This document shows, in pieces, positions 1-64,000 of a DNA stretch of 64,000 nt (position 1 is the stretch's first letter; each line of letters starts with the position of its first letter). The position numbers and the translations under genes were made by a program. Below the pieces are notes generated by a model. That model was given only the letters and a program-made list of their open reading frames with translations. It was not told the origin of the DNA and searched no databases. Source of the DNA: Shimia sp. SK013 (GTDB taxonomy: Bacteria > Pseudomonadota > Alphaproteobacteria > Rhodobacterales > Rhodobacteraceae); NCBI RefSeq assembly GCF_001292625.1, contig NZ_LAJH01000013.1, positions 62,001 through 126,000 on the forward strand, in the 5' to 3' direction.

Positions 1-2
1 GC

Positions 3-593
3 CTGTTGGGGATGACTGGCATCATTATCAACGACTCGATTGTTTTGGTCACCACGATTGATGATTACGCCCAAGAGCGCGGGCTTGTGCCGTCAATCAT
101 TGATGGCGCGGCGGACCGTCTAAGGCCTGTGTTCCTGACCACGGCGACCACGGTACTGGGGCTTGCGCCGTTGTTGTTTGAACGCTCTCAGCAAGCGCAG
201 TTCCTCAAGCCGACGGTGATCACGCTGGTCTATGGCCTAGGTGTTGGCATGGTGCTGGTGCTGGTTGTTGTGCCTGCGTTGATGGCAATGCAGTCTGACA
301 TCGGGCGGCAAGTCGCGGCCGTGCGTCGCGGATCAAAAGCGCCCGGGTTGCGAGGACTTGTCACCACCGCTGGTGTGGCCATAGCTGCTTGGCTGGTGGC
401 GACTCTGGGCTGGGTGGTGGTCTTCGGCGAAGTTGTGCCAGTCCTCGCAAGTGTAGCGCCGGTGTTGGCCTCAGTCAGTGGGCCGTTTGCGGCGCTGGGC
501 GTGTTTGCGCTGGGCGTTTTTGTGGTGACGGCGTTGGCATTCACCTTTGGTGCCGTGGGCATTACGTTGCGCCGTCGGTCTGCGTCAGCCTGA
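3..593 (+). CDS. RND efflux pump inner-membrane subunit, C-terminal part (5' end outside window)
   Basis: The reading frame is open from the left edge, so only the last ~197 residues are visible. The first segment carries the AcrB/MexB-type signature around 'GIIINDSIVL' and the later 'RLRPVFLTTATTVLG' loop, which belong to the C-terminal half of RND permeases that export drugs or metals with the proton-motive force. The usual end of the family comes near 'VVPALMAMQ' (about residue 97). Here a further ~95 residues follow, with two extra hydrophobic stretches (about residues 117-142 and 163-190) and a basic tail. The stop codon lies inside the convergent dsbD-like gene, giving a 9-bp tail-to-tail overlap. 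Substrate cannot be judged from this fragment. Confidence 0.85.
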   Translation: MLGMTGIIINDSIVLVTTIDDYAQERGLVPSIIDGAADRLRPVFLTTATTVLGLAPLLFERSQQAQFLKPTVITLVYGLGVGMVLVLVVVPALMAMQSDIGRQVAAVRRGSKAPGLRGLVTTAGVAIAAWLVATLGWVVVFGEVVPVLASVAPVLASVSGPFAALGVFALGVFVVTALAFTFGAVGITLRRRSASA

Positions 594-1385
594 GCAGCCG
601 CGAATATCGACGGCGTGGGCCGCACCCAAAACGGTGAACCTCAGACCGGATCTGTCCAGAATAAAGGGCGTTTCGTCCACATGCATCATTTCGGTTTCCG
701 CAATCAGCGTGTTGCCCTTACGTGTCGTGGTCGCCTCCGCCACCCAGATGTGGGGGTCACCGGCTTCGATCACGGCCACTTCGCGGCCTCCCGCGTGCGG
801 CATCTGTATTGTCGCCCGCAGTCGCAGACCGTCCGCAGTGGGGCTGACACGGCACGTCACAGAGCCGACGCGCGCGTCTTGTTGTGACATCGGCTGGTCA
901 TTCAAGGCGGCGGCGATGCGGCCGTCATGTTCGCCATCGGCGGGAAGTTCAGCCTTGATCCGGAGCGTCTGAGGTACGCAGATGTCGCGGCATACGCCAA
1001 TCTCCAGCTGCGCTTTCAGGGTCATCGCTTTTCCTGCGTTTTGCGGTGAGATCTGCACAGGTATGATGACTTCTTCGGTATAGCCAACCGATCGCATGCC
1101 GTTCTGGTCGAACACCTCTGGTGTCGGCCAGCTGAGTTCAGCGCCGCCCAAATTGCGCGAGCCGCGCCATGTGATGCGCGGCGGGATGCCTGCGTCACCG
1201 GGCGCACGCCAGTAGGTTTTCCAGCCTGGATTGAGCGAGATTCTGAGAGCCGCGGTGTGGGTGCCATCCGCGTTGCGCCAACCCTGCAAAACCTCAGCTT
1301 GCACAACCTGATCATAAGATTGTGCCAGCGATTGCGTGGCCATGAAACAAAGGGAAACGGCGGTCATGAGGGCGGTGCGTATCAT
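585..1385 (-). CDS. Secreted stand-alone DsbD-alpha (thiol:disulfide interchange N-domain) protein
   Basis: This is a 266-residue protein with a Sec signal peptide ending near 'SLAQ'. The mature part resembles the periplasmic N-terminal (alpha) domain of DsbD/ScsB, including the typical 'PGWKTYWRAPGDAGIPP' region and a cysteine pair in 'GVCRDIC' that would take electrons from a membrane partner and pass them to periplasmic thiols. The transmembrane beta domain and C-terminal thioredoxin domain of full-length DsbD are absent, so it needs a separate partner such as CcdA. The start at 1385 is preferred to one 60 bp upstream because it places the signal peptide at the N-terminus. Family assignment is good; the partner is inferred. 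Confidence 0.8.
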   Translation of the reverse strand: MIRTALMTAVSLCFMATQSLAQSYDQVVQAEVLQGWRNADGTHTAALRISLNPGWKTYWRAPGDAGIPPRITWRGSRNLGGAELSWPTPEVFDQNGMRSVGYTEEVIIPVQISPQNAGKAMTLKAQLEIGVCRDICVPQTLRIKAELPADGEHDGRIAAALNDQPMSQQDARVGSVTCRVSPTADGLRLRATIQMPHAGGREVAVIEAGDPHIWVAEATTTRKGNTLIAETEMMHVDETPFILDRSGLRFTVLGAAHAVDIRGCSG

Positions 1386-1549
1386 GCTACAGACATGGGA
1401 CACTTGCTGATCAATGCCAATACACAATCGGGCGAGAATTGACACAGGTTCTGAAACAAAGCGGGCTTAGGTGAGTGGTGGCTCTTGCGTGGGGGACGCT
1501 CGCGCCACATGTTGGAAAGAACAGAAGTCAGCAGACGAAGGGGCCATCG

Positions 1550-2134
1550 GTGCAGGACGAAACAGAAACCACTGACAGTCTTGATCTGACCGGACGCCTG
1601 TTGATCGCGATGCCGGGGATGGGTGACCCACGATTTGCCCATTCGGTGGTGTTTCTGTGCGCCCACTCCAAGGACGGAGCGATGGGGTTGATTGTGAACA
1701 AGGCGATTGAAGGCATGCGCCTCTCGGCGCTGCTGGATCAGCTGTCTATCACGCTTGCGCGCCCCGAGCTGGACAGCAATCTCTACTTTGGCGGGCCCGT
1801 GGAAACCGGCCGTGGTTTTGTTTTGCATACGCCGGACTATGTGTCCGATCTCAACACTCTGATGGTCAGTGACGACTTTTCAATGACCGCAACGCAGGAT
1901 GTGCTGGAAGCGATTTCCGTCGGCGCAGGACCAACGCGTTCGTTTATGGCGCTTGGATATGCCGGTTGGGGGGCAGGCCAGCTCGAGCGAGAAATCGCGG
2001 ACAATGGCTGGCTGACGTGTGATGCGCCGGTGGAGCTGGTATTTGACACACCAAATGGTGACAAATGGGCAGACGCCCTCAAGACGCTGGGTGTGGATCC
2101 GGTGAGCCTTTCGGCCACCGCAGGCCGGGCCTAA
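1550..2134 (+). CDS. YqgE/AlgH family protein (UPF0301)
   Basis: The 194-residue product matches the YqgE/AlgH family: 'GRLLIAMPGMGDPRF' at the N-terminus, 'VVFLCAHS..GAMGLIVNK' and 'YFGGPVETGRGFVLH', and a late 'ALGYAGWGAGQLE' motif. The family folds as a small alpha/beta protein; AlgH was linked to alginate regulation in Pseudomonas but the molecular function is not settled. A GTG start at 1550 is chosen because 'GAAGGGG' lies 7 bases upstream and because family members begin about ten residues before 'LIAMPG'; a longer GTG start at 1475 has no such support. Confidence 0.88.
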   Translation: MQDETETTDSLDLTGRLLIAMPGMGDPRFAHSVVFLCAHSKDGAMGLIVNKAIEGMRLSALLDQLSITLARPELDSNLYFGGPVETGRGFVLHTPDYVSDLNTLMVSDDFSMTATQDVLEAISVGAGPTRSFMALGYAGWGAGQLEREIADNGWLTCDAPVELVFDTPNGDKWADALKTLGVDPVSLSATAGRA

Positions 2135-2444
2135 GCAACCGCGCCATTGCAGATCAGCGCCAAGCCCAAAGCGCCTGGCACGGTTTGTGGTTTCTTTCTG
2201 GCCAGAAATACCCGAAACCTAACAGGTGCAGGCTTTCGCGCCCTGTGCGACAGGGTAAAACACCGGGGATGCAAAAGGGGCTTCGCTTTTTTGCCGAAAC
2301 CCTCATTGGTGTCGGGTGAATCACTTGACGCTCCCCCCAAACCGGCCTAAAGACGCGAAACGAAATTCCGGGTGCGGCCTAGGCGGCACCCATCTGCTTT
2401 GACGGGGTTGCTATCCCCGTAGACCGTAAAACGAGGATAAGCCC
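2135..2444 (+). promoter_or_regulatory. rpmB upstream region with promoter and two leader hairpins
   Basis: This 310-bp gap contains no gene. A promoter-like pair, TTGACG at 2325-2330 and CTAAAG at 2347-2352 with a 16-base spacer, would start a leader near 2359. Two stem-loops follow before the rpmB start codon: GGGTGC/GCACCC (2370-2375 with 2386-2391) and ACGGGG/CCCCGT (2402-2407 with 2415-2420). 'GAGGAT' at 2432-2437 serves as ribosome binding site. The first 190 bp of the gap show no recognisable element. The hairpins could be an autoregulatory ribosomal-protein leader, which is inference. Confidence 0.5.
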
Positions 2445-2735
2445 ATGTCGCGCCGCTGCGAATTGACCGGAAAAGGCCCGATGACGGGCAACAACGTAAG
2501 CCACGCCAAAAACCGCACTCGTCGTCGGTTCTTGCCAAACCTGAACGATGTGACTCTGCAGTCCGAGACTCTCGGCCGTGGCGTAAAACTGCGCATCTCT
2601 GCTGCAGCTCTGCGCACTGTTGATCACCGTGGTGGTCTGGACGCGTTCTTGGCAAAAGCCAAAGACAGCGAGCTGTCTGACACCGCGCTGAAAGTCAAAA
2701 AAGACATCGTCAAAGCCCAGGCCGCAAACGCCTAA
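2445..2735 (+). CDS. rpmB: 50S ribosomal protein L28
   Basis: The 96-residue basic protein starts '[20 protein letters not shown]' and has the L28 core '[11 protein letters not shown]', so it is the bL28 component of the large ribosomal subunit. Length is right for alphaproteobacterial L28, which carries a C-terminal extension compared with the 78-residue E. coli protein. It stands alone rather than next to rpmG, as is common in alphaproteobacteria. It has its own promoter region and is followed 25 bp after the stop by an intrinsic terminator, so it is a monocistronic unit. Confidence 0.97.
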
Positions 2736-2759
2736 TTCCTTTGAACGTCTGAAGTTTTT

Positions 2760-2796
2760 AGCGGCCTCGCCATATTTGGTGGGGCCGCTTTCTTTT
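2760..2796 (+). terminator. Rho-independent terminator of rpmB
   Basis: A 12-bp stem (2760-2771 with 2778-2789, containing two G-U pairs) closes a six-base ATATTT loop and is followed by a T-rich tract. It lies 25 bp after the rpmB stop codon. Confidence 0.85.
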
Positions 2797-2836
2797 GTCA
2801 CGTTGCTCCCGACATCAGCGCGTGTATACCAGACGG

Positions 2837-3187
2837 ATGACTGATCGCTTCCGCATGATGCTTTCGTGGATAACTGTGCTGGCCCTCGTGTTGACGGGCC
2901 ATGCAATGGCGGTTGCGCGGGGCATGCCTGGCGCTTCTGGTTATGCGGAATACTGCATCAACGACGTGGCGGTTATGGTTGCGGTGGATGCCGACGGCAC
3001 TCCAACCGGCGAGAGCCACATCTGCCCCGATGTAAGTCTGTCTTTGCTAAATATGGTGACGCCGGAGGGGCCAGTTGTTCTGGCGCCAACGCAACGGGCA
3101 CGCAAGGCCACCGCGACGGACCTCGCGTTTGTTGAAGTGATTCGACACATCAAGGCTACGGCACGCGCACCGCCTGTTCAGGCTTAA
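2837..3187 (+). CDS. Small secreted protein of unknown function upstream of copper chaperone
   Basis: This is a 116-residue product with an N-terminal hydrophobic segment (about residues 9-27) that looks like a signal peptide or anchor. The mature part contains two isolated cysteines, in 'AEYCIND' and 'SHICPDVSL', a layout reminiscent of the short DUF2946-type proteins that accompany periplasmic copper proteins. It sits 46 bp before the PCu(A)C gene in the same direction, which suggests a copper-related role. The start at 2837 is chosen over an in-frame codon at 2795 because that one lies within the rpmB terminator and delays the signal sequence. The family link is tentative. Confidence 0.65.
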   Translation: MTDRFRMMLSWITVLALVLTGHAMAVARGMPGASGYAEYCINDVAVMVAVDADGTPTGESHICPDVSLSLLNMVTPEGPVVLAPTQRARKATATDLAFVEVIRHIKATARAPPVQA

Positions 3188-3233
3188 GATCTTCTCATTT
3201 CTTAAGGCCCACTATCGAACAGGAGACACACAG

Positions 3234-3719
3234 ATGTCCTTGAAAGTAATCACTCTCGCGGCGCTCGCTGCAACTGCCATTGCGGCTGCGGTACCAGCGC
3301 TGGCTGACATCAAAATCGAAGACGCATATGCGCGTGTATCGACCCCAATGTCGAAATCCGCAGCGGCCTTTATGGTCATCAGCAACGACGGTGATACCGC
3401 AGACCGTTTGGTCGATGTCGTCAGTGACATCTCCAAGCGAACTGAGCTGCATACACACAAAGACGATGGCAACGGCAATATGTCGATGGTGCACGTCAAA
3501 GAGGGATTTGCGATCCCCGCAGGCGGCGAGCATGCTTTGATGCGGGGCGGAGACCACGTGATGTTCATGGGGCTTGGCAACGGGCTCGCACATGGGGACG
3601 TGGTGCCGCTGACCCTGGTGTTTGAGAATGCGGGCGAAGTCTCGATCGAGGTGACCGTTGATCTTGAGCGCAAGCCCGCGCATGGCAAGATGAAGAAACA
3701 CGGCCACAAAGATCACTGA
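3234..3719 (+). CDS. Periplasmic copper chaperone PCu(A)C
   Basis: The 161-residue protein has a signal peptide ending near 'VPALAD' and the DUF461/PCu(A)C core. It keeps the copper-binding pattern of one His and three Met residues: 'ELHTH' followed by 'MSMVHV', then 'HALMRGGDHVMFMGL'. Members carry Cu(I) in the periplasm to the CuA site of cytochrome c oxidase. A His/Lys-rich tail ('GKMKKHGHKDH') may be a second metal-binding site. 'AGGAG' at 3220-3224 sets the start. It follows a small secreted protein in the same direction. Confidence 0.92.
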   Translation: MSLKVITLAALAATAIAAAVPALADIKIEDAYARVSTPMSKSAAAFMVISNDGDTADRLVDVVSDISKRTELHTHKDDGNGNMSMVHVKEGFAIPAGGEHALMRGGDHVMFMGLGNGLAHGDVVPLTLVFENAGEVSIEVTVDLERKPAHGKMKKHGHKDH

Positions 3720-3727
3720 GATTTTTT

Positions 3728-3755
3728 GACACGGTGTTTCGGGGCCGTCTTTTTG
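3728..3755 (+). terminator. Possible terminator after the copper chaperone gene
   Basis: An imperfect stem (GACACGG with CCGTC, two-base bulge) is followed by five T residues, 9 bp after the chaperone stop codon and just before the convergent cobB end. Confidence 0.45.
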
Positions 3756-3763
3756 GGGCGGCC

Positions 3764-4468
3764 CTATTTTTGTGTACGGGCCAATTCATCGGCGACCCAT
3801 TGCGGCACGACCTCGGTGGCGGGACCAAAGCGGGTTTCGGCAAAGCCGGAGGCGCCAGCGGAAGGTTCCAGATTGAGTTCAATTGTATGCGCGCCATGGT
3901 GGTCGGCCTCGGCCACAAAATTCGCGGCTGGATAGACCTCACCGGAGGTGCCAATGGAGACAAAAACGTCGGCTTGTGACAGCGCCTCGCTGATAACATG
4001 CATGCCATAGGGGATTTCCCCAAACCAGACCACGTCGGGGCGGGTGGCTGGTTTTCGGCAGTGCGGGCAAGGGTCCGTGACGGACATGACCGGCGGCGCG
4101 GGCCAGCGGTGCTCGCAGGCCTTGCACAACGCGCCATGCAAGGCCCCGTGCATGTGCAGGACATTGCGGCTGCCAGCCGCCTCATGCAGGCCATCGACGT
4201 TCTGGGTGACGATGAAAACCTCGCCCGGAAAATCGGCCTCAAGCCGCGCAAGAGCCTTGTGAGCCGCGTTGGGGGTGGCCTCGGCTGCATTGGCGCGACG
4301 GGCATTGTAGAAGGCCATCACCAGCTCGGGATTGCGGGCGAAACCTTCGGGGGTTGCGACGTCGTTGAGGTCATATTTGGTCCAAAGACCGTCGACGTCG
4401 CGAAAGGTGCCTAGCCCGCTTTCGGCGCTGATGCCAGCGCCTGTGAGGATCACGATTTTGGCGGTCAT
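3764..4468 (-). CDS. cobB: NAD-dependent protein deacylase, sirtuin (CobB/SIRT5 type)
   Basis: The 234-residue protein is a short class III sirtuin. Visible features are the NAD-binding 'GAGIS' (residues 10-14), 'TQNVDGLH' (88-95), the catalytic His in 'HMHGAL' (His107), and four zinc ligands Cys115, Cys118, Cys134 and Cys137. 'FYNARR' supplies Tyr54 and Arg57, the Y-x-x-R pair that in SIRT5 and E. coli CobB binds acidic acyl groups, so desuccinylase/demalonylase activity is likely besides deacetylation. The ATG at 4468 starts directly before the Rossmann strand; a longer frame to 4555 lacks homologous sequence. Confidence 0.93.
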   Translation of the reverse strand: MTAKIVILTGAGISAESGLGTFRDVDGLWTKYDLNDVATPEGFARNPELVMAFYNARRANAAEATPNAAHKALARLEADFPGEVFIVTQNVDGLHEAAGSRNVLHMHGALHGALCKACEHRWPAPPVMSVTDPCPHCRKPATRPDVVWFGEIPYGMHVISEALSQADVFVSIGTSGEVYPAANFVAEADHHGAHTIELNLEPSAGASGFAETRFGPATEVVPQWVADELARTQK

Positions 4469-4646
4469 TTGGGGGCTCCGGGGTGGAAGGGTTGAGCATG
4501 AGAGTCGGGCGGGCGTTGCACCTGATCCTTTTAACACGCGGGACTTTGACGGCATGTCGACGTTGATTGAAGACCGCGCAACGCGCGTATGGGGCGCTTT
4601 GTAGTCGCGTGGAATTTTGGGTTTCTCAAATCTGAGGGAAGCGGCA

Positions 4647-5612
4647 TTACTCTTCTAGAATGCGAAGATTGTCCCGTAGCCACGGGAAACGCTCGATGCC
4701 CGGCGTGATCAGGTGTTGCTGGATCAGACGGCGCATGGTTTGCGCCACGTCGCGTGGCACGGTGTCCGCCCAATCGTCGCCAGCCAGCAAAGAAATGCTG
4801 CGGGAGAAGGGCGGAAAAGGCAGGGGGTGCGCGTCGACTTTTTCGTGAAACCGTGCTGCGCGCAGGAAGCCGAACGGCGTGGTGACCGCCCAGCCGATGC
4901 CACGCGACACCATGGCAATGAGCGACGGATTAGAGGCGATTTCAAACCGGTTGGGTGGGTCAAATTGCGCCCGCTTGAGGTGGGCTTCGATCTGGCGGGA
5001 AATCAGCTGTTCACGGCCATACCGCAACATCGGGAGGCTACGGAGCGCTGGCATCGGATCGCTGCCCGGTGCCACCAAACCAGCTGGCGTCACAAGAATA
5101 AATGGATCCCGCGCCAACGGATATTCAGAAACCCCATCAATGACTTCTCCGGTAGAGGCCGTGACGCCGAGGTGCAGGCTGCGGTCCCGCAATGAGTCAG
5201 CAATCTCGTGGCTGGGGGCGGTAATGAGGCGGAACTGACAGCGGGTCATAGATTCCGCCAAGGTGGTGACAAGACGGGGAGTCAGATCGTTGTCAAAGTC
5301 ATCGATGATACCCATCGACAGCTGTGTCAGATGTGTCAGGTCCATCACCGAAAGTTCGGAGTGTGCCAGTCGCAGTTGGGCCAGCACTCCGGAGGCACGG
5401 GCAAGATAGGCCCGCCCAGCCGGGGTGAGCTGCATTGGCCGCTTGCTGTGGTCCAAGAGGTCGCTGCCAAGGGCGGTTTCGAGATTGCGAATTTGCTGGC
5501 TTACGGCAGGTTGCGACAAGCCGGTGGTGCGGGCGGCCTGCGCCACAGATCCACTGGCCGCCAGGGCTTCAAAAACCTCTAGTCCACGTAGAGTTACGCC
5601 TTTCATCAACAT
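4647..5612 (-). CDS. LysR-family transcriptional regulator
   Basis: The 321-residue protein has an N-terminal winged helix-turn-helix (about residues 7-66, with 'GSVAQAARTTGLSQPAVSQQ' as the recognition region) and a substrate-binding domain of the periplasmic-binding-protein type (about 95-300). The effector and target are unknown. No divergently oriented gene lies next to it: its upstream neighbour, a small secreted protein, runs the same way and ends 64 bp before. A second ATG two codons downstream is an equally good start. Confidence 0.88.
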   Translation of the reverse strand: MLMKGVTLRGLEVFEALAASGSVAQAARTTGLSQPAVSQQIRNLETALGSDLLDHSKRPMQLTPAGRAYLARASGVLAQLRLAHSELSVMDLTHLTQLSMGIIDDFDNDLTPRLVTTLAESMTRCQFRLITAPSHEIADSLRDRSLHLGVTASTGEVIDGVSEYPLARDPFILVTPAGLVAPGSDPMPALRSLPMLRYGREQLISRQIEAHLKRAQFDPPNRFEIASNPSLIAMVSRGIGWAVTTPFGFLRAARFHEKVDAHPLPFPPFSRSISLLAGDDWADTVPRDVAQTMRRLIQQHLITPGIERFPWLRDNLRILEE

Positions 5613-5675
5613 TCGACCTGCTCCGCTAGATTTGCCATTTGTGAATTCAGCGAGCGGGGTTGGTCAAGCTAAGAA

Positions 5676-5996
5676 TTAGCGAAGGTGTCCACAGGAGGCT
5701 GATACGACGGAGCCAAAATCTTTGTAACGCAGCCAGAATTTCTCGTGGCTGCCATTGCTGGATTGGCGGATTTCCTGGGCTTTGTGCGGCTCGCTGAAAA
5801 AGCTGGCCGCGAGTTTTTGGTCGGAGCGCGACAGGTTTTGATTGGCAACTTGTTGAATGCAGCGACAGACCGAGCGCGTCGCCCCGCCACGGTCGGATTT
5901 CAAACAGGCACGCGAAACGGTGCCCGCTTCGGTCGTATATGGGAATATCAGGAACAGAACTGCGCCTGCAAATGCGGCGCCTAGGAGCGATTTCAT
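5676..5996 (-). CDS. Small secreted Cys-containing protein, unknown function
   Basis: The 106-residue product has a signal peptide (to about residue 24, 'TTEAG') and a mature domain with 'RACLKS', 'SVCRCIQQVA', 'FFSEPHKAQEIRQS' and a C-terminal cysteine. I recognise this as a small conserved rhodobacterial exported protein; some databases label relatives 'arginine transporter', for which nothing in the sequence gives support. The even number of cysteines suggests disulfides in the periplasm. No operon partner is evident. Confidence 0.75.
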   Translation of the reverse strand: MKSLLGAAFAGAVLFLIFPYTTEAGTVSRACLKSDRGGATRSVCRCIQQVANQNLSRSDQKLAASFFSEPHKAQEIRQSSNGSHEKFWLRYKDFGSVVSASCGHLR

Positions 5997-6146
5997 TTGT
6001 GCCTCTCATCCGGATCTATGATGCCCGGTATTTGCCTCAGGTCGGTCGCGGCGGTCGCCCGTTTGTCGGTGTCGTTCCCTGCCACGCTTGGCTTGCAGTA
6101 TGCGCAAACTGGCGTGCGGTTGCAATCGGGGCGCCGCGGGTGATGC

Positions 6147-6797
6147 CTAAAATGTCATCCATAGACCGAGTTTGAGCTTTGTGCGCTGATCCGGGGATAG
6201 AACAGCCGCGCCGACCAGGTGCATGTTCGAGCGGATTTGAAAGGCGAGCGACGGTGTTAGCATGGTGCGAAGCGGTTGACCGGTTTCTTTCTCGGCCGTG
6301 GCTTGCAAAAAGGTGATCGCCTTCGGCGTCAGCGACAGGCCAATTGTGGTTTCTGATTTTATGACAGTGGTTTGTGTCGAAATCACATAGGCAGCTGACG
6401 TATCGATTGTCAGCCAACCGGAGCGCTGCAACATCGTAAGATTGCGCCCCCAGCTGAGTTCCGGGCGCAAAGCGTAGCCGACGCCCGCCGCCGTGCTTTG
6501 TTGTCCGACGCCCAGTGCAAGAGCGACGCGAGCTGACCGACCTTGCCAGACCGGACGGCGCAGAAAAATGTAGGCTTTGCTGTACCCAAGTCCATTGGCA
6601 CCTGTGTCAAAGCCCATGGTCCAGTCGCGTTTCAACCCACGCTCATAGTAAACAGAGGCAAACGCCTGAGCCAGCGAGTCGGCGTTGTGTGGTGCCTCAA
6701 GCGAAACACTCATGAACTGCTCGCCCGGCGGCCTTGGCCAGGGACCGGAGTGCGCCGCCGGAGCGAGCGCGAGGAATACTAGTACCAACATAATCAT
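6147..6797 (-). CDS. Exported protein, possible outer-membrane beta-barrel
   Basis: The ~216-residue product has a signal peptide ending near 'AAHSG'. The rest alternates hydrophobic and polar residues with many aromatic and glycine positions and ends in a C-terminal Phe ('LKLGLWMTF'), as outer-membrane barrels do. Tail region 'TKLKLGLWMTF' looks like a terminal beta strand. No known family was recognised. The ATG at 6797 is preferred because GAGG lies five bases before it; an upstream ATG at 6815 has no ribosome binding site. 5997-6146 between this gene and its neighbour shows nothing. Confidence 0.65.
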   Translation of the reverse strand: MIMLVLVFLALAPAAHSGPWPRPPGEQFMSVSLEAPHNADSLAQAFASVYYERGLKRDWTMGFDTGANGLGYSKAYIFLRRPVWQGRSARVALALGVGQQSTAAGVGYALRPELSWGRNLTMLQRSGWLTIDTSAAYVISTQTTVIKSETTIGLSLTPKAITFLQATAEKETGQPLRTMLTPSLAFQIRSNMHLVGAAVLSPDQRTKLKLGLWMTF

Positions 6798-6929
6798 GAA
6801 CACCTCGCGGTTCATGATTTGTTATTTAAGGTGAATAATTGGTTAACAACACCCGTTATGCGGGTGCGTGATTCATGTAGCCAGCGGGGCGGAGCGTGGT
6901 CTAAGCTGAAGACAGCAAGGGAGGAAGCC

Positions 6930-7250
6930 ATGCCGAAAATCGCACAGGGTGCCGAGCTGCAAACCGTGATCACCACGTTTGAAATGACTCCGGGCACGTG
7001 TCAGGACCTGATGGATGCGTTGACCGATGCCTATGACAGCTTTATCTCCAAACAACCGGGATTTATTGCGGCGGGACTGCATGTTAACGATGCACAGACG
7101 CGCATCGCCAACTATTCGCAGTGGCGGCGACGCGAGGATTTTCAAGCGATGCTGCGGACTGACGAAATGCGGGAGCGCAATCGCAAGATAAACTTGTTAT
7201 GCCGTAGTTTTGAGCCGGTCATGTACGAGGTGGCCGCTGCTTTTGAATAA
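6930..7250 (+). CDS. Antibiotic biosynthesis monooxygenase (ABM) fold protein
   Basis: This is a 106-residue product of the dimeric ferredoxin-like ABM superfamily: a 'GFIAAGLHVN' strand, 'YSQWRRREDFQAMLRTDEM' helix and a final strand. Family members include quinone monooxygenases and heme-degrading enzymes, but many have no known substrate. A strong GGGAGG lies 8 bases before the ATG at 6930. It is followed 18 bp later by a universal stress protein gene in the same direction, suggesting one stress-related transcript. A short hairpin (CACCCG/CGGGTG, 6850-6866) precedes the gene. Confidence 0.8.
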   Translation: MPKIAQGAELQTVITTFEMTPGTCQDLMDALTDAYDSFISKQPGFIAAGLHVNDAQTRIANYSQWRRREDFQAMLRTDEMRERNRKINLLCRSFEPVMYEVAAAFE

Positions 7251-7268
7251 GCGAAAGGAAGGGACCTG

Positions 7269-7676
7269 ATGTATCAGCATATTCTAGTGCCTGTGTCGTT
7301 CGATGAGGACCACCATACCACGGCGGCGCTAGTCGTTGCCGGTCAACTGGCAACACAAGGCGTTCGGGTGACGCTGCTGCATGTCATGCAACAGGTGCCA
7401 AAATACGCGGTGAACTATATTCCGGCGGGGTTTCAGGACGAAGCGCGGCGCGCAATTGAGGTCAGCCTTGAGACACTGGGCGCGGAATTGCCGCACGCCA
7501 ATGGGGTCGTCATCGAAGGTCCGGTGGGCAAGAGTATTCTTAAATGGGCGGAAGCCAACGACGTTGACTGCATCGTTGTCGCGTCACATCGCCCGAGCGT
7601 GCAGGATTACATACTGGGCAGCACTGCCACCCATGTGGCACGTCACGCGCGGTGTGCCGTGCATTTGGTGCGGTGA
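7269..7676 (+). CDS. Universal stress protein (UspA family)
   Basis: The 135-residue protein is a single UspA domain: N-terminal 'YQHILVPVSFDE', a central 'GPVGKSIL' segment, and the ATP-binding C-terminal 'VVASHRPSVQDYILGSTATHVARHARCAVHLV', which matches the G-2X-G-9X-G-(S/T) pattern of nucleotide-binding members (G-S-T-A-T). Such proteins are induced by starvation, oxygen or respiratory stress. It is the second gene of a probable ABM-usp operon; the following gene is 59 bp away in the same direction. Confidence 0.93.
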   Translation: MYQHILVPVSFDEDHHTTAALVVAGQLATQGVRVTLLHVMQQVPKYAVNYIPAGFQDEARRAIEVSLETLGAELPHANGVVIEGPVGKSILKWAEANDVDCIVVASHRPSVQDYILGSTATHVARHARCAVHLVR

Positions 7677-7735
7677 TCGGGGGCAGAACGCCTCAGGGGA
7701 TGCCATACGTGGCTATTGAATTTGGAGGTAAAGGA

Positions 7736-8242
7736 TTGCAAGGTTTGACTAAATTGCTGTCCATAGCGGTTTTGGCCGTGGGCATTTTAAGCGCGTCCAA
7801 TTCCGGGGCGGAAGAGGGCGACATAGGGTTCTCCGCAAGCCAGACGGACCGCACTGTGGCTGCATTTTCAAAGGGGATCGAGGGGTGCATGGAAGCACCG
7901 CCGGTATTCCGGGTGGACTGTTTTCAGCACGCTTACTCTTCGACGGTGCGGGTGATCGCCAATGCCTCCGCTTACTGGGAGGCAGAGGTGGCTTTGACGC
8001 GAGTAAACCGGACCCTCTACCAGTTTGTGCGCGCCAATACCGACAAATCGCTGGGTAAAGAACGATATGGATCGTTTAAGCCCCGCGCCATTAATGAATC
8101 GGTTCTTGCGGAAGCGCAGGCGCTTTACGCGGACCTTGTTGATAAGGCTGTAGCGATTATGCGGGGCGGCAGTTCGAGCGAATTAAAGTATTTCCAGCCA
8201 CTTGCAGATGCCGTCGAAGCAACGCGCGATGCGTTGCGCTGA
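7736..8242 (+). CDS. Small exported protein of unknown function
   Basis: The 168-residue product begins at a TTG codon at 7736, seven bases after GGAGG at 7724-7728. This places a signal peptide ('LLSIAVLAVGILSASNSGAE') at the N-terminus; the longer in-frame start inside the usp gene does not. The mature part is helical and polar with two cysteines (in 'GCMEAPPVFRVDCF'). No family was recognised. It may share a transcript with usp. After its stop, 8243-8386 contains a tandem repeat but no gene. Confidence 0.65.
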   Translation: MQGLTKLLSIAVLAVGILSASNSGAEEGDIGFSASQTDRTVAAFSKGIEGCMEAPPVFRVDCFQHAYSSTVRVIANASAYWEAEVALTRVNRTLYQFVRANTDKSLGKERYGSFKPRAINESVLAEAQALYADLVDKAVAIMRGGSSSELKYFQPLADAVEATRDALR

Positions 8243-8364
8243 CCGCCGCATTCGTTCGAGTTAATTTTTGATTTTGCGGAATTTTGGGCTGCGGTAGTGC
8301 GTCGGCAACCCGTAGGTATTGCATCGGTGCGACTTTCGCCCGCTAACAAGTGTTAACCAGCGTA

Positions 8365-8391
8365 GCGTCCGGTCAGTTGCGTCCGGTCAGT
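8365..8391. repeat. Two tandem copies of a 13-bp unit (14-bp period)
   Basis: GCGTCCGGTCAGT occurs at 8365-8377 and again at 8379-8391. The second copy overlaps the stop codon of the leftward oxygenase gene, so a slippage duplication at the gene's 3' end is the simplest reading. Confidence 0.8.
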
Positions 8392-9229
8392 CTATGAAAT
8401 CATCTGCCCGCAATCCGGCCCGTTCTATGTGAATAGGTAACGTGCGGCCATAGAGCTGCTGCGTGCGTTCGACGCTGCCAACCATTCCCGGTTCTTCTAC
8501 ATAGGAAAAGATGGCCACATAGCGGGGGCGGTCCCCTCTGAGCGGTGCGACCCGGTGCAGGGAGTAACGGCCCCGAAACAGCTGCAAGTCGCCCGGTTCC
8601 AGTTCAAGCACAGTGATCTTCTCGGACGTTCCGTCCAAGACACGTTTCACCTCTTCGAAATTCTCGTGCTCTTGCCGGATGCCCGCGGCGTATTCAAACG
8701 CCCCGCCATGGTCGGCGTTCTGAATGGCGAGCGTTACGGTGAAATTATTGGTGTCAAAATGCCATGGAAACCCGTTGCCTTCGTCGGCCATGTTCACGAT
8801 CACATCGGCCAGCGGATCGGCATAACGATGGAAATTCTCCTCGTTCAAACACTCCTGGATGAACCGGTCGAACCCGTCAAAGTCATGGACTGTACGCAAC
8901 GCCCCGTCGGGGGCAAAATTATCCGCCGGAATGAATGCGTTTGAGCGATCAAAAAATTGCCGGCGCGGATCATTGCTTGGCAGACTGGGGTCATCATTTG
9001 TGAAGTAGGCATTTGTCCGGCTGAACGAGCGATGGCCTGCGTTTGCGACACCGTCGGCCTCGGTCGTAAGGGCGGATATGCCCTGTGGCGTCAGAAAGCC
9101 TTTCAGGACGGCACAGCCATCGCGTGCGAGGTCGCTTTGCACTCCGGCGAGGACAAGATCCCTTTCCGGACCTTCGCGATGAATTGGATAGCGTTCCAGA
9201 TTGATCAAGTCTTCGCCACGAAACCGCAT
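8387..9229 (-). CDS. Fe(II)/2-oxoglutarate-dependent oxygenase (HalD/BesD-like fold)
   Basis: The 280-residue protein has the iron site of 2OG oxygenases: His157 and Asp159 in 'PWHFDTNNF' and His225 in 'YSLHRVAP', with Arg236 ('RPRYV') placed to bind 2-oxoglutarate. The overall sequence looks like the ArpA/HalD/BesD family. In true radical halogenases of that family the Asp is replaced by Gly or Ala to make room for chloride; here Asp is kept, so hydroxylation of a small amine or amino acid is expected. ATG at 9229 is preceded by AGGAGG at a spacing of five; a GTG two codons upstream abuts that site and is unlikely. Confidence 0.8.
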   Translation of the reverse strand: MRFRGEDLINLERYPIHREGPERDLVLAGVQSDLARDGCAVLKGFLTPQGISALTTEADGVANAGHRSFSRTNAYFTNDDPSLPSNDPRRQFFDRSNAFIPADNFAPDGALRTVHDFDGFDRFIQECLNEENFHRYADPLADVIVNMADEGNGFPWHFDTNNFTVTLAIQNADHGGAFEYAAGIRQEHENFEEVKRVLDGTSEKITVLELEPGDLQLFRGRYSLHRVAPLRGDRPRYVAIFSYVEEPGMVGSVERTQQLYGRTLPIHIERAGLRADDFID

Positions 9230-9569
9230 GTGCACCTCCTGTTGTCAGGTCAGGCTCAAATACTTCCCGAGCGGTTTCTGTCTTGATCGCGACATCGGAT
9301 TTGGCGGAAAATAGCGAAGGCGCGCAGACTTAAGTGGCGCTGTCCCCTTTAAGTAACCCACCGCGCCCGCCCCGCGAGGGCGGTTCGGGTGCTGGCAAAG
9401 CAACGCCTTGGCGATGGGGACCAAATGCGAAGGAATGGCAGCTATGCTGGACAAAGTGTGAATTCGCTGCGCCTGCGCCAAGGTCCGCACATGTCTAAAC
9501 GGACGTGAGGTGATCGGGATGAATATCGGCACGCCCGGATAACTTTCCGAGCGCGCAAGTAATTTTCGA
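9230..9569. other. Gene-free stretch
   Basis: About 340 bp between the leftward oxygenase and DUF1330 genes. It should hold the oxygenase promoter. No convincing reading frame, RNA gene, repeat or terminator was seen. Confidence 0.5.
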
Positions 9570-9878
9570 CTACTGTGCTTGGGGCAGTGGCCTCGCTTCG
9601 TAGGCCACCATATGCTGAATCGAACCTTCTTCTCGTAAGGGTACGAGCGCTTGATATTCGTCCGAGTTGTGCCAAGTATCGAGTGCCTCCATGGATTCGA
9701 ACTCAGCGACAACGACCATCTGATGGCCGTCGCTCTCACCGTTGAGCATCTTGGGTTGGGCTCCGATCGCGACCGGTTTGGCTCCGTATTTGGCGCCCAC
9801 GGCCCGGGTCTTGTCAAAATAGCTGTCGAATTTCTCTTTGTTGGTCACGGTCACGTGCGAGATCATGTAAGCAGGCAT
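9570..9878 (-). CDS. DUF1330 family protein
   Basis: The 102-residue product has the DUF1330 fold (dimeric alpha+beta barrel related to ABM proteins): 'AYMISHVTVTNKEKFDSYFDKTRAVGAKYGAK' at the N-terminus, then 'VVVAEFESMEALDTWHNSDEYQALVPLRE'. Function of the family is unknown. The ATG at 9878 has AAGGAAAT upstream and is the family-typical start. The next gene in the same direction (NmrA-like) ends 102 bp upstream, so co-transcription is possible. This is one of three DUF1330-type genes in the window. Confidence 0.88.
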   Translation of the reverse strand: MPAYMISHVTVTNKEKFDSYFDKTRAVGAKYGAKPVAIGAQPKMLNGESDGHQMVVVAEFESMEALDTWHNSDEYQALVPLREEGSIQHMVAYEARPLPQAQ

Positions 9879-9979
9879 TGGTATTTCCTTTTTTGAAGGT
9901 TTGAGGATCTGGTCGTTCATCGAGATTTCCGAAGACGCCGGATCAGGCGTTTTCGCCTTCCTGATGGCTGAAACCCCGG

Positions 9980-11086
9980 TCAGGCGACTTGCTTTGAGAT
10001 TGGTTTCAGCTCGGTTGATGCGTGGCTTTCGCGCCAGGTGTCGTCGTCGAGGCAGAATGCTGGAGCCTTGAGCTTGATGTAGTCCTTTTGGGTCTCGATG
10101 GCGGAGACGTCCGGTGCCCTGGTGATCAAGATTTTGAGAAACCCCCCGATGGCCTTGAGTTTTCCGGCAAGGCTTGGCCGCAATTTAGGACGTGCGGCCA
10201 CGTATCGCCTGGCAATGCTCTCGAAGTTTTCCGGCGTGCGTCCACCAACTGTTTCCACATCCGTGGTCGGTGCGCCCACCGCCATGGAGCCACGACGGTA
10301 TTCGTCGGTGTAGTAGTGCCCGGCTTCCAGAAGCACGACAGAGTAATTGGGTGGAGCTGTTGCCTTGAGCGCCTTCAACATCAACCTTGGTGAGATGTTC
10401 TGATACTTCACCCTCCGGCCAAGCGCCTGACCTATCGCGGCAGCAATGTCATTTGGTGACAACAGCTCTGGTCCAGTGGGCCTGTACCTCTTGCCAGCGT
10501 GAGTGTCCGGATCGATCAAGGCGCCAACGACAACGCTCGCGATGTCTTCGTTGGAAGGCGGCGCATTCTTTTTCACATTTCCATCGCCAAGAGGCATCGA
10601 AAACACGCCGAGATGCAGCGCCGAATCCAGCGACGAGAGGTAGTTGTCCGCGAACCAACCGGGGCTGACCGTTGTCACCGTCATCTCGGATCTCATCCGG
10701 ATCAGAATGTCCCCGATATAAGTGTCGCGGGTAGACTGTGATGGGTGGCTCGGACTCGCCAGCCACTGGCTGAGTGTAACGACATGCTCGAGTTGGGCTT
10801 CGTAGGCGGCAGCCGTGAAGACCGCGTTGAAGACCGAACCATTGGGCGCGGTGGGCGCGCATTGATAGGCGCGCTGCACGCCGTTCATTGCGGCCCGCAT
10901 ATCGGTGATAGAATACTGGTTGCCGAGGAACACCTCTGCCCCAGCGTGTTCAAGCGCCTGGCTTCGATCATCGAGCTTTCGCACGAAGGCACGGACCGGA
11001 AATCCCTTTTCAAGCAGTTGCAGGACTGTCGGAACGCCCGTCTTGCCTGTGGCGGATGTGACAAGGATTTTCGGTCTTGCAGACAT
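9980..11086 (-). CDS. NmrA-like NAD(P)-binding reductase
   Basis: The 368-residue protein starts with a Rossmann motif, 'ILVTSATGKTGVPTVLQLL' (about residues 6-25), and follows the NmrA/atypical short-chain dehydrogenase pattern ('FLGNQYSITDMRAAMNGVQRAYQ', 'VSPGWFADN'). Such proteins act as NAD(P)H-dependent quinone/carbonyl reductases or redox sensors. The C-terminal ~80 residues go beyond the usual domain. It is divergent from an HxlR regulator with 70 bp between start codons, a classic regulator-target arrangement. The ATG at 11086 precedes the Rossmann strand; an upstream in-frame start would run into the shared promoter. Confidence 0.85.
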   Translation of the reverse strand: MSARPKILVTSATGKTGVPTVLQLLEKGFPVRAFVRKLDDRSQALEHAGAEVFLGNQYSITDMRAAMNGVQRAYQCAPTAPNGSVFNAVFTAAAYEAQLEHVVTLSQWLASPSHPSQSTRDTYIGDILIRMRSEMTVTTVSPGWFADNYLSSLDSALHLGVFSMPLGDGNVKKNAPPSNEDIASVVVGALIDPDTHAGKRYRPTGPELLSPNDIAAAIGQALGRRVKYQNISPRLMLKALKATAPPNYSVVLLEAGHYYTDEYRRGSMAVGAPTTDVETVGGRTPENFESIARRYVAARPKLRPSLAGKLKAIGGFLKILITRAPDVSAIETQKDYIKLKAPAFCLDDDTWRESHASTELKPISKQVA

Positions 11087-11111
11087 TTTGGTTGTTCCCC
11101 TATAAGCTGGC

Positions 11112-11147
11112 TTGAGTGAATAAAGCGACCACTTTAAAAAATAAAGT
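11112..11147 (+). promoter_or_regulatory. Divergent promoter with overlapping inverted repeats (probable HxlR operator)
   Basis: A promoter-like TTGAGT (11112-11117) and TAAAAA (11135-11140) with a 17-bp spacer face the HxlR gene. Two inverted repeats share one arm here: TAAAG-N6-CTTTA (11121-11136) and ACTTTA-N5-TAAAGT (11131-11147). The symmetry and position suggest an autoregulatory site also controlling the NmrA-like gene. Confidence 0.5.
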
Positions 11148-11156
11148 AACAAATCT

Positions 11157-11828
11157 GTGATTGAGATGAAACAAAAGACGAGAAGCTATAACCTGCTCTG
11201 CCCGATCTCTCGGACGCTTGATCATGTCGGCGACCGTTGGACGCTGTTGATCCTGCGAGACCTCCATGCGGGCCCTGCGCGATTCAAAGACCTTCAAACC
11301 GGGCTGACCGGCATTGCATCGAACCTATTGTCGGATCGGTTGAATGCACTGGAATCCAGCGGCCTCATCCAGAAATACGAGTCAGAGTTCGGAGTGTCGC
11401 TCTATTCGTTGACTGAGTTGGGCGAAGAAACCGGGCCGCTGATTTTTGAACTTGCGCGGTTTGGTGGCCGGATGCCCCGGCCAGCGAAAAGTCGAAGACC
11501 CGGCAATCTCAGAACTGTGGCGGTCTCATTAGGAACGGCCATCAAAAGGGCGGTTGGCCCAGAGCATGACTTCGAGGCCACTCTGATGATCGACGGGGAA
11601 GCCTTTCGGATGACGGCAAGAAAGGGAAGCGCCGAGGTCCGCGCGGGCGCGGCAGAGGCCCCCGATGTGGTTATGACCACGTCATACGATCCAATAATGG
11701 CGCTGGCAGACGGCGAGATCGAGCAAAGCCAGTTCTTCTCGGAACACGTAGCTTTGGACGTCAATACGCCCGGCAAGGAGGCTGAGTTCTTTGACCTTTT
11801 GTCACGCAGCATGCGCGAGTTCGATTGA
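11157..11828 (+). CDS. HxlR-family regulator with C-terminal SCP2-like domain
   Basis: The 223-residue protein has the HxlR winged helix near its N-terminus ('CPISRTLDHVGDRWTLLILRDL' region, residues 15-36, then 'FKDLQTGLTGIASNLLSDRL'). Cys15 sits where redox-sensing HxlR proteins hold their reactive cysteine. Typical HxlR proteins are 100-120 residues; this one continues with a ~100-residue domain resembling sterol-carrier protein 2 ('EATLMIDGEAFRMTARKG', 'PDVVMTTSYDPIMALADGEI'), which could bind a hydrophobic ligand. It is divergent from the NmrA-like reductase and probably controls it. Confidence 0.9.
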   Translation: MIEMKQKTRSYNLLCPISRTLDHVGDRWTLLILRDLHAGPARFKDLQTGLTGIASNLLSDRLNALESSGLIQKYESEFGVSLYSLTELGEETGPLIFELARFGGRMPRPAKSRRPGNLRTVAVSLGTAIKRAVGPEHDFEATLMIDGEAFRMTARKGSAEVRAGAAEAPDVVMTTSYDPIMALADGEIEQSQFFSEHVALDVNTPGKEAEFFDLLSRSMREFD

Positions 11829-12027
11829 CCAAGGGGGTCAAAACAGACCGATTTTAGAACGAAACCCCTGCTGAAACAGCCAACGTGGCTCAGGTCTCGT
11901 TGCCAGTGCCATTGCAACAGTTTCGTCAGCTAGCTGCTCGGTCAGTCCCAGTTTGCCGCGTAGCCACGAGCAAGTTGGTCAAATTTCGAGCAGTCGACTA
12001 GCTGAGGGTGCGCAGCTAAGCCATCAC

Positions 12028-12843
12028 TCAGCCGAAGGCCGCCTTCACGGCTTCCAACACACGCTTGCTACTGCTTCGCAGGCGATAGTCGTCGGTTTGA
12101 TCAACCCACCGGATCGTCCCGGTTTCATCGATTAACAGAGTGGTCGGAATGGCCATTGCCTCGAATTTGAACGGCGCAAGCCCCACAGGTACACCGCCAA
12201 TCGTGAGCTTTGTGTTCTTTGTCTGACCAAGCGCTTTGTGATGCTCAACGCCATAAGCTCTGATGATTTTCAGGTCCGGATCGGACAGCAATGGGAAATC
12301 AAGCCCGTCACGCGTTTTGTGAATCTCCGCCTGCTCGGGCGTATCTTTGCTCAAGGCCAAAACGCTCACATCATGTTTTGCGAGCTCGTCCTTCATTGCG
12401 TCAAACGCAACAAGTTCAGCCGAGCAGTACGGACACCATCCGCCCCGAAAGAACTTCAGTAGAGTTCGTTTGCCGGATAGTTCTGAGCTGTCAAAGGCTG
12501 CGCCCTCTGACGTCATCGAGGTAAACGGTAACAGATTGTCCCCCACAGCGACTTTGATCTCTCCTATCGGCGTTTTGCGCTGAGTAAGAACCCACAAAAT
12601 GAAGCCGCCAAAGAAGATCCCAAGACTGGCCAGAACATAGGTCAAAGCACCGGCCATGCCTTCGCCAGTCAGACCAAGATAGACACCAATCAGTGACAGC
12701 GCGACGCCTATGATCAGCTTGGTGGCAAAGCCGCCAACTTTCTCTGGAACAGTCCCCCGAGGGATCGTTCGAAAGTAAAGGATTATCGAGATAAGAACGA
12801 TGGCGAAGCCAGCCATTGCTGTCAGTATTGCTGCGGTGTTCAT
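12028..12843 (-). CDS. Membrane-anchored peroxiredoxin/thioredoxin-like protein
   Basis: The 271-residue protein begins with three transmembrane helices (about residues 5-23, 41-59 and 66-86) followed by an AhpC/TSA-type thioredoxin fold. The active site is 'GGWCPYCSAEL' with Cys137 and Cys140, a CxxC arrangement more like thioredoxin-like reductants (the AhpC/TSA-2 group) than 2-Cys peroxiredoxins. A later 'MAIPTTLLIDETGTIRW' carries the cis-proline. It probably reduces peroxides or thiols at the membrane. 11829-12027 downstream shows no gene. It may share a transcript with the DUF1330-like gene upstream (52 bp gap). Confidence 0.85.
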   Translation of the reverse strand: MNTAAILTAMAGFAIVLISIILYFRTIPRGTVPEKVGGFATKLIIGVALSLIGVYLGLTGEGMAGALTYVLASLGIFFGGFILWVLTQRKTPIGEIKVAVGDNLLPFTSMTSEGAAFDSSELSGKRTLLKFFRGGWCPYCSAELVAFDAMKDELAKHDVSVLALSKDTPEQAEIHKTRDGLDFPLLSDPDLKIIRAYGVEHHKALGQTKNTKLTIGGVPVGLAPFKFEAMAIPTTLLIDETGTIRWVDQTDDYRLRSSSKRVLEAVKAAFG

Positions 12844-12895
12844 CTGGGTTTCCTTTGGCGATCAAGATTTGGCAGGTTAAACTAAATACACCTGA

Positions 12896-13177
12896 CTAGC
12901 CCAAAAGCAGAATACTAGATTCACCGCCGCGGCGGCGGAGATCGTGGACATCGGCAATGTCCGGGTCGTTTATCCAAGCCATTGCCGCCTCCTTGTCAGG
13001 GAAACTCAGCAGCGCCGCCATATTTGGCATCTCTGGCTCACCCTCCAAGGCGGTGAACTCGCCAGTGGCGGTGGCGACTTTTCCGCCGTGCTTTTCAAGC
13101 GCTGCCCCGGCCACATCCCGGTACTGCGCTAATGCTTCAGGGTTCTTAACGCTCATTTTTGCAATTGCGTAGATCAT
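12896..13177 (-). CDS. DUF1330-like small protein
   Basis: A 93-residue product: 'YAIAKMSVKNPEALAQYRDVAG' followed by 'GEFTALEGEPEMPNMAALLSFPDKEAAMAWINDPD', the usual DUF1330 pattern of a dimeric ferredoxin-like fold. Function unknown. It is divergent from a LysR regulator (95 bp between starts), which makes this gene and the membrane-anchored peroxiredoxin downstream likely regulatory targets. Confidence 0.85.
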   Translation of the reverse strand: MIYAIAKMSVKNPEALAQYRDVAGAALEKHGGKVATATGEFTALEGEPEMPNMAALLSFPDKEAAMAWINDPDIADVHDLRRRGGESSILLLG

Positions 13178-13238
13178 CTAAGCCTCCAACGTGTTTCTGC
13201 ACCGAACATTGGCCTAGCCTGCGCCAAGTGAAAACGCG

Positions 13239-13248
13239 TGCAATTGCA
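13239..13248. promoter_or_regulatory. Palindrome in the LysR/DUF1330 divergent region
   Basis: A perfect TGCAATTGCA palindrome lies 24 bp before the LysR start codon; nine of its bases recur at 13160-13168 within the start of the DUF1330 gene. Position and symmetry fit a LysR binding site, but no experiment supports it. Confidence 0.35.
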
Positions 13249-13272
13249 TAGCGCTCGTGCATAAAAGCATAC

Positions 13273-14145
13273 ATGGATATAGCTTGGGATGATTTGCGCA
13301 CAATTCTGATGCTCGTGCGGCATGGTTCACTGGCAGGCGCCGCGGAGGCCCTGAACATTAACTACACGACCGTAGCGCGCAGAGTTCGCCGCGCCGAAGA
13401 GGCATTAGACCAGCTCTTGTTTGAACGCTTGCCGGACGGATACAGACCAACCGAAGCGGCACATTTGATCGCCGAAAACGCCGAAAGAATGGAAAACGCG
13501 GAACACGATATGTTGCGCCGGTTGCAAGGGACCAGCACAGAGCTGTCGGGAAGTCTAAAGATAACAGCACCGCACGTGCTCATTGCCAATTTCCTGTCTC
13601 CGGTCATCGATGAGTTCAGCAAAGCCCACCCAAGAATTGACCTGCGTATACTGGCAACAACCGAGCTTTTGGACCTGACACGGCTTGAGGCTGATCTCGC
13701 AATCCGTATCAGTCGAAACCCAGGCGATACCCTGACTGGAGTTCGGCTCCTGAAACAGGACACTGCGAGCTTCGCAAATCGGGAGGTTGCAGAACGCATT
13801 CGAGTTGATCCGACCGCGATGATCGACTGGCTTGTTTACGAGTCTCACCCAAATCTTCCCAAGGCGATTTCGCCGGAATTTCCGAACAACCGCGCACGTC
13901 TTCAGTTTGATGATGTCGTCGCCATGATTGGGGCTGCGCAGGCCGGATTGGGTGTCATGCGTTTGCCGATGTTTCTGGGACGCGCCTCTACTGGGTTGGT
14001 CCAGGTTCCGGTTCTGCCACCCCAACCTTATGCCGATATTTGGGTCGTGGGGCACCCCGACGTGTGGCCCTCGCAAAAACTGCGCGCACTCAGGGCTATT
14101 CTGACGAAGCACTGCAAGGCACAAAGCCACAGGTTTGTCGCCTGA
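13273..14145 (+). CDS. LysR-family transcriptional regulator
   Basis: The 290-residue protein has a helix-turn-helix ('GSLAGAAEALNINYTTVARRVRRAEEAL', residues 17-44) and a LysR effector domain of the shorter type ('SGSLKITAPHVL', 'GVRLLKQDTASFANR'). The 'ALDQLLFERLPDGYRPTEA' joint is that of the AaeR/YhjC-like subgroup of single-domain oxidative or efflux regulators. Divergent from a DUF1330-membrane peroxiredoxin pair, so a role in redox control is possible but inferred only from position. Confidence 0.9.
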   Translation: MDIAWDDLRTILMLVRHGSLAGAAEALNINYTTVARRVRRAEEALDQLLFERLPDGYRPTEAAHLIAENAERMENAEHDMLRRLQGTSTELSGSLKITAPHVLIANFLSPVIDEFSKAHPRIDLRILATTELLDLTRLEADLAIRISRNPGDTLTGVRLLKQDTASFANREVAERIRVDPTAMIDWLVYESHPNLPKAISPEFPNNRARLQFDDVVAMIGAAQAGLGVMRLPMFLGRASTGLVQVPVLPPQPYADIWVVGHPDVWPSQKLRALRAILTKHCKAQSHRFVA

Positions 14146-14300
14146 ATACTGAGCGTTCAGGATTGGCCCGAAATCTTTGCGTCAACACCAAGCGATCGAT
14201 TTCGCGAATTTCCGAACACCCGACATTCATGCAACGCGCAGCATCCTGTAATTTGGGCTCAAAGTGAGAACTCGTTGCACTGGCGTATCCCAAGCCGCCA

Positions 14301-14334
14301 AACAAAAACGCCCCGCTTTATCCAAGCGAGGCGC
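14301..14334 (-). terminator. Rho-independent terminator of the sseA-tyrB unit
   Basis: On the minus strand a ten-base stem (14324-14333 with 14309-14318, one G-U pair) is followed by TTTTTGTT at 14308-14301. It lies 25 bp after the aminotransferase stop codon. Confidence 0.85.
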
Positions 14335-14358
14335 CTTAATCTTCTTCACAAACTTAAA

Positions 14359-15543
14359 TCAGACACCTGCGTCGATGATCGCCTGTGCCAGCGTCGGGAT
14401 GGTGTCTTTGTTCAGGCCCGCGATGTTCATGCGGCTGTCGCCCACCATGTAAATCGCATTGTCCACGCGCATTTTCTCCACCAGATCGGGCGTTGTGCCC
14501 AACAGGCTGAACATGCCGCGGTGCTGCGCAAGGAAACCGAAACGGTCTGACCCGCTCAGCCGCTGCAACTCGTCGGCCAACTGCTGGCGCAAGGCCAACA
14601 TGCCCAGACGGGTTTCCTCCAGCTCGGCCATCCAATCGGCCTTCAGTTCGGGATCGGTCAGGATCGTGGTCACTACCCGCGCGCCGTGGTCCGGCGGGAA
14701 GGAGAAATTCTGTCGGTTCAGGTGGTTCAGGTTGCCCTGCGTCACCGGCGTGTCCGCCGCATCCTTGCTGATCGCAATCAACAGACCAGTGCGCTCACGA
14801 TAGATACCAAAGTTCTTGGAACAGGACGCCGCAATCAGCAACTCAGGCACTTGTGACGCCACCAAACGGGTCGGCGCGGCGTCCTCTTCCAGACCATCGC
14901 CAAAGCCCTGATAGGCAATGTCGATCATCGGCAAACAGCCTTTGTCGAGGATCAGGTCAATCACCGTCTGCCACTGCGTCAGGTTCAGGTTCGCACCCGT
15001 CGGGTTGTGACAGCAGCCATGCAGCAGGATCACATCCTCTGACGTCGCATCCGCCAGATCTTCCATCATGCCGTCAAAATCGACCGCGCGGGTGTCCCCG
15101 TCGAAATAGCGGTACTTCACCACCTCGATGCCGAGATAGCCAAGGATGCTGACATGGTTCGGCCAAGTGGGGTCCGACACAAACACACGCGCATTCGGAC
15201 TCATCTGTTTGGTCAGCTCAAACGCCTGCCGCACAGCGCCGGTACCGCCCGGTGTCGCTGCCGCCGCAATGCGCGCACGATCCACGCTGTCGGCCAGCAA
15301 CAGATCACACATCGCGCCCGAATATGCCGGATCGCCCGCCAGACCGGTGTAGGCCTTGGTTTCCTGCTCTGCCACCAGCTTGCGTTCGGCCGCTTTCACG
15401 GCGCGCATCACAGGCGTCACGCCCTGCGCGTTTTTGTACACACCCACACCCAGATCCACCTTGGTGGCGCGCGGGTCTTCGCGATACTGGGCCATCAGGC
15501 TCAGGATTTTGTCTTTGGGTTGCTCTTTGAGGTTCGTGAGCAT
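14359..15543 (-). CDS. Aromatic amino acid aminotransferase (class I, AspC/TyrB type)
   Basis: The 394-residue protein is a fold-type I PLP enzyme: N-terminal 'PKDKILSLMAQYREDPRATKVDLGVGVYKN', 'HGCCHNPTGANL' for the PLP-binding Asn region and 'SCSKNFGIYRERTG' with the Schiff-base lysine and phosphate-binding Arg. Members transfer amino groups between aspartate or aromatic amino acids and 2-oxoglutarate. Its ATG shares one base with the stop of sseA (TGATG), so the two are translationally coupled. Pairing with a mercaptopyruvate sulfurtransferase suggests it could also transaminate cysteine to mercaptopyruvate, since AspC enzymes do this. Confidence 0.93.
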   Translation of the reverse strand: MLTNLKEQPKDKILSLMAQYREDPRATKVDLGVGVYKNAQGVTPVMRAVKAAERKLVAEQETKAYTGLAGDPAYSGAMCDLLLADSVDRARIAAAATPGGTGAVRQAFELTKQMSPNARVFVSDPTWPNHVSILGYLGIEVVKYRYFDGDTRAVDFDGMMEDLADATSEDVILLHGCCHNPTGANLNLTQWQTVIDLILDKGCLPMIDIAYQGFGDGLEEDAAPTRLVASQVPELLIAASCSKNFGIYRERTGLLIAISKDAADTPVTQGNLNHLNRQNFSFPPDHGARVVTTILTDPELKADWMAELEETRLGMLALRQQLADELQRLSGSDRFGFLAQHRGMFSLLGTTPDLVEKMRVDNAIYMVGDSRMNIAGLNKDTIPTLAQAIIDAGV

Positions 15544-16400
15544 CAGGCTTCTCCGGTGGCTACGGGCATGGTGGGAAACGCGCCCCACTCCGCCCAGGAT
15601 CCGTCATAAAGCGAATGGTCGGACTTGCCGAACCGCTCCATGGCGAGGCTCAGGACCGCGGCAGTGACGCCCGATCCACATGTTGTAATCGCGGGTTTGG
15701 ACACATCCACACCCGCCGCTTCAAATACCGCGCGTAAGTCATCCGGCGACTTCATCGTACCATCTTCAGCCAGCAAGGTCCCGAACGGCACATTCTTTGA
15801 CCCCGGAATATGCCCACTGCGCAATCCTTCGCGTGGCTCCGGCGCTTCGCCGCGAAACCGCGGCGCGGCACGGGCATCGATGACCTCATGATCGCCAAGC
15901 TTGGCGGCCTGCGCCACCTGCGTCACGTCGCGCACCATATGGTTTTGACGCCGCACAGTCATGTGCCGGTCGCGCACCACCGGCGGCAGGTCATCCGTGT
16001 CGCGCCCTTCTTTGATCCATTTCGGCAAGCCACCGTCCAGCACAGCGACGTTCATTTGCCCCATCAGGCGGAACAACCACCAGACGCGAGCCGCCGAGAA
16101 AATCCCGTGGCCGTCATAAACCACCACCTGATGTCCGTCGCCCACGCCCATGGCCCGCAGGCGCGACATGAACTTTTCAACCGGCGGCACCATATGCGGC
16201 ATCTCGCTGCGGGCGTCAGACACGTCATCAATGTCGAAAAACCGTGCTCCCGGAATATGCGCCTCGGCGTATTCCGCTTTGGGGTCGCGCCCCATCGTTG
16301 GCAGATACCAACTCGCATCCAGAATACGCAGATCGGGATCCTTCAGATGCGCCGCCAACCATTCCGTCGAGACCAGCGTTTTCGGATCGTCCAAAGCCAT
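15543..16400 (-). CDS. sseA: 3-mercaptopyruvate sulfurtransferase
   Basis: A 285-residue tandem-rhodanese protein. The N-terminal inactive domain carries 'LDASWYLPTMGRDPKAEY' and 'IPGARFFDIDDVSD'; the C-terminal catalytic domain has the loop 'CGSGVTA', whose Cys accepts the sulfur. The CG[S/T]GVT loop is that of mercaptopyruvate rather than thiosulfate sulfurtransferases. It would move sulfur from 3-mercaptopyruvate to thiol acceptors or cyanide. GAGGGGGAT lies upstream of the ATG at 16400. It is the first gene of a coupled two-gene operon with the aminotransferase that would make its substrate. Confidence 0.93.
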   Translation of the reverse strand: MALDDPKTLVSTEWLAAHLKDPDLRILDASWYLPTMGRDPKAEYAEAHIPGARFFDIDDVSDARSEMPHMVPPVEKFMSRLRAMGVGDGHQVVVYDGHGIFSAARVWWLFRLMGQMNVAVLDGGLPKWIKEGRDTDDLPPVVRDRHMTVRRQNHMVRDVTQVAQAAKLGDHEVIDARAAPRFRGEAPEPREGLRSGHIPGSKNVPFGTLLAEDGTMKSPDDLRAVFEAAGVDVSKPAITTCGSGVTAAVLSLAMERFGKSDHSLYDGSWAEWGAFPTMPVATGEA

Positions 16401-16463
16401 TCTATCCCCCTCGTTCTGCGCCGCCACGCACGATTGTTGCGCGGCCAATCCAGAGTCATCTGA

Positions 16464-16949
16464 ATGCCTACATCCGGGGGAGGAGAGTGGCAAGGCGAAG
16501 ACTACGACGAGAAGGATATCTACACCGTAGTCAAAGCCGAATTGGTTGGCGAAGTAGATGACTTTGGCACATGCGAAGATTTTGCTTGGTTTAAGGCGAT
16601 ATTCAACAACGTTCTGGGAAATGAGGACAAAAACATGGTGTCTTTGACCGCCATCGTTTCGCAGACTTCTATCGTTGACGACAACTTCAACACCAGAGGA
16701 TTTGCAGTACCACTGTTGCGGTTTCAGAAAACTGAGGGGGAGGGTGAATACACAAGAACTTTGAATCGGTCCTCGACCATTGCGCGTCTGCGCGCTGATG
16801 GAGAATTGAAAGTTCTGGTGACCTATACATACAGCGACAATTTCGAATATCTGGACAATCTGTCAAGCCTCGCAGACAGCGCGATTGGGGGGGGGTATGA
16901 ACGGCGCGATAGGTGCGGCAGTACCGGTTGTATCGGACCTTCTTGGTGA
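16464..16949 (+). CDS. Unrecognised protein, N-terminal part; frame broken at a nine-G run
   Basis: This frame gives ~141 residues of ordinary protein (mostly beta-type: 'DIYTVVKAELVGEVDDF', 'VSLTAIVSQTSIVDDNFNTRG', 'LKVLVTYTYSDNFEYL') up to a run of nine G residues at 16887-16895. After the run it reads an Arg-rich nonsense tail of ~20 residues and stops. Removing one G joins it exactly to the frame that starts at 16885, so I read both as one gene of ~525 residues. A TGA stands directly before the ATG at 16464 and no good ribosome binding site precedes it, so the 5' end could also be truncated. No domain was recognised. Composition is more AT-rich than the flanking genes. Confidence 0.5.
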   Translation: MPTSGGGEWQGEDYDEKDIYTVVKAELVGEVDDFGTCEDFAWFKAIFNNVLGNEDKNMVSLTAIVSQTSIVDDNFNTRGFAVPLLRFQKTEGEGEYTRTLNRSSTIARLRADGELKVLVTYTYSDNFEYLDNLSSLADSAIGGGYERRDRCGSTGCIGPSW

Positions 16950-18042
16950 CGAAATCGGCTTTTTTCGCAAATCCACCCTACGAGAGGAGCTGACCATTCC
17001 GCTGACACCACAAACGGATGAAGACGCTTATCAATTGTCTATCCCACTAGGTCAAAGCGGCAGTATTCGGCTGGTCATCTCCCAAGATCCGGCGGGTGTG
17101 TCCGCACCAGCAGACCTGAAAGGCGTCGGTGATCTGCAAACCGCGATCACCACCGCCAAAGTTCTTCAGGTCAACGATGACAACTCTATTAGCCCGATCA
17201 GAAAAACCCTACAGGAGCAATTCGTTGGCACCGTGAACTTTAACAACGGATTTTTCTCAAATCAGAACAACGACTTAGACGATCTAAGAGACAACTGTCA
17301 GGATTTACGCACGGCCATGAGTGGCTTTGGAATGACACATACTGCGGTTGAACACCTTATTGCGTTGATGGTGCGAGAGTACCTCTTGACGGGCAAACAC
17401 GCGGACGCGAGAACAGTTGGCCAAACGCAAACCGTTGGGAACAACAGTTTCGTGACTCCAGCCTGCGTGTCCACCGGTGACTATGAGGCACATAGAGCCG
17501 TGGTCTTTCGGAATATTGGCCCGGCTCCAAAAAAATGCTCTGGAAAGATCGATTGGGTGGTTAGCGAAGGATCGTCGTTGCACAACGCCTGGCGTGATGT
17601 GTCCTATGAGCAGATCAAAGAGTTGTTCCGTACTGACAAACTTGATCTTAGTCAGGATGAAGTGAACCGCGCCTACCGCGAGTTTTCTGCATCTCGGCCA
17701 GAGCGCGAAAATGACCCGCAGGCCGATTATGTGGACACGGTTTTGGTACCGATGCGCAAGGGCTGTTACCATTCGCTGGCCAGCGAAAAATATGCGTTAC
17801 AGCCAGAGCAATACGGATATTGCAATATCGCCTACGCGTTGTTTAGCAACGACAGGGATCCAATTTGGGTACAAGTGCAAAGCAAAGACGGAAAAGGCAT
17901 GCTTGCAGAGGCCAATATCGGGATCCAAAACATCGGAAAATTGATCGACTTTTCCAAAATCTCCGCAACGGGCACGTCAACTCTTTGTGCCGCGGAAATC
18001 AAGCGGCAAAAGACCCTCATAAAGGCAGCTGAGCCGTCCTGA
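16885..18042 (+). CDS. Unrecognised protein, main C-terminal part of the frame-broken gene
   Basis: Up to 385 residues in the +1 frame relative to the preceding part. It opens with a short hydrophobic 'MNGAIGAAVPVVSDLLGDE' (ATG at 16897), then a beta-rich section ('YQLSIPLGQSGSIRLVIS'), a helical middle ('GMTHTAVEHLIALMVREYLLTG') and a C-terminal part with several cysteines ('KKCSGKIDWVV', 'RKGCYHSL', 'YGYCNIAY', 'TLCAAEIKR'). I do not recognise the family, and no catalytic motif stands out. It could be translated alone from the ATG at 16897 or through slippage at the G9 run. It stands alone, flanked by sseA (divergent) and a leftward glycine-rich protein, and its AT-richer composition suggests acquisition by transfer. 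Confidence 0.55.
   Translation: MGGGMNGAIGAAVPVVSDLLGDEIGFFRKSTLREELTIPLTPQTDEDAYQLSIPLGQSGSIRLVISQDPAGVSAPADLKGVGDLQTAITTAKVLQVNDDNSISPIRKTLQEQFVGTVNFNNGFFSNQNNDLDDLRDNCQDLRTAMSGFGMTHTAVEHLIALMVREYLLTGKHADARTVGQTQTVGNNSFVTPACVSTGDYEAHRAVVFRNIGPAPKKCSGKIDWVVSEGSSLHNAWRDVSYEQIKELFRTDKLDLSQDEVNRAYREFSASRPERENDPQADYVDTVLVPMRKGCYHSLASEKYALQPEQYGYCNIAYALFSNDRDPIWVQVQSKDGKGMLAEANIGIQNIGKLIDFSKISATGTSTLCAAEIKRQKTLIKAAEPS
16887..16895 (+). repeat. Homopolymeric G9 tract inside a coding region
   Basis: Nine consecutive G residues sit exactly at the point where the upstream coding frame ends its sensible sequence and the downstream frame takes over. An eight-G version would keep one continuous frame reading A-I-G-G-G-M-N-G. 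Confidence 0.9.
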
Positions 18043-18229
18043 TCAAAGCCTACCGCCGGTCGCGTGTAATCTGAGCATGTGATCGGCCTTGAATGCGGCC
18101 AGCCAAGTTTAAAGTCGGAGGAATGGGCCGAATGCGTGTTTCCAGTGCCCGTTAGAAATCGACCCTATTCCTAGTAAATCGCATCTCAGAGAGGCAAGGG
18201 TGCGACCCCATCAGGCCGCACCAAAAGCG

Positions 18230-18505
18230 TTATTTTGCGAGCGCGTTGCGCACCACGCTGACGATCGCCAGCACGACACCGCCGCCGACGCCACCGCTGG
18301 CGACCTGACCGATGATACCGGCGATGTCCATGCCACCGCCCGCAAGACCACCAGCGCCGATCAGGCTCAGCACCTGACCGCCAAGGCCACCGCCAACAAT
18401 ACCTGCAATCGAGTTGATCAGCGGTCCCTGATCAATCTTGCCCACCAGCTTACCAGCAGCATTGCCGCCCACAGCGCCCGAAATCAGCGAAATCAAAAGT
18501 TCCAT
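18230..18505 (-). CDS. Small glycine-rich hydrophobic membrane protein
   Basis: The 91-residue product is almost entirely Gly, Ala, Ile, Leu and Val, with 'GAVGGNAAGKLVGK', 'GIVGGGLGGQVLSLIGAGGLAGGGMDIAG' and a final hydrophobic helix. Glycine-zipper repeats like these favour membrane insertion and oligomerisation; relatives are common, unnamed proteins in Rhodobacteraceae. ATG at 18505 has AAGGGA upstream. Bacteriocin-like or toxin-like function cannot be excluded but is not supported by neighbours. 18043-18229 next to it shows no gene. Confidence 0.7.
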   Translation of the reverse strand: MELLISLISGAVGGNAAGKLVGKIDQGPLINSIAGIVGGGLGGQVLSLIGAGGLAGGGMDIAGIIGQVASGGVGGGVVLAIVSVVRNALAK

Positions 18506-18735
18506 CAAACGTCCCTTCGTTACCGGACCTTGGTTGATTGGTTATATTGGCGGGCCCGTCGCCTGCCGCTACATAAGCTGCGTCTTCAAAGCCACATAAG
18601 GGGAATTCTCACCTCATCTTCCCGCCGCATCCGTCACATCTTGTTTCCAAACCTTTGTAAATCTGATCTATTTTCTTCAGTTGCACGTAGTACGTTTGAA
18701 GCAACCCTGTAACTCGCCCGATCGCGGAGGCCGTT

Positions 18736-19473
18736 TTGTCCGCCAGCTGTTCCACAGTCCTGATCCTTGGCAGCGCACCGAATGCGGTGGAGGCGGCCCC
18801 TTGGCCGCGCGCGCATTTTGATCACATCGTGGCCATCAACAACGCATGGGCCGTAAGGCCGGACTGGTCCCACCTGATCCATCCCGAGGATTTCCCCGAG
18901 GCGCGCCGCCCGGTCGATCTGCGCGAGGACCAACAGCTTGTGGATTACACGCACTACATCCCGCAACAAAACGCCTTTGGAGGCATCGTCTATACCGGTG
19001 GCACTATGGCTTTTACCGCCGGTTATTGGGCGCTTGGCGCGCTGAAACCGCGTGTTATGGCCTTCATGGGCTGCGATATGATGTACGCCAGCGCAGGCAG
19101 CACACATTTTTACGGCACCGGCGCTGCGGACCCTTTGCGCGACGACATCACCCTGCAATCGCTTGAGGCCAAATCCGCCCGTCTGGCACTATTGGCGGCC
19201 GAGCAGGGATGCGCCTGCGTGAACCTGTCCAAAGATCCCAGCCGCCTCGTGTTTCCACGCCTGTCACCGGAGCATGTTACCCGCGCAACACGGGCAAGGC
19301 TCGCCGACACACGCGGCATCGCCGCGGCGCGCGCTCAAGAGGCGGCGCTGGATTACGCGGCACCCGACGGGCGTTACTGGAAAGTCCAAGATCAATTTGA
19401 TGCGGCCGAACTGGCCCGGATCGATGCACTGTGGCTCACCGCCTACGAGGCCGCCTCAATCGCCGTGGCGTAG
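18736..19473 (+). CDS. Conserved protein with motif-accessory/MptE-like Rossmann features, function unknown
   Basis: The 245-residue product starts at TTG and opens with '[13 protein letters not shown]', followed by '[23 protein letters not shown]', '[20 protein letters not shown]' and '[12 protein letters not shown]'. The pattern of a nucleotide-binding strand-loop ('GSAPN'), an 'AINNAW' strand and a 'GCD' strand resembles the DUF115/MptE-like and glycosyltransferase-accessory proteins, which share a Rossmann core. The exact role is unknown. Its 3' end overlaps smpB tail to tail by 18 bp. Confidence 0.7.
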
Positions 19474-19935
19474 CAGCCGCTGTTTCTGGCGACCCCAATC
19501 ACGCTTGGCATCATCAGCCCGTTTGTCGTGATTTTTCTTACCCTTAGCGATGCCGATCTTCATTTTCACAAGACCCTTGTGATTGAAGTACATCACCAGC
19601 GGCACCAAGGTCATGCCTTTGCGCTGGGTTGCATTCCACAGATTTGAAAGCTCTTTGCGGCTGACCAAAAGCTTGCGTTTACGCCGCTCCAGATGCGGGA
19701 ACATCGCCCGCTCGTATGGCGCGATATAGGAATTCACCAACCAGAGTTCGCCATCTTCCACCGCTGCATAACTTTCGGCGATATTGCCGGATTTTTCGCG
19801 CAGGGATTTGACCTCGGACCCGGACAGCATCATGCCAACTTCAAGATCGTCGTCGATGGCATAATCATACCGTGCCCGCCGGTTCTCGGCGATCACCTTA
19901 TAGTTGGGATCCGTATCTTTCTTTTTCTTCGCCAT
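19456..19935 (-). CDS. smpB: SsrA-binding protein SmpB
   Basis: The 159-residue protein binds tmRNA and brings it to stalled ribosomes for trans-translation. Family motifs are '[14 protein letters not shown]', '[15 protein letters not shown]', '[18 protein letters not shown]' and the basic C-terminal tail '[17 protein letters not shown]' that enters the mRNA channel. The ATG at 19935 gives the standard start 'MAKKKKD'; the frame to 20028 is longer but not homologous. The tmRNA gene (ssrA) is not in this window. A divergent methyltransferase gene starts 147 bp upstream. Confidence 0.97.
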
Positions 19936-20081
19936 AGCGGGGACGGGATACCGCGCGGAACACCCCTTGTCCATAAGGCGTGTTCCGATGACCTCCAAAA
20001 GACCCCAAGCCCCGCCTCGCGCCTGCACCTCTCTGCCGTTTCCCCCTCGCAGCCGCCGCGTTTTACAGTTAAACCGCCCCT

Positions 20082-21194
20082 ATGACCCAAGCACCCCCCA
20101 AGTTCGAAATCTTCGCCACCACCGCCCCTGGCTTTGAAAAGGCGCTGGCAGCTGAAATGACCGAGGCAGGCTTCAAGAAGCCCAAGATGATGCCCGGCGG
20201 TGTCCGCTTTCGCGGCAATTGGCACGACGTCTGGCGCGCCAACCTGACGCTGCGGGGCGCGGTCAAGGTGCTGGCCCGCGTTGGGTCCTTTCAGACCATT
20301 CAACTTGAGGGGCTGAAAAACCTCACAGCTGAATTGCCATGGCTCACCCACCTGAGCCCAGATGTGCCGGTGAAGGTCGACGTTACAACGCAGAAATCGA
20401 AAATCTACCACGCGGGTGCCGCGCAAGAGCGTATCGAAAATGCCCTGCGCGACGCGATTGGCGTGCAAATTTCGCCCGACGCCCCTGTCACCATCAAGGT
20501 GCGCATCGACAACAACATGGTCACCTTCTCGCTGGATACCTCGGGCGACAGCCTGCACAAACGCGGCTTCAAGGCTGCCGTCGCCAAGGCCCCCTTGCGC
20601 GAAACCATGGCCGCGATGTTCTTGCGTCAGATGGGGTATGACGGCACGCAAACGGTGCTGGACCCGATGTGCGGCTCTGGTACTTTTGTGATCGAAGCCG
20701 CTGAAATCGCCGCCGGTCTTTTGCCCGGACGCGAACGCAGCTTTGCCTTTGAACATCTTGCCACGTTTGACATCGAGGATTACGCCGCCCTGCGCGCCAC
20801 GGACGCCACAACTGCGCCAACCGCGCGCTTCTTTGGCTCCGACAGAGACGCGGGCGCCGTGCGCATGTCCGAGGAAAACGCCACCCGCGCAGGCGTCGCC
20901 GACCTCTGTACCTTCACCAAGATGTCCGCAGGCGACATCACCCCGCCCGACGGCCCACCCGGTATCGTGATTGTGAACCCGCCTTACGGCTCGCGCATCG
21001 GCGACAAGAAACCTTTGTTTGCCTTGCACGCCAGTTTGGGCAGCGCGTTGAAAAAACGCTTTGCCGGATGGCAGGTTGGGCTTGTGACAACGGACGGAAG
21101 TTTGGCCAAGTCCACTGGTCTGCCGATGAACTCTCGTTTCGCGCCCGTGGCCCACGGCGGCCTTTCCGTGAAACTGTACACCTGCGACTTATAA
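20082..21194 (+). CDS. THUMP-domain class I methyltransferase (RlmL-like, 23S rRNA guanine-N2)
   Basis: The 370-residue protein has an N-terminal THUMP/ferredoxin-like part (to about residue 155, with 'APGFEKALAAEMTEAGF' and 'RGAVKVLARVGSFQTIQLEGL') and a C-terminal Rossmann methyltransferase with the SAM motif 'VLDPMCGSGTFVIEA' and catalytic 'IVNPPYGSRIG' (N-P-P-Y). It resembles the N-terminal half of E. coli RlmL, which makes m2G2445 in 23S rRNA, and lacks the RlmK half. The substrate is inferred from the family. Confidence 0.92.
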   Translation: MTQAPPKFEIFATTAPGFEKALAAEMTEAGFKKPKMMPGGVRFRGNWHDVWRANLTLRGAVKVLARVGSFQTIQLEGLKNLTAELPWLTHLSPDVPVKVDVTTQKSKIYHAGAAQERIENALRDAIGVQISPDAPVTIKVRIDNNMVTFSLDTSGDSLHKRGFKAAVAKAPLRETMAAMFLRQMGYDGTQTVLDPMCGSGTFVIEAAEIAAGLLPGRERSFAFEHLATFDIEDYAALRATDATTAPTARFFGSDRDAGAVRMSEENATRAGVADLCTFTKMSAGDITPPDGPPGIVIVNPPYGSRIGDKKPLFALHASLGSALKKRFAGWQVGLVTTDGSLAKSTGLPMNSRFAPVAHGGLSVKLYTCDL

Positions 21195-21288
21195 GGCCAC
21201 GATCTCGGCGCATCTTTGCTTTGCAACCTGCGCTTGACTCAAAGTCGGCTGCACGGCCTTAATCCGACTTTTTGTCTGAGTTGGTCCC

Positions 21289-22014
21289 ATGCGCAATTTT
21301 TTTGATACCGATGTCGCAGAAACCTATGACGCCGCCCATGGCGGCACTGACACCGCGCTGATCGCGCAAACCGTCGACACCTTGGCCAACCTCGCCGGTG
21401 ACGGACCGGCCTTGGAATTCGCCATCGGCACGGGCCGCATTGCCCTGCCCTTGGCAAAACGTGGCGTGGCTGTGTCCGGCATCGAACTCTCTGAGCCGAT
21501 GGTGGCCGAGATGCACGCCAAACCGGGCGGGGCGGACATTCCCACGACCATCGGCGACATGACCACGGCCCGTATGCCCGGAACCTTCTCTCTGGTCTTT
21601 CTGGTGTTCAACACGATCGACAACCTGACCACTCAGGATACGCAGGTCGCGTGTTTTGAAAACGCCGCCGCGCACCTTGCTCTTGGCGGTCGCTTCGTGA
21701 TCGAAACCCTGATCCCCCCGCTGCAACGCCTGCCGATGGGCGAAACCCGCCTGCCCTTTGCCAACGACGCCGACCACTTGGGCGTGGACGAATTCGACGT
21801 CACCACCCAGACCTACGCCTCACACCACATCTGGCTGCACGGCACTCAGGCCGAGCATCTCTCCGTGCCGTTCCGCTATGCATGGCCCGCCGAGATGGAC
21901 CTCATGGCCCGCATCGCTGGCATGCAGCTTGAACACCGTTGGTCCGACTGGTCCCGCGCGCGCTTCACCAACCTCAGCCGCAGCCACATTTCGGTGTGGC
22001 AAAAATTGCCTTAG
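21289..22014 (+). CDS. Class I SAM-dependent methyltransferase, small
   Basis: The 241-residue protein has the Rossmann SAM motifs 'ALEFAIGTGRIALPLAKRG' (motif I, G-x-G-R), 'VSGIELSEPMVAEM' (motif II) and 'FSLVFLVFNTIDNL' (motif IV). The C-terminal half has beta strands of the 'class I methyltransferase type 11/25' group ('WPAEMDLMARIAGMQLEHRWSDW'). Substrate is unknown. It lies 94 bp after the RlmL-like gene in the same direction and may be co-transcribed; its 3' end faces dnaE2. Confidence 0.88.
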   Translation: MRNFFDTDVAETYDAAHGGTDTALIAQTVDTLANLAGDGPALEFAIGTGRIALPLAKRGVAVSGIELSEPMVAEMHAKPGGADIPTTIGDMTTARMPGTFSLVFLVFNTIDNLTTQDTQVACFENAAAHLALGGRFVIETLIPPLQRLPMGETRLPFANDADHLGVDEFDVTTQTYASHHIWLHGTQAEHLSVPFRYAWPAEMDLMARIAGMQLEHRWSDWSRARFTNLSRSHISVWQKLP

Positions 22015-22150
22015 CGCGCAAAGCCTCCGCGCGCTGTCTCTGTCGTCGCGCCGCAACGCGCGCGCCATTTACCGGCCTCAAGGCAAAAACCGCACCGACG
22101 CGATGCCGACGTGATACCGTCGCTTTGCAGATCCTGAAAATCGCTCTAAA

Positions 22151-25072
22151 TCAGTCCATTAACCCTTGGTTCGGCTCCCCCGGCGTCAACAGATGCCGCA
22201 ACAGCGCGACAGGGTGTTTTCGCAGAGTCAGCCGCATCGACACATAGTCCTCCACCACCTGTTCCCCCATACTCATCTCCGGCAGATGCGCCGCTGGCTC
22301 CATGATGCCCTCACCATCCATATCCCCTGCAAAAAGCGGCAGCGGCTTTTCGGATTGGATCGCCTTGGTCTCCCACAACGCCTCCCGCCGCTTTAGTCCC
22401 AACGACGCAAAGGCATCCGCCTCCGCCAGGCGCGTCAACACATGCGGCCCAATGCCTGCACGCCGCCACACATCCTCGACTGTCTGATAGCCATTGCCCC
22501 GCGCCGCCGCGATCCACGCCGCATCCTCTTCGCGCAGCCGTCGTATCTGGCGGAACCCCAACCGCAGCGCCAAACCACCGCGCCCGTCAGGCTCCATCAC
22601 ATTGTCCCAGAAACTCTCGTTGATATCCACGGCCCGCACCTCGACGCCATGCTCCCGCGCATCTCTAACTATCTGGGCAGGCGCATAAAATCCCATCGGC
22701 TGACTGTTAAGAAGCGCACAGGCAAAGATGCCTGGATGGTGGCATTTGATCCACGCGCTGGCATAGACCAACAGCGCAAATGACGCCGCATGGCTCTCGG
22801 GGAAACCATACGATCCAAACCCCTCAATCTGGCTGAAACACCGCGCGGCAAAGTCGTCCTCATAACCATTCTTGCGCATCCCACGCATGAACCGATCCTG
22901 AAACTCCGACACAGATCCATGCTTTTTGAACGTCGCCAAAGACCGCCGCAACCGGTCGGCTTCCTCTGGCGAAAACCCCGCCCCGATGATGGCAATCTGC
23001 ATTGCCTGTTCCTGAAACAACGGCACACCCAGCGTCTTTCCCAACACCTCGCCCAGCGCGTCAGACGGAAAGCTCACCGTCTCCTCGCCATTGCGCCGCC
23101 GAATATAGGGATGCACCATGTCGCCCTGAATGGGCCCCGGTCGGATGATCGCCACTTCGATCACCAGATCATAGAAATTGCGCGGCTTCATACGCGGCAA
23201 AAAGTTCATCTGCGCACGGCTCTCCACCTGAAACACCCCAACGCTGTCGGCCTTGCACAGCATGTCGTAAACCACTGGATCTTCAGGTGGAATCGTCGCC
23301 AGCGCCAACTCCATTCCGTGATGCTGCGCCAACAAATCAAAGCCTTTCCGGATGCAGGTCAGCATGCCAAGCGACAGCACATCGACCTTCAAAATCCCCA
23401 GTGAATCAATGTCGTCCTTGTCCCAACAAATGACCGTGCGATCCTCCATGCTGGCGTTCTCGATCGGCACCAACTCATCCAACCGCCCCTCGGTCATAAT
23501 GAACCCGCCCACGTGCTGGCTCAGATGCCGCGGAAAGCCAATGATCTCATGCACAAGGTCCATCGTCTGCGCCAAGCGCCGGTCGTTTGGGTCCAAGCCG
23601 ATCTCGCGCATGCGCTCATCCTGCACTGCATCGACGGAGAAGAACCCCCACAACTGCGAGGACAGCGCGCTGATCGTATCCTCCGTCAGCCCCATCGCAC
23701 GCCCCACTTCGCGGATCGCGCGCTTGCCACGATAATGCACCACCGTCGCACACAGCCCCGCACGGTGACGACCATAGCGCTCATAGATGTGTTGGATCAC
23801 CTCTTCGCGGCGTTCATGCTCGAAATCCACGTCAATATCCGGCGGCTCGTCGCGCGCCTCACTCACGAAACGCTCAAACACCATCGTGCCAATCTCGGGA
23901 CTGACCGAAGTCACGCCAAGACAATAGCAAACCACTGAATTCGCAGCACTTCCCCGCCCCTGACACAGAATATCGCGACTGCGGGCAAAAGCCACCACAT
24001 CGCGCACGGTCAGGAAATAAGGTTCGTAATTCAGCTTGGAAATCAACGCCAACTCATGCTCCAACATGGCCCGCACTTTCTCCGACGCCCCTTGCGGATA
24101 CCGCCAGCGCAACCCCTCAAATGCCAACCGATGCAGCCGTTCTGTGGCGGTTTCTCCCTGCGCCACCTCGCTGGGATACTCATAGCGCAGCTCATCCAGC
24201 GAAAACGTGCACTGCGCCTGCAGCCACTCGGTCCGCGCCAAGGCCTCTTCATAGCCCCGATACATCCGCACCATCTCGGATGCCGACCGCATACGCCGCT
24301 CGCCATTGGCCTGCGCCCCACGGCCCAATGCATCCACCCGACAGCCCAGTCGCACCGCACTCAACACATCCGCCAACCGCCGCCGCTGCCCCTGATGCAT
24401 CACCGGCGCCGCCGTCGCCACCAACGGCATCCCCATCCGCGCCGCCTCTGCTGCGCGGGCCGCAAACCGTGCGCCGTCCTCTCCGTCATAGGCAGGCGTC
24501 AACCCAAGTTGCATTTTGCCAGCAAAGCGGCGCGTCAGGCGGGGCACATGTGTCTCCCATCCACTCGCGCCGCACACCCCCGCCAGACCCAACTGCGCCG
24601 GATGCAGGATCACCTGTAACCCTTGCGCAAAATCCACAAGGTCCGACAGGCTGAGAATGCAACTGCCCTTCTCCGCCCTCAGCCGCCCCTTAGACAAAAT
24701 ACGACACAGGCTCGCCCAACCCTGCCGGTTCTCGGGGATCACTGTCACCGGCGGCGCATCGCTGAACTCAAGCCGCGCCGCAGGCATCAAGCGCGGCGTC
24801 GCATAAATCGGCGCACTCAGTGGAGCTGCAACCCCCTCAGGCCGCGGCGGTCCAATCAACCCCGTTGCCTCATCAACCCGCCGCCGCTCGCGCACTTTAC
24901 GCGCAATTTCACGCGCTTCGGTATGAGCACGCACAATGCCCGCCACGCTGTTCACATCGGCAATGGAAATCGCCTCTATTCCGGTCATCGCGGCACGGCG
25001 GATATACTCCTCCGGATGTGATCCCCCGGTGAGAAACGTGAAATTCGACGTGATGCAAAGCTCGGCTACCAT
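22151..25072 (-). CDS. dnaE2: Error-prone DNA polymerase DnaE2 (ImuC), lacking the C-terminal OB domain
   Basis: The ~973-residue product is a C-family polymerase used in SOS mutagenesis. N-terminal PHP-like part opens 'MVAELCITSNFTFL'. The catalytic palm shows 'QGRGSAANS' (about residue 370) and the metal-binding 'PDIDVDF' (about 411), followed by the fingers and a helix-hairpin-helix section. The protein ends at 'RKHPVALLRHLL' plus ~13 residues, whereas family members usually continue into a ~100-residue OB-fold nucleic-acid-binding domain, for which I see no remnant in the next 136 bp. The usual imuA-imuB genes are not adjacent. The start at 25072 lies just inside a LexA-like box; codons further upstream are possible. 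Confidence 0.92.
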   Translation of the reverse strand: MVAELCITSNFTFLTGGSHPEEYIRRAAMTGIEAISIADVNSVAGIVRAHTEAREIARKVRERRRVDEATGLIGPPRPEGVAAPLSAPIYATPRLMPAARLEFSDAPPVTVIPENRQGWASLCRILSKGRLRAEKGSCILSLSDLVDFAQGLQVILHPAQLGLAGVCGASGWETHVPRLTRRFAGKMQLGLTPAYDGEDGARFAARAAEAARMGMPLVATAAPVMHQGQRRRLADVLSAVRLGCRVDALGRGAQANGERRMRSASEMVRMYRGYEEALARTEWLQAQCTFSLDELRYEYPSEVAQGETATERLHRLAFEGLRWRYPQGASEKVRAMLEHELALISKLNYEPYFLTVRDVVAFARSRDILCQGRGSAANSVVCYCLGVTSVSPEIGTMVFERFVSEARDEPPDIDVDFEHERREEVIQHIYERYGRHRAGLCATVVHYRGKRAIREVGRAMGLTEDTISALSSQLWGFFSVDAVQDERMREIGLDPNDRRLAQTMDLVHEIIGFPRHLSQHVGGFIMTEGRLDELVPIENASMEDRTVICWDKDDIDSLGILKVDVLSLGMLTCIRKGFDLLAQHHGMELALATIPPEDPVVYDMLCKADSVGVFQVESRAQMNFLPRMKPRNFYDLVIEVAIIRPGPIQGDMVHPYIRRRNGEETVSFPSDALGEVLGKTLGVPLFQEQAMQIAIIGAGFSPEEADRLRRSLATFKKHGSVSEFQDRFMRGMRKNGYEDDFAARCFSQIEGFGSYGFPESHAASFALLVYASAWIKCHHPGIFACALLNSQPMGFYAPAQIVRDAREHGVEVRAVDINESFWDNVMEPDGRGGLALRLGFRQIRRLREEDAAWIAAARGNGYQTVEDVWRRAGIGPHVLTRLAEADAFASLGLKRREALWETKAIQSEKPLPLFAGDMDGEGIMEPAAHLPEMSMGEQVVEDYVSMRLTLRKHPVALLRHLLTPGEPNQGLMD

Positions 25073-25087
25073 AACGCAACGCATGAT

Positions 25088-25102
25088 ATTCACGTTTTGT
25101 TC
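25088..25102 (-). promoter_or_regulatory. LexA-like SOS box upstream of dnaE2
   Basis: On the minus strand GAAC-N7-GAAT lies 16-30 bp before the chosen dnaE2 start. It differs in one base from the alphaproteobacterial LexA direct repeat GTTC-N7-GTTC (read here in reverse complement). This fits known LexA control of dnaE2. Confidence 0.5.
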
Positions 25103-25137
25103 TCAATGCGAGTCCCAGATACGCAACACGCCCTCGG

Positions 25138-25203
25138 CTTTTTGTTCTCAAAATACCTTGGGGTGAATGCGCCAAAGGCGCAGAGGGGCAAAGCCCCTAA
25201 ATA
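25138..25203 (+). repeat. Double-hairpin intergenic element, copy 1
   Basis: A conserved left end (CAAAATACCTTGGGGTGAA) is followed by two perfect small hairpins, TGCGCC-AAA-GGCGCA (25168-25182) and GGGGC-AAA-GCCCC (25185-25197). The same layout recurs at 38454-38511, 60795-60858 and, inverted, at 33345-33400. Confidence 0.75.
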
Positions 25204-25209
25204 TCCGTA

Positions 25210-25863
25210 CTAAAACGGTGCCTTAGCGCGAAAAGACATACCCTTGCCACTTTCCGGATGATTGAACCGAAGCTCCTCGGAATGCAGCATCAACCGATCA
25301 AAATCCCGCGCCTGCCCTTTGGCATACAAAGGATCCCCGAGAATCACATGACCCAGCGCCAACATATGCACCCGCAACTGATGGCTCCTCCCGGTCTTGG
25401 GAAACAACCGCACGCGGCTTTCTTCATCGGACGTTTTCAGCACACGATAGTCCGTCACCGCAGGCTTGCCGTTCTCATGATCCACCATCTGCAACGGCCG
25501 GTTCGGCCAATCCACAATCAACGGCAAGTCCACCGTGCCGGTCTTCTCTTCCATCCGGCCCCAGACCCGCGCCACATAAGTTTTGCGCGTCTTGCGCTGC
25601 TCAAACTGCATCGACAAATGCCGCTGCGCATGTGGCGTCAACGCAAAGATCATCACACCCGACGTGTCCCGATCCAGCCGGTGCACCAACAGCGCATCTG
25701 GAAACGCCGCCTGCAACCGCGTGATCAGGCAATCCGCCAGATGCTCGCCACGTCCAGGTACCGACAACAGGCCAGCCGGCTTGTTGACCACAACGACGTC
25801 GCTGTCTTCATGCAAAATATCCAACGGAGTGTCAGGCGGCAGATATGGGGTGATTTCACTCAT
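25210..25863 (-). CDS. RluA-family pseudouridine synthase
   Basis: The 217-residue protein isomerises uridine to pseudouridine in rRNA or tRNA. 'HRLDRDTSG' carries the catalytic Asp64; 'VVVNKPAGLLSVPGRG' precedes it and 'LFPKTGRSHQLRVHMLALGHVILGDPLYA' follows, all diagnostic of the RluA group without an N-terminal S4 domain, as in E. coli RluA. ATG at 25863 or 25875 could start it; sequence further upstream is not homologous. It lies 3' to 5' ahead of dnaE2 with the double-hairpin element between them. Confidence 0.92.
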   Translation of the reverse strand: MSEITPYLPPDTPLDILHEDSDVVVVNKPAGLLSVPGRGEHLADCLITRLQAAFPDALLVHRLDRDTSGVMIFALTPHAQRHLSMQFEQRKTRKTYVARVWGRMEEKTGTVDLPLIVDWPNRPLQMVDHENGKPAVTDYRVLKTSDEESRVRLFPKTGRSHQLRVHMLALGHVILGDPLYAKGQARDFDRLMLHSEELRFNHPESGKGMSFRAKAPF

Positions 25864-25991
25864 AGCGCCTGCCATACGCGTTTGACGCCACGGCCTCAAC
25901 CCAACGTCACGCTTGCTATGCCACCAACCATCGGCAATCTGAACGGCGATTAGATCACAAAGCCACACCGCCATTCTCAAGGGAGAGAGAG

Positions 25992-26402
25992 ATGCACCCA
26001 ACCATCGTGAAAATGCAGGAAGTTGTTGCCAAAGGTAACGAAGAAGACATCAAAGGCCTGCTGGCCGAAGACGTGACCTTCCAGCCCCCCACCTACTGGG
26101 CCACTTGGACAGGCCGCGATGCAGCTGCCGCCGTGTTGGGCCATGTTGGCCAGGTGTTTCAGGAATTCAAATACCGCCGCGTGATGGGCGACGGCAACGA
26201 CTGGGCGCTTGAATTTCAATGCAAGGTCGGCGAGTTCGACTGTGTTGGTGTCGACTTGATCACGCTTAACGATGCAGGCGAAATTCAACACTTTGAAGTC
26301 GTCATGCGTCCTTACAAAACCATCGGCGCCCTGCGCGAAGCGATGAACAAACGCGTCATGACCGACGTGCGCTTCCTCAAATTCAAAGACGCGCTGAGTT
26401 AA
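25992..26402 (+). CDS. SnoaL/NTF2-like fold protein
   Basis: The 136-residue product has the NTF2-like pattern: helix 'MQEVVAKGNEEDIKGLLAEDVTFQPPTYW', 'GRDAAAAVLGHVGQVFQEFKYRR', and three long strands ('DWALEFQCKVGEFDCVGVDLITLNDAGEIQHFEVVMRP'). Such domains form a hydrophobic pocket and may be isomerases or dehydratases; substrate unknown. GGGAGAGAGAG precedes the ATG. It is transcribed alone or with the DUF2125 gene 99 bp downstream. Confidence 0.85.
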   Translation: MHPTIVKMQEVVAKGNEEDIKGLLAEDVTFQPPTYWATWTGRDAAAAVLGHVGQVFQEFKYRRVMGDGNDWALEFQCKVGEFDCVGVDLITLNDAGEIQHFEVVMRPYKTIGALREAMNKRVMTDVRFLKFKDALS

Positions 26403-26501
26403 GCTCACCTTGCGTCACCCCCTTTGGGCAGGTTTTCCAAACTTGCCCAAGCCCCACGGGATTCATACGGTGCGCAAAACAGAGTTAGGATTGAGTTTCA
26501 G

Positions 26502-28073
26502 ATGTTCAAAGCCACGCGCCGTCTCACCGCCACTGCCATTCTCGCCGCCCTGCCTGCAACGTGGGCTCAGGCGGATGTCACGGCAATGGATGTCTGGGAA
26601 AACATGCGCGCACATGCAGCCGTTTTCGGAGGAAACCTAGCTGCGCGACTGGAGGAGACCGAGGACGGGCTGAAGGCCTCAATCATCACCTATAGGACGA
26701 GCCTCAAGGTGCCGGAAGATGGGATTGGTAGCCGTCCCTTGCACGTGGCGGATATTGAAATCAGCCTACCTGATCTGTTGTTTGCCGAAGCCTCGGACGG
26801 CTCCGTCACCCTACACGTTCCGGAAAACCGACCGATTGTGTTTGATTTTGCAACCGAACACGACTTCGCGGCATCCATCCCCATTTCAGTCGAAACACTA
26901 AAAATGAAGGCGCGTGCCGTCGGAGAACCAGGCGCAATCACCTATGGATACACGACTCCTCGATTGCGTTTTGCACTCAAGTTTTCCGCCACAGACACGA
27001 CCATCGAAGCCGCCCACAGCATGCCCGCCGTAACACTGGCATCGGAATACTCCGACGTCGATATCCAGACACACCTTACCGAAGGCGACCTGTTAAAAGT
27101 CGCCTCGACGGTCCGTGTCGCGAAGACCCAAATGAGGACGGAGATCATTCCGCCCAGCGGCCTTAAGCAGATCACAATCGCTACCTCGACGGATCAATCG
27201 GGAAGCTATGACATTGCCTACCCCAAACGGCTCTCACTGATCAGCCTTGCCGACTCCATCGACAGAGGGTTTTCCGTTTCGATGTCAAACAGCCTCGCTA
27301 GTTTCAAACAAACGGAAACCGAGATTGACGACAACGGCGAAACCCATAGCAGCGTCAGCGTGTCTGCGGGCCGCACCGACACGGCCTTTTCTCTGAACAG
27401 TGAAGGGCTGTTTGTAGAAGCAAACGCGGTGGACGGCCGGATTCATGCCGCCATGATGGACGTGCTCCCAATGCCGATTGAAGTTGCCGCTGACCAGATG
27501 TCCTTAACGCTCAACCTACCTCTGTCCAAAGCAAACACGCCTGCTCCGTTTGCCTATGAAACGACACTTTCGGGGCTTACTTTGGGGGGTGATCTCTGGT
27601 CTGCGTTTGACCCGATGACTGAGCTTCCCCGTGACCCCGCTTCCCTCGCAATCGATCTTTCCGGCACGCTGACGCACAAGGTCGACTGGCTGAATTTCCT
27701 CGCCGTGCCCCACGCGATGGACGCCTTGACCAGCCTGCCGATAGAACCCCACGACGTCTTGATCAACGCGCTGACGCTTGACGCAGCAGGCGCCAATCTC
27801 GCCGCCAATGGTGCGTTTTCCTTTGACCTCGATGACATGCAAACCTACGCCGGTATGCCACGACCCGACGGACAGATCAGCGTTGACGTTCAGGGCCTGG
27901 ATGGCCTTCTGGACGCTCTGATCGCCATTGGCCTATTGCCCGAAAACCAGGCTATGGGAGTGCGCATGATGCTGGGCGGCTTCGCCAAATCCGTTGGCGA
28001 AGATCACCTGACATCCACCATCGAGATGACGCCGAGCGGCCAAATTCTCGCAAACGGTCAAAGGCTGAAATAG
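26502..28073 (+). CDS. DUF2125 family periplasmic protein
   Basis: The 523-residue protein has a signal peptide ending near 'TWAQAD' and a long beta-rich mature part with the DUF2125 signature near the C-terminus ('FSFDLDDMQTYAGMPRPDGQISVDVQGLDGLLDAL' region). The family is widespread in Rhodobacteraceae and has no known function; the repeated beta pattern suggests a lipid-binding or outer-membrane-associated role. The start at 26502 puts the signal peptide at the N-terminus; the frame is open for 78 bp more upstream. The SGNH hydrolase gene follows after 3 bp. Confidence 0.85.
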   Translation: MFKATRRLTATAILAALPATWAQADVTAMDVWENMRAHAAVFGGNLAARLEETEDGLKASIITYRTSLKVPEDGIGSRPLHVADIEISLPDLLFAEASDGSVTLHVPENRPIVFDFATEHDFAASIPISVETLKMKARAVGEPGAITYGYTTPRLRFALKFSATDTTIEAAHSMPAVTLASEYSDVDIQTHLTEGDLLKVASTVRVAKTQMRTEIIPPSGLKQITIATSTDQSGSYDIAYPKRLSLISLADSIDRGFSVSMSNSLASFKQTETEIDDNGETHSSVSVSAGRTDTAFSLNSEGLFVEANAVDGRIHAAMMDVLPMPIEVAADQMSLTLNLPLSKANTPAPFAYETTLSGLTLGGDLWSAFDPMTELPRDPASLAIDLSGTLTHKVDWLNFLAVPHAMDALTSLPIEPHDVLINALTLDAAGANLAANGAFSFDLDDMQTYAGMPRPDGQISVDVQGLDGLLDALIAIGLLPENQAMGVRMMLGGFAKSVGEDHLTSTIEMTPSGQILANGQRLK

Positions 28074-28076
28074 CGG

Positions 28077-28790
28077 ATGATTGCCATCGACCAAATCGCC
28101 CGCATCCCCCTTGTGCCGCTCTTGGTGGCGCAAGGCTTGGGCATTCGGCGCAGGGTCAACCAACTGCCGGAACCTCCGGGCGCGCGGTCCGGCACCGAAG
28201 GCCAAGGCCCAACGCTGCGCCTTCTGATCATCGGCGACAGTTCCGCCGCAGGCGTCGGTGCCACCACGCAGGCAACCGCGCTGTCCGGCCAGCTGGTCGA
28301 TCAGCTGGCCCAAACTCATCGCGTGCACTGGCGGCTTGAGGCCGCCACCAGCGCGACCACCCGTGTCACGCTGGACCACATTGCGTCGCAGATGCCGCAG
28401 ACTGTTGATGTGGTGGTTTCAGCCCTTGGGGTGAACGATGTGACGCGCGCGACGTCCAAAACCAAATGGGTGGAGCGTCAGACAAGGCTGGCCGATTTCA
28501 TGGCCGACACTTATGGCGCCAAACTGATGGTAGCGTCTGGCTTGCCGCCAATGGGAAACTATCCGAAACTGCCGCAGCCGTTGCGATGGGTGTTGGGCGA
28601 ACAGGCCAAACGTCTCGACCGTGGCCTCGCCAATCTGGCATCCAGACACGCGATCCTGTCCCATTTGCCGATTGATATCCCCTTTGAGCCACGCTTTCAG
28701 GCTGAAGACGGATATCACCCGTCTGAGGAAGCCTACGCGCTTTGGGCCAAACTCATCGCAGAGCACATTCACGCAAATCTGACGACCTAG
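28077..28790 (+). CDS. SGNH/GDSL hydrolase
   Basis: The 237-residue esterase-type protein has the block I motif 'IIGDSSAAGVG' with the catalytic Ser55, a block III 'SALGVNDVTRAT' with the oxyanion Asn, and block V 'DGYHPSEEAY' with the Asp-x-x-His pair. It probably cleaves an ester or thioester; substrate unknown. A hydrophobic N-terminal segment could anchor it. It is coupled to the DUF2125 gene (3-bp gap), so the two may act on the same envelope lipid. Its stop overlaps rarD convergently by 4 bp. Confidence 0.88.
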   Translation: MIAIDQIARIPLVPLLVAQGLGIRRRVNQLPEPPGARSGTEGQGPTLRLLIIGDSSAAGVGATTQATALSGQLVDQLAQTHRVHWRLEAATSATTRVTLDHIASQMPQTVDVVVSALGVNDVTRATSKTKWVERQTRLADFMADTYGAKLMVASGLPPMGNYPKLPQPLRWVLGEQAKRLDRGLANLASRHAILSHLPIDIPFEPRFQAEDGYHPSEEAYALWAKLIAEHIHANLTT

Positions 28791-29692
28791 CTCTTACGCC
28801 GGAACTCGCGCAGCATCGGGATTGAATAGATCACCAATGCGGCCCAGATCATCGGAAAGGCGATCATGCGGGCTTGGCCAAACGGCTCTTTGAACACGAT
28901 CACAGCCACGAGAAAAATCATCGTGGGCGCGATATATTGCATGATGCCGATGGTCGACAAACGCAGCAGTTTGGCGCCATTGGCATACAGCAAGAGCGGC
29001 ACCGCTGTGACCACGCCACAGACCAACAGAAGCCACGTGTCTTGCGTGCCTTGCAGAAAATGGCTCTGCCCCTGTGCGGTCAGCCAAAGCAGATACAACG
29101 TCGCCGGAATGCTCAGGATCAGCACCTCAAGCAAGAAGCCCTGATTGGGGCCAATCGGCAGCGATTTCTTGAAAAAGGCATAGAAACCCCACGACACCGT
29201 AAGGGTCAGCGCGGCCCAAGGCAGGGTACCCGCATCGATCCACAACACGCCAACAGCGGCAGCTGCAAGAGCCACCGCAACCCACTGCAATCGCGTGAGT
29301 TTTTCACCCAGAAGCAAGGCCGCGAGTGCGATACTGAAAAGCGGGTTGATATAATACCCCAGAGCCGCATCCAACGCGCGATCTGTTGCAATCGACCAGA
29401 CATAGATGCCCCAGTTGATCGACACCAACGCCGCTGTCACACAGGCCATCATCAACGTTCGCGGGCTCTTTAATGCAGCAACAAGCGCGTCTGTGCGGCG
29501 CATCAACAGCAGGATCGCACCCGCAATCGGTACCGACCAAATCACCCGATGCGCAACGATCTCCACCGGCGGAATATGCGCCACCATTTTCATGAAAAGC
29601 GGCAAGAACCCCCAGAACACATAAGCGCCCAGCGCAAAGGCAAAGCCTTGCTTCGTGTCCACATTGTCAGCGCGATCTGTTGGGGGTGCCAT
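28787..29692 (-). CDS. rarD: EamA-family transporter RarD
   Basis: The 301-residue protein has ten hydrophobic helices in the EamA/DMT pattern and the RarD features 'GAYVFWGFLPLFMKM', 'EIVAHRVIWSVP', 'NWGIYVWSI' and 'GYYINPLFS'. RarD proteins are predicted drug/metabolite exporters; the E. coli one was linked to chloramphenicol sensitivity. The ATG at 29692 has GAGGAG upstream, and is chosen over a start 24 bp earlier. Two stem-loops lie in its leader. Confidence 0.92.
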   Translation of the reverse strand: MAPPTDRADNVDTKQGFAFALGAYVFWGFLPLFMKMVAHIPPVEIVAHRVIWSVPIAGAILLLMRRTDALVAALKSPRTLMMACVTAALVSINWGIYVWSIATDRALDAALGYYINPLFSIALAALLLGEKLTRLQWVAVALAAAAVGVLWIDAGTLPWAALTLTVSWGFYAFFKKSLPIGPNQGFLLEVLILSIPATLYLLWLTAQGQSHFLQGTQDTWLLLVCGVVTAVPLLLYANGAKLLRLSTIGIMQYIAPTMIFLVAVIVFKEPFGQARMIAFPMIWAALVIYSIPMLREFRRKS

Positions 29693-29705
29693 TGGCGTCT
29701 CCTCA

Positions 29706-29765
29706 GGGGCGGCCACGCGCCCCGACGCTCTTTGGTAGACGGGCTTTGCCGCAAAGGAAAGCCGT
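29706..29765 (-). other. Two stem-loops between rarD and the homocysteine methyltransferase gene
   Basis: GGGGCG/CGCCCC (29706-29711 with 29718-29723) and ACGGGCTTT/AAAGCCGT (29739-29747 with 29758-29765, one bulge). The first ends right before the rarD ribosome binding site; the second lies 48 bp after the stop of the upstream gene and may be its terminator, though no T-run follows. Confidence 0.4.
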
Positions 29766-29812
29766 TAAGATGTGAAGTAAACCATCAATTCCAGTGATGC
29801 CGCGCCACCAAC

Positions 29813-30745
29813 TCAGACCCGCGGTCCTGCAGTCATCGCTGCAATCATTTCCTTCATATGGCGCATGTCGGTGCCGCAACATCCGCCCACAACATTGATC
29901 TGCGAAAACCTGTGCTCAATGTCTGCAAGTTGTTGGCCGAATTCTTTCGGATCACCACTGTCGAGCGTGTCTGCCTCATCCAGTTCCGCATGGCTGCAGC
30001 GAGACGCATTGGCGACCACACCGCGCAAGCGCTCCCGACACAAAGGCGAATCAATTGCGCCGATCAAATGTTCAGGGTGAGCACAATTCACCATGAAATA
30101 AGCAGGATAATAGTCACAGGCCTCGTCTACCTCTCGGATCGCCGCCTCCAAGGAAACGCCAACAGGCAAGCGCCCATCCGTTTCCACCGTGAAGGCGATT
30201 ACAACTGGCAAACCCGCCTTCTTAGACGCCAAAGCAATGCCCGCGGCTTCGTTTGGATAGGACAGTGTATAGCCCGTCACCAAATCCGCTTCCGTTTCTG
30301 CCAAAACCGCAATCTGCTCTGTGTGATACGCCGTTGCTTCGGCCACGGTCATCTGTTCACGCGGTGCGTAAGCGTCTTGGCGCGGACCAACATTTCCGCT
30401 GAGCAGAACCGGATGCACCGCACTTGCGCGCAATTCATCCATAAACGCCATCGCTGCGCGGTTGGCTTTGGCCAAGGCATCCGGTCCATACCCAATCGCC
30501 GCCGCGCGATCCCTATTGGCCAGCCAAGTCGTGCTTTCCAAAATCACGCCAAGCCCGGCCTCTAGGCCCAGATCGATCATCTGCTGATACGACCGGCGCA
30601 ACAACGCCCGCCCCTCGGCCGTTTCCAACAGCGGATAGGAGGCAAATCCTGGCAACTCGGCGCCTTGCGTAAACAGCAAATCGGTTTCCATGCCTGTGTA
30701 AGCAAGGAATAAATCACCGCTTTCGTGCGGAAGAAGGTTAGGCAT
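29813..30745 (-). CDS. Homocysteine S-methyltransferase family protein (first paralogue)
   Basis: The 310-residue protein belongs to the zinc-dependent BHMT/MmuM family: 'YTGMETDLLFTQG' at the N-terminus, one zinc Cys in 'YFMVNCAHPEHL' and the Cys pair in 'GGCCGTDMRHM'. Members move a methyl group from betaine, S-methylmethionine or a related donor to homocysteine or another thiol. It ends the leftward demethylation cluster, 94 bp downstream of a dimethylglycine-dehydrogenase-like gene. ATG at 30745 or 30760 could start it. The methyl donor is inferred from the cluster. Confidence 0.88.
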   Translation of the reverse strand: MPNLLPHESGDLFLAYTGMETDLLFTQGAELPGFASYPLLETAEGRALLRRSYQQMIDLGLEAGLGVILESTTWLANRDRAAAIGYGPDALAKANRAAMAFMDELRASAVHPVLLSGNVGPRQDAYAPREQMTVAEATAYHTEQIAVLAETEADLVTGYTLSYPNEAAGIALASKKAGLPVVIAFTVETDGRLPVGVSLEAAIREVDEACDYYPAYFMVNCAHPEHLIGAIDSPLCRERLRGVVANASRCSHAELDEADTLDSGDPKEFGQQLADIEHRFSQINVVGGCCGTDMRHMKEMIAAMTAGPRV

Positions 30746-30854
30746 TTGTGACACCGGCAATTCCTGTAGGTTTTGCCGACCTTAACAGAGCTTTCAGGGC
30801 GCAGGGAAAAGGATGCATTTGGCGGGTTTCACCACTTTGTGCCACCCATGCATC

Positions 30855-33305
30855 CTAAACCTTCACACGTTCCGATTTGGGATCATACATCGGCCGGATC
30901 GACGCCTCAGCGCGCACTTTCGTGCCCATCACGTCGATCTCATAGGTCGAGGCCAACACCTCTGCCGCCTTTTCCCCTGCGCAGGGCACATAGCCCAAAC
31001 CAATCGCACCACCCAATGTGTGGCCATAATTGCCCGAGCTGAGGTATCCAACATATTCCCCATCCCGCAAGATCGGTTCATTGTGGAACAACAGCGGCTC
31101 TGGATCGGTGAGTTTGAACTGCACCATACGCGCCTGCGGACCCGTCTCTTTGCGGGCAATCACCGCCTCTCGGCCAATGAAATCCGGCTTGTCTGTCTTG
31201 ACCGCAAAGCCCAGCCCCGCGTCCACCACATGATCTTCGCATGTGATGTCATGGCCAAAATGCCGGAAGCCTTTTTCGATCCGGCAGCTGTCCATCATAT
31301 GCATACCACACAACTTCAGCCCCATGTCCTGACCGGCGTCAAACAACGTCTCAAACGCGTGCCCCGCCATGTCTGAGGACACATAAATCTCCCAACCAAG
31401 CTCGCCCACAAAGGTTACCCGATGCGCTCGCGCGAGGCCCATGCCAAGCTCGATCTCTTGCGCTGTGCCAAACGGGTTTGTCGCATTGGTGAAATCGGCG
31501 GGCGAAACTTTCTCCAACAGCTTGCGCGCGTTTGGCCCCATGATCGCCAACACACCTTCGCCCGCCGTGACATCGGTGATCACCACGTTAAAGTTGCCCT
31601 TGTTGCGCATCATCCACGTCTGATCTGCCAATCGCGTCGCCGCGGGGGTCACCACCAAATAAGCGATCTCGCTCATACGTGTGACAGTCACATCCGCCTC
31701 GATCCCACCCTGACGGTTTAGGAATTGCGTATAGACGATCTTGCCATTTGGCACCGAATAGTCGCCACCGCCCACGTAGTTCATAAAGGCCTCGGCATCC
31801 GGCCCTTCGACGCGGATTTTGCCAAAAGACGACATGTCGTACATGCCCACGTTTTCACGCACCGCGCGGTGCTCGGCGGCAGAATTTTCAAACCAGTTCT
31901 GACGCTTCCACGAGTAATGATAGTCGCGTTCCTGGCCGTCGTTGGCGAACCAGTTGGCCCGCTCCCACCCAGCCAATTCGCCCATCACCGCGCCTTGTTC
32001 TTTCAGATGATGATGAAACGGCGTGCGCCGCACACCGCGCGCAGTGGCCTTTTGACGATAGGGGAAGTGGTCCGCATAAAGCAGCCCCAGCGTTTCCTTA
32101 GAGCGTTCAAACAGATAGGTTTTGTTGCCCTGAAACGGCTGCATCCGCGAGATATCGACGTCGCCCAAATCAAAAGGCTTCTGCCCGTCTTCCATCCACT
32201 GCGCCAAGGCCATACCCGCGCCGCCCGCCGATTGAATGCCAATCGAGTTGAACCCCGCCGCGACCCAGACATTGTCCATCTCGGGCGCCAAACCAAGGTG
32301 ATAGGCATCATCGGGCGTAAAGCTTTCAGGGCCGTTGAAAAAGGTATGAATGCCCGCCTCTGCCAGCATCGGCATGCGATTGACCGCCGCCTCTAGGATG
32401 GGTTCAAAGTGGTCAAAATCCTCTGGCAGTTGATCGAATTCAAAGCTGTCGGCAATGCCGTTCATGCCCCAAGGTTTGGCCGTGGGTTCAAAAGCACCCA
32501 GCAGGATTTTGCCCGCGTCCTCTTTGTAATACGCGCATTCATCCGGCACCCTCAGCACCGGCAATTGCGTCAACTGCGGGATGTTCTCCGTGACGATATA
32601 GAAGTGTTCACACGCATGTAGCGGCACATTCACACCCGCCATACGGCCAACCTCATGGCCCCACATACCGGCGCAATTGACGATCATGTCGCAGTCAATA
32701 TGGCCTTGATCTTGGCCGTCATCGCTGACCCAATCCACGCCCGTCACCTCGCGACCTGCCTTGGCGATATTCGTGACCTTCACCCGCTCTTTGACGATGG
32801 CGCCGTTCTGACGCGCGCCTTTGGCCAGCGCCAGCGCGATATTGGCCGGATCGCCCTGCCCATCAAGCGGCAAATAGACCCCTGCGGTCACGTCTTCGAT
32901 GTTGAGATGGTCGTATTTGGCTTTCACCTCGGCGGGCGAGATTTCCTCGACCTCTACGCCAAAGGCCCGCGCCATCGCAGCTTGGCGATAGATTTCTTCG
33001 CGGCGCTCTTCGGTCAAGGCGACGGTGATCGACCCACAGCGCTTAAAGCCCGTGGCGACGCCCGTTTCAGCCTCGAGATTGCCGTAGAGCTCTTGTGAGT
33101 ACTTCGCGAGTTTGGTCATATTGGCGGTGGCGCGCAGTTGCGCGATCAGGCCAGCGGCATGCCATGTGGTGCCGGACGTGAGCTGTTTGCGCTCCAGCAG
33201 GACCACGTCTTTCCAACCCAGTTTGGTCAAATGATAGGCGACTGAGCAGCCAACAACGCCGCCGCCGATGATGGCCACGCGGGCCTTGTTTGGGAGATCA
33301 ACCAT
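30855..33305 (-). CDS. FAD-dependent dimethylglycine/sarcosine dehydrogenase-like protein (DAO + GcvT)
   Basis: The 816-residue protein has an N-terminal FAD domain ('VAIIGGGVVGCSVAYHL', residues 10-26) with 'TTWHAAGL', whose His is where mammalian dimethylglycine dehydrogenase carries its covalent FAD. A C-terminal aminomethyltransferase (GcvT) part from about residue 430 ('LGLGYVP' near the end, 'GELGWEIYV') binds tetrahydrofolate. It oxidises N-methyl groups, giving formaldehyde or methylene-THF. It is one of two paralogues of equal length here; in this one 'GLIAQLRATANMTKLAKYS' differs clearly from the other. Exact substrate is inferred only from the cluster. Confidence 0.9.
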   Translation of the reverse strand: MVDLPNKARVAIIGGGVVGCSVAYHLTKLGWKDVVLLERKQLTSGTTWHAAGLIAQLRATANMTKLAKYSQELYGNLEAETGVATGFKRCGSITVALTEERREEIYRQAAMARAFGVEVEEISPAEVKAKYDHLNIEDVTAGVYLPLDGQGDPANIALALAKGARQNGAIVKERVKVTNIAKAGREVTGVDWVSDDGQDQGHIDCDMIVNCAGMWGHEVGRMAGVNVPLHACEHFYIVTENIPQLTQLPVLRVPDECAYYKEDAGKILLGAFEPTAKPWGMNGIADSFEFDQLPEDFDHFEPILEAAVNRMPMLAEAGIHTFFNGPESFTPDDAYHLGLAPEMDNVWVAAGFNSIGIQSAGGAGMALAQWMEDGQKPFDLGDVDISRMQPFQGNKTYLFERSKETLGLLYADHFPYRQKATARGVRRTPFHHHLKEQGAVMGELAGWERANWFANDGQERDYHYSWKRQNWFENSAAEHRAVRENVGMYDMSSFGKIRVEGPDAEAFMNYVGGGDYSVPNGKIVYTQFLNRQGGIEADVTVTRMSEIAYLVVTPAATRLADQTWMMRNKGNFNVVITDVTAGEGVLAIMGPNARKLLEKVSPADFTNATNPFGTAQEIELGMGLARAHRVTFVGELGWEIYVSSDMAGHAFETLFDAGQDMGLKLCGMHMMDSCRIEKGFRHFGHDITCEDHVVDAGLGFAVKTDKPDFIGREAVIARKETGPQARMVQFKLTDPEPLLFHNEPILRDGEYVGYLSSGNYGHTLGGAIGLGYVPCAGEKAAEVLASTYEIDVMGTKVRAEASIRPMYDPKSERVKV

Positions 33306-33344
33306 GGCAAAGTCCTTTCAGGAATTTCGACTGGCTTGCGCCAA

Positions 33345-33400
33345 CGATCCGGCCGGGGGCGCTGCCCCCGGACCCCCGGGATATTTTGAGCAAGAGGAAA
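33345..33400 (-). repeat. Double-hairpin intergenic element, inverted copy
   Basis: Read on the minus strand, CTCAAAATATCCCGGGGGTC is followed by a strong GGGGGC-AGC-GCCCCC hairpin; this is the same left end as the copies at 25138, 38454 and 60795, in opposite orientation. It fills the 95-bp gap between two cluster genes. Confidence 0.65.
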
Positions 33401-34303
33401 TCATGCACCGACAATCGTGTGACCTGCGGCAGCGAGGCGTGTGGCAAGCTCTGCGATATGCGCGGGGCCGACCTCGCAGCAGCCGCCGATCAGTTTAAGG
33501 CCCTGATTGGCCCAGCCCAAGGCGAAGTCAGCGTGCGTAGCAGGGGACAAGTCTGTGCGCGCTGACAAGGCATCAGCCGTGCCGCCAATTTCAAGCGCAC
33601 CAATCCCGGTGAAGCCATTGGCATAGGCCCCCGTTGGCAAGCCAGCGGCCAGAACCGTGGCGATATTGGCGTCAATCACTTCGGGTTTGCAGCAATTGAG
33701 ACCCACGCCCGCGATGCCAGAGCCTTGTAGGGCTGCGAGTGCCTCGGCCAGTGGTTCGCTCGAGCGCAACGTGCCGCTGGCGTCATCTTTCAGCGTCATG
33801 AAAACCCAAGTGGGCAGGCCGGTCTCAACCGCCGCCAGTGCCGCAGACGTGACTTCGGCGACGCTAGAGAGGGTTTCTGCAAGGATCAAATCGCTGGCCG
33901 CGACCTGACCTGCGATAATCTCGCGGTAAAGCGGCAATAGATCATCGTGGCTCATGGCCATATCGGGCCGGTAAGAGCCGTGCAAGGGCGACAGGCATCC
34001 GGCGATCTTGACACCTTCAGCGCCAACCTCATCCCGTGCAGCACAAGCGAGGTCGACCGCGCGTTGTTGCAGCCGCGCAAACATATCCGGCTCACCTTCA
34101 CGCTCCAGCCGTTCGGGCGTCACTGTATACGTGTTGAGTGTGATCAGGCGCGCACCGGCGCGGATATAGTCGGCATGCACCCCCTGAACAACGTCGGGCT
34201 CGTCCATCATTACCTTGCAGGACCACAATGGATGAGGTGGCATCGACGAGCGCGCCAGAAGCTCTTGGCCGGTGCCACCGTCTTTGAGAATGATGTCGCT
34301 CAC
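33401..34303 (-). CDS. Homocysteine S-methyltransferase family protein (second paralogue)
   Basis: The 300-residue protein is a BHMT/MmuM-type barrel: 'ILKDGGTGQELLARSS', 'LITLNTYTVTPERLER', zinc Cys in 'VGLNCCKPEVI' and Cys pair in 'IGGCCEVGPAHI'. The last motif is GGCCEV where most members have GGCCGT. GTG at 34303 overlaps the stop of the upstream dehydrogenase by four bases (GTGA), so they are translationally coupled and probably act in sequence: methyl transfer from the quaternary donor, then oxidative demethylation of the product. Confidence 0.88.
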   Translation of the reverse strand: MSDIILKDGGTGQELLARSSMPPHPLWSCKVMMDEPDVVQGVHADYIRAGARLITLNTYTVTPERLEREGEPDMFARLQQRAVDLACAARDEVGAEGVKIAGCLSPLHGSYRPDMAMSHDDLLPLYREIIAGQVAASDLILAETLSSVAEVTSAALAAVETGLPTWVFMTLKDDASGTLRSSEPLAEALAALQGSGIAGVGLNCCKPEVIDANIATVLAAGLPTGAYANGFTGIGALEIGGTADALSARTDLSPATHADFALGWANQGLKLIGGCCEVGPAHIAELATRLAAAGHTIVGA

Positions 34304-36750
34304 GCCCGCAGTCTTTCGTTTTCCGGATCCCACATCGGTTGATCTTCTTGCACCACCGCGCGGTATTTTTTGCCGTAGATTTCGACCTCAAGCTTTGTGC
34401 CGGCCGCTGCCAGTTCCGCCTTGATCATGCCCAGCGCGATCGAGGCATTCACCCGATAGCCCCAGCCACCCGATGTGGTTTCGCCAACGATCTGATCGCC
34501 ATGCCAGACGCAGGACATATAGGGCGCGTCCGTATCTCCGGCCTCGACCTTCAACGTCACAAAGGACTTTTTCACGCCCTGCTGTTTCTCACTCAAGATC
34601 GCGGCTTTGCCCGGGAAATCCTGCGGCTTACCAAGCTTCACAAAGCGCCCAAGTCCACCTTCAAGCAGCGAATAATCTGTCGACAAGTCGCCTTTCCACG
34701 CGCGGTAGCCTTTCTCCAGACGCAGCGAGTTCAGCGCATACATGCCAAAGGGCTTCGCCCCGCCTGCGACAATCGCATCATAGATCGCCGGCATATCGGC
34801 GTTCAGAGCATGGACTTCCCAGCCCAGCTCGCCCGCAAAAGACACGCGGATCAAATAGGCAGGCTGACCGGCCACTGTGGCAGACTGATGGGTCAACCAA
34901 CCGGTACTAAGGTCCGCATCGGTCAAACCCGACAGGATCTCACGCGATTTTGGCCCCGTCACAATCAACGTGTCCCGCGAGGTGGTGACATCTTCGACCG
35001 TCACAGTCGCGGGCATCGCAGCCGTCAGAATATCGCGGTCATGCCATTGCGCCGTGGCGGCTGTGATCATCAGGAAGTCATCATCGCCCATCCGGATACA
35101 GGACATTTCCGTCAGGATCCGCCCACGCGCGTCTGCCACATAGACAAGGTTCATGCGACCCACTTTCGGCAAACCCCCGGTGATCAGGCCACGCAAAGTT
35201 TCCGCCGCGCCTTCGCCGCGCACCATGAACCGCGAGAACCCCGGCAGATCAAGCACGCCGCAGTGATCGCGCACGGCTTCACATTCTTCTTTGATGCGCG
35301 CTTCCCAGGGGCCGGAGCGCCCCCATGTGTGGGTGGCGTCCAGCGACGTGTCGTCGCCGTCCTTGGCGAACCAATTGGCCCGCTCCCAACCGTTATAGGC
35401 CCCCATAACACCACCCTGTGCAACAACCCGGTCATGGACGGGGGAGAGCTTTTTGTCGCGCGCGGCGGGCCATTCGTGATGCGGGAAATGCATGGCGTAC
35501 TCGTTTCCGTAAACCTCCATGCCTTTCTTCACGCAATAATCGTGATCTGTGTAATCCGTATAGCGGCGCGGATCGACGGCCCACATGTCCCACTCGGGCG
35601 CGCCATCGACGATCCATTCCGCAAGAACCTTGCCTGCGCCGCCACCTTGGGCAATGCCAAAGGTGAACACACAGTTTTCAAACGCATTTTCCACGCCCGG
35701 CATCGGACCAATCAAAGGCAATCCGTCCGGCGCATAGGGGATCGGGCCATTGATCACACTGCTCACGCCAGTGGTCGCCATCAAAGGCACACGCTCCATG
35801 GCGTCGGTCACAATGTCCTCGATCCGGTCCAGATCATCCTGCCAAAGCTGGAAGCTGAAATCGTCAGGCATCACTTCGCCGTCCGTGTCCCAATGCGCCT
35901 TACAGTTGGGCTCATAGGGGCCAAGGTTATAGCCGTGCTTTTCCTGCCGCAGATAATAAGACACATCCACATCGCGGATCAGCGGCAGTTTCACGCCGCC
36001 GTTTTCCTTGGACCAGGTCTCGATCTCGGGGATCTGCTCGGTCAACAGATACTGGTGGCTCATCACCATCATCGGCACTTTGCGCCCTCCATAGGGCTCA
36101 AACATCTCGCCGACGCGCTGTGCGTAATACCCAGCTGCGTTCACCACGTAATCACAGGCGATGTCGCCTTTGTCGGTGTGCACAACCCATGTCTTGTCCG
36201 CCTGCTGCGTCACACCGGTGGCCGGACAAAACCGTATGATCTTGGCGCCCATGTCACGCGCACCTTTGGCCAAGGCCTGCGTCAGCTGCGCGGGGTCGAT
36301 GTCGCCATCTGTCGGATCATACAACACACCGGCAAGGTCGTGTGTCTCAAGGAACGGATAGCGCTCTTTGGCCTCTTCCGGAGTCCACATCTCCATCGGG
36401 ATGCCTTGATAGCGGCCCATCGACAGCGCGCGCTCAAACTCCTGCATGCGCGCTTTGGTATGCGCCAGCCGGATTGACCCCGACTGGTGATAGTTCATCG
36501 GGTAATCGACCTCTTCGCCCAATCGCGCATAAAGCTCGGTCGAATAACGCTGCATGTTCATGATCGCCCAACTGGTCGAGAACGTCGGCACATTGCCCGC
36601 CGCGTGCCACGTGGACCCCGCCGTCAGCTCGTTCTTCTCCAACAACACACAATCGGTCCAGCCCTTCTTGGCCAGATGATACAGGCTGCTTGCGCCGACA
36701 ACGCCGCCGCCGATGATGACCACACGGGCCTTGCTTGGAAAGTCAGACAT
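34300..36750 (-). CDS. FAD-dependent dimethylglycine dehydrogenase-like protein (DAO + GcvT), second paralogue
   Basis: A 816-residue protein with the same two-domain architecture as its neighbour: 'VVIIGGGVVGASSLYHL' FAD motif, 'GSTWHAAGN' with the predicted covalent-FAD His, and a C-terminal GcvT region ('FAGELGWEVHALNADMP', 'NSLRLEKGYRAWKGDL'). The sequence around the substrate pocket differs ('VPTFSTSWAIMNMQRYS'), so it likely takes another substrate, for example one step of betaine, dimethylglycine, sarcosine. It is coupled by a 4-bp overlap to a homocysteine methyltransferase and preceded by a LysE exporter gene. Confidence 0.9.
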   Translation of the reverse strand: MSDFPSKARVVIIGGGVVGASSLYHLAKKGWTDCVLLEKNELTAGSTWHAAGNVPTFSTSWAIMNMQRYSTELYARLGEEVDYPMNYHQSGSIRLAHTKARMQEFERALSMGRYQGIPMEMWTPEEAKERYPFLETHDLAGVLYDPTDGDIDPAQLTQALAKGARDMGAKIIRFCPATGVTQQADKTWVVHTDKGDIACDYVVNAAGYYAQRVGEMFEPYGGRKVPMMVMSHQYLLTEQIPEIETWSKENGGVKLPLIRDVDVSYYLRQEKHGYNLGPYEPNCKAHWDTDGEVMPDDFSFQLWQDDLDRIEDIVTDAMERVPLMATTGVSSVINGPIPYAPDGLPLIGPMPGVENAFENCVFTFGIAQGGGAGKVLAEWIVDGAPEWDMWAVDPRRYTDYTDHDYCVKKGMEVYGNEYAMHFPHHEWPAARDKKLSPVHDRVVAQGGVMGAYNGWERANWFAKDGDDTSLDATHTWGRSGPWEARIKEECEAVRDHCGVLDLPGFSRFMVRGEGAAETLRGLITGGLPKVGRMNLVYVADARGRILTEMSCIRMGDDDFLMITAATAQWHDRDILTAAMPATVTVEDVTTSRDTLIVTGPKSREILSGLTDADLSTGWLTHQSATVAGQPAYLIRVSFAGELGWEVHALNADMPAIYDAIVAGGAKPFGMYALNSLRLEKGYRAWKGDLSTDYSLLEGGLGRFVKLGKPQDFPGKAAILSEKQQGVKKSFVTLKVEAGDTDAPYMSCVWHGDQIVGETTSGGWGYRVNASIALGMIKAELAAAGTKLEVEIYGKKYRAVVQEDQPMWDPENERLRA

Positions 36751-36761
36751 GATGGTCTCCC

Positions 36762-37385
36762 TCAGTCAAATACCAGTTTTGCCGCCAGCCCGCCAAAGAT
36801 GACGGCCGCGATCTTGTTCAAAATTCCCGTGGCTTGTTTGAGCTTTTCCCCAGCAACCCCGGCCGAAAGTCCGATGATCGAAACGACCACCAATCCGCCC
36901 GACGCATACATCACCCCGAGGATCACGATTTGCTGCCAGATCGGGCCCGCAACGGGCGTGGTGAATTGCGGCAGAAACGCGAGGATAAACAGGATTATCT
37001 TGGGGTTGAGCATGTTGGTCAGAAACCCGCGGCGCACCGCGCGCGGAATGCTGGACCGCCCGTCCACGTCATCGCCAACTGGCTTCGCAGTCCATGCCTG
37101 ATACGCCAGCACCACCAGATAGGCCGCCCCCGCATAGCGGATCACCAACAACGCCGTGGGTGAGGCCGCGACCAACACCGCCAAACCCGCCGCTGCTAAG
37201 GTGATGTGTACAACCAACCCCAATGTCACACCGACAGACGCCGCAACCCCAGCCTTTGGACCTCCGGAAATTCCGCTGGCGATGGTGAACATCATGTCCG
37301 CGCCGGGCGTCAGATACATCACAAGCGATGCCGCCATAAACGCCCAAAGCGTCACGCTTTCCATTTGTGCGAATGTTTCCAGCAT
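36762..37385 (-). CDS. LysE-family amino-acid/metabolite exporter
   Basis: The 207-residue membrane protein has five to six hydrophobic helices and the LysE/RhtB motif 'YLTPGADMMFTIASGISGGPKAGVAASVGVTLG'. Members export lysine, homoserine, threonine or related solutes. It lies between the GFA gene (2-bp gap) and the dehydrogenase gene (11 bp), in a compact operon, which suggests it removes an amino-acid product of the demethylation, such as glycine or methionine; this is inferred. Confidence 0.88.
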   Translation of the reverse strand: MLETFAQMESVTLWAFMAASLVMYLTPGADMMFTIASGISGGPKAGVAASVGVTLGLVVHITLAAAGLAVLVAASPTALLVIRYAGAAYLVVLAYQAWTAKPVGDDVDGRSSIPRAVRRGFLTNMLNPKIILFILAFLPQFTTPVAGPIWQQIVILGVMYASGGLVVVSIIGLSAGVAGEKLKQATGILNKIAAVIFGGLAAKLVFD

Positions 37386-37387
37386 GT

Positions 37388-37759
37388 TCAGTCCTTCTGC
37401 TCCAGACCATCTGCGATGTCGTAGAAGTCGCCCTTGTCCGCGACAAAGATATGCCTCTCGATCTTGATCCCTGTTGGCCCGTCCAACGCGCCCAAAGCAA
37501 AACTCATCGTGTCTTCGTCATGTGCTTTCCAAAACAGATAGGCCCCACAGCGCGGGCAACTGCCACGCTTGGCAGTCTCGCTGGCTTCAAACCACAAGAC
37601 GTCTCCACTGATTTGCAACGCATTCTCCGCCACAAAGGCCGACGCCCAAACACCGCCGGATTGTTTGCGGCACTGGCTGCAATGGCACATCGACGGTCCT
37701 TGTGGCGGCGCGGATGTCTCAAACGTTACATCCCCACACAGACACGATCCTCTTAGCAT
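37388..37759 (-). CDS. GFA family (glutathione-dependent formaldehyde-activating/CENP-V) protein
   Basis: The 123-residue zinc protein has the GFA cysteine set: 'GSCLCGDVTF', 'CHCSQCRKQSGG' and 'GSCPRCGAYLFW'. Family members include GFA, reported to speed formation of S-hydroxymethylglutathione from formaldehyde, but many have other or unknown roles. In an operon whose dehydrogenases release formaldehyde a detoxification role is attractive. ATG at 37759 is preceded by GAGGGGGAAA. The gene starts just past the stop of the regulator gene. Confidence 0.85.
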   Translation of the reverse strand: MLRGSCLCGDVTFETSAPPQGPSMCHCSQCRKQSGGVWASAFVAENALQISGDVLWFEASETAKRGSCPRCGAYLFWKAHDEDTMSFALGALDGPTGIKIERHIFVADKGDFYDIADGLEQKD

Positions 37760-37770
37760 CGCTTTCCCCC

Positions 37771-38358
37771 TCAATAGACCGGCGGCGCGATCACCCAGAT
37801 CGCAACACAGGTTTCATCATAGGGATTTGACCAATGGTATTCCTCGCCCCGAATGCGGAAACTGTCGCCCGGTCCAACCGAAAAATTCTGCGCCCCGATA
37901 CGCAGATCAAGTCGACCGGAAATCACATATCCCACTTCTTGCGTCGGCCGCTCCGCAGGCTCCTGCATGGACGAGCGTGCCGCAAAAGTAGAATGCACCA
38001 TCTCAAAATCGTCGGTCAGATCAGGCGACAACAGCTCCTCGACCAGACCCTCGTCGCTGCCGCCCATCGGCCGGCGCGCACCGGCGCGCACCACATAACC
38101 TTGCTCATGCGCGGGTGCTGACGATTGCCCGAACAACATCGACATCGGCACATCCAGCACCTTGGCAATTTGGCGCAAATCGGAAATCGTCGGCTCGGAC
38201 TTGTCACGCTCCACTTGACTCAGCCAGCCCACCGACCGCTCTAGCTGCTCCGCCATATCCACAAGCGTCAGCCCACGCGCCTTACGCAAGGCGCGCACAT
38301 CGGCTCCCAAAGTCTGAAGATCTGTCGGCACTTTGTGCAACACGTGCGATTCTTCCAT
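37771..38358 (-). CDS. XRE-family transcriptional regulator with cupin domain
   Basis: The 195-residue protein has an N-terminal XRE helix-turn-helix ('GADVRALRKARGLTLVDMAEQLERSVGWLSQVERDKSEPTISDLRQIA' region, about residues 18-70) and a C-terminal cupin ('EVGYVISGRLDLRIGAQNFSVGPGDSF', about 140-185) that could bind a small ligand. This architecture is that of PuuR and other regulators of amine and osmolyte catabolism. It is the first gene of the leftward operon and probably controls it. ATG at 38358 is preferred; a start 33 bp upstream is possible. Confidence 0.9.
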   Translation of the reverse strand: MEESHVLHKVPTDLQTLGADVRALRKARGLTLVDMAEQLERSVGWLSQVERDKSEPTISDLRQIAKVLDVPMSMLFGQSSAPAHEQGYVVRAGARRPMGGSDEGLVEELLSPDLTDDFEMVHSTFAARSSMQEPAERPTQEVGYVISGRLDLRIGAQNFSVGPGDSFRIRGEEYHWSNPYDETCVAIWVIAPPVY

Positions 38359-38787
38359 GAAATTATTCAACTGAATTTCACGGTGCGTCAATCTCGTGAA
38401 ATTACCAAGAACTTTTTCACGGCATCACGAATTTTCTCGCGCAATCGGCGCTTTCTGTTCAAAAAAATACCTTGGGGTGAAGGCCGTCAGGCCGAGGGGC
38501 AACGCCCTTAATCCGTTCGCTGATTGCATCTTCATTGTTTCATGCTGCAGAAACGAACCTTCACGAACGGGCTGCTGAGTGACCGCATTGCGGGACAAAC
38601 CGACTTTCGCCGCAACCGTTCCAACGATTGCACTCTGCAAACCCACTCAATACCGCACACAATCCACGCCGGCAGACATTTGAGTATTTGTGCCGCTTTC
38701 AAACAAAGCCTCACAAACAACCACGATGCGCCACGAAGCGAGGTAGAAAAGACGTTGGTCACATGGCCGTAGAAGCAGGTACACGCG
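38359..38787. other. Gene-poor stretch upstream of the XRE-cupin gene
   Basis: About 430 bp. It holds the promoter of the leftward demethylation operon, a double-hairpin element and several short overlapping frames with no clear coding character. A phrase on the minus strand near 38570-38640 ('AIVGTVAAKVGLSRNAV') faintly recalls an insertion-sequence OrfA helix but is too short to call. Confidence 0.5.
38454..38511 (+). repeat. Double-hairpin intergenic element, copy 2
   Basis: CTGTTCAAAAAAATACC, then TTGGGGTGAA, then GGCC-GTCA-GGCC and GGGC-AAC-GCCC hairpins, matching the layout of the copies at 25138 and 60795. Confidence 0.7.
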
Positions 38788-39189
38788 TCACCGCGCGCCG
38801 GTTTCGGAAGCGTCTTCGCTCAGCACTTTCCTTGCTGCGCGAAAGCATTCCAGCCCCTGCGGGACACCACAGTAAATGGCAACCGCATGAATGATGGCTC
38901 GGATTTCTTCCTCAGTGACACCATTATTGATGGCCCCACGGCAGTGAAGTTCCCATTCGGTCATTTTCCCCAAAGCACCGATCATTGCCAGATTCATCAT
39001 CGAGCGGGTCTTGGCGTCGATCACCTCATCTCCCCAACCAAAGCCCCAGCACCAGGCTGTCATCGCCTCCTGAAAGGGGCGCGTGAACTCGTCCGCGGCG
39101 GCGAGGTTCTTCTCCACATACTCTGCTCCCAGAGTTGCTTTGCGTTGCTCCAGGCCCTTCATGAACAGGTCTTCGTCAAAAGTCGTCAT
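38788..39189 (-). CDS. Carboxymuconolactone decarboxylase-family protein
   Basis: The 133-residue protein is a PcaC/AhpD-like all-helical domain with 'FGWGDEVIDAKTRSMMNLAMIGALGKMTEWELHCRGAINNGVTEEEIRAIIHAVAIYCGVP'. It has no CxxC redox pair of AhpD; the position of Glu and His fits the gamma-carboxymuconolactone decarboxylase branch. It would remove a carboxyl group from a ring-cleavage lactone or a related molecule. It follows the DUF1330 gene (11 bp gap) in a short operon led by a GntR regulator, facing a monooxygenase operon. Confidence 0.88.
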   Translation of the reverse strand: MTTFDEDLFMKGLEQRKATLGAEYVEKNLAAADEFTRPFQEAMTAWCWGFGWGDEVIDAKTRSMMNLAMIGALGKMTEWELHCRGAINNGVTEEEIRAIIHAVAIYCGVPQGLECFRAARKVLSEDASETGAR

Positions 39190-39200
39190 TACGCGATTCC

Positions 39201-39494
39201 TTAAGTGGCTAGGCCTTCGGCTATTACTATGTTCGCGGTGCAGGCCGTTTCGCGATGCACGCGAGCCGATTTGTATTCGGGCGAATGGTAGCAGGCGAGC
39301 GCCTGAGCTTTGCTTTCAAATTCAATGATCACATGTCGTTGAAAGTCCTGCCCTTCCAGTGTGTCGCCATCGTCGCCGCGCACCAAAAATTTTGCACCGT
39401 ATTTGGCAAAAGCTGCCGGTGCGTGTTTTTGGTAGCCCGCATATCGGCTCGGATCAATGACGGTGACAAAGGCGATCCAGTAACCTTTAGGCAT
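39201..39494 (-). CDS. DUF1330 family protein
   Basis: A 97-residue product with 'GYWIAFVTVIDPSRYAGYQKHAPAAFAKYGAKFLVRGDDG' and 'VIIEFESKAQALACYHSPEYKSARVHRE', the DUF1330 pattern. It may be a small isomerase or lyase of the ferredoxin-like type. Its 5' end overlaps the 3' end of the GntR gene by eight bases, so both are translated from one message. Confidence 0.9.
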   Translation of the reverse strand: MPKGYWIAFVTVIDPSRYAGYQKHAPAAFAKYGAKFLVRGDDGDTLEGQDFQRHVIIEFESKAQALACYHSPEYKSARVHRETACTANIVIAEGLAT

Positions 39495-40182
39495 CTTTCA
39501 CCTCCGGTTGGTCCGCGTTCAAAAACCCCCGCGCCGTTTTGGCGGCATCCGTGATATGCGCCTCTACAGCGGCACGCGCGGTGGCGGCATCCCGGCTAAG
39601 AATTGCGTCATGAATTGACCTCATATGGCTCATGCCTGATGTTTCTCGGTCGCGAGCAGCAATGGTCAAAGCGCGTAGACGGCTTATTCTGCCGTTTAGG
39701 CGTTGCACGATGTCCCATGCGATTGTCTGACCTGCTTCCAGAAAGATAAGCTCATAGAACTTTGTGGTTGCTTGCAAAAGATCGGCCCATTCGGTGTCAT
39801 CCATAGTGGCTTCGACAGCATTTAGAGCACGGGTGAGTTTTGGACCAAAATTCCTGCCCTGAACCACAGTGCAAGCAGCAGCCGCGGACCCTTCCAACAG
39901 CAGGCGAACGTCGTATATCTGCTTGGCCTGATCCCAGCTTAACGTGGCGACGATGGGCCCCTGGTTGGGCACAATCTCAACCAGACCCTCAGCTTCGAGG
40001 TAGCGGATAGTTTCGCGCACGACAGTCCGACTGACGCCAAGCTGGTCACAAAGCGGACGTTCGACAAGGCGTTCGCCGGGTGCAAAGTGGCCAGCGATAA
40101 TGGCTTCCCGCATCCGGTGTTGCACGATGTCGCGCAGGGTTTGCGGGGCCTTGGTGATCTTTTTCAATTGGGTAACTGACAT
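39487..40182 (-). CDS. GntR-family regulator (FCD subfamily)
   Basis: The 231-residue protein has the GntR winged helix ('LRDIVQHRMREAIIAGHFAPGERLVERPLCDQLGVSRTVVRETIRYLEAEGLVEIVPNQGPIVA', residues 17-80) and an all-helical FCD ligand-binding domain (about 90-215) of the FadR/VanR type that often carries a metal ion. It is divergent from the monooxygenase operon, with a perfect palindrome between them, and is the likely repressor of both directions, released by a pathway carboxylate. Confidence 0.92.
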   Translation of the reverse strand: MSVTQLKKITKAPQTLRDIVQHRMREAIIAGHFAPGERLVERPLCDQLGVSRTVVRETIRYLEAEGLVEIVPNQGPIVATLSWDQAKQIYDVRLLLEGSAAAACTVVQGRNFGPKLTRALNAVEATMDDTEWADLLQATTKFYELIFLEAGQTIAWDIVQRLNGRISRLRALTIAARDRETSGMSHMRSIHDAILSRDAATARAAVEAHITDAAKTARGFLNADQPEVKDA

Positions 40183-40238
40183 ACTGCGTGCTTATCAGGG
40201 CGACCGAAGCGCTTCAAGCGTTCTTGACATACGGTCTT

Positions 40239-40250
40239 ATGGTATACCAT
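40239..40250. promoter_or_regulatory. Perfect 12-bp palindrome, probable GntR operator
   Basis: ATGGTATACCAT sits 34 bp before the first gene of the rightward operon and 57 bp before the GntR gene. FCD-type GntR regulators bind sites of the form TGGTnnACCA, so this is the likely operator. A TTGACA hexamer at 40224-40229 lies ahead of it, placing the site in the promoter. Confidence 0.6.
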
Positions 40251-40284
40251 GCTTTGAGACGACTCAGTAACCCAAGGAAATGCA

Positions 40285-40887
40285 ATGCCCGCTGAAATCC
40301 GCAAGACGCTGCTTCATGTTGAGAACACGCTGATCGAGGGCGGTAAAATTGCTGAAACGCCCCTCAAGATGATCGCGGCGGTCGCAGTGATAAAAAACCC
40401 ATGGGCAGGGCGGGGGTTTGTCGAGGATCTGCGTCCGGAGATCCATGAGTGTGCACCGGGGCTCGGTGAAATTCTAACCGAATTGATTCTTGAAGCCGCC
40501 GGCGGCGGTGACAAGGTGGAGGGCTACGGGAAGGCCGCTATTGTCGGTGTGAATGGCGAAGTGGAACATGCCTCGGCTTTGATCCACACCCTGCGGTTCG
40601 GAAATCATTTTCGTGAAGCGGTTGGGGCCAAGTCTTATTTGGCTTTCACCAATACGCGCGGCCCAGCAAACGCATCTTTGCAAATCCCTTTGATGGACAA
40701 AAACGATGGCGGCCGCCGCAGCCACTACTTGACCATTCAACTGTCTATCGCGGATGCGCCCGCCCCAGACGAGATCGTGGTTGCATTGGGAGCCTCAGTC
40801 GGCGGGCGTCCGCATCACCGCATCGGAGACAGGTATCAAGACTTGAAGGAACTTGGCCATGACGTTGACAACCCTGCGGCTGTCTGA
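40285..40887 (+). CDS. Amino acid synthesis (AA_synth/DUF1185) family protein
   Basis: The 200-residue protein matches PF06684: 'IRKTLLHVENTLIEGG', 'VAVIKNPWAGRGFVEDL', 'GYGKAAIVGVNGEVEHASALIH', 'FGNHFREAVGAKSYLAFTNTRGPA' and 'KNDGGRRSHYLTIQLSIADAPAPDEIVVALGAS'. Reported structures have a chorismate-mutase-like fold; the name has no biochemical basis. AAGGA about 9 bp upstream supports the start. It opens a five-gene operon with a monooxygenase system, so it may act on an early or late intermediate of a ring-cleavage pathway. Confidence 0.85.
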   Translation: MPAEIRKTLLHVENTLIEGGKIAETPLKMIAAVAVIKNPWAGRGFVEDLRPEIHECAPGLGEILTELILEAAGGGDKVEGYGKAAIVGVNGEVEHASALIHTLRFGNHFREAVGAKSYLAFTNTRGPANASLQIPLMDKNDGGRRSHYLTIQLSIADAPAPDEIVVALGASVGGRPHHRIGDRYQDLKELGHDVDNPAAV

Positions 40888-41668
40888 CCCATACGGCAAA
40901 CTGGCATTTCGCGAAGCAGGATCCGGGCAGCCGATTGTGCTGATCCATGGTGTCGGTATGCAGTCTGCCGCTTGGATGCGACAGATCGAAATGCTGTCCA
41001 AAACACATCGCGTGATTGCCCTCGACATGCCCGGTCATGGCGGGTCCTCGCCTCTCAGGCGCGGCGCGCAACTTCCTGAGTATGTTGATTGGCTTCAAGC
41101 CGCCTTGAGGGGTCTCCGCTTGGAACGCATAAGCTTGGCTGGTCACTCGATGGGAGCCCTGATCGCTCTGGGGTTTGCCGCTACCCACACACAAATGCTG
41201 GATCGCGTCGCAGTGCTGAATGGCGTCTACTGCCGGTCAAAGAACGCGCGCGCCGCGGTGGAAGAACGCGCAGCACAGATCAATGAAGGCGTATTTGATT
41301 TGGCAACGCCTTTGGCCCGATGGTTTGGCGACACACCCTGCGAGCAGATCGCGCGCGAAAAGGTTGCTGGGTGGCTGTCTGAGGTGGATTTGCAAGGCTA
41401 CGCAACAGCGTATGACGCCTTCGCACGCGGAGATACGACCTATGCCGACCGACTGGGCAATATCACCTGCCCACTGCTGGCTTTGACCGGAAGTGATGAT
41501 CAGAATTCGTCGCCTGAAATGGCGCGATCCATCGCCGCCGCCGCGCCGCTCGGGCAAGCGCTGGTGATAGAGGGGCACCGCCATATGGTTAGTTTGACAG
41601 CTGAAGAAGCGGTGAACACAGCCCTGCAAGAGTGGCTCGAAACAAAACAAAAAGTAGAGGCGCAATGA
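40859..41668 (+). CDS. Alpha/beta-fold hydrolase
   Basis: The 269-residue protein is a classic alpha/beta hydrolase: 'IVLIHGVGMQSAAW' (oxyanion region), nucleophile elbow 'LAGHSMGALIAL' with the catalytic Ser, and a late 'IEGHRHMVSLTAEEAV' with the catalytic His. It may open a lactone or hydrolyse an amide, ester or enol-lactone in the pathway, similar to RutD and PcaD in related pathways. It overlaps the preceding gene by 29 bp (ATG 40859) and the next by four, so the operon is tightly coupled. Confidence 0.9.
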   Translation: MTLTTLRLSDPYGKLAFREAGSGQPIVLIHGVGMQSAAWMRQIEMLSKTHRVIALDMPGHGGSSPLRRGAQLPEYVDWLQAALRGLRLERISLAGHSMGALIALGFAATHTQMLDRVAVLNGVYCRSKNARAAVEERAAQINEGVFDLATPLARWFGDTPCEQIAREKVAGWLSEVDLQGYATAYDAFARGDTTYADRLGNITCPLLALTGSDDQNSSPEMARSIAAAAPLGQALVIEGHRHMVSLTAEEAVNTALQEWLETKQKVEAQ

Positions 41669-42582
41669 CGGAATTTGACCCACGTGAACTGCGCGATGCC
41701 TTTGGGGCTTTCATGACCGGCGTGACCGTCGTGACCACCCATGACGTCGACAAAAAGCCAATCGGGTTCACCGCCAACTCTTTTTCCTCGGTCTCATTGG
41801 ATCCGCCGTTGGTTTCGATCTGCATTGCCAATAGTTCAAGTAACTATGACGCACTCGCAACCGCGTCGGGCTTTGCCGTCAATGTTCTGTCGGAAACCCA
41901 AAAGGATGTATCTAACACATTTGCCCGGCCGGTCGACGACCGTTTTGCCGCGGTGACCTGGCAGAACGGTCCGAACGGCGCGCCCGTCTTTGAGGATTGC
42001 TCGGCTTGGTTTGATTGTTCGATGTTCAAAACGGTTGAGGCCGGAGACCATCTAATCTTGATCGGCAAAGTTGAAGCCTTTGAGAACAGCACGAGACCCG
42101 GCCTTGGCTATGTGCGTGGTGCCTATGTGACCCCCGCATTGGAGGCCGAAGCACTCAGCAACACGTCCAACCTCCTGCTTTCGGTGTTGATCGAATACCG
42201 TGGGAAAGTTCTTTTGGTTGATGATGGGCGCGGCCAGCTTTCGTTACCTGAAATGCACGTCGGCAAGGAGGGTGTCTCAGCCGTTTTGCAAGGACTTATC
42301 ACGAGCAACGGTGCCGAAGCCGAGGCTGGGTTTATCTACTCGGTCTACGAAGATGAAGCCCGCGCAACGCAACACATCTCGTTCCTTTGTCAGGCAAGCA
42401 GGGGCACTGCGACGATCGGAGCTTTTGTCGAACTGTCTTCGACCACTCTGGCGGACATCGCAGACCCGGCTGTCCGCATCATGCTTGAGCGGTTTGCGAG
42501 CGAAAGCCGGATGGGGAATTTTGGGGTATATTTTGGCAACCACGTCAGCGGCAATGTTCGCGCGATGACATCAGGGAGTTAA
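41665..42582 (+). CDS. Flavin reductase with C-terminal Nudix-like domain
   Basis: The 305-residue protein starts with a flavin-reductase domain (residues 1-160): 'LRDAFGAFMTGVTVVTT', 'IGFTANSFSSVSLDPPLVSICIA', 'FAVNVLSETQKDVSNTFAR' and 'GDHLILIGKVEAFE'. This type supplies reduced FMN to a partner monooxygenase. The usual family ends there; here ~135 more residues follow ('LLSVLIEYRGKVLLV', 'VGKEGVSAVLQGLI', 'QHISFLCQAS') that look like a Nudix fold without its catalytic GX5EX7REUXEEXGU motif. It lies directly before the luciferase-like monooxygenase, its obvious partner. The role of the extra domain is unknown; it may sense a ligand. Confidence 0.88.
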   Translation: MTEFDPRELRDAFGAFMTGVTVVTTHDVDKKPIGFTANSFSSVSLDPPLVSICIANSSSNYDALATASGFAVNVLSETQKDVSNTFARPVDDRFAAVTWQNGPNGAPVFEDCSAWFDCSMFKTVEAGDHLILIGKVEAFENSTRPGLGYVRGAYVTPALEAEALSNTSNLLLSVLIEYRGKVLLVDDGRGQLSLPEMHVGKEGVSAVLQGLITSNGAEAEAGFIYSVYEDEARATQHISFLCQASRGTATIGAFVELSSTTLADIADPAVRIMLERFASESRMGNFGVYFGNHVSGNVRAMTSGS

Positions 42583-42585
42583 GGC

Positions 42586-43623
42586 ATGAAGTTTTCTCTT
42601 TTCGCTCATATGGAGCGTATTTCCTCTGATGAAGATCAAAAGCAGCTGTATGATGAGTTCGTTGAACTGTGCAAAATCGCGGACAAGGGCGGGATGCATG
42701 CGGTTTGGACTGGCGAACATCACGGGATGAACTTCACGATCTCGCCGAACCCGATGCTCAACTTGGTGGACATCGCACGCCAAACGACAAATGTGCGGTT
42801 GGGCACGGGCACCGTCATTGCGCCGTTCTGGCACCCGATCCGTCTGGCTGGCGAAGCTGCCATGACAGACATTATTACGGAAGGTCGATTGGATCTGGGT
42901 ATCGCACGCGGGGCGTATTCGTACGAGTATGAGCGCCTTGTGCCCGACATGGACGCTTGGGAAGCTGGGCAGCGAATGCGAGAGCTGGTCCCCGCAGTCA
43001 AGGCTTTGTGGAAGGGGAATTATGCCCACGAGGGAGAGTTCCATTCCTTCCCCAAAACCACGTCATCGCCCAAGCCCATCCAAGCAGATGGACCCCCAAT
43101 CTGGATCGCAGCACGCGACCCTAACAGCCACGAGTTTGCTGTGCAGCAGGGCTGCAACGTGCAGGTCACACCCCTGTGGAACGGAGAGCCGGAGATCGCG
43201 GACTTGATGAAGAAATTCAACGACGCTTGTGCGAAACACTCTGATCTCCCCCGTCCCAAGATCATGTTGCTCTTGCACACCTATGTCGGGGACAGCGATG
43301 AAGACAGCAAGCAAGCAGCCGTCGAACTCAATCGGTTTTATTGCTACTTTGGCGCATGGTTCATGAACAAGCGCGATGTCGATCAGGGCCTGATCGCACC
43401 GATGAGCGACGAAGAAATCGCGGCTCACCCCTTCTATACTCCTGAGGCGATGGAACGTGATCTGGTGATCGGAACGCCCGAAAAAGTGATAGAGCGTCTC
43501 AAAGTGTATGAGGCTTTAGGATATGACGAATACTCGTTCTGGATCGACAGCTCGATGCCGTTTGAGCGCAAAAAGGCTTCGCTTGAAAGGTTCATAAACG
43601 ATGTGATGCCGGCCTTCGCATAA
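42586..43623 (+). CDS. LLM-class flavin-dependent monooxygenase
   Basis: A 345-residue bacterial-luciferase-like barrel: 'FAHMERISSDEDQKQLYDEFVELCKIADKGGMHAVWTGEHHG', 'NVRLGTGTVIAPFWHPIRLAGEAAMTDIITEGRLDLGIARG', 'PIWIAARDPNSHEFAVQQGCNVQVTPLW' and 'IGTPEKVIERL'. Members use reduced FMN from a separate reductase to insert oxygen in alkanes, aldehydes, nitrogen heterocycles (as RutA opens uracil) or ketones. Its reductase is the gene just upstream. The substrate is unknown; the aldehyde dehydrogenase downstream suggests an aldehyde or semialdehyde product. Confidence 0.92.
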   Translation: MKFSLFAHMERISSDEDQKQLYDEFVELCKIADKGGMHAVWTGEHHGMNFTISPNPMLNLVDIARQTTNVRLGTGTVIAPFWHPIRLAGEAAMTDIITEGRLDLGIARGAYSYEYERLVPDMDAWEAGQRMRELVPAVKALWKGNYAHEGEFHSFPKTTSSPKPIQADGPPIWIAARDPNSHEFAVQQGCNVQVTPLWNGEPEIADLMKKFNDACAKHSDLPRPKIMLLLHTYVGDSDEDSKQAAVELNRFYCYFGAWFMNKRDVDQGLIAPMSDEEIAAHPFYTPEAMERDLVIGTPEKVIERLKVYEALGYDEYSFWIDSSMPFERKKASLERFINDVMPAFA

Positions 43624-43645
43624 GACGATGACAAGGAAAAACCAA

Positions 43646-45109
43646 ATGCAGAGATTTCAGCAGTATATCGATGGTGAGTTCCTGAACGGGAGTAGCCAGT
43701 TTGACAGCCTCGATCCTGCAACGGGTGCACCTTGGGCGAAAATGCCGGCGGCCTCCGGCGCAGACGTTTCCCGCGCAGTTGAGGCTGCGGATCGCGCGTT
43801 TCTTGCGCCTGATTGGGCCTTAATGACGGCAACCGCACGCGGGAAACTATTGATGCGGCTCGCGGACCTGATTGCAGACAACGCCTCCCATCTGGCCGAG
43901 CTGGAAACCCGTGACACCGGAAAAATCATCCGAGAAACCAGCGCGCAGATCTCCTATGTCGCGGACTACTACCGCTACTATGCCGGATTGGCCGACAAGA
44001 TCGAAGGCGCCCACCTCCCTATCGACAAACCCGACATGGAAGTCTGGCTGCGCCGTGAGCCCATAGGTGTTGTCGCGGCAATTGTTCCGTGGAATTCGCA
44101 GCTCTTCCTGTCTGCCGTCAAAATAGGACCAGCCCTTGCGGCGGGCTGTACTGTGGTTCTGAAAGCCAGTGAAGAAGGCCCCGCGCCCATGTTGGCGTTT
44201 GCACGCATTTTTGATCAGGCCGGTTTCCCCAAGGGCGTTTTCAACGTGGTCACAGGCGGACCCGAGGTTGGCGCCGCGCTGACCAGCCATCCGAAAGTCG
44301 CCCATGTGGCCTTTACGGGCGGCCCCGAAACCGCACGACATATTGTGCGAAATTCGGCGGAAAACCTGGCGTCAACCTCGCTCGAATTGGGGGGCAAGTC
44401 GCCCTTCATCGTGTTTGACGATGCTGATCTGGAAAGCGCGGTAAATGCGCAAGTTTCAGGGGTTTTTGCGGCCACCGGACAAAGTTGCGTGTCCGGCTCT
44501 CGTCTTGTGGTTCATGCTGATATCAAAGAGGCGTTTCTTGCGCGTCTCAAGGCAAAGGCCGAGGCGGTGGTGATCGGCGCACCTGATGATATGGCGACCG
44601 AGGTCGGGCCGCTTTGCACCCTTCGACAGCGCGACACCGCGCTGAGCCTGATTGCGCAATCTGTCAAACAGGGCGCCAAACTTGTGACGGGGGGCGTGGC
44701 TTTGGAACGCGATGGGTTCTACTTCCCGCCGACTATTTTGGATTGTGACGATGCTCCAGAGGCCGTCAGCCTGAGCCAAGAATTTTTCGGGCCGGTCTTG
44801 TCCGTCGTCAGCTTTCATACCGAAGCCGAGGCCGTTGAGATCGCCAATAGCACTCAGTTCGGTTTGGCATCGGGGGTGTTTACGCAAAACTTAACCAGAG
44901 CGCATCGCATGATCCGGGCAATCCGAGCAGGCATTGTATGGGTGAACACGTACCGCGCCGTCAGCCCAATAGCGCCATTTGGTGGCCACGGGCTGTCTGG
45001 TCACGGGCGCGAAGGCGGTATCGAAGCTGCTTTGGATTTCACCAAAGTGAAAGCCGTTTGGTTGCGAACCAGCGACGAACCCATTCCAGACCCTTTCGTG
45101 ATGCGTTGA
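43646..45109 (+). CDS. Aldehyde dehydrogenase (NAD(P)+)
   Basis: The 487-residue protein is a standard class 3-fold ALDH: 'PWNSQLFLSAVKIGPALAAGCTVVLKASEEGP', 'FTGGPETARHIV', catalytic Glu in 'SLELGGKSPFIVFDD' and catalytic Cys in 'ATGQSCVSGSRL'. Such enzymes oxidise semialdehydes to acids. It ends the five-gene operon. AAGGA lies 9 bp before ATG 43646; an ATG at 43628 is possible. Downstream, 45110-45257 shows no gene. Confidence 0.93.
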   Translation: MQRFQQYIDGEFLNGSSQFDSLDPATGAPWAKMPAASGADVSRAVEAADRAFLAPDWALMTATARGKLLMRLADLIADNASHLAELETRDTGKIIRETSAQISYVADYYRYYAGLADKIEGAHLPIDKPDMEVWLRREPIGVVAAIVPWNSQLFLSAVKIGPALAAGCTVVLKASEEGPAPMLAFARIFDQAGFPKGVFNVVTGGPEVGAALTSHPKVAHVAFTGGPETARHIVRNSAENLASTSLELGGKSPFIVFDDADLESAVNAQVSGVFAATGQSCVSGSRLVVHADIKEAFLARLKAKAEAVVIGAPDDMATEVGPLCTLRQRDTALSLIAQSVKQGAKLVTGGVALERDGFYFPPTILDCDDAPEAVSLSQEFFGPVLSVVSFHTEAEAVEIANSTQFGLASGVFTQNLTRAHRMIRAIRAGIVWVNTYRAVSPIAPFGGHGLSGHGREGGIEAALDFTKVKAVWLRTSDEPIPDPFVMR

Positions 45110-45257
45110 CCGGCATCACGCGCACGTGACGTCTTCAAAAGTTCCCCATCGCCATCAGACGCGAACCCAACCCTTGTGTTCTCTCCCGGTCAAATCATTG
45201 TTCGTGGCGGTGACGTGGAGCGCGCCAAATGTGCAATCAACGGCGTGCAAAGGCCCT

Positions 45258-45716
45258 CTAAACGGCCTCAGCGAACACGTTGGCCAACAATGCGGCCAAG
45301 GCATTTGCATCTTTGTGCGTGAACGCATCCGGCAAATCACTGTCCAGATCAAAGACCCCCAACAAGTCGCCTTTGCCATTCACAACCGGCAACACCAATT
45401 CTGAACGTGTCGACGTCGCACAGGCAATATGGCCCTCAAAGGCCTCGACATCCGCCACCAGCTGCACCTCACGCGTGCGCGCCGCGGCGCCGCAGACCCC
45501 CCGTGAGAACGGGATCACCAGACAACCGTGCCCACCTTGATAAGGCCCGATCTTTAGCAAGTCCGGCGCCACTACGCGGTAAAACCCTGTCCAGTCGAAC
45601 CGGTCGTCGCTGTGATGTACTTCACAGGTCAGCGTCGCCATCAACGACACTGTATCCGTTTCCCCTTCGGTCAACGCCAGCACCGTCTTGTTCAACTCGT
45701 CATAGTCCACGCGCAT
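45258..45716 (-). CDS. Free methionine-(R)-sulfoxide reductase (GAF-type, fRMsr)
   Basis: The 152-residue single GAF-domain protein has the three cysteines of fRMsr, here Cys65, Cys75 and Cys99, with the same 10- and 24-residue spacing as E. coli fRMsr (Cys84, 94 and 118). 'DDRFDWTGFYR' and 'LGVFDLDSDLPDAF' are other family motifs. It reduces the free R-sulfoxide of methionine with thioredoxin. It shares a short operon with an alpha/beta-hydrolase gene ending just upstream. Confidence 0.9.
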   Translation of the reverse strand: MRVDYDELNKTVLALTEGETDTVSLMATLTCEVHHSDDRFDWTGFYRVVAPDLLKIGPYQGGHGCLVIPFSRGVCGAAARTREVQLVADVEAFEGHIACATSTRSELVLPVVNGKGDLLGVFDLDSDLPDAFTHKDANALAALLANVFAEAV

Positions 45717-45719
45717 CGC

Positions 45720-46763
45720 TCAGCTTCCTTTAAACACGTCCTGCAGCCAATTGGCCGTTTTCTCGATCGCCTCATTGCCCTGTGGGATGACCTTGGTCAA
45801 TGACATGAACGCGTGGATTTGGCCCGGATAAGTCACCAACTCCACCGCGACGCCCGCCTTGCGCAACGCCTCCGCATAGACATGTGCGTCATCCCACAAA
45901 GGATCATGCCCGCCCGCCACAACAAACGCTGGCGACTGTGCCGCGAAAGTGTCGGTAAAAACCGCAGATATCCTTGGATCCAACCGGTCATGACCCTCCG
46001 GGATATACAGATCAAGATACCACCGGATCCGCGTGCCCGGCAACAACGGCTGATCCTGTAAATCCTGCATCGACTGTGCCGTCATCCGCGCATCCACCGC
46101 CGGATAAATCAACAATTGCGCCTTCGGCATCAGCAAGCCCGCCTTGGCGATGTCATGCATCAAAACCGCCGTCAGGTTGCCGCCCGCACTGTCGCCGCCA
46201 ACCACCAGCTGTGCGGCGTCAACCTGCAGCCCGGTCTCGCCTGCGATCAGGGCGCGGTAGCACGCTAAAACATCATCCACCGCCGCCGGAAACATATGCT
46301 CCGGCGCAAGACGGTAATCATACGACACGACCCGAATGCCCGCCAAATCCGCCAACCTTGCGCACAGCCCATCGTGGCTCTCAATCGCACCCTGAACCCA
46401 ACCTCCACCATGCAAATACAGCAACGTCGGCCCGGCAGCGTCAGGCGACACACCTGCTGGTGTATAGACCCGCGCGCGCCTCTCTCCATCGGCCCCCGGA
46501 AGCTGAATATCCACCATGCCAACACTGTTGGGCCCCGGTTTTTCCAGCTTCTGCGCGGTCTCCAAAAGCTGGCGACGGCTTTCCTCAACTGTGGGCATGT
46601 CGTTGATGTCACGCATCATAGCCACGGCCTCGCTGACCGCCTGCGCCTTGGCGTCGATCATGCGCCCCGCCACAACCGTGCGTCGCCCGCGATACATCCA
46701 TGCAACGATGGGTTCGGGCAGAAGAATTCTCAGCAGCCCGAAAAAGGTTTTCAACTTGGACAC
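45720..46763 (-). CDS. Alpha/beta hydrolase of the HSL (hormone-sensitive lipase) family
   Basis: The 348-residue enzyme has the HSL motif 'LYLHGGGWV' (oxyanion), the nucleophile 'VGGDSAGGNLTAV' and the C-terminal 'AGGHDPLWDD' Asp and 'YPGQIHAFMSL' His. It would hydrolyse short-chain carboxylic or lactone esters. GTG at 46763 has GGAGG eight bases upstream; a longer frame is possible. It ends three bases before the fRMsr gene. Confidence 0.88.
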   Translation of the reverse strand: MSKLKTFFGLLRILLPEPIVAWMYRGRRTVVAGRMIDAKAQAVSEAVAMMRDINDMPTVEESRRQLLETAQKLEKPGPNSVGMVDIQLPGADGERRARVYTPAGVSPDAAGPTLLYLHGGGWVQGAIESHDGLCARLADLAGIRVVSYDYRLAPEHMFPAAVDDVLACYRALIAGETGLQVDAAQLVVGGDSAGGNLTAVLMHDIAKAGLLMPKAQLLIYPAVDARMTAQSMQDLQDQPLLPGTRIRWYLDLYIPEGHDRLDPRISAVFTDTFAAQSPAFVVAGGHDPLWDDAHVYAEALRKAGVAVELVTYPGQIHAFMSLTKVIPQGNEAIEKTANWLQDVFKGS

Positions 46764-46823
46764 GACGCGCCTCCCACAGCTTCCCGCAAGTAAGCTGCAC
46801 CGAGACCGCGCCGTGTTCAACTG

Positions 46824-47996
46824 CTACACGCGTTCAATCGCGATCGCCGTGCCTTCGCCGCCGCCAATACAGATCGCGGCCACGCCACGCTTCAATCCGC
46901 GTTTTTCCAGCGCATTCAGCAACGTCACCATGATCCGCGCGCCCGACGCCCCAATTGGATGGCCCAGCGCACAGGCACCGCCGTTCACATTCACAATGTC
47001 ACGGCTCAGACCCATCTCATGCATGAACGCCATCGGCACCACAGCAAAGGCCTCGTTGACCTCCCAAAGGTCCACATCGTCTTTGGACCAGCCGATTTTT
47101 TTCAGCAACTTTTGCGCAGCGGGAACCGGCGCCGTGGTGAACAATCCTGGTGCTTGCGCATGGCTTTCGTGACCCAGAATACGCGCACGCACCTTTAGCC
47201 CCTGCGCCGTGGCCGCTTCCTCGGACGCGATCACCAGCGCGGCTGCGCCATCGGAAATCGATGATGCGTTCGCAGGTGTCACTGTGCCATCTTTGCGGAA
47301 CGCCGGCTTGAGCTGCGGGATTTTTTCAGGGCGTGCATTACCCGGTTGTTCATCCTCGCCAACAACCACGTCACCCTTGCGCGTCGCGATGGTCACGGCC
47401 GCCATCTCGCCCTCAAATGCGCCGGATGTCTGCGCCTCCAAAGCGTTGGACAATGACTTCAACGCATATTCGTCCTGCGCCTCGCGGGTGAACTGATAGC
47501 TCTCCGCGCAATCCTCGGCGAATGTGCCCATCAGGCGACCTTTGTCATAAGCATCTTCCAGACCATCAAGGAACATGTGGTCTTTGACCTCCTGATGTCC
47601 GATCCGCGCACCGCCGCGCATTTTCGGCAGCACATAAGGCGCGTTGGTCATGCTTTCCATGCCGCCCGCAATCATCAAATCCCGATCCCCGAGCGCGACA
47701 GAGTCAAACGCCATCATCGCCGCTTTCATGCCGGAGCCGCACATCTTGTTCAGCGTGGTGGCAGGCACTTCCTCGCCCAGTCCACCGGCAAACCCGGCTT
47801 GCCGCGCCGGTGCCTGTCCCTGACCGGCGGGCAAAACACACCCCATCAGCACTTCGTCCACAGTCGCCGTGCCTGCATCTTTCAGGGCCGCGCGAATCGC
47901 TGTGCCACCAAGCGTCGCTGCTTCGACACCATCAAACGCACCTTGGAATCCGCCCATCGGCGTACGTGCTGCACCGGCAATTACTACATTTTTCAT
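46824..47996 (-). CDS. Acetyl-CoA acetyltransferase (thiolase)
   Basis: The 390-residue thiolase has the nucleophile Cys in 'NKMCGSGMKA', and C-terminal 'NVNGGACALGHPIGASGARIMVTLL' (His) and 'AAICIGGGEGTAI' (Cys) motifs. It condenses two acetyl-CoA to acetoacetyl-CoA or runs the reverse, for polyhydroxybutyrate synthesis or ketone-body and amino-acid catabolism. Strong GGGGGAGAA lies before ATG 47996. No phaB neighbours it. It is divergent from a STAS gene 182 bp away. Confidence 0.94.
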   Translation of the reverse strand: MKNVVIAGAARTPMGGFQGAFDGVEAATLGGTAIRAALKDAGTATVDEVLMGCVLPAGQGQAPARQAGFAGGLGEEVPATTLNKMCGSGMKAAMMAFDSVALGDRDLMIAGGMESMTNAPYVLPKMRGGARIGHQEVKDHMFLDGLEDAYDKGRLMGTFAEDCAESYQFTREAQDEYALKSLSNALEAQTSGAFEGEMAAVTIATRKGDVVVGEDEQPGNARPEKIPQLKPAFRKDGTVTPANASSISDGAAALVIASEEAATAQGLKVRARILGHESHAQAPGLFTTAPVPAAQKLLKKIGWSKDDVDLWEVNEAFAVVPMAFMHEMGLSRDIVNVNGGACALGHPIGASGARIMVTLLNALEKRGLKRGVAAICIGGGEGTAIAIERV

Positions 47997-48177
47997 AGAT
48001 TTCTCCCCCAAATCAGATATTTACCCCTCGACGCGTATGGTTTGCACCACAAACCTTGCACCGATGTTGCAGCTTTCCTGCGGGATCTGGCAAAGGTGTG
48101 CAACATGTTCGCGCTCACTTATTGGTAAGGATTTTTGTGTATAGTTTTGTACTGACACATGGTTTCGGGAGATACTC

Positions 48178-48507
48178 ATGAACTTAACAAGTAAAACAGA
48201 AGGCGAGACACGAATTGTAACGGTGCACGAAACCCGCATCGACGCATCTGTCGCGATCCAGTTCAAAGACCGCATGCGAGAGGAAACCGATTCCGCCGAA
48301 GGACGCGTCGTATTGGACCTGTCCGAGGTCGACTTCATCGATTCCAGCGGCCTCGGCGCCATTGTCGCCGCCATGAAACAGTTGGGCAGCAAGCACCGGA
48401 TGGATCTTTCCGGCCTCAATGAGAACGTCGACAAGGTTTTCCGCCTAACCCGCATGGACACGGTTTTCAAAATCCACCCCTCTCTGGAGGTGGCGCTGGC
48501 AGCTTGA
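48178..48507 (+). CDS. STAS-domain anti-sigma factor antagonist (RsbV/SpoIIAA-like)
   Basis: The 109-residue STAS protein has the phosphorylation motif 'VDFIDSSGLGAIVAAMK' with Ser56 as the expected phospho-acceptor. Such proteins, when unphosphorylated, bind the kinase partner and free its target. The gene precedes an ATP-binding anti-sigma kinase by 30 bp, so the two form a partner-switch unit. Confidence 0.92.
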   Translation: MNLTSKTEGETRIVTVHETRIDASVAIQFKDRMREETDSAEGRVVLDLSEVDFIDSSGLGAIVAAMKQLGSKHRMDLSGLNENVDKVFRLTRMDTVFKIHPSLEVALAA

Positions 48508-48537
48508 GTTGCCAGTATCAAGGAAGGACCGGGGCAC

Positions 48538-48981
48538 TTGGTCAAAAATCATCCCGACATCCACATCGAACTCGAAGGCACGCCTGAAGAAGTGCGCGCC
48601 GCGCTGATGAAACTGCGCGAACGCCTATCCGAGCATCAGGTTGAGACATTCAATGCTGGTACCCTCGAAGTGGTGCTCGCAGAAGTGTTGAACAACGTCG
48701 TCGAACACGCGCTCGCCAATCATAGCGACGGCACAATCACACTGTGCGCCAATTATGACGTCAACAAATGGTGTATCCGGGTGCGCGACAACGGCACACC
48801 GATGCCTGACAATCAGATCCCGGCCGGCGAACAGCCAGATGTCGACGCCGATCTATTGGACTTACCCGAAGGCGGCTTTGGATGGATGATGGTGCGCACG
48901 CTTGCCCATGACATCGTCTATGCCCGCACGGCACACAACTGGAATGAGCTGACCTTTACCATTCCGGACACGCCCGGCTAA
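48538..48981 (+). CDS. Anti-sigma-factor-type ATP-binding kinase (RsbW/SpoIIAB-like)
   Basis: The 147-residue GHKL protein has an N box 'EVLNNVVEHALAN', a G1 box 'VRDNGTPMPD' and a G2 box 'GGFGWMMVRTLAHD'. It would phosphorylate the adjacent STAS protein. TTG start at 48538 follows AAGGAAGG. A sigma factor target and the activating phosphatase are not in this window; in alphaproteobacteria such pairs can control other effectors. Confidence 0.9.
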   Translation: MVKNHPDIHIELEGTPEEVRAALMKLRERLSEHQVETFNAGTLEVVLAEVLNNVVEHALANHSDGTITLCANYDVNKWCIRVRDNGTPMPDNQIPAGEQPDVDADLLDLPEGGFGWMMVRTLAHDIVYARTAHNWNELTFTIPDTPG

Positions 48982-49090
48982 CCACGCGCACCTCGGTTTG
49001 GGCCCAAGTCCACTTTCTGGACCTTGCACTTCGTCCCAAGCTGCCTCAGTCTCCGTTCCAAGAGGCAGGCTGACAACACAAGGGACACCT

Positions 49091-50668
49091 ATGCGCGACT
49101 TTCAACTTCCCGGGCGTTCGCCCGTTATGTCCTCAAACGGCATGTGCGCGACGTCGCACCCATTGGCGGCGCAGGCCGCACTCGATATCCTGAAATCCGG
49201 CGGCTCTGCCATGGATGCCGCCATCGCTGGCGCGGTGCTTCTTGGCATTTGTGAGCCGCAATCCACCGGAATCGGCGGCGATTGCTTCGCTTTGGTCTCC
49301 TTGCCCGGCAGCAGCGAAGTCCATGCCTTCAACGGCTCAGGCCGGGCCCCGGCCGCGGCAAGCGCCGCCCGCCTGCGCGACATGGGCCACACGGCGGTAC
49401 CTGTGTTTGATGTTGAGGCGATCACCGTTCCCGGCGCCATTGACGGCTTTTGCCAACTGTCTGAAAAATACGGAAAACTCGGCATCGCTGACAGCCTTTC
49501 CCCTGCCATCCACTATGCTGACGCCGGCGTACCTGTCGCGCCGCGTGCCGGGTTTGACTGGGGCAACAATGGCCGCACTTTGCAGGGTCATGGCCGCACT
49601 CACTTCATGAACAACGACAAGCCTTATTCGACCGGCCAACTCTTCAAGGCCCCCGGTCAAGCCGAGGTTCTGCGCCGCATCGCCAAAGAAGGCCGCGACG
49701 CCTTTTACACTGGCGAAATTGCCGAAGACATGGTCGCCACCTTGAATGCTCTTGGCGGCGTGCACACGATGGAAGACTTCGCCGACAGCGTCGGCACCGA
49801 CGCCACGCCGGTTAGTGGCACATATAAAGACGTAGAACTGATCGAGCATCCGCCCAACGGCCAGGGAGCTGTTGCGATCTTGATGCTCAACATTCTCAAG
49901 CATTTCGACATCGCCTCGATGGACCCCTTCGGCACGCAACGCGCCCACATCGAGGCCGAAGCTGCCAAGCTCGCTTACGACGCGCGCGACCGGTTTATTG
50001 CCGACCCGGACTCCACCACGCGACTGGATCATCTGCTGAGCGAAGAAACCGCCGCCAAACTTGCCGCGCTGATCGACCCGAAAAAGGCGCTGCCTCACCC
50101 TGCCCCACTGACCGAAGCGGTGCACAAAGACACAGTCTATATCACCGTCGTCGACAAGGATCGCATGGCGGTCTCGCTGATCTATTCGATTTTCCACGCT
50201 TTTGGCTCCGGCATTGCGTCTGAGAAATTCGGCATCCTGATGCAAAACCGTGGCGGCGGCTTTACCCTGCAAGACGGCCACCCCAACGAGCTCGGCCCCA
50301 ACAAACGCCCGATGCACACCATTATCCCCGGAATGACCCGCCGCAATGGCGTTGTCGAAATGCCCTTCGGCGTGATGGGCGGACATTATCAGCCCAACGG
50401 TCACGCCCGCGTGCTGACCAATATCGAAGACTTCGGCATGGACGCCCAAGAAGCATTGGACGCGCCGCGCTCCTTTGCCGAAGATGGCGTGCTCAAAGTC
50501 GAGCGCGGCTATTCTGACACCGTGCGTCAGGACCTCGCTGACCTTGGCCATACCGTCGAAATCCCGCCCGCCCCGTTGGGCGGTGCACAGGCGATTCAGA
50601 TCCATCCCGATGGCTATTTGATCGGCGCCTCTGACCCGCGCAAAGACGGCGCAGCGATTGGATACTGA
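49091..50668 (+). CDS. Gamma-glutamyltransferase family protein (YwrD-like)
   Basis: The 525-residue Ntn-hydrolase has the family N-terminus 'GMCATSHPLAAQAALDILKSGGSAMDAAIAGAVLLGICEPQSTGIGGDCF' and the autoprocessing Thr348 in 'KDTVYITVVDKD', which would head the small subunit. Two differences from true GGT: the sequence after the Thr is V-Y-I-T rather than T-H-x-S, and the oxyanion 'SSM' motif is replaced by 'KRPMHTIIPGM'. This is the YwrD-like branch; it may act as an acylase or amidase rather than use glutathione. No signal peptide, so it is probably cytoplasmic. ATG at 49091 is preferred to a frame start at 48998. Confidence 0.88.
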   Translation: MRDFQLPGRSPVMSSNGMCATSHPLAAQAALDILKSGGSAMDAAIAGAVLLGICEPQSTGIGGDCFALVSLPGSSEVHAFNGSGRAPAAASAARLRDMGHTAVPVFDVEAITVPGAIDGFCQLSEKYGKLGIADSLSPAIHYADAGVPVAPRAGFDWGNNGRTLQGHGRTHFMNNDKPYSTGQLFKAPGQAEVLRRIAKEGRDAFYTGEIAEDMVATLNALGGVHTMEDFADSVGTDATPVSGTYKDVELIEHPPNGQGAVAILMLNILKHFDIASMDPFGTQRAHIEAEAAKLAYDARDRFIADPDSTTRLDHLLSEETAAKLAALIDPKKALPHPAPLTEAVHKDTVYITVVDKDRMAVSLIYSIFHAFGSGIASEKFGILMQNRGGGFTLQDGHPNELGPNKRPMHTIIPGMTRRNGVVEMPFGVMGGHYQPNGHARVLTNIEDFGMDAQEALDAPRSFAEDGVLKVERGYSDTVRQDLADLGHTVEIPPAPLGGAQAIQIHPDGYLIGASDPRKDGAAIGY

Positions 50669-50671
50669 TCG

Positions 50672-51058
50672 ATGACCATCACCCCTGTGAAAACCCTCGT
50701 AGCGCAAGCCAAGGACCAGATCACCAGCCTGTCACAAGACGCGGCCGAGGAGATGGTGGCAGATGGAAAAGCGCTGTTTGTCGACATCCGCGACCCGCGC
50801 GAATTGGCGCGTGAGGGCCGAATCGAAGGCGCGTTTCACGCCCCGCGCGGCATGCTGGAATTCTGGTTTGATCCCGAAAGCCCCTATCACAAACCTGCGC
50901 TGGCGACCGACAAAACCCTGATCCTGTTCTGCGCCAGCGCGTGGCGCAGCGCCTTGTCGGTGAAAACCCTGCAAGACATGGGCGCCACCAATGTGGCCGA
51001 GATGGAAGGCGGGTTCGCAACGTGGAAAAAACGCGGCGCACCAGTCGACACCGACTGA
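50672..51058 (+). CDS. Rhodanese-like sulfurtransferase
   Basis: The 128-residue single rhodanese domain has the active-site loop 'CASAWRS' with Cys87 and a 'GFATWKKRGAP' tail. It would transfer sulfur from a persulfide or thiosulfate. The gene starts three bases after the gamma-glutamyltransferase-like gene stop, so they are co-transcribed, which links it to thiol or glutathione-type metabolism. Confidence 0.92.
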   Translation: MTITPVKTLVAQAKDQITSLSQDAAEEMVADGKALFVDIRDPRELAREGRIEGAFHAPRGMLEFWFDPESPYHKPALATDKTLILFCASAWRSALSVKTLQDMGATNVAEMEGGFATWKKRGAPVDTD

Positions 51059-51088
51059 CGCGCCCAATTTTTCACGGCCCAAACGGGC

Positions 51089-51415
51089 TCAGTTCATGTT
51101 GTAATGCAGCGGGTATATCCCGTCTTCCATCGGACCAAACATCTCCGGCAGGTCAGGATGGCCAACCGGTTCGCCGGAATAATCCGCGATTAGGTTCTGC
51201 TCAGAAACATAAGCCACATAGTAGCTTTGGTCATTCTCGGCCAACAGATGATAAAACGGCTGGTCTTTCACCGGCCGACTTTCCTCAGGGATGTTCTCAT
51301 ACCATTCGTCGGTATTGGAAAACTCGGGGTCGACGTCAAACACCACGCCGCGAAACGGGTGTTTACGATGACGGACCACTTGACCGAGATAATATTTTGC
51401 GCGTGTTCTAAGCAT
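51089..51415 (-). CDS. hspQ: Heat shock protein HspQ
   Basis: The 108-residue protein has the HspQ/YccV-like pattern 'AKYYLGQVVRHRKHPFRGVVFDVDPEF', 'DQPFYHLLAE', 'SYYVAYVSEQNL' and 'FGPMEDGIYPLHYNMN'. In enterobacteria HspQ binds hemimethylated oriC and stimulates DnaA and Lon-dependent degradation. It is a monocistronic gene convergent with the rhodanese. Confidence 0.95.
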   Translation of the reverse strand: MLRTRAKYYLGQVVRHRKHPFRGVVFDVDPEFSNTDEWYENIPEESRPVKDQPFYHLLAENDQSYYVAYVSEQNLIADYSGEPVGHPDLPEMFGPMEDGIYPLHYNMN

Positions 51416-51498
51416 GTATTGCAGCCTCTATTGCCTAAAGTTAGACCCTTCAAGGGGGCAATGTCCAACTTTTGACACATTTTTCCGGGAAACAGTCT

Positions 51499-52380
51499 GT
51501 GAACATAATCTTAACAGTTCTCGAAATTGTCGCGCCGGTCTTCCTGGTCGCGGGGGTTGGCTTTGCCTGGGTAAAGGCCGGATTTGAATATAGAATTCAA
51601 TTTGTTACCCGCCTCGCCATGACACTGGCGGTGCCCTGTCTGATCTTCACCGCATTGATGAAAACGCAAGCTGATCTCGCCACCCTTGGCACGCTCGCCA
51701 TCGCCGGAAGTGTCGGCTACGCCGTCATTGGCGTGCTGTCATGGGGGATCTTGTCGCTCGCTGGCCTCGACATCCGCACCTACCTCGCACCGGTGATTTT
51801 TGGCAATACCGGCAATCTTGGCATTCCGTTGTGTTACTTCGCCTTTGGACAGGTCGGGCTTGAGGCCGCCGTGGTCATGCTGGCAGTGACCGCGATCTGG
51901 TCTTTTACAATCGGCATCTGGCTGGTCGCGGGCAAAGGCTCGGCGGGCAAGATCCTCAAAGAACCGATGATCGCCGCCACCATTCTGGGCGCGCTGTTCC
52001 TGTGGCAAGGCTGGGAAACGCCGCGCTTTCTGACCAACACGCTTGATTTGATTGGTCAAATGGCAATCCCCCTGATGCTCATCACGCTGGGCGTGGCCGT
52101 CGCCCGCCTCACCCCGGCCCGCGTGACCACCGCAATTTGGCTATCGATCGCCAAACTGGCGCTGTGCACCGCCGTGGGTTGGGGCGTGGGCCTCGCATTT
52201 GGCCTAACCGGCGCCATTTTTGGCGTGCTGGTACTGGAATTGGCGACGCCCGTGGCCGTCACCGCCTATCTTTTGGCGGAAAAATACGAGGCTGACAGCA
52301 ACGCTGTCGCGGGACTAGTGATGGCCTCGACTCTGACATGTGTGATCGGATTACCGCTCATCCTTGGCTTTCTGGTCTAG
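51499..52380 (+). CDS. AEC (auxin efflux carrier) family transporter
   Basis: The 293-residue membrane protein has about ten hydrophobic helices with the AEC halves 'MTLAVPCLIFTALMKT', 'GNTGNLGIPLCYFAFG' and the C-terminal 'LLAEKYEADSNAVAGLVMASTLTCV'. Members export carboxylates or amino acids. GTG at 51499 is chosen because it puts the first helix at the N-terminus; a longer TTG start lacks support. Convergent with nothing; next gene is 77 bp downstream. Confidence 0.88.
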   Translation: MNIILTVLEIVAPVFLVAGVGFAWVKAGFEYRIQFVTRLAMTLAVPCLIFTALMKTQADLATLGTLAIAGSVGYAVIGVLSWGILSLAGLDIRTYLAPVIFGNTGNLGIPLCYFAFGQVGLEAAVVMLAVTAIWSFTIGIWLVAGKGSAGKILKEPMIAATILGALFLWQGWETPRFLTNTLDLIGQMAIPLMLITLGVAVARLTPARVTTAIWLSIAKLALCTAVGWGVGLAFGLTGAIFGVLVLELATPVAVTAYLLAEKYEADSNAVAGLVMASTLTCVIGLPLILGFLV

Positions 52381-52457
52381 CCCCCCGCGATTGTGATTTC
52401 ATCTCGCAGGTGGAATGCGCTAAAGTATCGCAAAACAACAAACATAGCGTGAGGCAG

Positions 52458-53045
52458 ATGAGCAGAGTCCTTATCGCGCTTTTGGCCGTCCTTATCGTGG
52501 CGTCCTGTGGTGGCGGCGACAAACAGCCACCAAGAAACCTTGAGAACGCATGTTCGATTCTCAAGGAGAAGAAGCATTTCGGCAAAGCGTTCAAACGAAC
52601 GCAGCGCAAATGGGGTGTGCCGGTCAACGTGCAAATGGCCGTGCTGTATCAGGAGAGCAAATTTGTCTCCAATGCCCGCACACCGCACAAATATATTCTC
52701 GGCGTGATGCCAATGGGGCGTCAATCCTCGGCTTATGGGTATGCTCAGGCGCTCGACGGCACTTGGGATCAATACCGCAAGGAAACCCGCAACCGCAGCG
52801 CCAAGCGTAACGACATCCGCGACGCGTCCGATTTCATGGGTTGGTACTTCACCAAGTCCCGTGAGCGGAACGGCGTTTCAATGGCGGACGCTCGGGGTCA
52901 GTATTTGAACTACCACGAGGGACACACAGGGTATGCCCGCGGCACCTACAGGAACAAATCGTGGCTGGTACGCGTGGCCGACGACGTCAACAGCCGCGCG
53001 GCCCGTTATGGCCAGCAACTGCAAGGCTGCAAACGATTGTGGTAA
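52458..53045 (+). CDS. Lytic transglycosylase-like lipoprotein
   Basis: The 195-residue product has a lipobox ('IVASC', Cys at about residue 19) after a hydrophobic segment, so it is a lipoprotein. The mature part has the SLT motif 'QMAVLYQESKF' with the catalytic Glu and 'GYAQALDGTWDQYRKET' as the second motif. It would cut peptidoglycan at the outer membrane. ATG at 52458 has a Shine-Dalgarno-like GAGGCAG upstream. It is close to lolA, the lipoprotein carrier gene. Confidence 0.88.
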   Translation: MSRVLIALLAVLIVASCGGGDKQPPRNLENACSILKEKKHFGKAFKRTQRKWGVPVNVQMAVLYQESKFVSNARTPHKYILGVMPMGRQSSAYGYAQALDGTWDQYRKETRNRSAKRNDIRDASDFMGWYFTKSRERNGVSMADARGQYLNYHEGHTGYARGTYRNKSWLVRVADDVNSRAARYGQQLQGCKRLW

Positions 53046-53063
53046 AGTCGGCAGGCGCGGGGC

Positions 53064-53675
53064 TCAGTTGGCGCCGCGCCGTTCCCGGTCAATGTCAAAA
53101 ATCCGGTTGCCCAGCGGCATTCCTGACTTGGTATCTCCAAGGATCACAGTGGTCTGACTGCCTGTGTTGTCATTGATCACCCACTGCCGCAGCTCCACCG
53201 GATCAGCCGTAAACTTCAACTGAATGCTGCCAATGTCAGGATTTTGCGGATCTTGCGCGGTCACCACGGTGGCTGTGCCGTCATAGTCGTGCCCGACCAC
53301 CATATTGGCCTGCCCAAGGTTCACGTCCTTATCCAGAATGATCGACAGCGGCGTGCGCTTCAGCGGATAAACCTCCGGCGGCTGGTTTGACCGACCGTCA
53401 AAAATCGCCACGCTGTTGTTGAACGTCAGAACAAGGGCTTTGTCCGGCGGGTTGTATTCGAACCGCATCATTCCAGGCCGTTTGATAAACAGCTTGCCAG
53501 TCTGCACGGATCCGTCGTCCGATATCTGCGTGAAATTCGCCTGCACGGTGCCCATGTCGTTCAAATAGTCAGACAGCGCATCCAACGAAATCTGGTCCGC
53601 CTTCGCAGGCAAAGCATAAGCCGCAACAGACGCGGCCACGACAGCGGGGGCAACAAAGCTTTTCAACATTCTCAT
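53064..53675 (-). CDS. lolA: Outer-membrane lipoprotein carrier protein LolA
   Basis: The 203-residue periplasmic chaperone has a signal peptide (to 'PAKAD') and the LolA pattern 'LDALSDYLNDMGTVQANFTQISDDGSVQTGKLFIKRPGMMRFEYNPPDKAL' and 'PLKRTPLSIILDKDVNL'. It carries lipoproteins released by LolCDE across the periplasm. Coupled with ftsK in the same direction, 80 bp apart with a stem-loop in between. Confidence 0.93.
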   Translation of the reverse strand: MRMLKSFVAPAVVAASVAAYALPAKADQISLDALSDYLNDMGTVQANFTQISDDGSVQTGKLFIKRPGMMRFEYNPPDKALVLTFNNSVAIFDGRSNQPPEVYPLKRTPLSIILDKDVNLGQANMVVGHDYDGTATVVTAQDPQNPDIGSIQLKFTADPVELRQWVINDNTGSQTTVILGDTKSGMPLGNRIFDIDRERRGAN

Positions 53676-53691
53676 AGCCTTAAACTAAGCA

Positions 53692-53724
53692 ACCGCCGCT
53701 CGGAAATCAGCCCCGAACGGCGGT
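53692..53724 (-). other. Stem-loop between ftsK and lolA
   Basis: ACCGCCG (53692-53698) pairs with CGGCGGT (53718-53724) and TCGG (53700-53703) with CCGA (53713-53716), an 11-bp stem with one mismatch. There is no T-run, so it is an mRNA-processing or attenuation hairpin in the ftsK-lolA message. Confidence 0.5.
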
Positions 53725-53755
53725 CACAATCCTGTGTCAGCGACGCACCGCCGAC

Positions 53756-56740
53756 CTATTGCTCGGGCACCAGAATTTCGCGTTTGCCCACATGGTTCGC
53801 AGCACTCACCAAATTCTCGTCTTCCATCTGCTCCACAAGGCGCGCGGCCTTGTTGTACCCAATCGCCAGTTTGCGCTGGATATAGCTGGTCGAACACTTG
53901 CGGTCCTTGATCACAATCGCAACGGCCTGATCATAAAGCGCATCTTCGCCCGTGGTGTTGCCACCGGTATTGAGACCGAGAACTGCATCGATATTATCGG
54001 CCTTTTCGTCGGCCGGCCCTTCAACCACGCCCCCGATGTAACTTGGCGGACCAAAGCTCTTGAGGTGGTTGACGATTTCCTCAACCTCTTCATCGCTCAC
54101 AAACGGGCCATGACACCGGGTGATCTTGGCGCCACCAGCCATATAAAGCATGTCACCCATGCCCAGCAGTTGCTCGGCGCCCATCTCACCCAGAATGGTG
54201 CGGCTGTCGATCTTGGACGTCACTTGGAACGAAATCCGTGTTGGGAAGTTCGCCTTAATCGTACCGGTGATCACATCTACCGATGGGCGTTGTGTGGCCA
54301 TAATCAGGTGAATACCCGAGGCCCGCGCCATCTGTGCCAGACGCTGGATGCACGCTTCAATCTCCTTGCCCGCCACCATCATCAGGTCGGCCATCTCGTC
54401 TACAACAACGACGATATATGGCATTTTCTCAGGCATAATCTCTTCGGTTTCAAACACTGGCTCGCCGGTGTCATCATCAAAACCGGTCTGCACGGTACGC
54501 GAGAATGTCTCGTTCTTGGCAAGTGCGTCGGCCACGCGGCTGTTGTGGCCATCGATGTTGCGCACGCCCATTTTGGACATCTTGCGATAGCGTTCTTCCA
54601 TCTCGCCGACGACCCACTTGAGCGCCACAACGGCCTTCTTCGGGTCGGTCACAACCGGTGACAACAGGTGGGGAATGCCGTCATAAACCGACAGTTCCAG
54701 CATCTTGGGATCGATCATGATCAAACGGCAATCATCTGGTGTCAGACGATAAAGCAGCGACAGGATCATCGTGTTGATCGCCACCGATTTACCGGACCCC
54801 GTGGTCCCCGCAATCAACAAGTGAGGCATCTTGGCCAAGTTGGCCACCACCGGATCGCCGCCAATGTCTTTGCCCAACGCCAGCGGCAGCTTCATATTGC
54901 TGTCGCCAAAATCGCGCGCGCTCAGGATCTCGCGCAGCACCACTTTCTCGCGGTTCTCGTTTGGCAACTCGATGCCAATCACACTGCGGCCGGGCACCGT
55001 GGACACACGCGCCGACAAAGCCGACATCGACCGTGCAATGTCATCCGCAAGGCCAATCACGCGGCTGGCTTTCAGACCCGGCGCAGGCTCAAGTTCATAC
55101 ATCGTTACAACGGGGCCGGGGCGCACCGAAACGATCTCGCCTTTGACACCATAGTCGTCCAAAACGGATTCCAGCATCCGCGCATTCTCTTCCAACGCAT
55201 CATCGCTCAGATGATGGCGCGAGATTTCCATTGGGCTTTCCAACAGGTTCAGCGGCGGCAATTCGTATTCGATCTTGGTCTCGTCAAAGGCCAGCGACGG
55301 CTGCGCCTCTTGCTTGGCCCGCGTCGACGGCTGCACCGGCTTGTTCTGGCGCGGCTGCACCACCTTGCGCTGCTCGGGTACCGGAATCTGCTGTGGCGTC
55401 GCTTGGCGGTAGGGCGGCATCGAAGCCGGTTCCGCAAGCATCGGGTCCTGCCAGCCCGAGTCGTCGTCCAAGACAACATCTTCGGCCATTGGTGTTTCTT
55501 CATACATCTGCGGCGCGGTCATTGCCGGCATCCCAGCTGAAAGCGGCGGCTCGGCGCGCAGACCAACACCGCCCGTCAAAGGTGGCTCCATCGGATGGGC
55601 CGCTTGCGGGATCTGCGCTTCATCCTGCGCATCTGTCGCCAGCACCAAGGGCGCAGGTCGACGACCGCGGCCTTTGGTCAGCGGTTTGTCGGCGTGCAGA
55701 TCGGGATGCAACTCGGCGTCCATATCCGGCGGCGACACTGCTTCGCCACGCTGCGCACGGCTGCGCATCACGTCGGCGATCTTGGATTTGATCCGCGCCT
55801 CTCCGCCCGGCACATCCGCGATGTCCTGCACAAAGATATTCTCAACCAGTTCCTGTTCCGGCAATTCTTCAGGGGCCGCTTCGGTCCGCTTGATCAGCGT
55901 CGGCATCCGCAGGCGCGGCTTGGCAAACGGCGCAACTTCTTCAATCGTCGACGCAGGCGTGTCCTCAACCACAGCGTCATTCCAGCCCTCGACAGCCGCT
56001 TGCGCGACGCGTGCTTCTTCAGCTTCGCGGCGCTCCTGACGGCGGGTTTGCATGGTCTTGGCTGCCTGCGATGCGCCGGCAACTGCGCCGCTTGCACCAC
56101 GGCCCAACAGGGTCATCAACTTGTCGTAGGCCAACACCAGACCCACCACGATCCGGCGCGCAACGCCTTGCAGCTCCGCCTTGGTGAAGCCAAGCGTAAA
56201 CAGCCCGATCGCAACAAAGGCCACGCCGGTCGCCAACGACAGGATTTTCACGCCCGCCTGAGCCCCGATCGGCAGCACTGTCAACAAAAAGCCGGTCACA
56301 GTATCGCCAAACAGCCCGCCAACACCAAAGTCATGAGTCCACGTCACACCAGGGGCCAAAGTAGAGGCATAGATCGCCCCCAAGGCCAACATGATCGGCG
56401 CGAAAATGATACGGGATTGCACCCGGTCTTCGCCAATATGTAGCGCCAAACGCACGCCCCAAACGACCAATACTGCCGCCACACCCCAGCTTGCAAAGCC
56501 GATGATCACAAACAATCCGGCAGAAATCGACGCCCCAATCCAGCCCATCCAGTTCTGCACCGGCGCATCTGTCACCGACATGAAACTGGGGTCCGTCGGC
56601 GTATAAGACGCAATCATCGCCGCCGCCATCAGACCAAGCCCAATCAGCACAAAACCAATCAGCTCCTTGCCTCGTTTTTCCACCGCTGCCTGTGTTGCAC
56701 TGTCCAAAAGAGGGCCTCTTCCACGCGCTTGATATGCCAT
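53756..56740 (-). CDS. ftsK: DNA translocase FtsK
   Basis: The 994-residue protein moves chromosome ends through the division septum. It has four N-terminal membrane helices (within residues 25-190), a variable Gln/Pro-rich linker (about 200-500), the motor with 'GTTGSGKS' (Walker A, about residue 643) and '[12 protein letters not shown]' (Walker B, about 770), and a C-terminal gamma winged helix ('[27 protein letters not shown]') that reads KOPS. Length is within the alphaproteobacterial range. It heads a leftward operon with lolA. Confidence 0.97.
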
Positions 56741-56761
56741 CTCGTTACCTACCTCGTTCTT

Positions 56762-57940
56762 TTATCCGTAAATGCAGGCGCGCAGCTTGGTGAGCGCTTC
56801 CTGTACTTCGGTCTTTGGGGCCACCAAGGCGACCCGAATAAATTTTTTGCCGGGGTTAAATCCCTCGGCGTCGCGGCTCAGATACGCGCCGGGCAACACC
56901 CGCACGCCGGTCTCTGTCCACAATTTGACCGCGGCCTCTTCGCCGTCGTCCACCGGCAACCACAGGAAAAACCCGGCCTGCGGGCTCTTGTATCCCGGCA
57001 CATCCCCAAGAATCGCGTCTGCAATGTCGAACTTTTTGGCATAAAGGGCGCGGTTCTCTTCCACATGCGCTTCGTCCGCCCAAACCTTTTCGGCCGCACG
57101 CTGCAACGGCAGTGGCAAAGGCGCGCCGGAATAGGCCCGTAGCTGGCGAATACGTCGGATGCTCTCCGGCCCGCCCGCGACAAAACCGGACCGCAAGCCC
57201 GGCAGATTTGATCGCTTGCTCAGCGAATGGAAAATCAGAACCCGTTCGGGGTCTGCTCCCATCTCATGCGCGATCTGCAAGGCACCGGTCGGCGGTGTCT
57301 CGCGATATACTTCGGAATAACACTCATCGGCGAAAATTTGGAAATCGTGCTTTTCTGCCAGCGTGATGAGCGCACGCCAATAGGCCGCATCCGCCACCGC
57401 GCCCTGCGGATTGGCAGGCGAACACACGTAGGCAATCGCGACGCGATCTAACACATCCGCGTCCAACGCGGCAAAATCCGGCAAATGGCCACTTGCCTCG
57501 GTTGCTGGCACAAACCGCGCCTCTGCCCCCACGGATGCGGCAGCCACAGCATAAACCTGATAGAACGGGTTCGGCGTTAAAATGATCGGCAGCGACCCGT
57601 TTTTGGTTTCCGGGCACAACGCCATCGCGGCGTTATAAAGCCCCTCACGCGTGCCATTCAGCGCCATAATCTGCGCCGACGGGATACCGACGTCATACCG
57701 ACGCTTTATCCACGCGGAAATAGCATCCAAAAGCTCAGGCGATCCATCATTGGGCGGGTATTTGTTGAAACCTTCAGCATGTTGGACAATCACATCCGTG
57801 ACCCACTGCGGAAAGGTATGTTTCGGCTCACCAATGGTCATATGCGTGACCGGCCCACCTGGTTGCAGGTGATCCAATAGCGCGCGCAAACGCGGGAACG
57901 CATAGGCCGGTAGGTTCGAAAACCGCTCGGGGAACATCAT
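56762..57940 (-). CDS. Class I/II aminotransferase (succinyldiaminopimelate aminotransferase-like)
   Basis: The ~392-residue PLP enzyme has 'HMTIGEPKHTFPQWV', 'ALNGTREGLYNAAMALCPE', 'NPFYQVYAVAAASVGAEARFVPA', 'VCSPANPQGAVAD' and 'HSLSKRSNLPGLRSGFV' with the PLP lysine. The pattern is that of the DapC type, which makes N-succinyl-LL-diaminopimelate for lysine and peptidoglycan. GAGG lies ahead of ATG 57940. It precedes ftsK in the same orientation (21-bp gap). Confidence 0.9.
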   Translation of the reverse strand: MMFPERFSNLPAYAFPRLRALLDHLQPGGPVTHMTIGEPKHTFPQWVTDVIVQHAEGFNKYPPNDGSPELLDAISAWIKRRYDVGIPSAQIMALNGTREGLYNAAMALCPETKNGSLPIILTPNPFYQVYAVAAASVGAEARFVPATEASGHLPDFAALDADVLDRVAIAYVCSPANPQGAVADAAYWRALITLAEKHDFQIFADECYSEVYRETPPTGALQIAHEMGADPERVLIFHSLSKRSNLPGLRSGFVAGGPESIRRIRQLRAYSGAPLPLPLQRAAEKVWADEAHVEENRALYAKKFDIADAILGDVPGYKSPQAGFFLWLPVDDGEEAAVKLWTETGVRVLPGAYLSRDAEGFNPGKKFIRVALVAPKTEVQEALTKLRACIYG

Positions 57941-58153
57941 ATTCAATCTGCCTCAGGATCGGGATCATATCGCCCCGTTTCAAACCCAAGTTACCCAATG
58001 CGAGTCCGCCAGTCCACTAAAATGCCGAAGACTCCGGCACTTGTGGCCTCTGCGCCACCCGACATTTCTGCGATAAACTAACTAAACTTCTTCATTTGGC
58101 GCAAATCACTGCAAAAGCGGTTGCGACAAAGGCCGTGAACGACCGCAGCCCGA

Positions 58154-59482
58154 CTAAGCCAACACAGCTTCAGCTGCCGCCGCCAATCGCAACAAACGCT
58201 CTTCCGTGTTCGGCGCACCTAGCATCATCACGCCGCAACTTGGCATTCCGGATGGCAAGGTTACTGCCGCACTGCCCATCAGGTTGCCAATCCGCGTATT
58301 GCGCAAAGCCAAAAGGTTTTCAGTGACATAGTAGTCCTGATCGCTCATCAGCCGCGCCGCGTCGGGGGGCAGAATCGGCGACGTCGGCAAAAGAACTGCA
58401 TCAAATCCGGCAATCCGTGCATTCCACCGCACACGGTGCTCTTCAAGCGCTTGCCACGCATGCACATAATCCGGCCCCGAAAACGATGCCCCTGCGCGGA
58501 ACCGTTCCAGAATCTGGTCAAACATCAAATCCGGTGCCGCCTCGATTTCGTCGCGCCACTCGCCATAGGCCTCAGACGTGAACAGCGGTCCGGTCAATTC
58601 CATCGCCCGCGCAACCTCTCCGGCTTTCAGAAATTCCATCTGGGCGCCCGCTTCGCTGAACCGCGCCAACGCACGCTCAAACCCTGCCATCGGCGCATCG
58701 CGCACACTCTCAAGGGCGACCGTTTCCAAGATGGCAAACCGCTTGCCCTCAAGCGTCGCGCCCTGCAGATCCACCGGCTTCTCACCGCTCAACGCGGCGA
58801 AAAGCAATGCTGCATCCTCAACCGTGCGGGCCAGCGGCCCCACCGTGTCAAAGCTCCGGCACAACGGCACAACGCCTGCGTTGGACAGCCGTCCCGACGT
58901 GGTTTTTAGCCCCACGAGATCATTCCACGCCGACGGAATCCGAACCGACCCTCCCGTGTCGGACCCAATACCAGCAGCGGCCAATCCAAAAGCGACAGAC
59001 GCCGCCGCACCCGAGCTCGACCCACCCGGCACAGCCTTTGGGTCATTCACGCAAGGCGGCGTTGCCGTCATCGGGTTCAAACCCAACCCTGAAAACGCCA
59101 ACTCGCTCATATGTGTTTTGCCCAGACACACCAGCCCGGCTGCGGTGGCATTGCGCAGCACCTCCGCATCGCGGCCCGGCACGCGGCCCTTAAGCAACAA
59201 CGACCCGGCTTCGGTCGCCACATCGGCGCTGTCAAACAGGTCTTTCCAGCTGATCGGCACCCCATCCAACAGGGATAACCTCTCCCCGACCCGCGCCCGT
59301 TCAGCCGCAGCAGCCGCCTCCGCCAGCGCCCGCTGACGGGTGACAGCCGAATAGATCCGGTCTTTGTGATCACTGCTGTCGATCGCGCCAAGAAACGCCT
59401 GCGTCAGCGCCACGGGATCAATCGAACCTTCGCCAATCCCGCGCCCCAAATCCGCCGCGCTCATTTCCAGCCAGTCCAACAT
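58154..59482 (-). CDS. Amidase (amidase-signature family)
   Basis: The 442-residue enzyme carries the Ser-cisSer-Lys triad: Lys in 'DGVPISWKDLFD', 'PGGSSSGAAASVAF' and 'GIGSDTGGSVRIPS'. It would hydrolyse an amide to acid and ammonia; the substrate cannot be told (relatives include indole acetamide hydrolase and GatA-like proteins). GAGGA precedes ATG 59482. Divergent from the UbiH-type gene, 84 bp between start codons. 57941-58153 downstream shows no gene. Confidence 0.9.
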   Translation of the reverse strand: MLDWLEMSAADLGRGIGEGSIDPVALTQAFLGAIDSSDHKDRIYSAVTRQRALAEAAAAAERARVGERLSLLDGVPISWKDLFDSADVATEAGSLLLKGRVPGRDAEVLRNATAAGLVCLGKTHMSELAFSGLGLNPMTATPPCVNDPKAVPGGSSSGAAASVAFGLAAAGIGSDTGGSVRIPSAWNDLVGLKTTSGRLSNAGVVPLCRSFDTVGPLARTVEDAALLFAALSGEKPVDLQGATLEGKRFAILETVALESVRDAPMAGFERALARFSEAGAQMEFLKAGEVARAMELTGPLFTSEAYGEWRDEIEAAPDLMFDQILERFRAGASFSGPDYVHAWQALEEHRVRWNARIAGFDAVLLPTSPILPPDAARLMSDQDYYVTENLLALRNTRIGNLMGSAAVTLPSGMPSCGVMMLGAPNTEERLLRLAAAAEAVLA

Positions 59483-59566
59483 CACAAGTCCTCAAATATG
59501 CCTTTACGGGACGGTAGCGGCGCAAAGGCACATGGACAATCCCGAACCGACTCCCATATTGGGACC

Positions 59567-60781
59567 ATGCGCTTTGACACAGATATCCTCATCGCCGGTG
59601 GCGGTCTTAACGGCCCTGCCCTCGCCCTCGCCCTCAGCCACGCGGGGTTCACTGTTACCGTGGTTGACGCCCGCCCTGCCCCGGAACGCGCAGGCAGCAA
59701 TTTCGACGGGCGCGGCTATGCGCTGGCGTTGGCCTCCAAACGTCTTTTGGATCGGCTTGGCGTTTGGCAGGATGTCGCGCCGAACGCCCAACCCATGCTG
59801 GATATAAAGGTCTCAGATGGCCGCGCCGGCGAAGGCCCTTCGCCGTTCTTCCTGCACTTTGACCATGCCGAACTCGAAGAAGGCCCGATGGGCTTCATGC
59901 TGGAAGACCGCTTTCTGTATCGCGCGTTCCAGACCGCCATGGAAAACGATCCCGCCATCACCCTGATCCCGGATACCAGCGTCACAGAGCAATCCGTCGA
60001 TGCCTCCGGCGTCACGGTCACGCTCTCCACTGGCGAAACCCGCCGCGCCCGCCTTTTGGTGGGCTGCGACGGCCGCCAATCCGGTGTTGCACAGCGCGCA
60101 GGCATCCGGCGCACCGGCTGGGGCTACGGCCAAACCGCACTGGTCTGCGCCATTGCGCATGAACTGCCGCACAACGGTGTCGCACACCAATTCTTTATGC
60201 CGCCCGGACCGCTGGCCATCCTGCCGCTGCCGGGCAATATGTCCTCGATTGTCTGGTCCGAAACCGAAGAAAACGCCGCCCGCATCCACGCGCTTTCAGA
60301 CGAGGATTACCTCGCCGTTCTACGCCCGCGGTTTGGCGATTTCCTTGGCGACATCTCCCCTGCCGGGCCCCGGTTTACCTATCCATTGGGCCTCACCGTC
60401 GCGAACCATTTCGTGGCTGAGCACATTGCTTTGGTGGGCGACGCAGCCCACGGAATGCACCCGATTGCGGGCCAAGGCCTTAACGCAGGCCTACGCGATG
60501 TCGCAGCGCTGGCCCAAGTGCTGACCGAGGCCAAATCGCGCGGCGAAGACATCACCTCAATTCTGGTGCTGGAACGCTATCAGGAATGGCGTCGTTTCGA
60601 CACACAGGCCCTGGTGGCCGCGACGGACATCACCAACAAACTGTTTTCCAACGACAATCCGCTCTTGCGGGCTGGCCGTGACATCGGCATGGGGCTCATC
60701 GGCAAAGTCCCAGCCCTGCGCCGCACCTTTATGCGCGAAGCCGCAGGTCTTACAGGGGATCTGCCCGACCTGATGCGCTAA
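59567..60781 (+). CDS. UbiH/UbiF-family FAD-dependent hydroxylase
   Basis: The 404-residue flavoprotein has 'LIAGGGLNGPALALALSHAG' (FAD Rossmann), 'LLVGCDGRQSGVAQ' (DG motif) and 'ALVGDAAHGMHPIAGQGLNAGLRDVAALA' (GD motif), diagnostic of the ubiquinone-ring hydroxylase group that inserts OH at C5, C6 or C1 of the benzoquinone precursor with O2. The precise position is not decided from sequence. The ATG at 59567 is preferred over the longer frame. Its 3' end faces a double-hairpin element. Confidence 0.92.
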   Translation: MRFDTDILIAGGGLNGPALALALSHAGFTVTVVDARPAPERAGSNFDGRGYALALASKRLLDRLGVWQDVAPNAQPMLDIKVSDGRAGEGPSPFFLHFDHAELEEGPMGFMLEDRFLYRAFQTAMENDPAITLIPDTSVTEQSVDASGVTVTLSTGETRRARLLVGCDGRQSGVAQRAGIRRTGWGYGQTALVCAIAHELPHNGVAHQFFMPPGPLAILPLPGNMSSIVWSETEENAARIHALSDEDYLAVLRPRFGDFLGDISPAGPRFTYPLGLTVANHFVAEHIALVGDAAHGMHPIAGQGLNAGLRDVAALAQVLTEAKSRGEDITSILVLERYQEWRRFDTQALVAATDITNKLFSNDNPLLRAGRDIGMGLIGKVPALRRTFMREAAGLTGDLPDLMR

Positions 60782-60794
60782 GGCATATCTTCCT

Positions 60795-60858
60795 TTTGCC
60801 GGAAATATCCCGGGGGTGAATTGGCCGCAGGCCAAGGGGGGGCTGGTCCCTCCCCTCC
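60795..60858 (+). repeat. Double-hairpin intergenic element, copy 3
   Basis: TTTGCCGGAAATATCCC, then GGGGGTGAA, then TTGGCC-GCA-GGCCAA and a G-rich/C-rich pair (GGGGGG with CCCTCCCC). It lies directly after the UbiH-type gene and matches the layout at 25138 and 38454. Confidence 0.7.
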
Positions 60859-61050
60859 TCAGTCCAACGTGCGCGCCTCATCCACAAGCATCACGGGGAT
60901 GCCGTTGCGGATCGGAAAGGCCAATCCGGCGCCGCGCGAAATCAGCTCCTGCTTGGCCGCGTCATATTCCAGCGTCGCACGCGTCTGAGGGCACACCAGC
61001 GCCTCCAGCATACGCCGGTCAAATCCGGGTTCAGTCACGTCATGTGTCAT
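60859..61050 (-). CDS. Trm112-family (UPF0434) small protein
   Basis: The 63-residue product has '[19 protein letters not shown]' and '[18 protein letters not shown]', the YcaR/Trm112 pattern; only one of the zinc cysteines is visible. In other organisms Trm112 activates methyltransferases. Its ATG overlaps the stop of the LON-domain gene (ATGA), so they are coupled. Confidence 0.9.
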
Positions 61051-61691
61051 TGTATCAAGTCCTCTCCGCCGCCGCCACGCAGCGCAAATTCCAATAGCGT
61101 CACCAAGGTTTCGCGGCGTGTGCTCAGGCTCGGCGCTTCGAGCAACGCTTGCTTGTCCTCAGCGCCAAAATCCAGAAGCATCGACAGCGAATTGATCAGC
61201 AGTTCGTCATCCGCATCTTTGAGCGTTTCCCAATCGGTCTGCAACTCCAACTGCTCGAAATACCGCTTCAGCAGCGCCAAGAACACGGGGCGGTGAAACA
61301 CCTCGTCGCGTTCCGTCCGCCCCAGATCCCGGTCAAACCCATCCCAGCTCACGGAACACCGCCGATACGGCGCAAATCCGTCAACTTCGGCCTGGATGCG
61401 AAACCGCGACACCCCAGTCAGCGTGATCATATAGCGATTGTCATCGGTTTCGCTAAATTGCGTGATCCGTCCGGCGCAGCCGATGGTCTGCAATCCAATC
61501 CCTTCGCGGCCCGGTACTTCGTTGGGCTGCACCATGCCGATCAAACGCTCAGGCGTCTTGAGCGCATCATCCAGCATCGTCAAATAACGTGGCTCGAAAA
61601 TGTGCAACGGCAGACGTGATCGCGGCAGCAAAAGCGCGCCCGGAAGCGGAAAAACCGCAATCATGTCTGGAAGATCGGCTGGCCTGATCAT
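61047..61691 (-). CDS. LON peptidase substrate-binding domain protein
   Basis: The 214-residue protein is a stand-alone N-terminal LON domain: '[34 protein letters not shown]', '[42 protein letters not shown]' and a final helical part. The peptidase and ATPase domains are absent. Probably a protein-interaction module. It overlaps the Trm112-like gene by four bases. Confidence 0.9.
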
Positions 61692-61718
61692 ACCGCCAGC
61701 CTACGCTAGATTTGCCAA

Positions 61719-62645
61719 TCAGGCAAAGATCATCGAACTCAGCTTGCGTCGCCCGTTCAAGACAACCGGATCATTCGGCTTGAGCGCCTCAAAAATGGTA
61801 AACAACTGCGTTTTGGCGGCGCCGTCATTCCACTCACGATCGCGTCGGAACAGGTCAAGCAACTCATCCACAGCCGCCTCAACCTCACCCGCACCATGCA
61901 GCGCCTGCGCAAGATCCAGCCGCGCTTGATAGTTGTCGGGCTCCGCCTCGACCAGCGCCCGCAGCTCTGCCACCGGACCCGCGTTTTCGGCTTGCCGCGC
62001 CAGTTCTAACTGCGCGTGCGCTGCTTCGACTTCGGGGGCATCCGCAAACTCGGCAGGTGCGCCGTTCAGCACGGCTTCGGCCTGATCCAAAGCGCCCATG
62101 GCGATGTTGGCCCGCGCCAAGCCCGCAAAGGCCGCGACATTGTCGGTGTCTTGTTCCAGAATCGCAGCAAAGGTCTCACCTGCGTCCTCGGCTTGGCCCT
62201 CGACCAGCATCTCTTCGGCTGCCGCCAATGCATCATCAAGCCCACCGTCGGGCATCTGCCCGCCACCGGCTTCAACCACTTTGGTGACAAACGCTTCAAT
62301 CTCGCTGGGCGGCAATGCGCCCTGAAAACCGTCAATCGGCTGACCCTGATAAAACGCATAAACAGTCGGGATCGACTGAACCTGCATTTGGCCAGCAATG
62401 CCCTGATTTTCGTCGACGTTGATCTTGGCCATCTTCACCGCGCCGCCAGCCGCCGTGACCGCTGCCTCAAGGGCTGGCCCCAACGTTTTGCACGGCCCGC
62501 ACCATGGCGCCCAGAAATCCACGATCACTGGCACAGTCATCGAGACATCCACGACATCCGCCATGAAGGTTGCCTCGGAAACGTCTTTGATCAAATCGCT
62601 GTCGGCCGGCGCTGCTGCACCGTTGCCTTGTCCAAGTTCAAGCAT
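61719..62645 (-). CDS. Thioredoxin-TPR chaperone (CnoX/YbbN family)
   Basis: The 308-residue protein has a thioredoxin domain with 'WAPWCGPCK' (Cys48, Cys51) and TPR-like helices (about residues 135-290). E. coli CnoX (YbbN) is a holdase that hands substrates to GroEL under oxidative stress; unlike E. coli, which has a changed active site, this copy keeps a normal CGPC. It lies in the same strand as the LON and exonuclease genes. Confidence 0.92.
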   Translation of the reverse strand: MLELGQGNGAAAPADSDLIKDVSEATFMADVVDVSMTVPVIVDFWAPWCGPCKTLGPALEAAVTAAGGAVKMAKINVDENQGIAGQMQVQSIPTVYAFYQGQPIDGFQGALPPSEIEAFVTKVVEAGGGQMPDGGLDDALAAAEEMLVEGQAEDAGETFAAILEQDTDNVAAFAGLARANIAMGALDQAEAVLNGAPAEFADAPEVEAAHAQLELARQAENAGPVAELRALVEAEPDNYQARLDLAQALHGAGEVEAAVDELLDLFRRDREWNDGAAKTQLFTIFEALKPNDPVVLNGRRKLSSMIFA

Positions 62646-62698
62646 TGGAGTCGTCCTTTATATGCGTTGGTCCCTATATGAGGTCCCGCGTCGGAAAG

Positions 62699-63487
62699 TC
62701 AAAGGTCAAAGGTCGCAAACACTGGCGCATGGTCACTGGGTTTTTCCCAGCCCCGCGCATCGCGCAAAACCCGGCTTGAATGCCCCGCATTGGAGATATC
62801 ACCAGTCGCCCATACATGATCCAGCCGCCGCCCCTTGTCGGCTGCATCCCAATCCCGGGCGCGATAGCTCCACCAGCTATAAAGCTGTCCTTCAGGGACA
62901 TCCTGTCGCGTGATATCAACCCATCCGCCCGCGTCCTGTGTCTCGGCCAGTGCTTCGACTTCAACCGGTGTATGGCTGACGATCTTCAGCAGCTTCTTGT
63001 GGTCCCACACATCGTCTTCGCGCGGCGCGATGTTCAAATCCCCGACAAGCACCGCCTTCTGCATCTTCTCACGGTGAAAATAGTCGCGCATATCGCTGAG
63101 ATAATCGAGCTTCTGGCCAAATTTCTCGTTCTTCTCGCGGTCCGGCACATCGCCGCCCGCTGGCACATAAAAATTGTGGACCGTCACACCGTTTTCCAGC
63201 TTGCCGGCGATATGACGCGCGTGGCCGAGGTCTGCAAAATCTTCCGCGCCGGCTTCAACCATCGGGAATTTCGACAGGATCGCGACACCGTTATAGCCCT
63301 TCTGCCCGCGCGCAACCATGTGCGTGTAGCCAAGCGCGGCAAATCCTTCGGTCGGGATCTTATCAACCGGGCTTTTGCACTCCTGCAAACACAACACATC
63401 CGGCGCTTCTTCTTGCAGCAGTTTAAGCACAATTGGCTCGCGCAAACGCACCGAATTGATGTTCCAGGTGGCAAGACTAAAGGACAT
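62699..63487 (-). CDS. xthA: Exodeoxyribonuclease III
   Basis: The 262-residue AP endonuclease has 'SLATWNINSVRLR', 'LQECKSP' (metal Glu), 'VLVGDLNIAP' (Asp, Asn) and 'LDHVWATGD' and 'SDHAPVFATF' (catalytic Asp-His) motifs. It cleaves abasic sites and degrades 3' ends in base-excision repair. It lies leftward just after the response regulator terminator and before cnoX. Confidence 0.95.
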   Translation of the reverse strand: MSFSLATWNINSVRLREPIVLKLLQEEAPDVLCLQECKSPVDKIPTEGFAALGYTHMVARGQKGYNGVAILSKFPMVEAGAEDFADLGHARHIAGKLENGVTVHNFYVPAGGDVPDREKNEKFGQKLDYLSDMRDYFHREKMQKAVLVGDLNIAPREDDVWDHKKLLKIVSHTPVEVEALAETQDAGGWVDITRQDVPEGQLYSWWSYRARDWDAADKGRRLDHVWATGDISNAGHSSRVLRDARGWEKPSDHAPVFATFDL

Positions 63488-63580
63488 GAAAACTCTCCGC
63501 GCTGATACTGTTCGCGCACCCTACCCTTGCCCCTGACGCGATGCCAATGCCATTTCCTGCGCATTGGTGCACCGCCGCCC

Positions 63581-63610
63581 AAAAAAAAGACCCGAGCCGA
63601 GGCCCGGGTC
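63581..63610 (-). terminator. Rho-independent terminator of the response regulator
   Basis: On the minus strand a GC-rich stem (GACCCG with CGGGTC, plus GCC/GGC inside) at 63610-63589 is followed by eight T residues (63588-63581). It ends the response regulator transcript 136 bp after its stop. Confidence 0.9.
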
Positions 63611-63745
63611 AGTCCAACAGGGAGGTCATGTCATAACCCGGACATGGCGGGGTTCTCTCATGACTCTGATATAGGAAGAATCTTACGGAATTCTTGCTTT
63701 ATCGGCGCCAAGGTTGTTCTTTTTTCTGTCACACTGGACACCTTT

Positions 63746-64000
63746 CTAGGCAACCAGCCGATATCCACCACTCTCCGTCACCAAAAGCCGCGCGTTGCTG
63801 GGATCGGGCTCGATCTTCTGGCGCAGGCGATAGATGTGTGTTTCAAGCGTGTGCGTTGTAACGCCAGCATTGTAGCCCCACACCTCATGTAGCAGCACAT
63901 CCCGCGCCACCACGCCGTCCGTGGACCGATACAGATACTTGAGGATGTTGGTCTCTTTCTCGGTCAGGCGGATTTTGCGCTCATCTTCAGTGATCAGCAT
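63746..64000 (-). CDS. OmpR/PhoB-type response regulator, C-terminal DNA-binding part (5' end outside window)
   Basis: Only the last ~85 residues are visible and the frame runs off the right edge. They form the winged helix of OmpR-type regulators: 'IRLTEKETNILKYLYR', 'ARDVLLHEVWGYNAGVTTHTLETHIYRLRQKIEPDPSNARLLVTESGGYRL'. The visible ATG at the edge lies in the linker and is not the true start. It would bind DNA as a dimer after phosphorylation of a receiver domain further right. The sensor partner is not in view. Confidence 0.9.
   Translation of the reverse strand: MLITEDERKIRLTEKETNILKYLYRSTDGVVARDVLLHEVWGYNAGVTTHTLETHIYRLRQKIEPDPSNARLLVTESGGYRLVA

Follow-up and report, generated by a model that had tools for sequence, protein, structure and literature searches.

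Gene content and layout of the locus

The window analysed is a 64,000-nt stretch of DNA from Shimia sp. SK013, and the locus described here occupies positions 38788–45109 of it. A Pfam profile search placed each of the eight open frames in this interval above its family cut-off, confirming the gene identities, strands and coordinates given in the original prediction. Three genes on the minus strand encode a CMD-family protein, a DUF1330 protein and a GntR/FCD regulator; five on the plus strand encode an AA_synth protein, an alpha/beta hydrolase, a flavin reductase, a luciferase-like (LLM) monooxygenase and an aldehyde dehydrogenase (ALDH). The plus-strand genes overlap or lie 3–4 bases from their neighbours, as in the compact operon that had been proposed. 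No tRNA was detected in the window by ARAGORN. The features are as follows, with amino acid identities to Acinetobacter baylyi and Sinorhizobium meliloti counterparts in brackets.

38788–39189, minus strand: CMD-family protein, 133 amino acids, accessory gene (Pfam CMD)
39201–39494, minus strand: DUF1330 protein, 97 amino acids, accessory gene (Pfam DUF1330)
39487–40182, minus strand: GntR/FCD regulator, presumed tgn repressor (Pfam GntR and FCD; A. baylyi 50%, in an equally divergent position)
40224–40229, plus strand: TTGACA, which may be the −35 hexamer for the plus-strand operon, as predicted by reading the sequence
40239–40250, no strand: palindrome ATGGTATACCAT, located in the gap that separates the divergent operons and presumed to act as an operator
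40285–40887, plus strand: AA_synth protein (PF06684/DUF1185), TgnF-like (Pfam 236.9 bits; A. baylyi 68%, S. meliloti pSymA 76%)
40853–41668, plus strand, start possibly at ATG 40859: alpha/beta hydrolase, TgnD-like (Pfam; A. baylyi 52%, S. meliloti 52%)
41665–42582, plus strand: TgnA-like flavin reductase whose C-terminal domain has a Nudix fold and lacks a Nudix box (Pfam; A. baylyi 48% over 305 columns, S. meliloti 51% over 301 columns)
42586–43623, plus strand: Bac_luciferase (LLM) monooxygenase, TgnB-like, presumed to open the ring (Pfam; A. baylyi 72% over 345 columns, S. meliloti 68%)
43628–45109, plus strand: Aldedh-family ALDH, TgnC-like (Pfam; A. baylyi 68%, S. meliloti 73%)

Conservation of this neighbourhood was assessed in 86 loci, or 85 once the window's own locus (L001) was removed, comprising 80 from a genome scan with the LLM, three plasmid LLM matches, one reductase match and one pSymA stretch. 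With presence scored at E values up to 1e-8 and at least 70% coverage, in loci that were selected by LLM likeness and that in some cases represent strains of one species, homologues were found for ALDH and hydrolase in 85/85, AA_synth and reductase in 84/85, GntR (anywhere in the locus) in 77/85, DUF1330 in 70/85 and CMD in 34/85. The DUF1330 and CMD genes are part of this neighbourhood too. Six adjoining window genes used as decoys had matches in 0, 0, 2, 1, 0 and 0 of the 85 loci (BLAST, 60% coverage). The eight-gene set is not a chance neighbourhood.

Comparison with trigonelline degradation clusters

All eight genes were matched around the LLM gene of A. baylyi DSM 14961 (L015), a strain of the same species as ADP1; the published Tgn work concerns this species. 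The DUF1330, GntR, AA_synth, hydrolase, reductase, LLM and ALDH genes agree in order and orientation, whereas the CMD gene follows a succinate-semialdehyde dehydrogenase (SSADH) gene in A. baylyi and the DUF1330 gene in the window. The A. baylyi cluster additionally contains an NCS1-type transporter, a 388-amino-acid protein of no known family and the SSADH (682.6 bits, 646.35 needed). Six of the eight have counterparts on S. meliloti pSymA (L085, L086), namely GntR, AA_synth, hydrolase, reductase, LLM and ALDH; this region differs in having a NIPSNAP protein, an ABC transporter and an SSADH downstream and a GntR gene that is not divergent, and the stretches examined gave no CMD or DUF1330 match. 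It is annotated beside noeAB, and we take it to be the trigonelline catabolism region, trc. The names tgnA–tgnF were assigned here by family, by gene order and from passages of secondary papers, and on this basis the TgnB-type LLM, TgnA-type reductase, TgnC-type ALDH, TgnD-type hydrolase and DUF1185/AA_synth protein (TgnF) are all five present in the window.

The locus is therefore very probably a GntR-controlled tgn cluster that degrades trigonelline (N-methylnicotinate), a small compound of plants and plankton. Published papers describe TgnB as a luciferase-family trigonelline monooxygenase, attribute ring opening, the first step, to TgnA/TgnB, and report that S. meliloti lacking pSymA did not grow on trigonelline and that the marine roseobacter Ruegeria pomeroyi grew better on trigonelline than on homarine. 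For A. baylyi ADP1, TgnF is reported to share homology with a DUF1185-type protein and to stimulate the oxidation of succinic semialdehyde that depends on TgnE. The literature drawn on comprises PMC2954203, PMC7913881, PMC8269262, PMC9151330, PMC11354265, PMC12489286, PMC4207669, PMC12239276 and PMC13390433.

The original prediction knew of no described pathway with this gene set, and in this it was wrong, since the tgn cluster of A. baylyi has the same set and pSymA carries its counterpart, the very kind of match that the prediction had named as its own refutation. It had proposed an undescribed route, Rut-like in its logic, for breaking down an N-heterocycle or an aromatic lactone, for which the presence of an oxygenase, a reductase and a hydrolase speaks, as does the distant resemblance of the hydrolase and CMD proteins to PcaD and PcaC; the full correspondence with the A. 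baylyi set and scores below the cut-offs of the PcaD, PcaC, RutD and RutF models make it very improbable. The kind of chemistry that it foresaw, FMN-dependent ring opening followed by hydrolysis and aldehyde oxidation, stands, but as that of a described pathway. The Rut pyrimidine pathway combines an LLM-type monooxygenase, a flavin reductase and an alpha/beta hydrolase, all of which the window shares while adding ALDH and AA_synth. The likeness holds for this general logic; membership of the Rut pathway was rejected, with the RutF and RutD models far under their cut-offs (95.5 against 254.75 bits and 63.1 against 238.5 bits). The pyr operon of Arthrobacter, which serves pyridine degradation with an LLM monooxygenase, a reductase, a hydrolase and a semialdehyde dehydrogenase, follows a similar logic, likened here by description only.

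An identical architecture acting on another substrate, such as homarine (N-methylpicolinate) or another marine N-methylpyridinium acid, appears improbable. Related genomes do carry sister modules that have diverged while keeping this gene set, and substrates can therefore differ; moreover, homarine is reported to exceed trigonelline in abundance in samples from the sea (PMC8269262), although according to an author correction those homarine values were overstated (PMC10134881). Against this reading, the LLM, AA_synth and ALDH of the window are 68–76% identical to the trigonelline anchors, and the LLM groups with these in the tree. The diverged LLMs of two sister loci (L106/L107) split off at 100/100, with the window and both anchors on the other side; the node uniting the window's group with S. 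meliloti is moderately supported (88/78). The midpoint root serves for drawing only. A third sister, L105, is placed with uncertainty because its fast-evolving LLM (68%) lies inside the window's clade while its AA_synth groups with L106/L107 (98/94), and the substrate may have changed near the window. PMC8269262 also argues that homarine is an improbable substrate for TgnAB, and the discussion of another paper links homarine catabolism to Mgd; no Mgd genes lie within the window's cluster. For the protein of the sarcosine-oxidase-alpha family that adjoins the A. baylyi cluster, the best matches in the window's genome are at 35%.

Properties of the individual proteins

The open frame of the flavin reductase reaches back mechanically to GTG 41632; because the alignment with 3rh7 begins at residue 13 of that frame, the start is probably ATG 41665, overlapping the hydrolase stop. 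The title of 3rh7 identifies it as SMa0793 of S. meliloti, the pSymA reductase, and the window protein aligns with it over its full length; the entry is named once in a paper on the flavin reductase BorF (PMC13327496). The C-terminal domain has a Nudix fold (3cng, Z 16.9 over 130 residues, rmsd 2.4; Foldseek TMq 0.72–0.73). A Nudix box was present in 0/32 domain rows and 0/85 reductase rows, window included.

In the hydrolase, S99, D216 and H244 are at least 99% conserved across 86 rows, window included, and this Ser-Asp-His triad is kept in orthologues; the hydrolase was rejected as a PcaD (115.4 against 255.85 bits needed). The ALDH has its catalytic residues N156, E253 and C287. The AA_synth protein is the sole match to its family in the window's genome; the genome of A. 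baylyi DSM 14961 likewise has one AA_synth gene, which lies inside the cluster. Its structural matches are to its own family (3byq, Z 23.2; 2qtp, Z 21.5); outside it, all matches listed fall below Z 7 and include PurM, ThiL, Rid proteins (RutC 5.8) and chorismate mutase, and no fold-based role emerged among these listed matches.

The CMD protein lacks a CxxC motif and has E78/H82; it was rejected as a PcaC (120 against 155.7 bits needed). Its closest relatives are nine plasmid matches at 79–89%. Among the seven neighbourhoods inspected, one is a tgn cluster (L122), one combines AA_synth, hydrolase and SSADH genes (L118), one adjoins sarcosine oxidase genes (L124), and four (L119, L120, L121, L123) adjoin genes for a Rieske-type dioxygenase subunit and an FAD oxidoreductase, which we infer to be betaine clusters. 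Because these relatives often sit outside tgn clusters, a role as a dedicated decarboxylase of a tgn intermediate was rejected.

Proposed pathway, regulation and wider distribution

In the pathway envisaged for this organism, the reductase would supply reduced FMN with NADH as donor, and the LLM, consuming FMNH2 and O2, would cleave the pyridinium ring to form an N-methylformamido-methylene hydroxybutyrolactone. The ALDH would oxidise this lactone to an N-methylformamido-methylene succinate, from which the alpha/beta hydrolase would release succinate semialdehyde, formate, methylamine and CO2. An SSADH encoded elsewhere would then yield succinate, with AA_synth assisting around this step. The intermediates of the three steps after FMN reduction, and the allotment of tgn letters to genes, reportedly come from Perchat et al. 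in 2018.

No SSADH gene lies within the window's cluster; a homology search found two SSADH-like genes elsewhere in the genome (57% and 53%), which may serve the tgn pathway. For methylamine, the gln_synth_III model, which presumably covers GmaS, scored 249.5 of the 469.6 bits needed, and methylamine dehydrogenase gave no match in a search whose controls also matched nowhere. The NCS1-type transporter of A. baylyi had no match in the genome in a search run without a positive control. For the ABC binding protein of S. meliloti the best match was 36%; the type of uptake system differs between these two organisms and is not strictly tgn-defining.

The missing in-cluster SSADH and unmatched uptake genes, together with a patchy distribution in the genus (an LLM of at least 68% in 7 of 24 same-genus genomes, the window's own apart), would suit a silent or decaying copy of a pathway that no longer works. 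This is scarcely credible given frames that are open throughout, intact catalytic residues in ALDH and hydrolase, a perfect palindrome and the two SSADH-like genes.

The core of the palindrome, GTATAC, is present in the space separating the divergent operons in 52/55 regions (shuffles: mean 2.1, maximum 7 in 300 rounds), and the exact TGGTATACCA in 46/55 intergenic regions. In A. baylyi the core is kept with one base of the palindrome different; GTATAC is absent upstream of AA_synth in S. meliloti. The exact site has one copy genome-wide, the same number as its reversed control, and 37/100 window shuffles yield at least one match to the site at one mismatch; since the copy number equals the control and shuffles match too, it is conservation that argues for the candidate operator. 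The GntR protein may repress both operons at TGGTATACCA, to be released by trigonelline or an intermediate. Separately, an inverted repeat occurs at 40168–40179/40264–40275.

The locus is to be annotated as trigonelline degradation, which makes its substrate testable, points to a candidate operator and removes a false lead; with a gene-for-gene match to a known pathway, the claim of a new one falls and the finding becomes an ordinary one. More speculatively, and with considerable doubt, tgn could be a single branch within a family of modules that open the rings of various pyridinium betaines (L105, L106/L107 and a second Caballeronia set among the sisters), all built around AA_synth. In this view AA_synth would act as a small catalyst on the pathway's aldehydes in their cyclic hydroxybutyrolactone (pseudo-acid) forms, feeding the dehydrogenases. 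Such a role would fit the stimulation of succinic semialdehyde oxidation by TgnF and the arrangement in Nitratireductor (L118), where AA_synth occurs with hydrolase and SSADH and no monooxygenase. The recurrence of PF06684, DUF1330 and the CMD protein in tgn-type clusters is worth keeping in view, and the sister modules are candidates for the degradation of other pyridinium betaines.

The eight-gene cluster and its counterpart in Acinetobacter baylyi

The eight genes named in the original prediction are present at 38788-45109 as it had described them:

38788-39189, minus strand, carboxymuconolactone-decarboxylase-family protein (CMD)
39201-39494, minus strand, DUF1330 protein
39487-40182, minus strand, GntR-type regulator
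40285-40887, plus strand, AA_synth (PF06684/DUF1185) protein, first of the plus-strand five
40853 (or 40859)-41668, plus strand, alpha/beta hydrolase
41665 (ATG)-42582, plus strand, flavin reductase
42586-43623, plus strand, luciferase-like monooxygenase (LLM)
43628-45109, plus strand, aldehyde dehydrogenase (ALDH)

The plus-strand genes overlap or are almost contiguous, the three minus-strand genes look like a second operon, and the two operons diverge with 102 bases between them. Elsewhere in the window (29813-36750, minus strand), two 816-aa FAD oxidoreductase-GcvT fusions alternate with two homocysteine S-methyltransferase-like genes, which looks like a locus for demethylation of N- or S-methyl compounds.

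A plasmid search with the LLM identified an Acinetobacter relative (73% identity), and a genome scan using that protein as query returned at least 80 loci, including one from A. baylyi DSM 14961 (L015), the reference strain of the species and not ADP1. L015 encodes counterparts of all eight window proteins. The DUF1330 (56% identity), GntR (50%), AA_synth (68%), hydrolase (52%), reductase (48%), LLM (72%) and ALDH (68%) genes have the same order and orientation as in the window, whereas the CMD counterpart (47%) directly follows a succinate-semialdehyde dehydrogenase (SSADH) gene, assigned by its score against the SSADH model (682.6 bits; 646.35 needed). The only AA_synth match in DSM 14961 is the L015 gene, which ties this locus to TgnF of the published trigonelline degradation (tgn) cluster; TgnB is described as a trigonelline monooxygenase of the luciferase family. 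The window cluster is very probably a known pathway, tgn, in one more genome. The ring- or heterocycle-catabolism locus originally proposed was half right as an interpretation; its status as an undescribed pathway falls, since all eight proteins are matched in L015. In A. baylyi the stretch immediately upstream of tgn (L015 1817-5412) holds a gene of the sarcosine-oxidase-alpha family (874 of 1164 bits) together with one that is weakly gamma-like, perhaps for methylamine released by the tgn pathway.

Distribution, phylogeny and sister modules

The window reductase matched PDB entry 3rh7 over its full length, a structure titled as SMa0793 of Sinorhizobium meliloti 1021. Two pSymA stretches, L085 from strain 1021 and the annotated L086 from strain ml66, carry the AA_synth (76% identity), hydrolase (52%), reductase (51%), LLM (68%) and ALDH (73%) genes together. 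In L086 a GntR gene (40%) precedes the five; the L085 stretch starts too late to include that position. The S. meliloti cluster adjoins noeAB, and NIPSNAP, ABC transporter and SSADH genes come after it. According to one paper, wild-type S. meliloti grows on trigonelline and a strain lacking pSymA does not, and growth served to tell the two apart. We infer that these pSymA genes are the S. meliloti genes of a 1991 title.

Across 85 loci outside the window (at least 70% coverage), ALDH and hydrolase were found in all 85, AA_synth and reductase in 84 each, GntR in 77, DUF1330 in 70 and CMD in 34, with the LLM present by construction in 83 and GntR matches possibly lying outside the cluster. Six decoy genes adjoining the window cluster each had matches in 0-2 of the 85. 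SSADH, NCS1 transporter and ABC binding protein genes varied in presence, so their absence from the window cluster falls within the normal variation of the family. Within the genus, an LLM of at least 68% identity occurred in seven of 24 other genomes, in one of which (G005) it belongs to a diverged module, L105.

In a maximum likelihood LLM tree (36 rows from 32 loci, rooted by midpoint only), the diverged proteins of L106 and L107 split off at 100/100 and the window fell inside a 12-row clade (98/93). Support for uniting this clade with the S. meliloti group was 88/78, and the A. baylyi group branched outside both; some inner forks were open and the tool warned of long branches. When AA_synth proteins from these loci were used for the tree, L105 grouped with L106/L107 (98/94), whereas its LLM belongs to the clade of the window; L105 is therefore mosaic, or else its placement is wrong.

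These sister modules, among them an additional set at three loci of Caballeronia (L032, L033, L036; LLM 57–58%), encode the same enzymes: AA_synth, hydrolase, reductase, LLM and ALDH. Respective identities to the window are 66, 43, 36, 68 and 57% in L105 (6303-11150), where a LysR-type gene adjoins the module, and 64/63, 29/32, 39, 41/39 and 53% in L106 (~7456-14070) and L107 (~1744-8360). They perhaps serve other pyridinium betaines; because homarine catabolism is the subject of a 2026 paper, we do not claim them as undescribed.

The intergenic palindrome

The GntR-AA_synth intergenic stretch of the window contains ATGGTATACCAT, a presumed operator palindrome with the core GTATAC. In a survey of the window and 95 loci, the two genes were divergent and at most 500 bases apart in the window and 54 loci. 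Among these 55 regions, which are related by descent, 52 contained the core (all except L004, L065 and L066) and 46 the exact TGGTATACCA; in 300 rounds of shuffling the core occurred in a mean of 2.1 regions (maximum 7). No GTATAC was found at the corresponding place in S. meliloti, where GntR is not divergent. TGGTATACCA occurs once in the 4.05-Mb genome, no more often than its reversed control, and likewise in the window; that this sole copy is the one described here nevertheless suggests that the regulator serves this cluster alone.

Individual proteins and completion of the pathway

Beyond about residue 170 the window reductase had no Pfam match. This second domain is less conserved than the first (median identity 35% vs 62%). 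Its model (from 32 sequences, mean pLDDT 84) is Nudix-like, with 3cng at Z 16.9 over 130 residues and 3rh7 at Z 14.9, and a profile search also found 3cng (E 5.2e-5). The Nudix box was absent from all 32 domain rows and all 85 reductase rows, so a structural or sensing role is more likely than hydrolysis. As a structure the domain is not new, being already present in S. meliloti 3rh7.

Relatives of the window CMD (79–84%) in five loci (L119, L120, L121, L123, L124) adjoin genes for a Rieske-type dioxygenase and an FAD oxidoreductase or sarcosine oxidase. These neighbourhoods suggest that the protein has a general accessory role in the catabolism of N-methyl compounds, and a tgn-specific enzyme is disfavoured.

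Two SSADH-like genes outside the cluster (57% and 53%) could, judging by similarity, supply the last step. For uptake, the genome gave no match to the A. baylyi NCS1-type transporter and at best 36% identity to the S. meliloti ABC binding protein. For use of the methylamine, the gln_synth_III model, which covers GmaS, scored 249.5 bits where 469.6 are needed.

On a Nitratireductor plasmid (L118 2268-6390), AA_synth, hydrolase and SSADH genes lie opposite GntR and CMD, and the 12 kb shown contain no LLM, reductase or second ALDH. This company places AA_synth in the later half of the pathway, in agreement with the report that TgnF stimulates TgnE-dependent succinic semialdehyde oxidation; for HcdD itself, the same source reports that no such stimulation could be seen. 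Two records labelled 'Acinetobacter phage MD-2021a' (CAKLQH020000001.1 and CAKLQF020000001.1; 329 and 379 kb) carry a DUF1185 gene, 71% identical to the window's AA_synth, and a pcaD-like gene, and are probably bacterial DNA labelled as phage. Paired AA_synth matches about 50 bases apart occur in related genomes, including G114 (C13:89238-90340), G130 (C2:3212768-3213870) and G181 (C44:294393-295492). In a sample of the order, the family was found in 85 of 148 genomes, often as two adjacent matches, which points to wider uses of the family.
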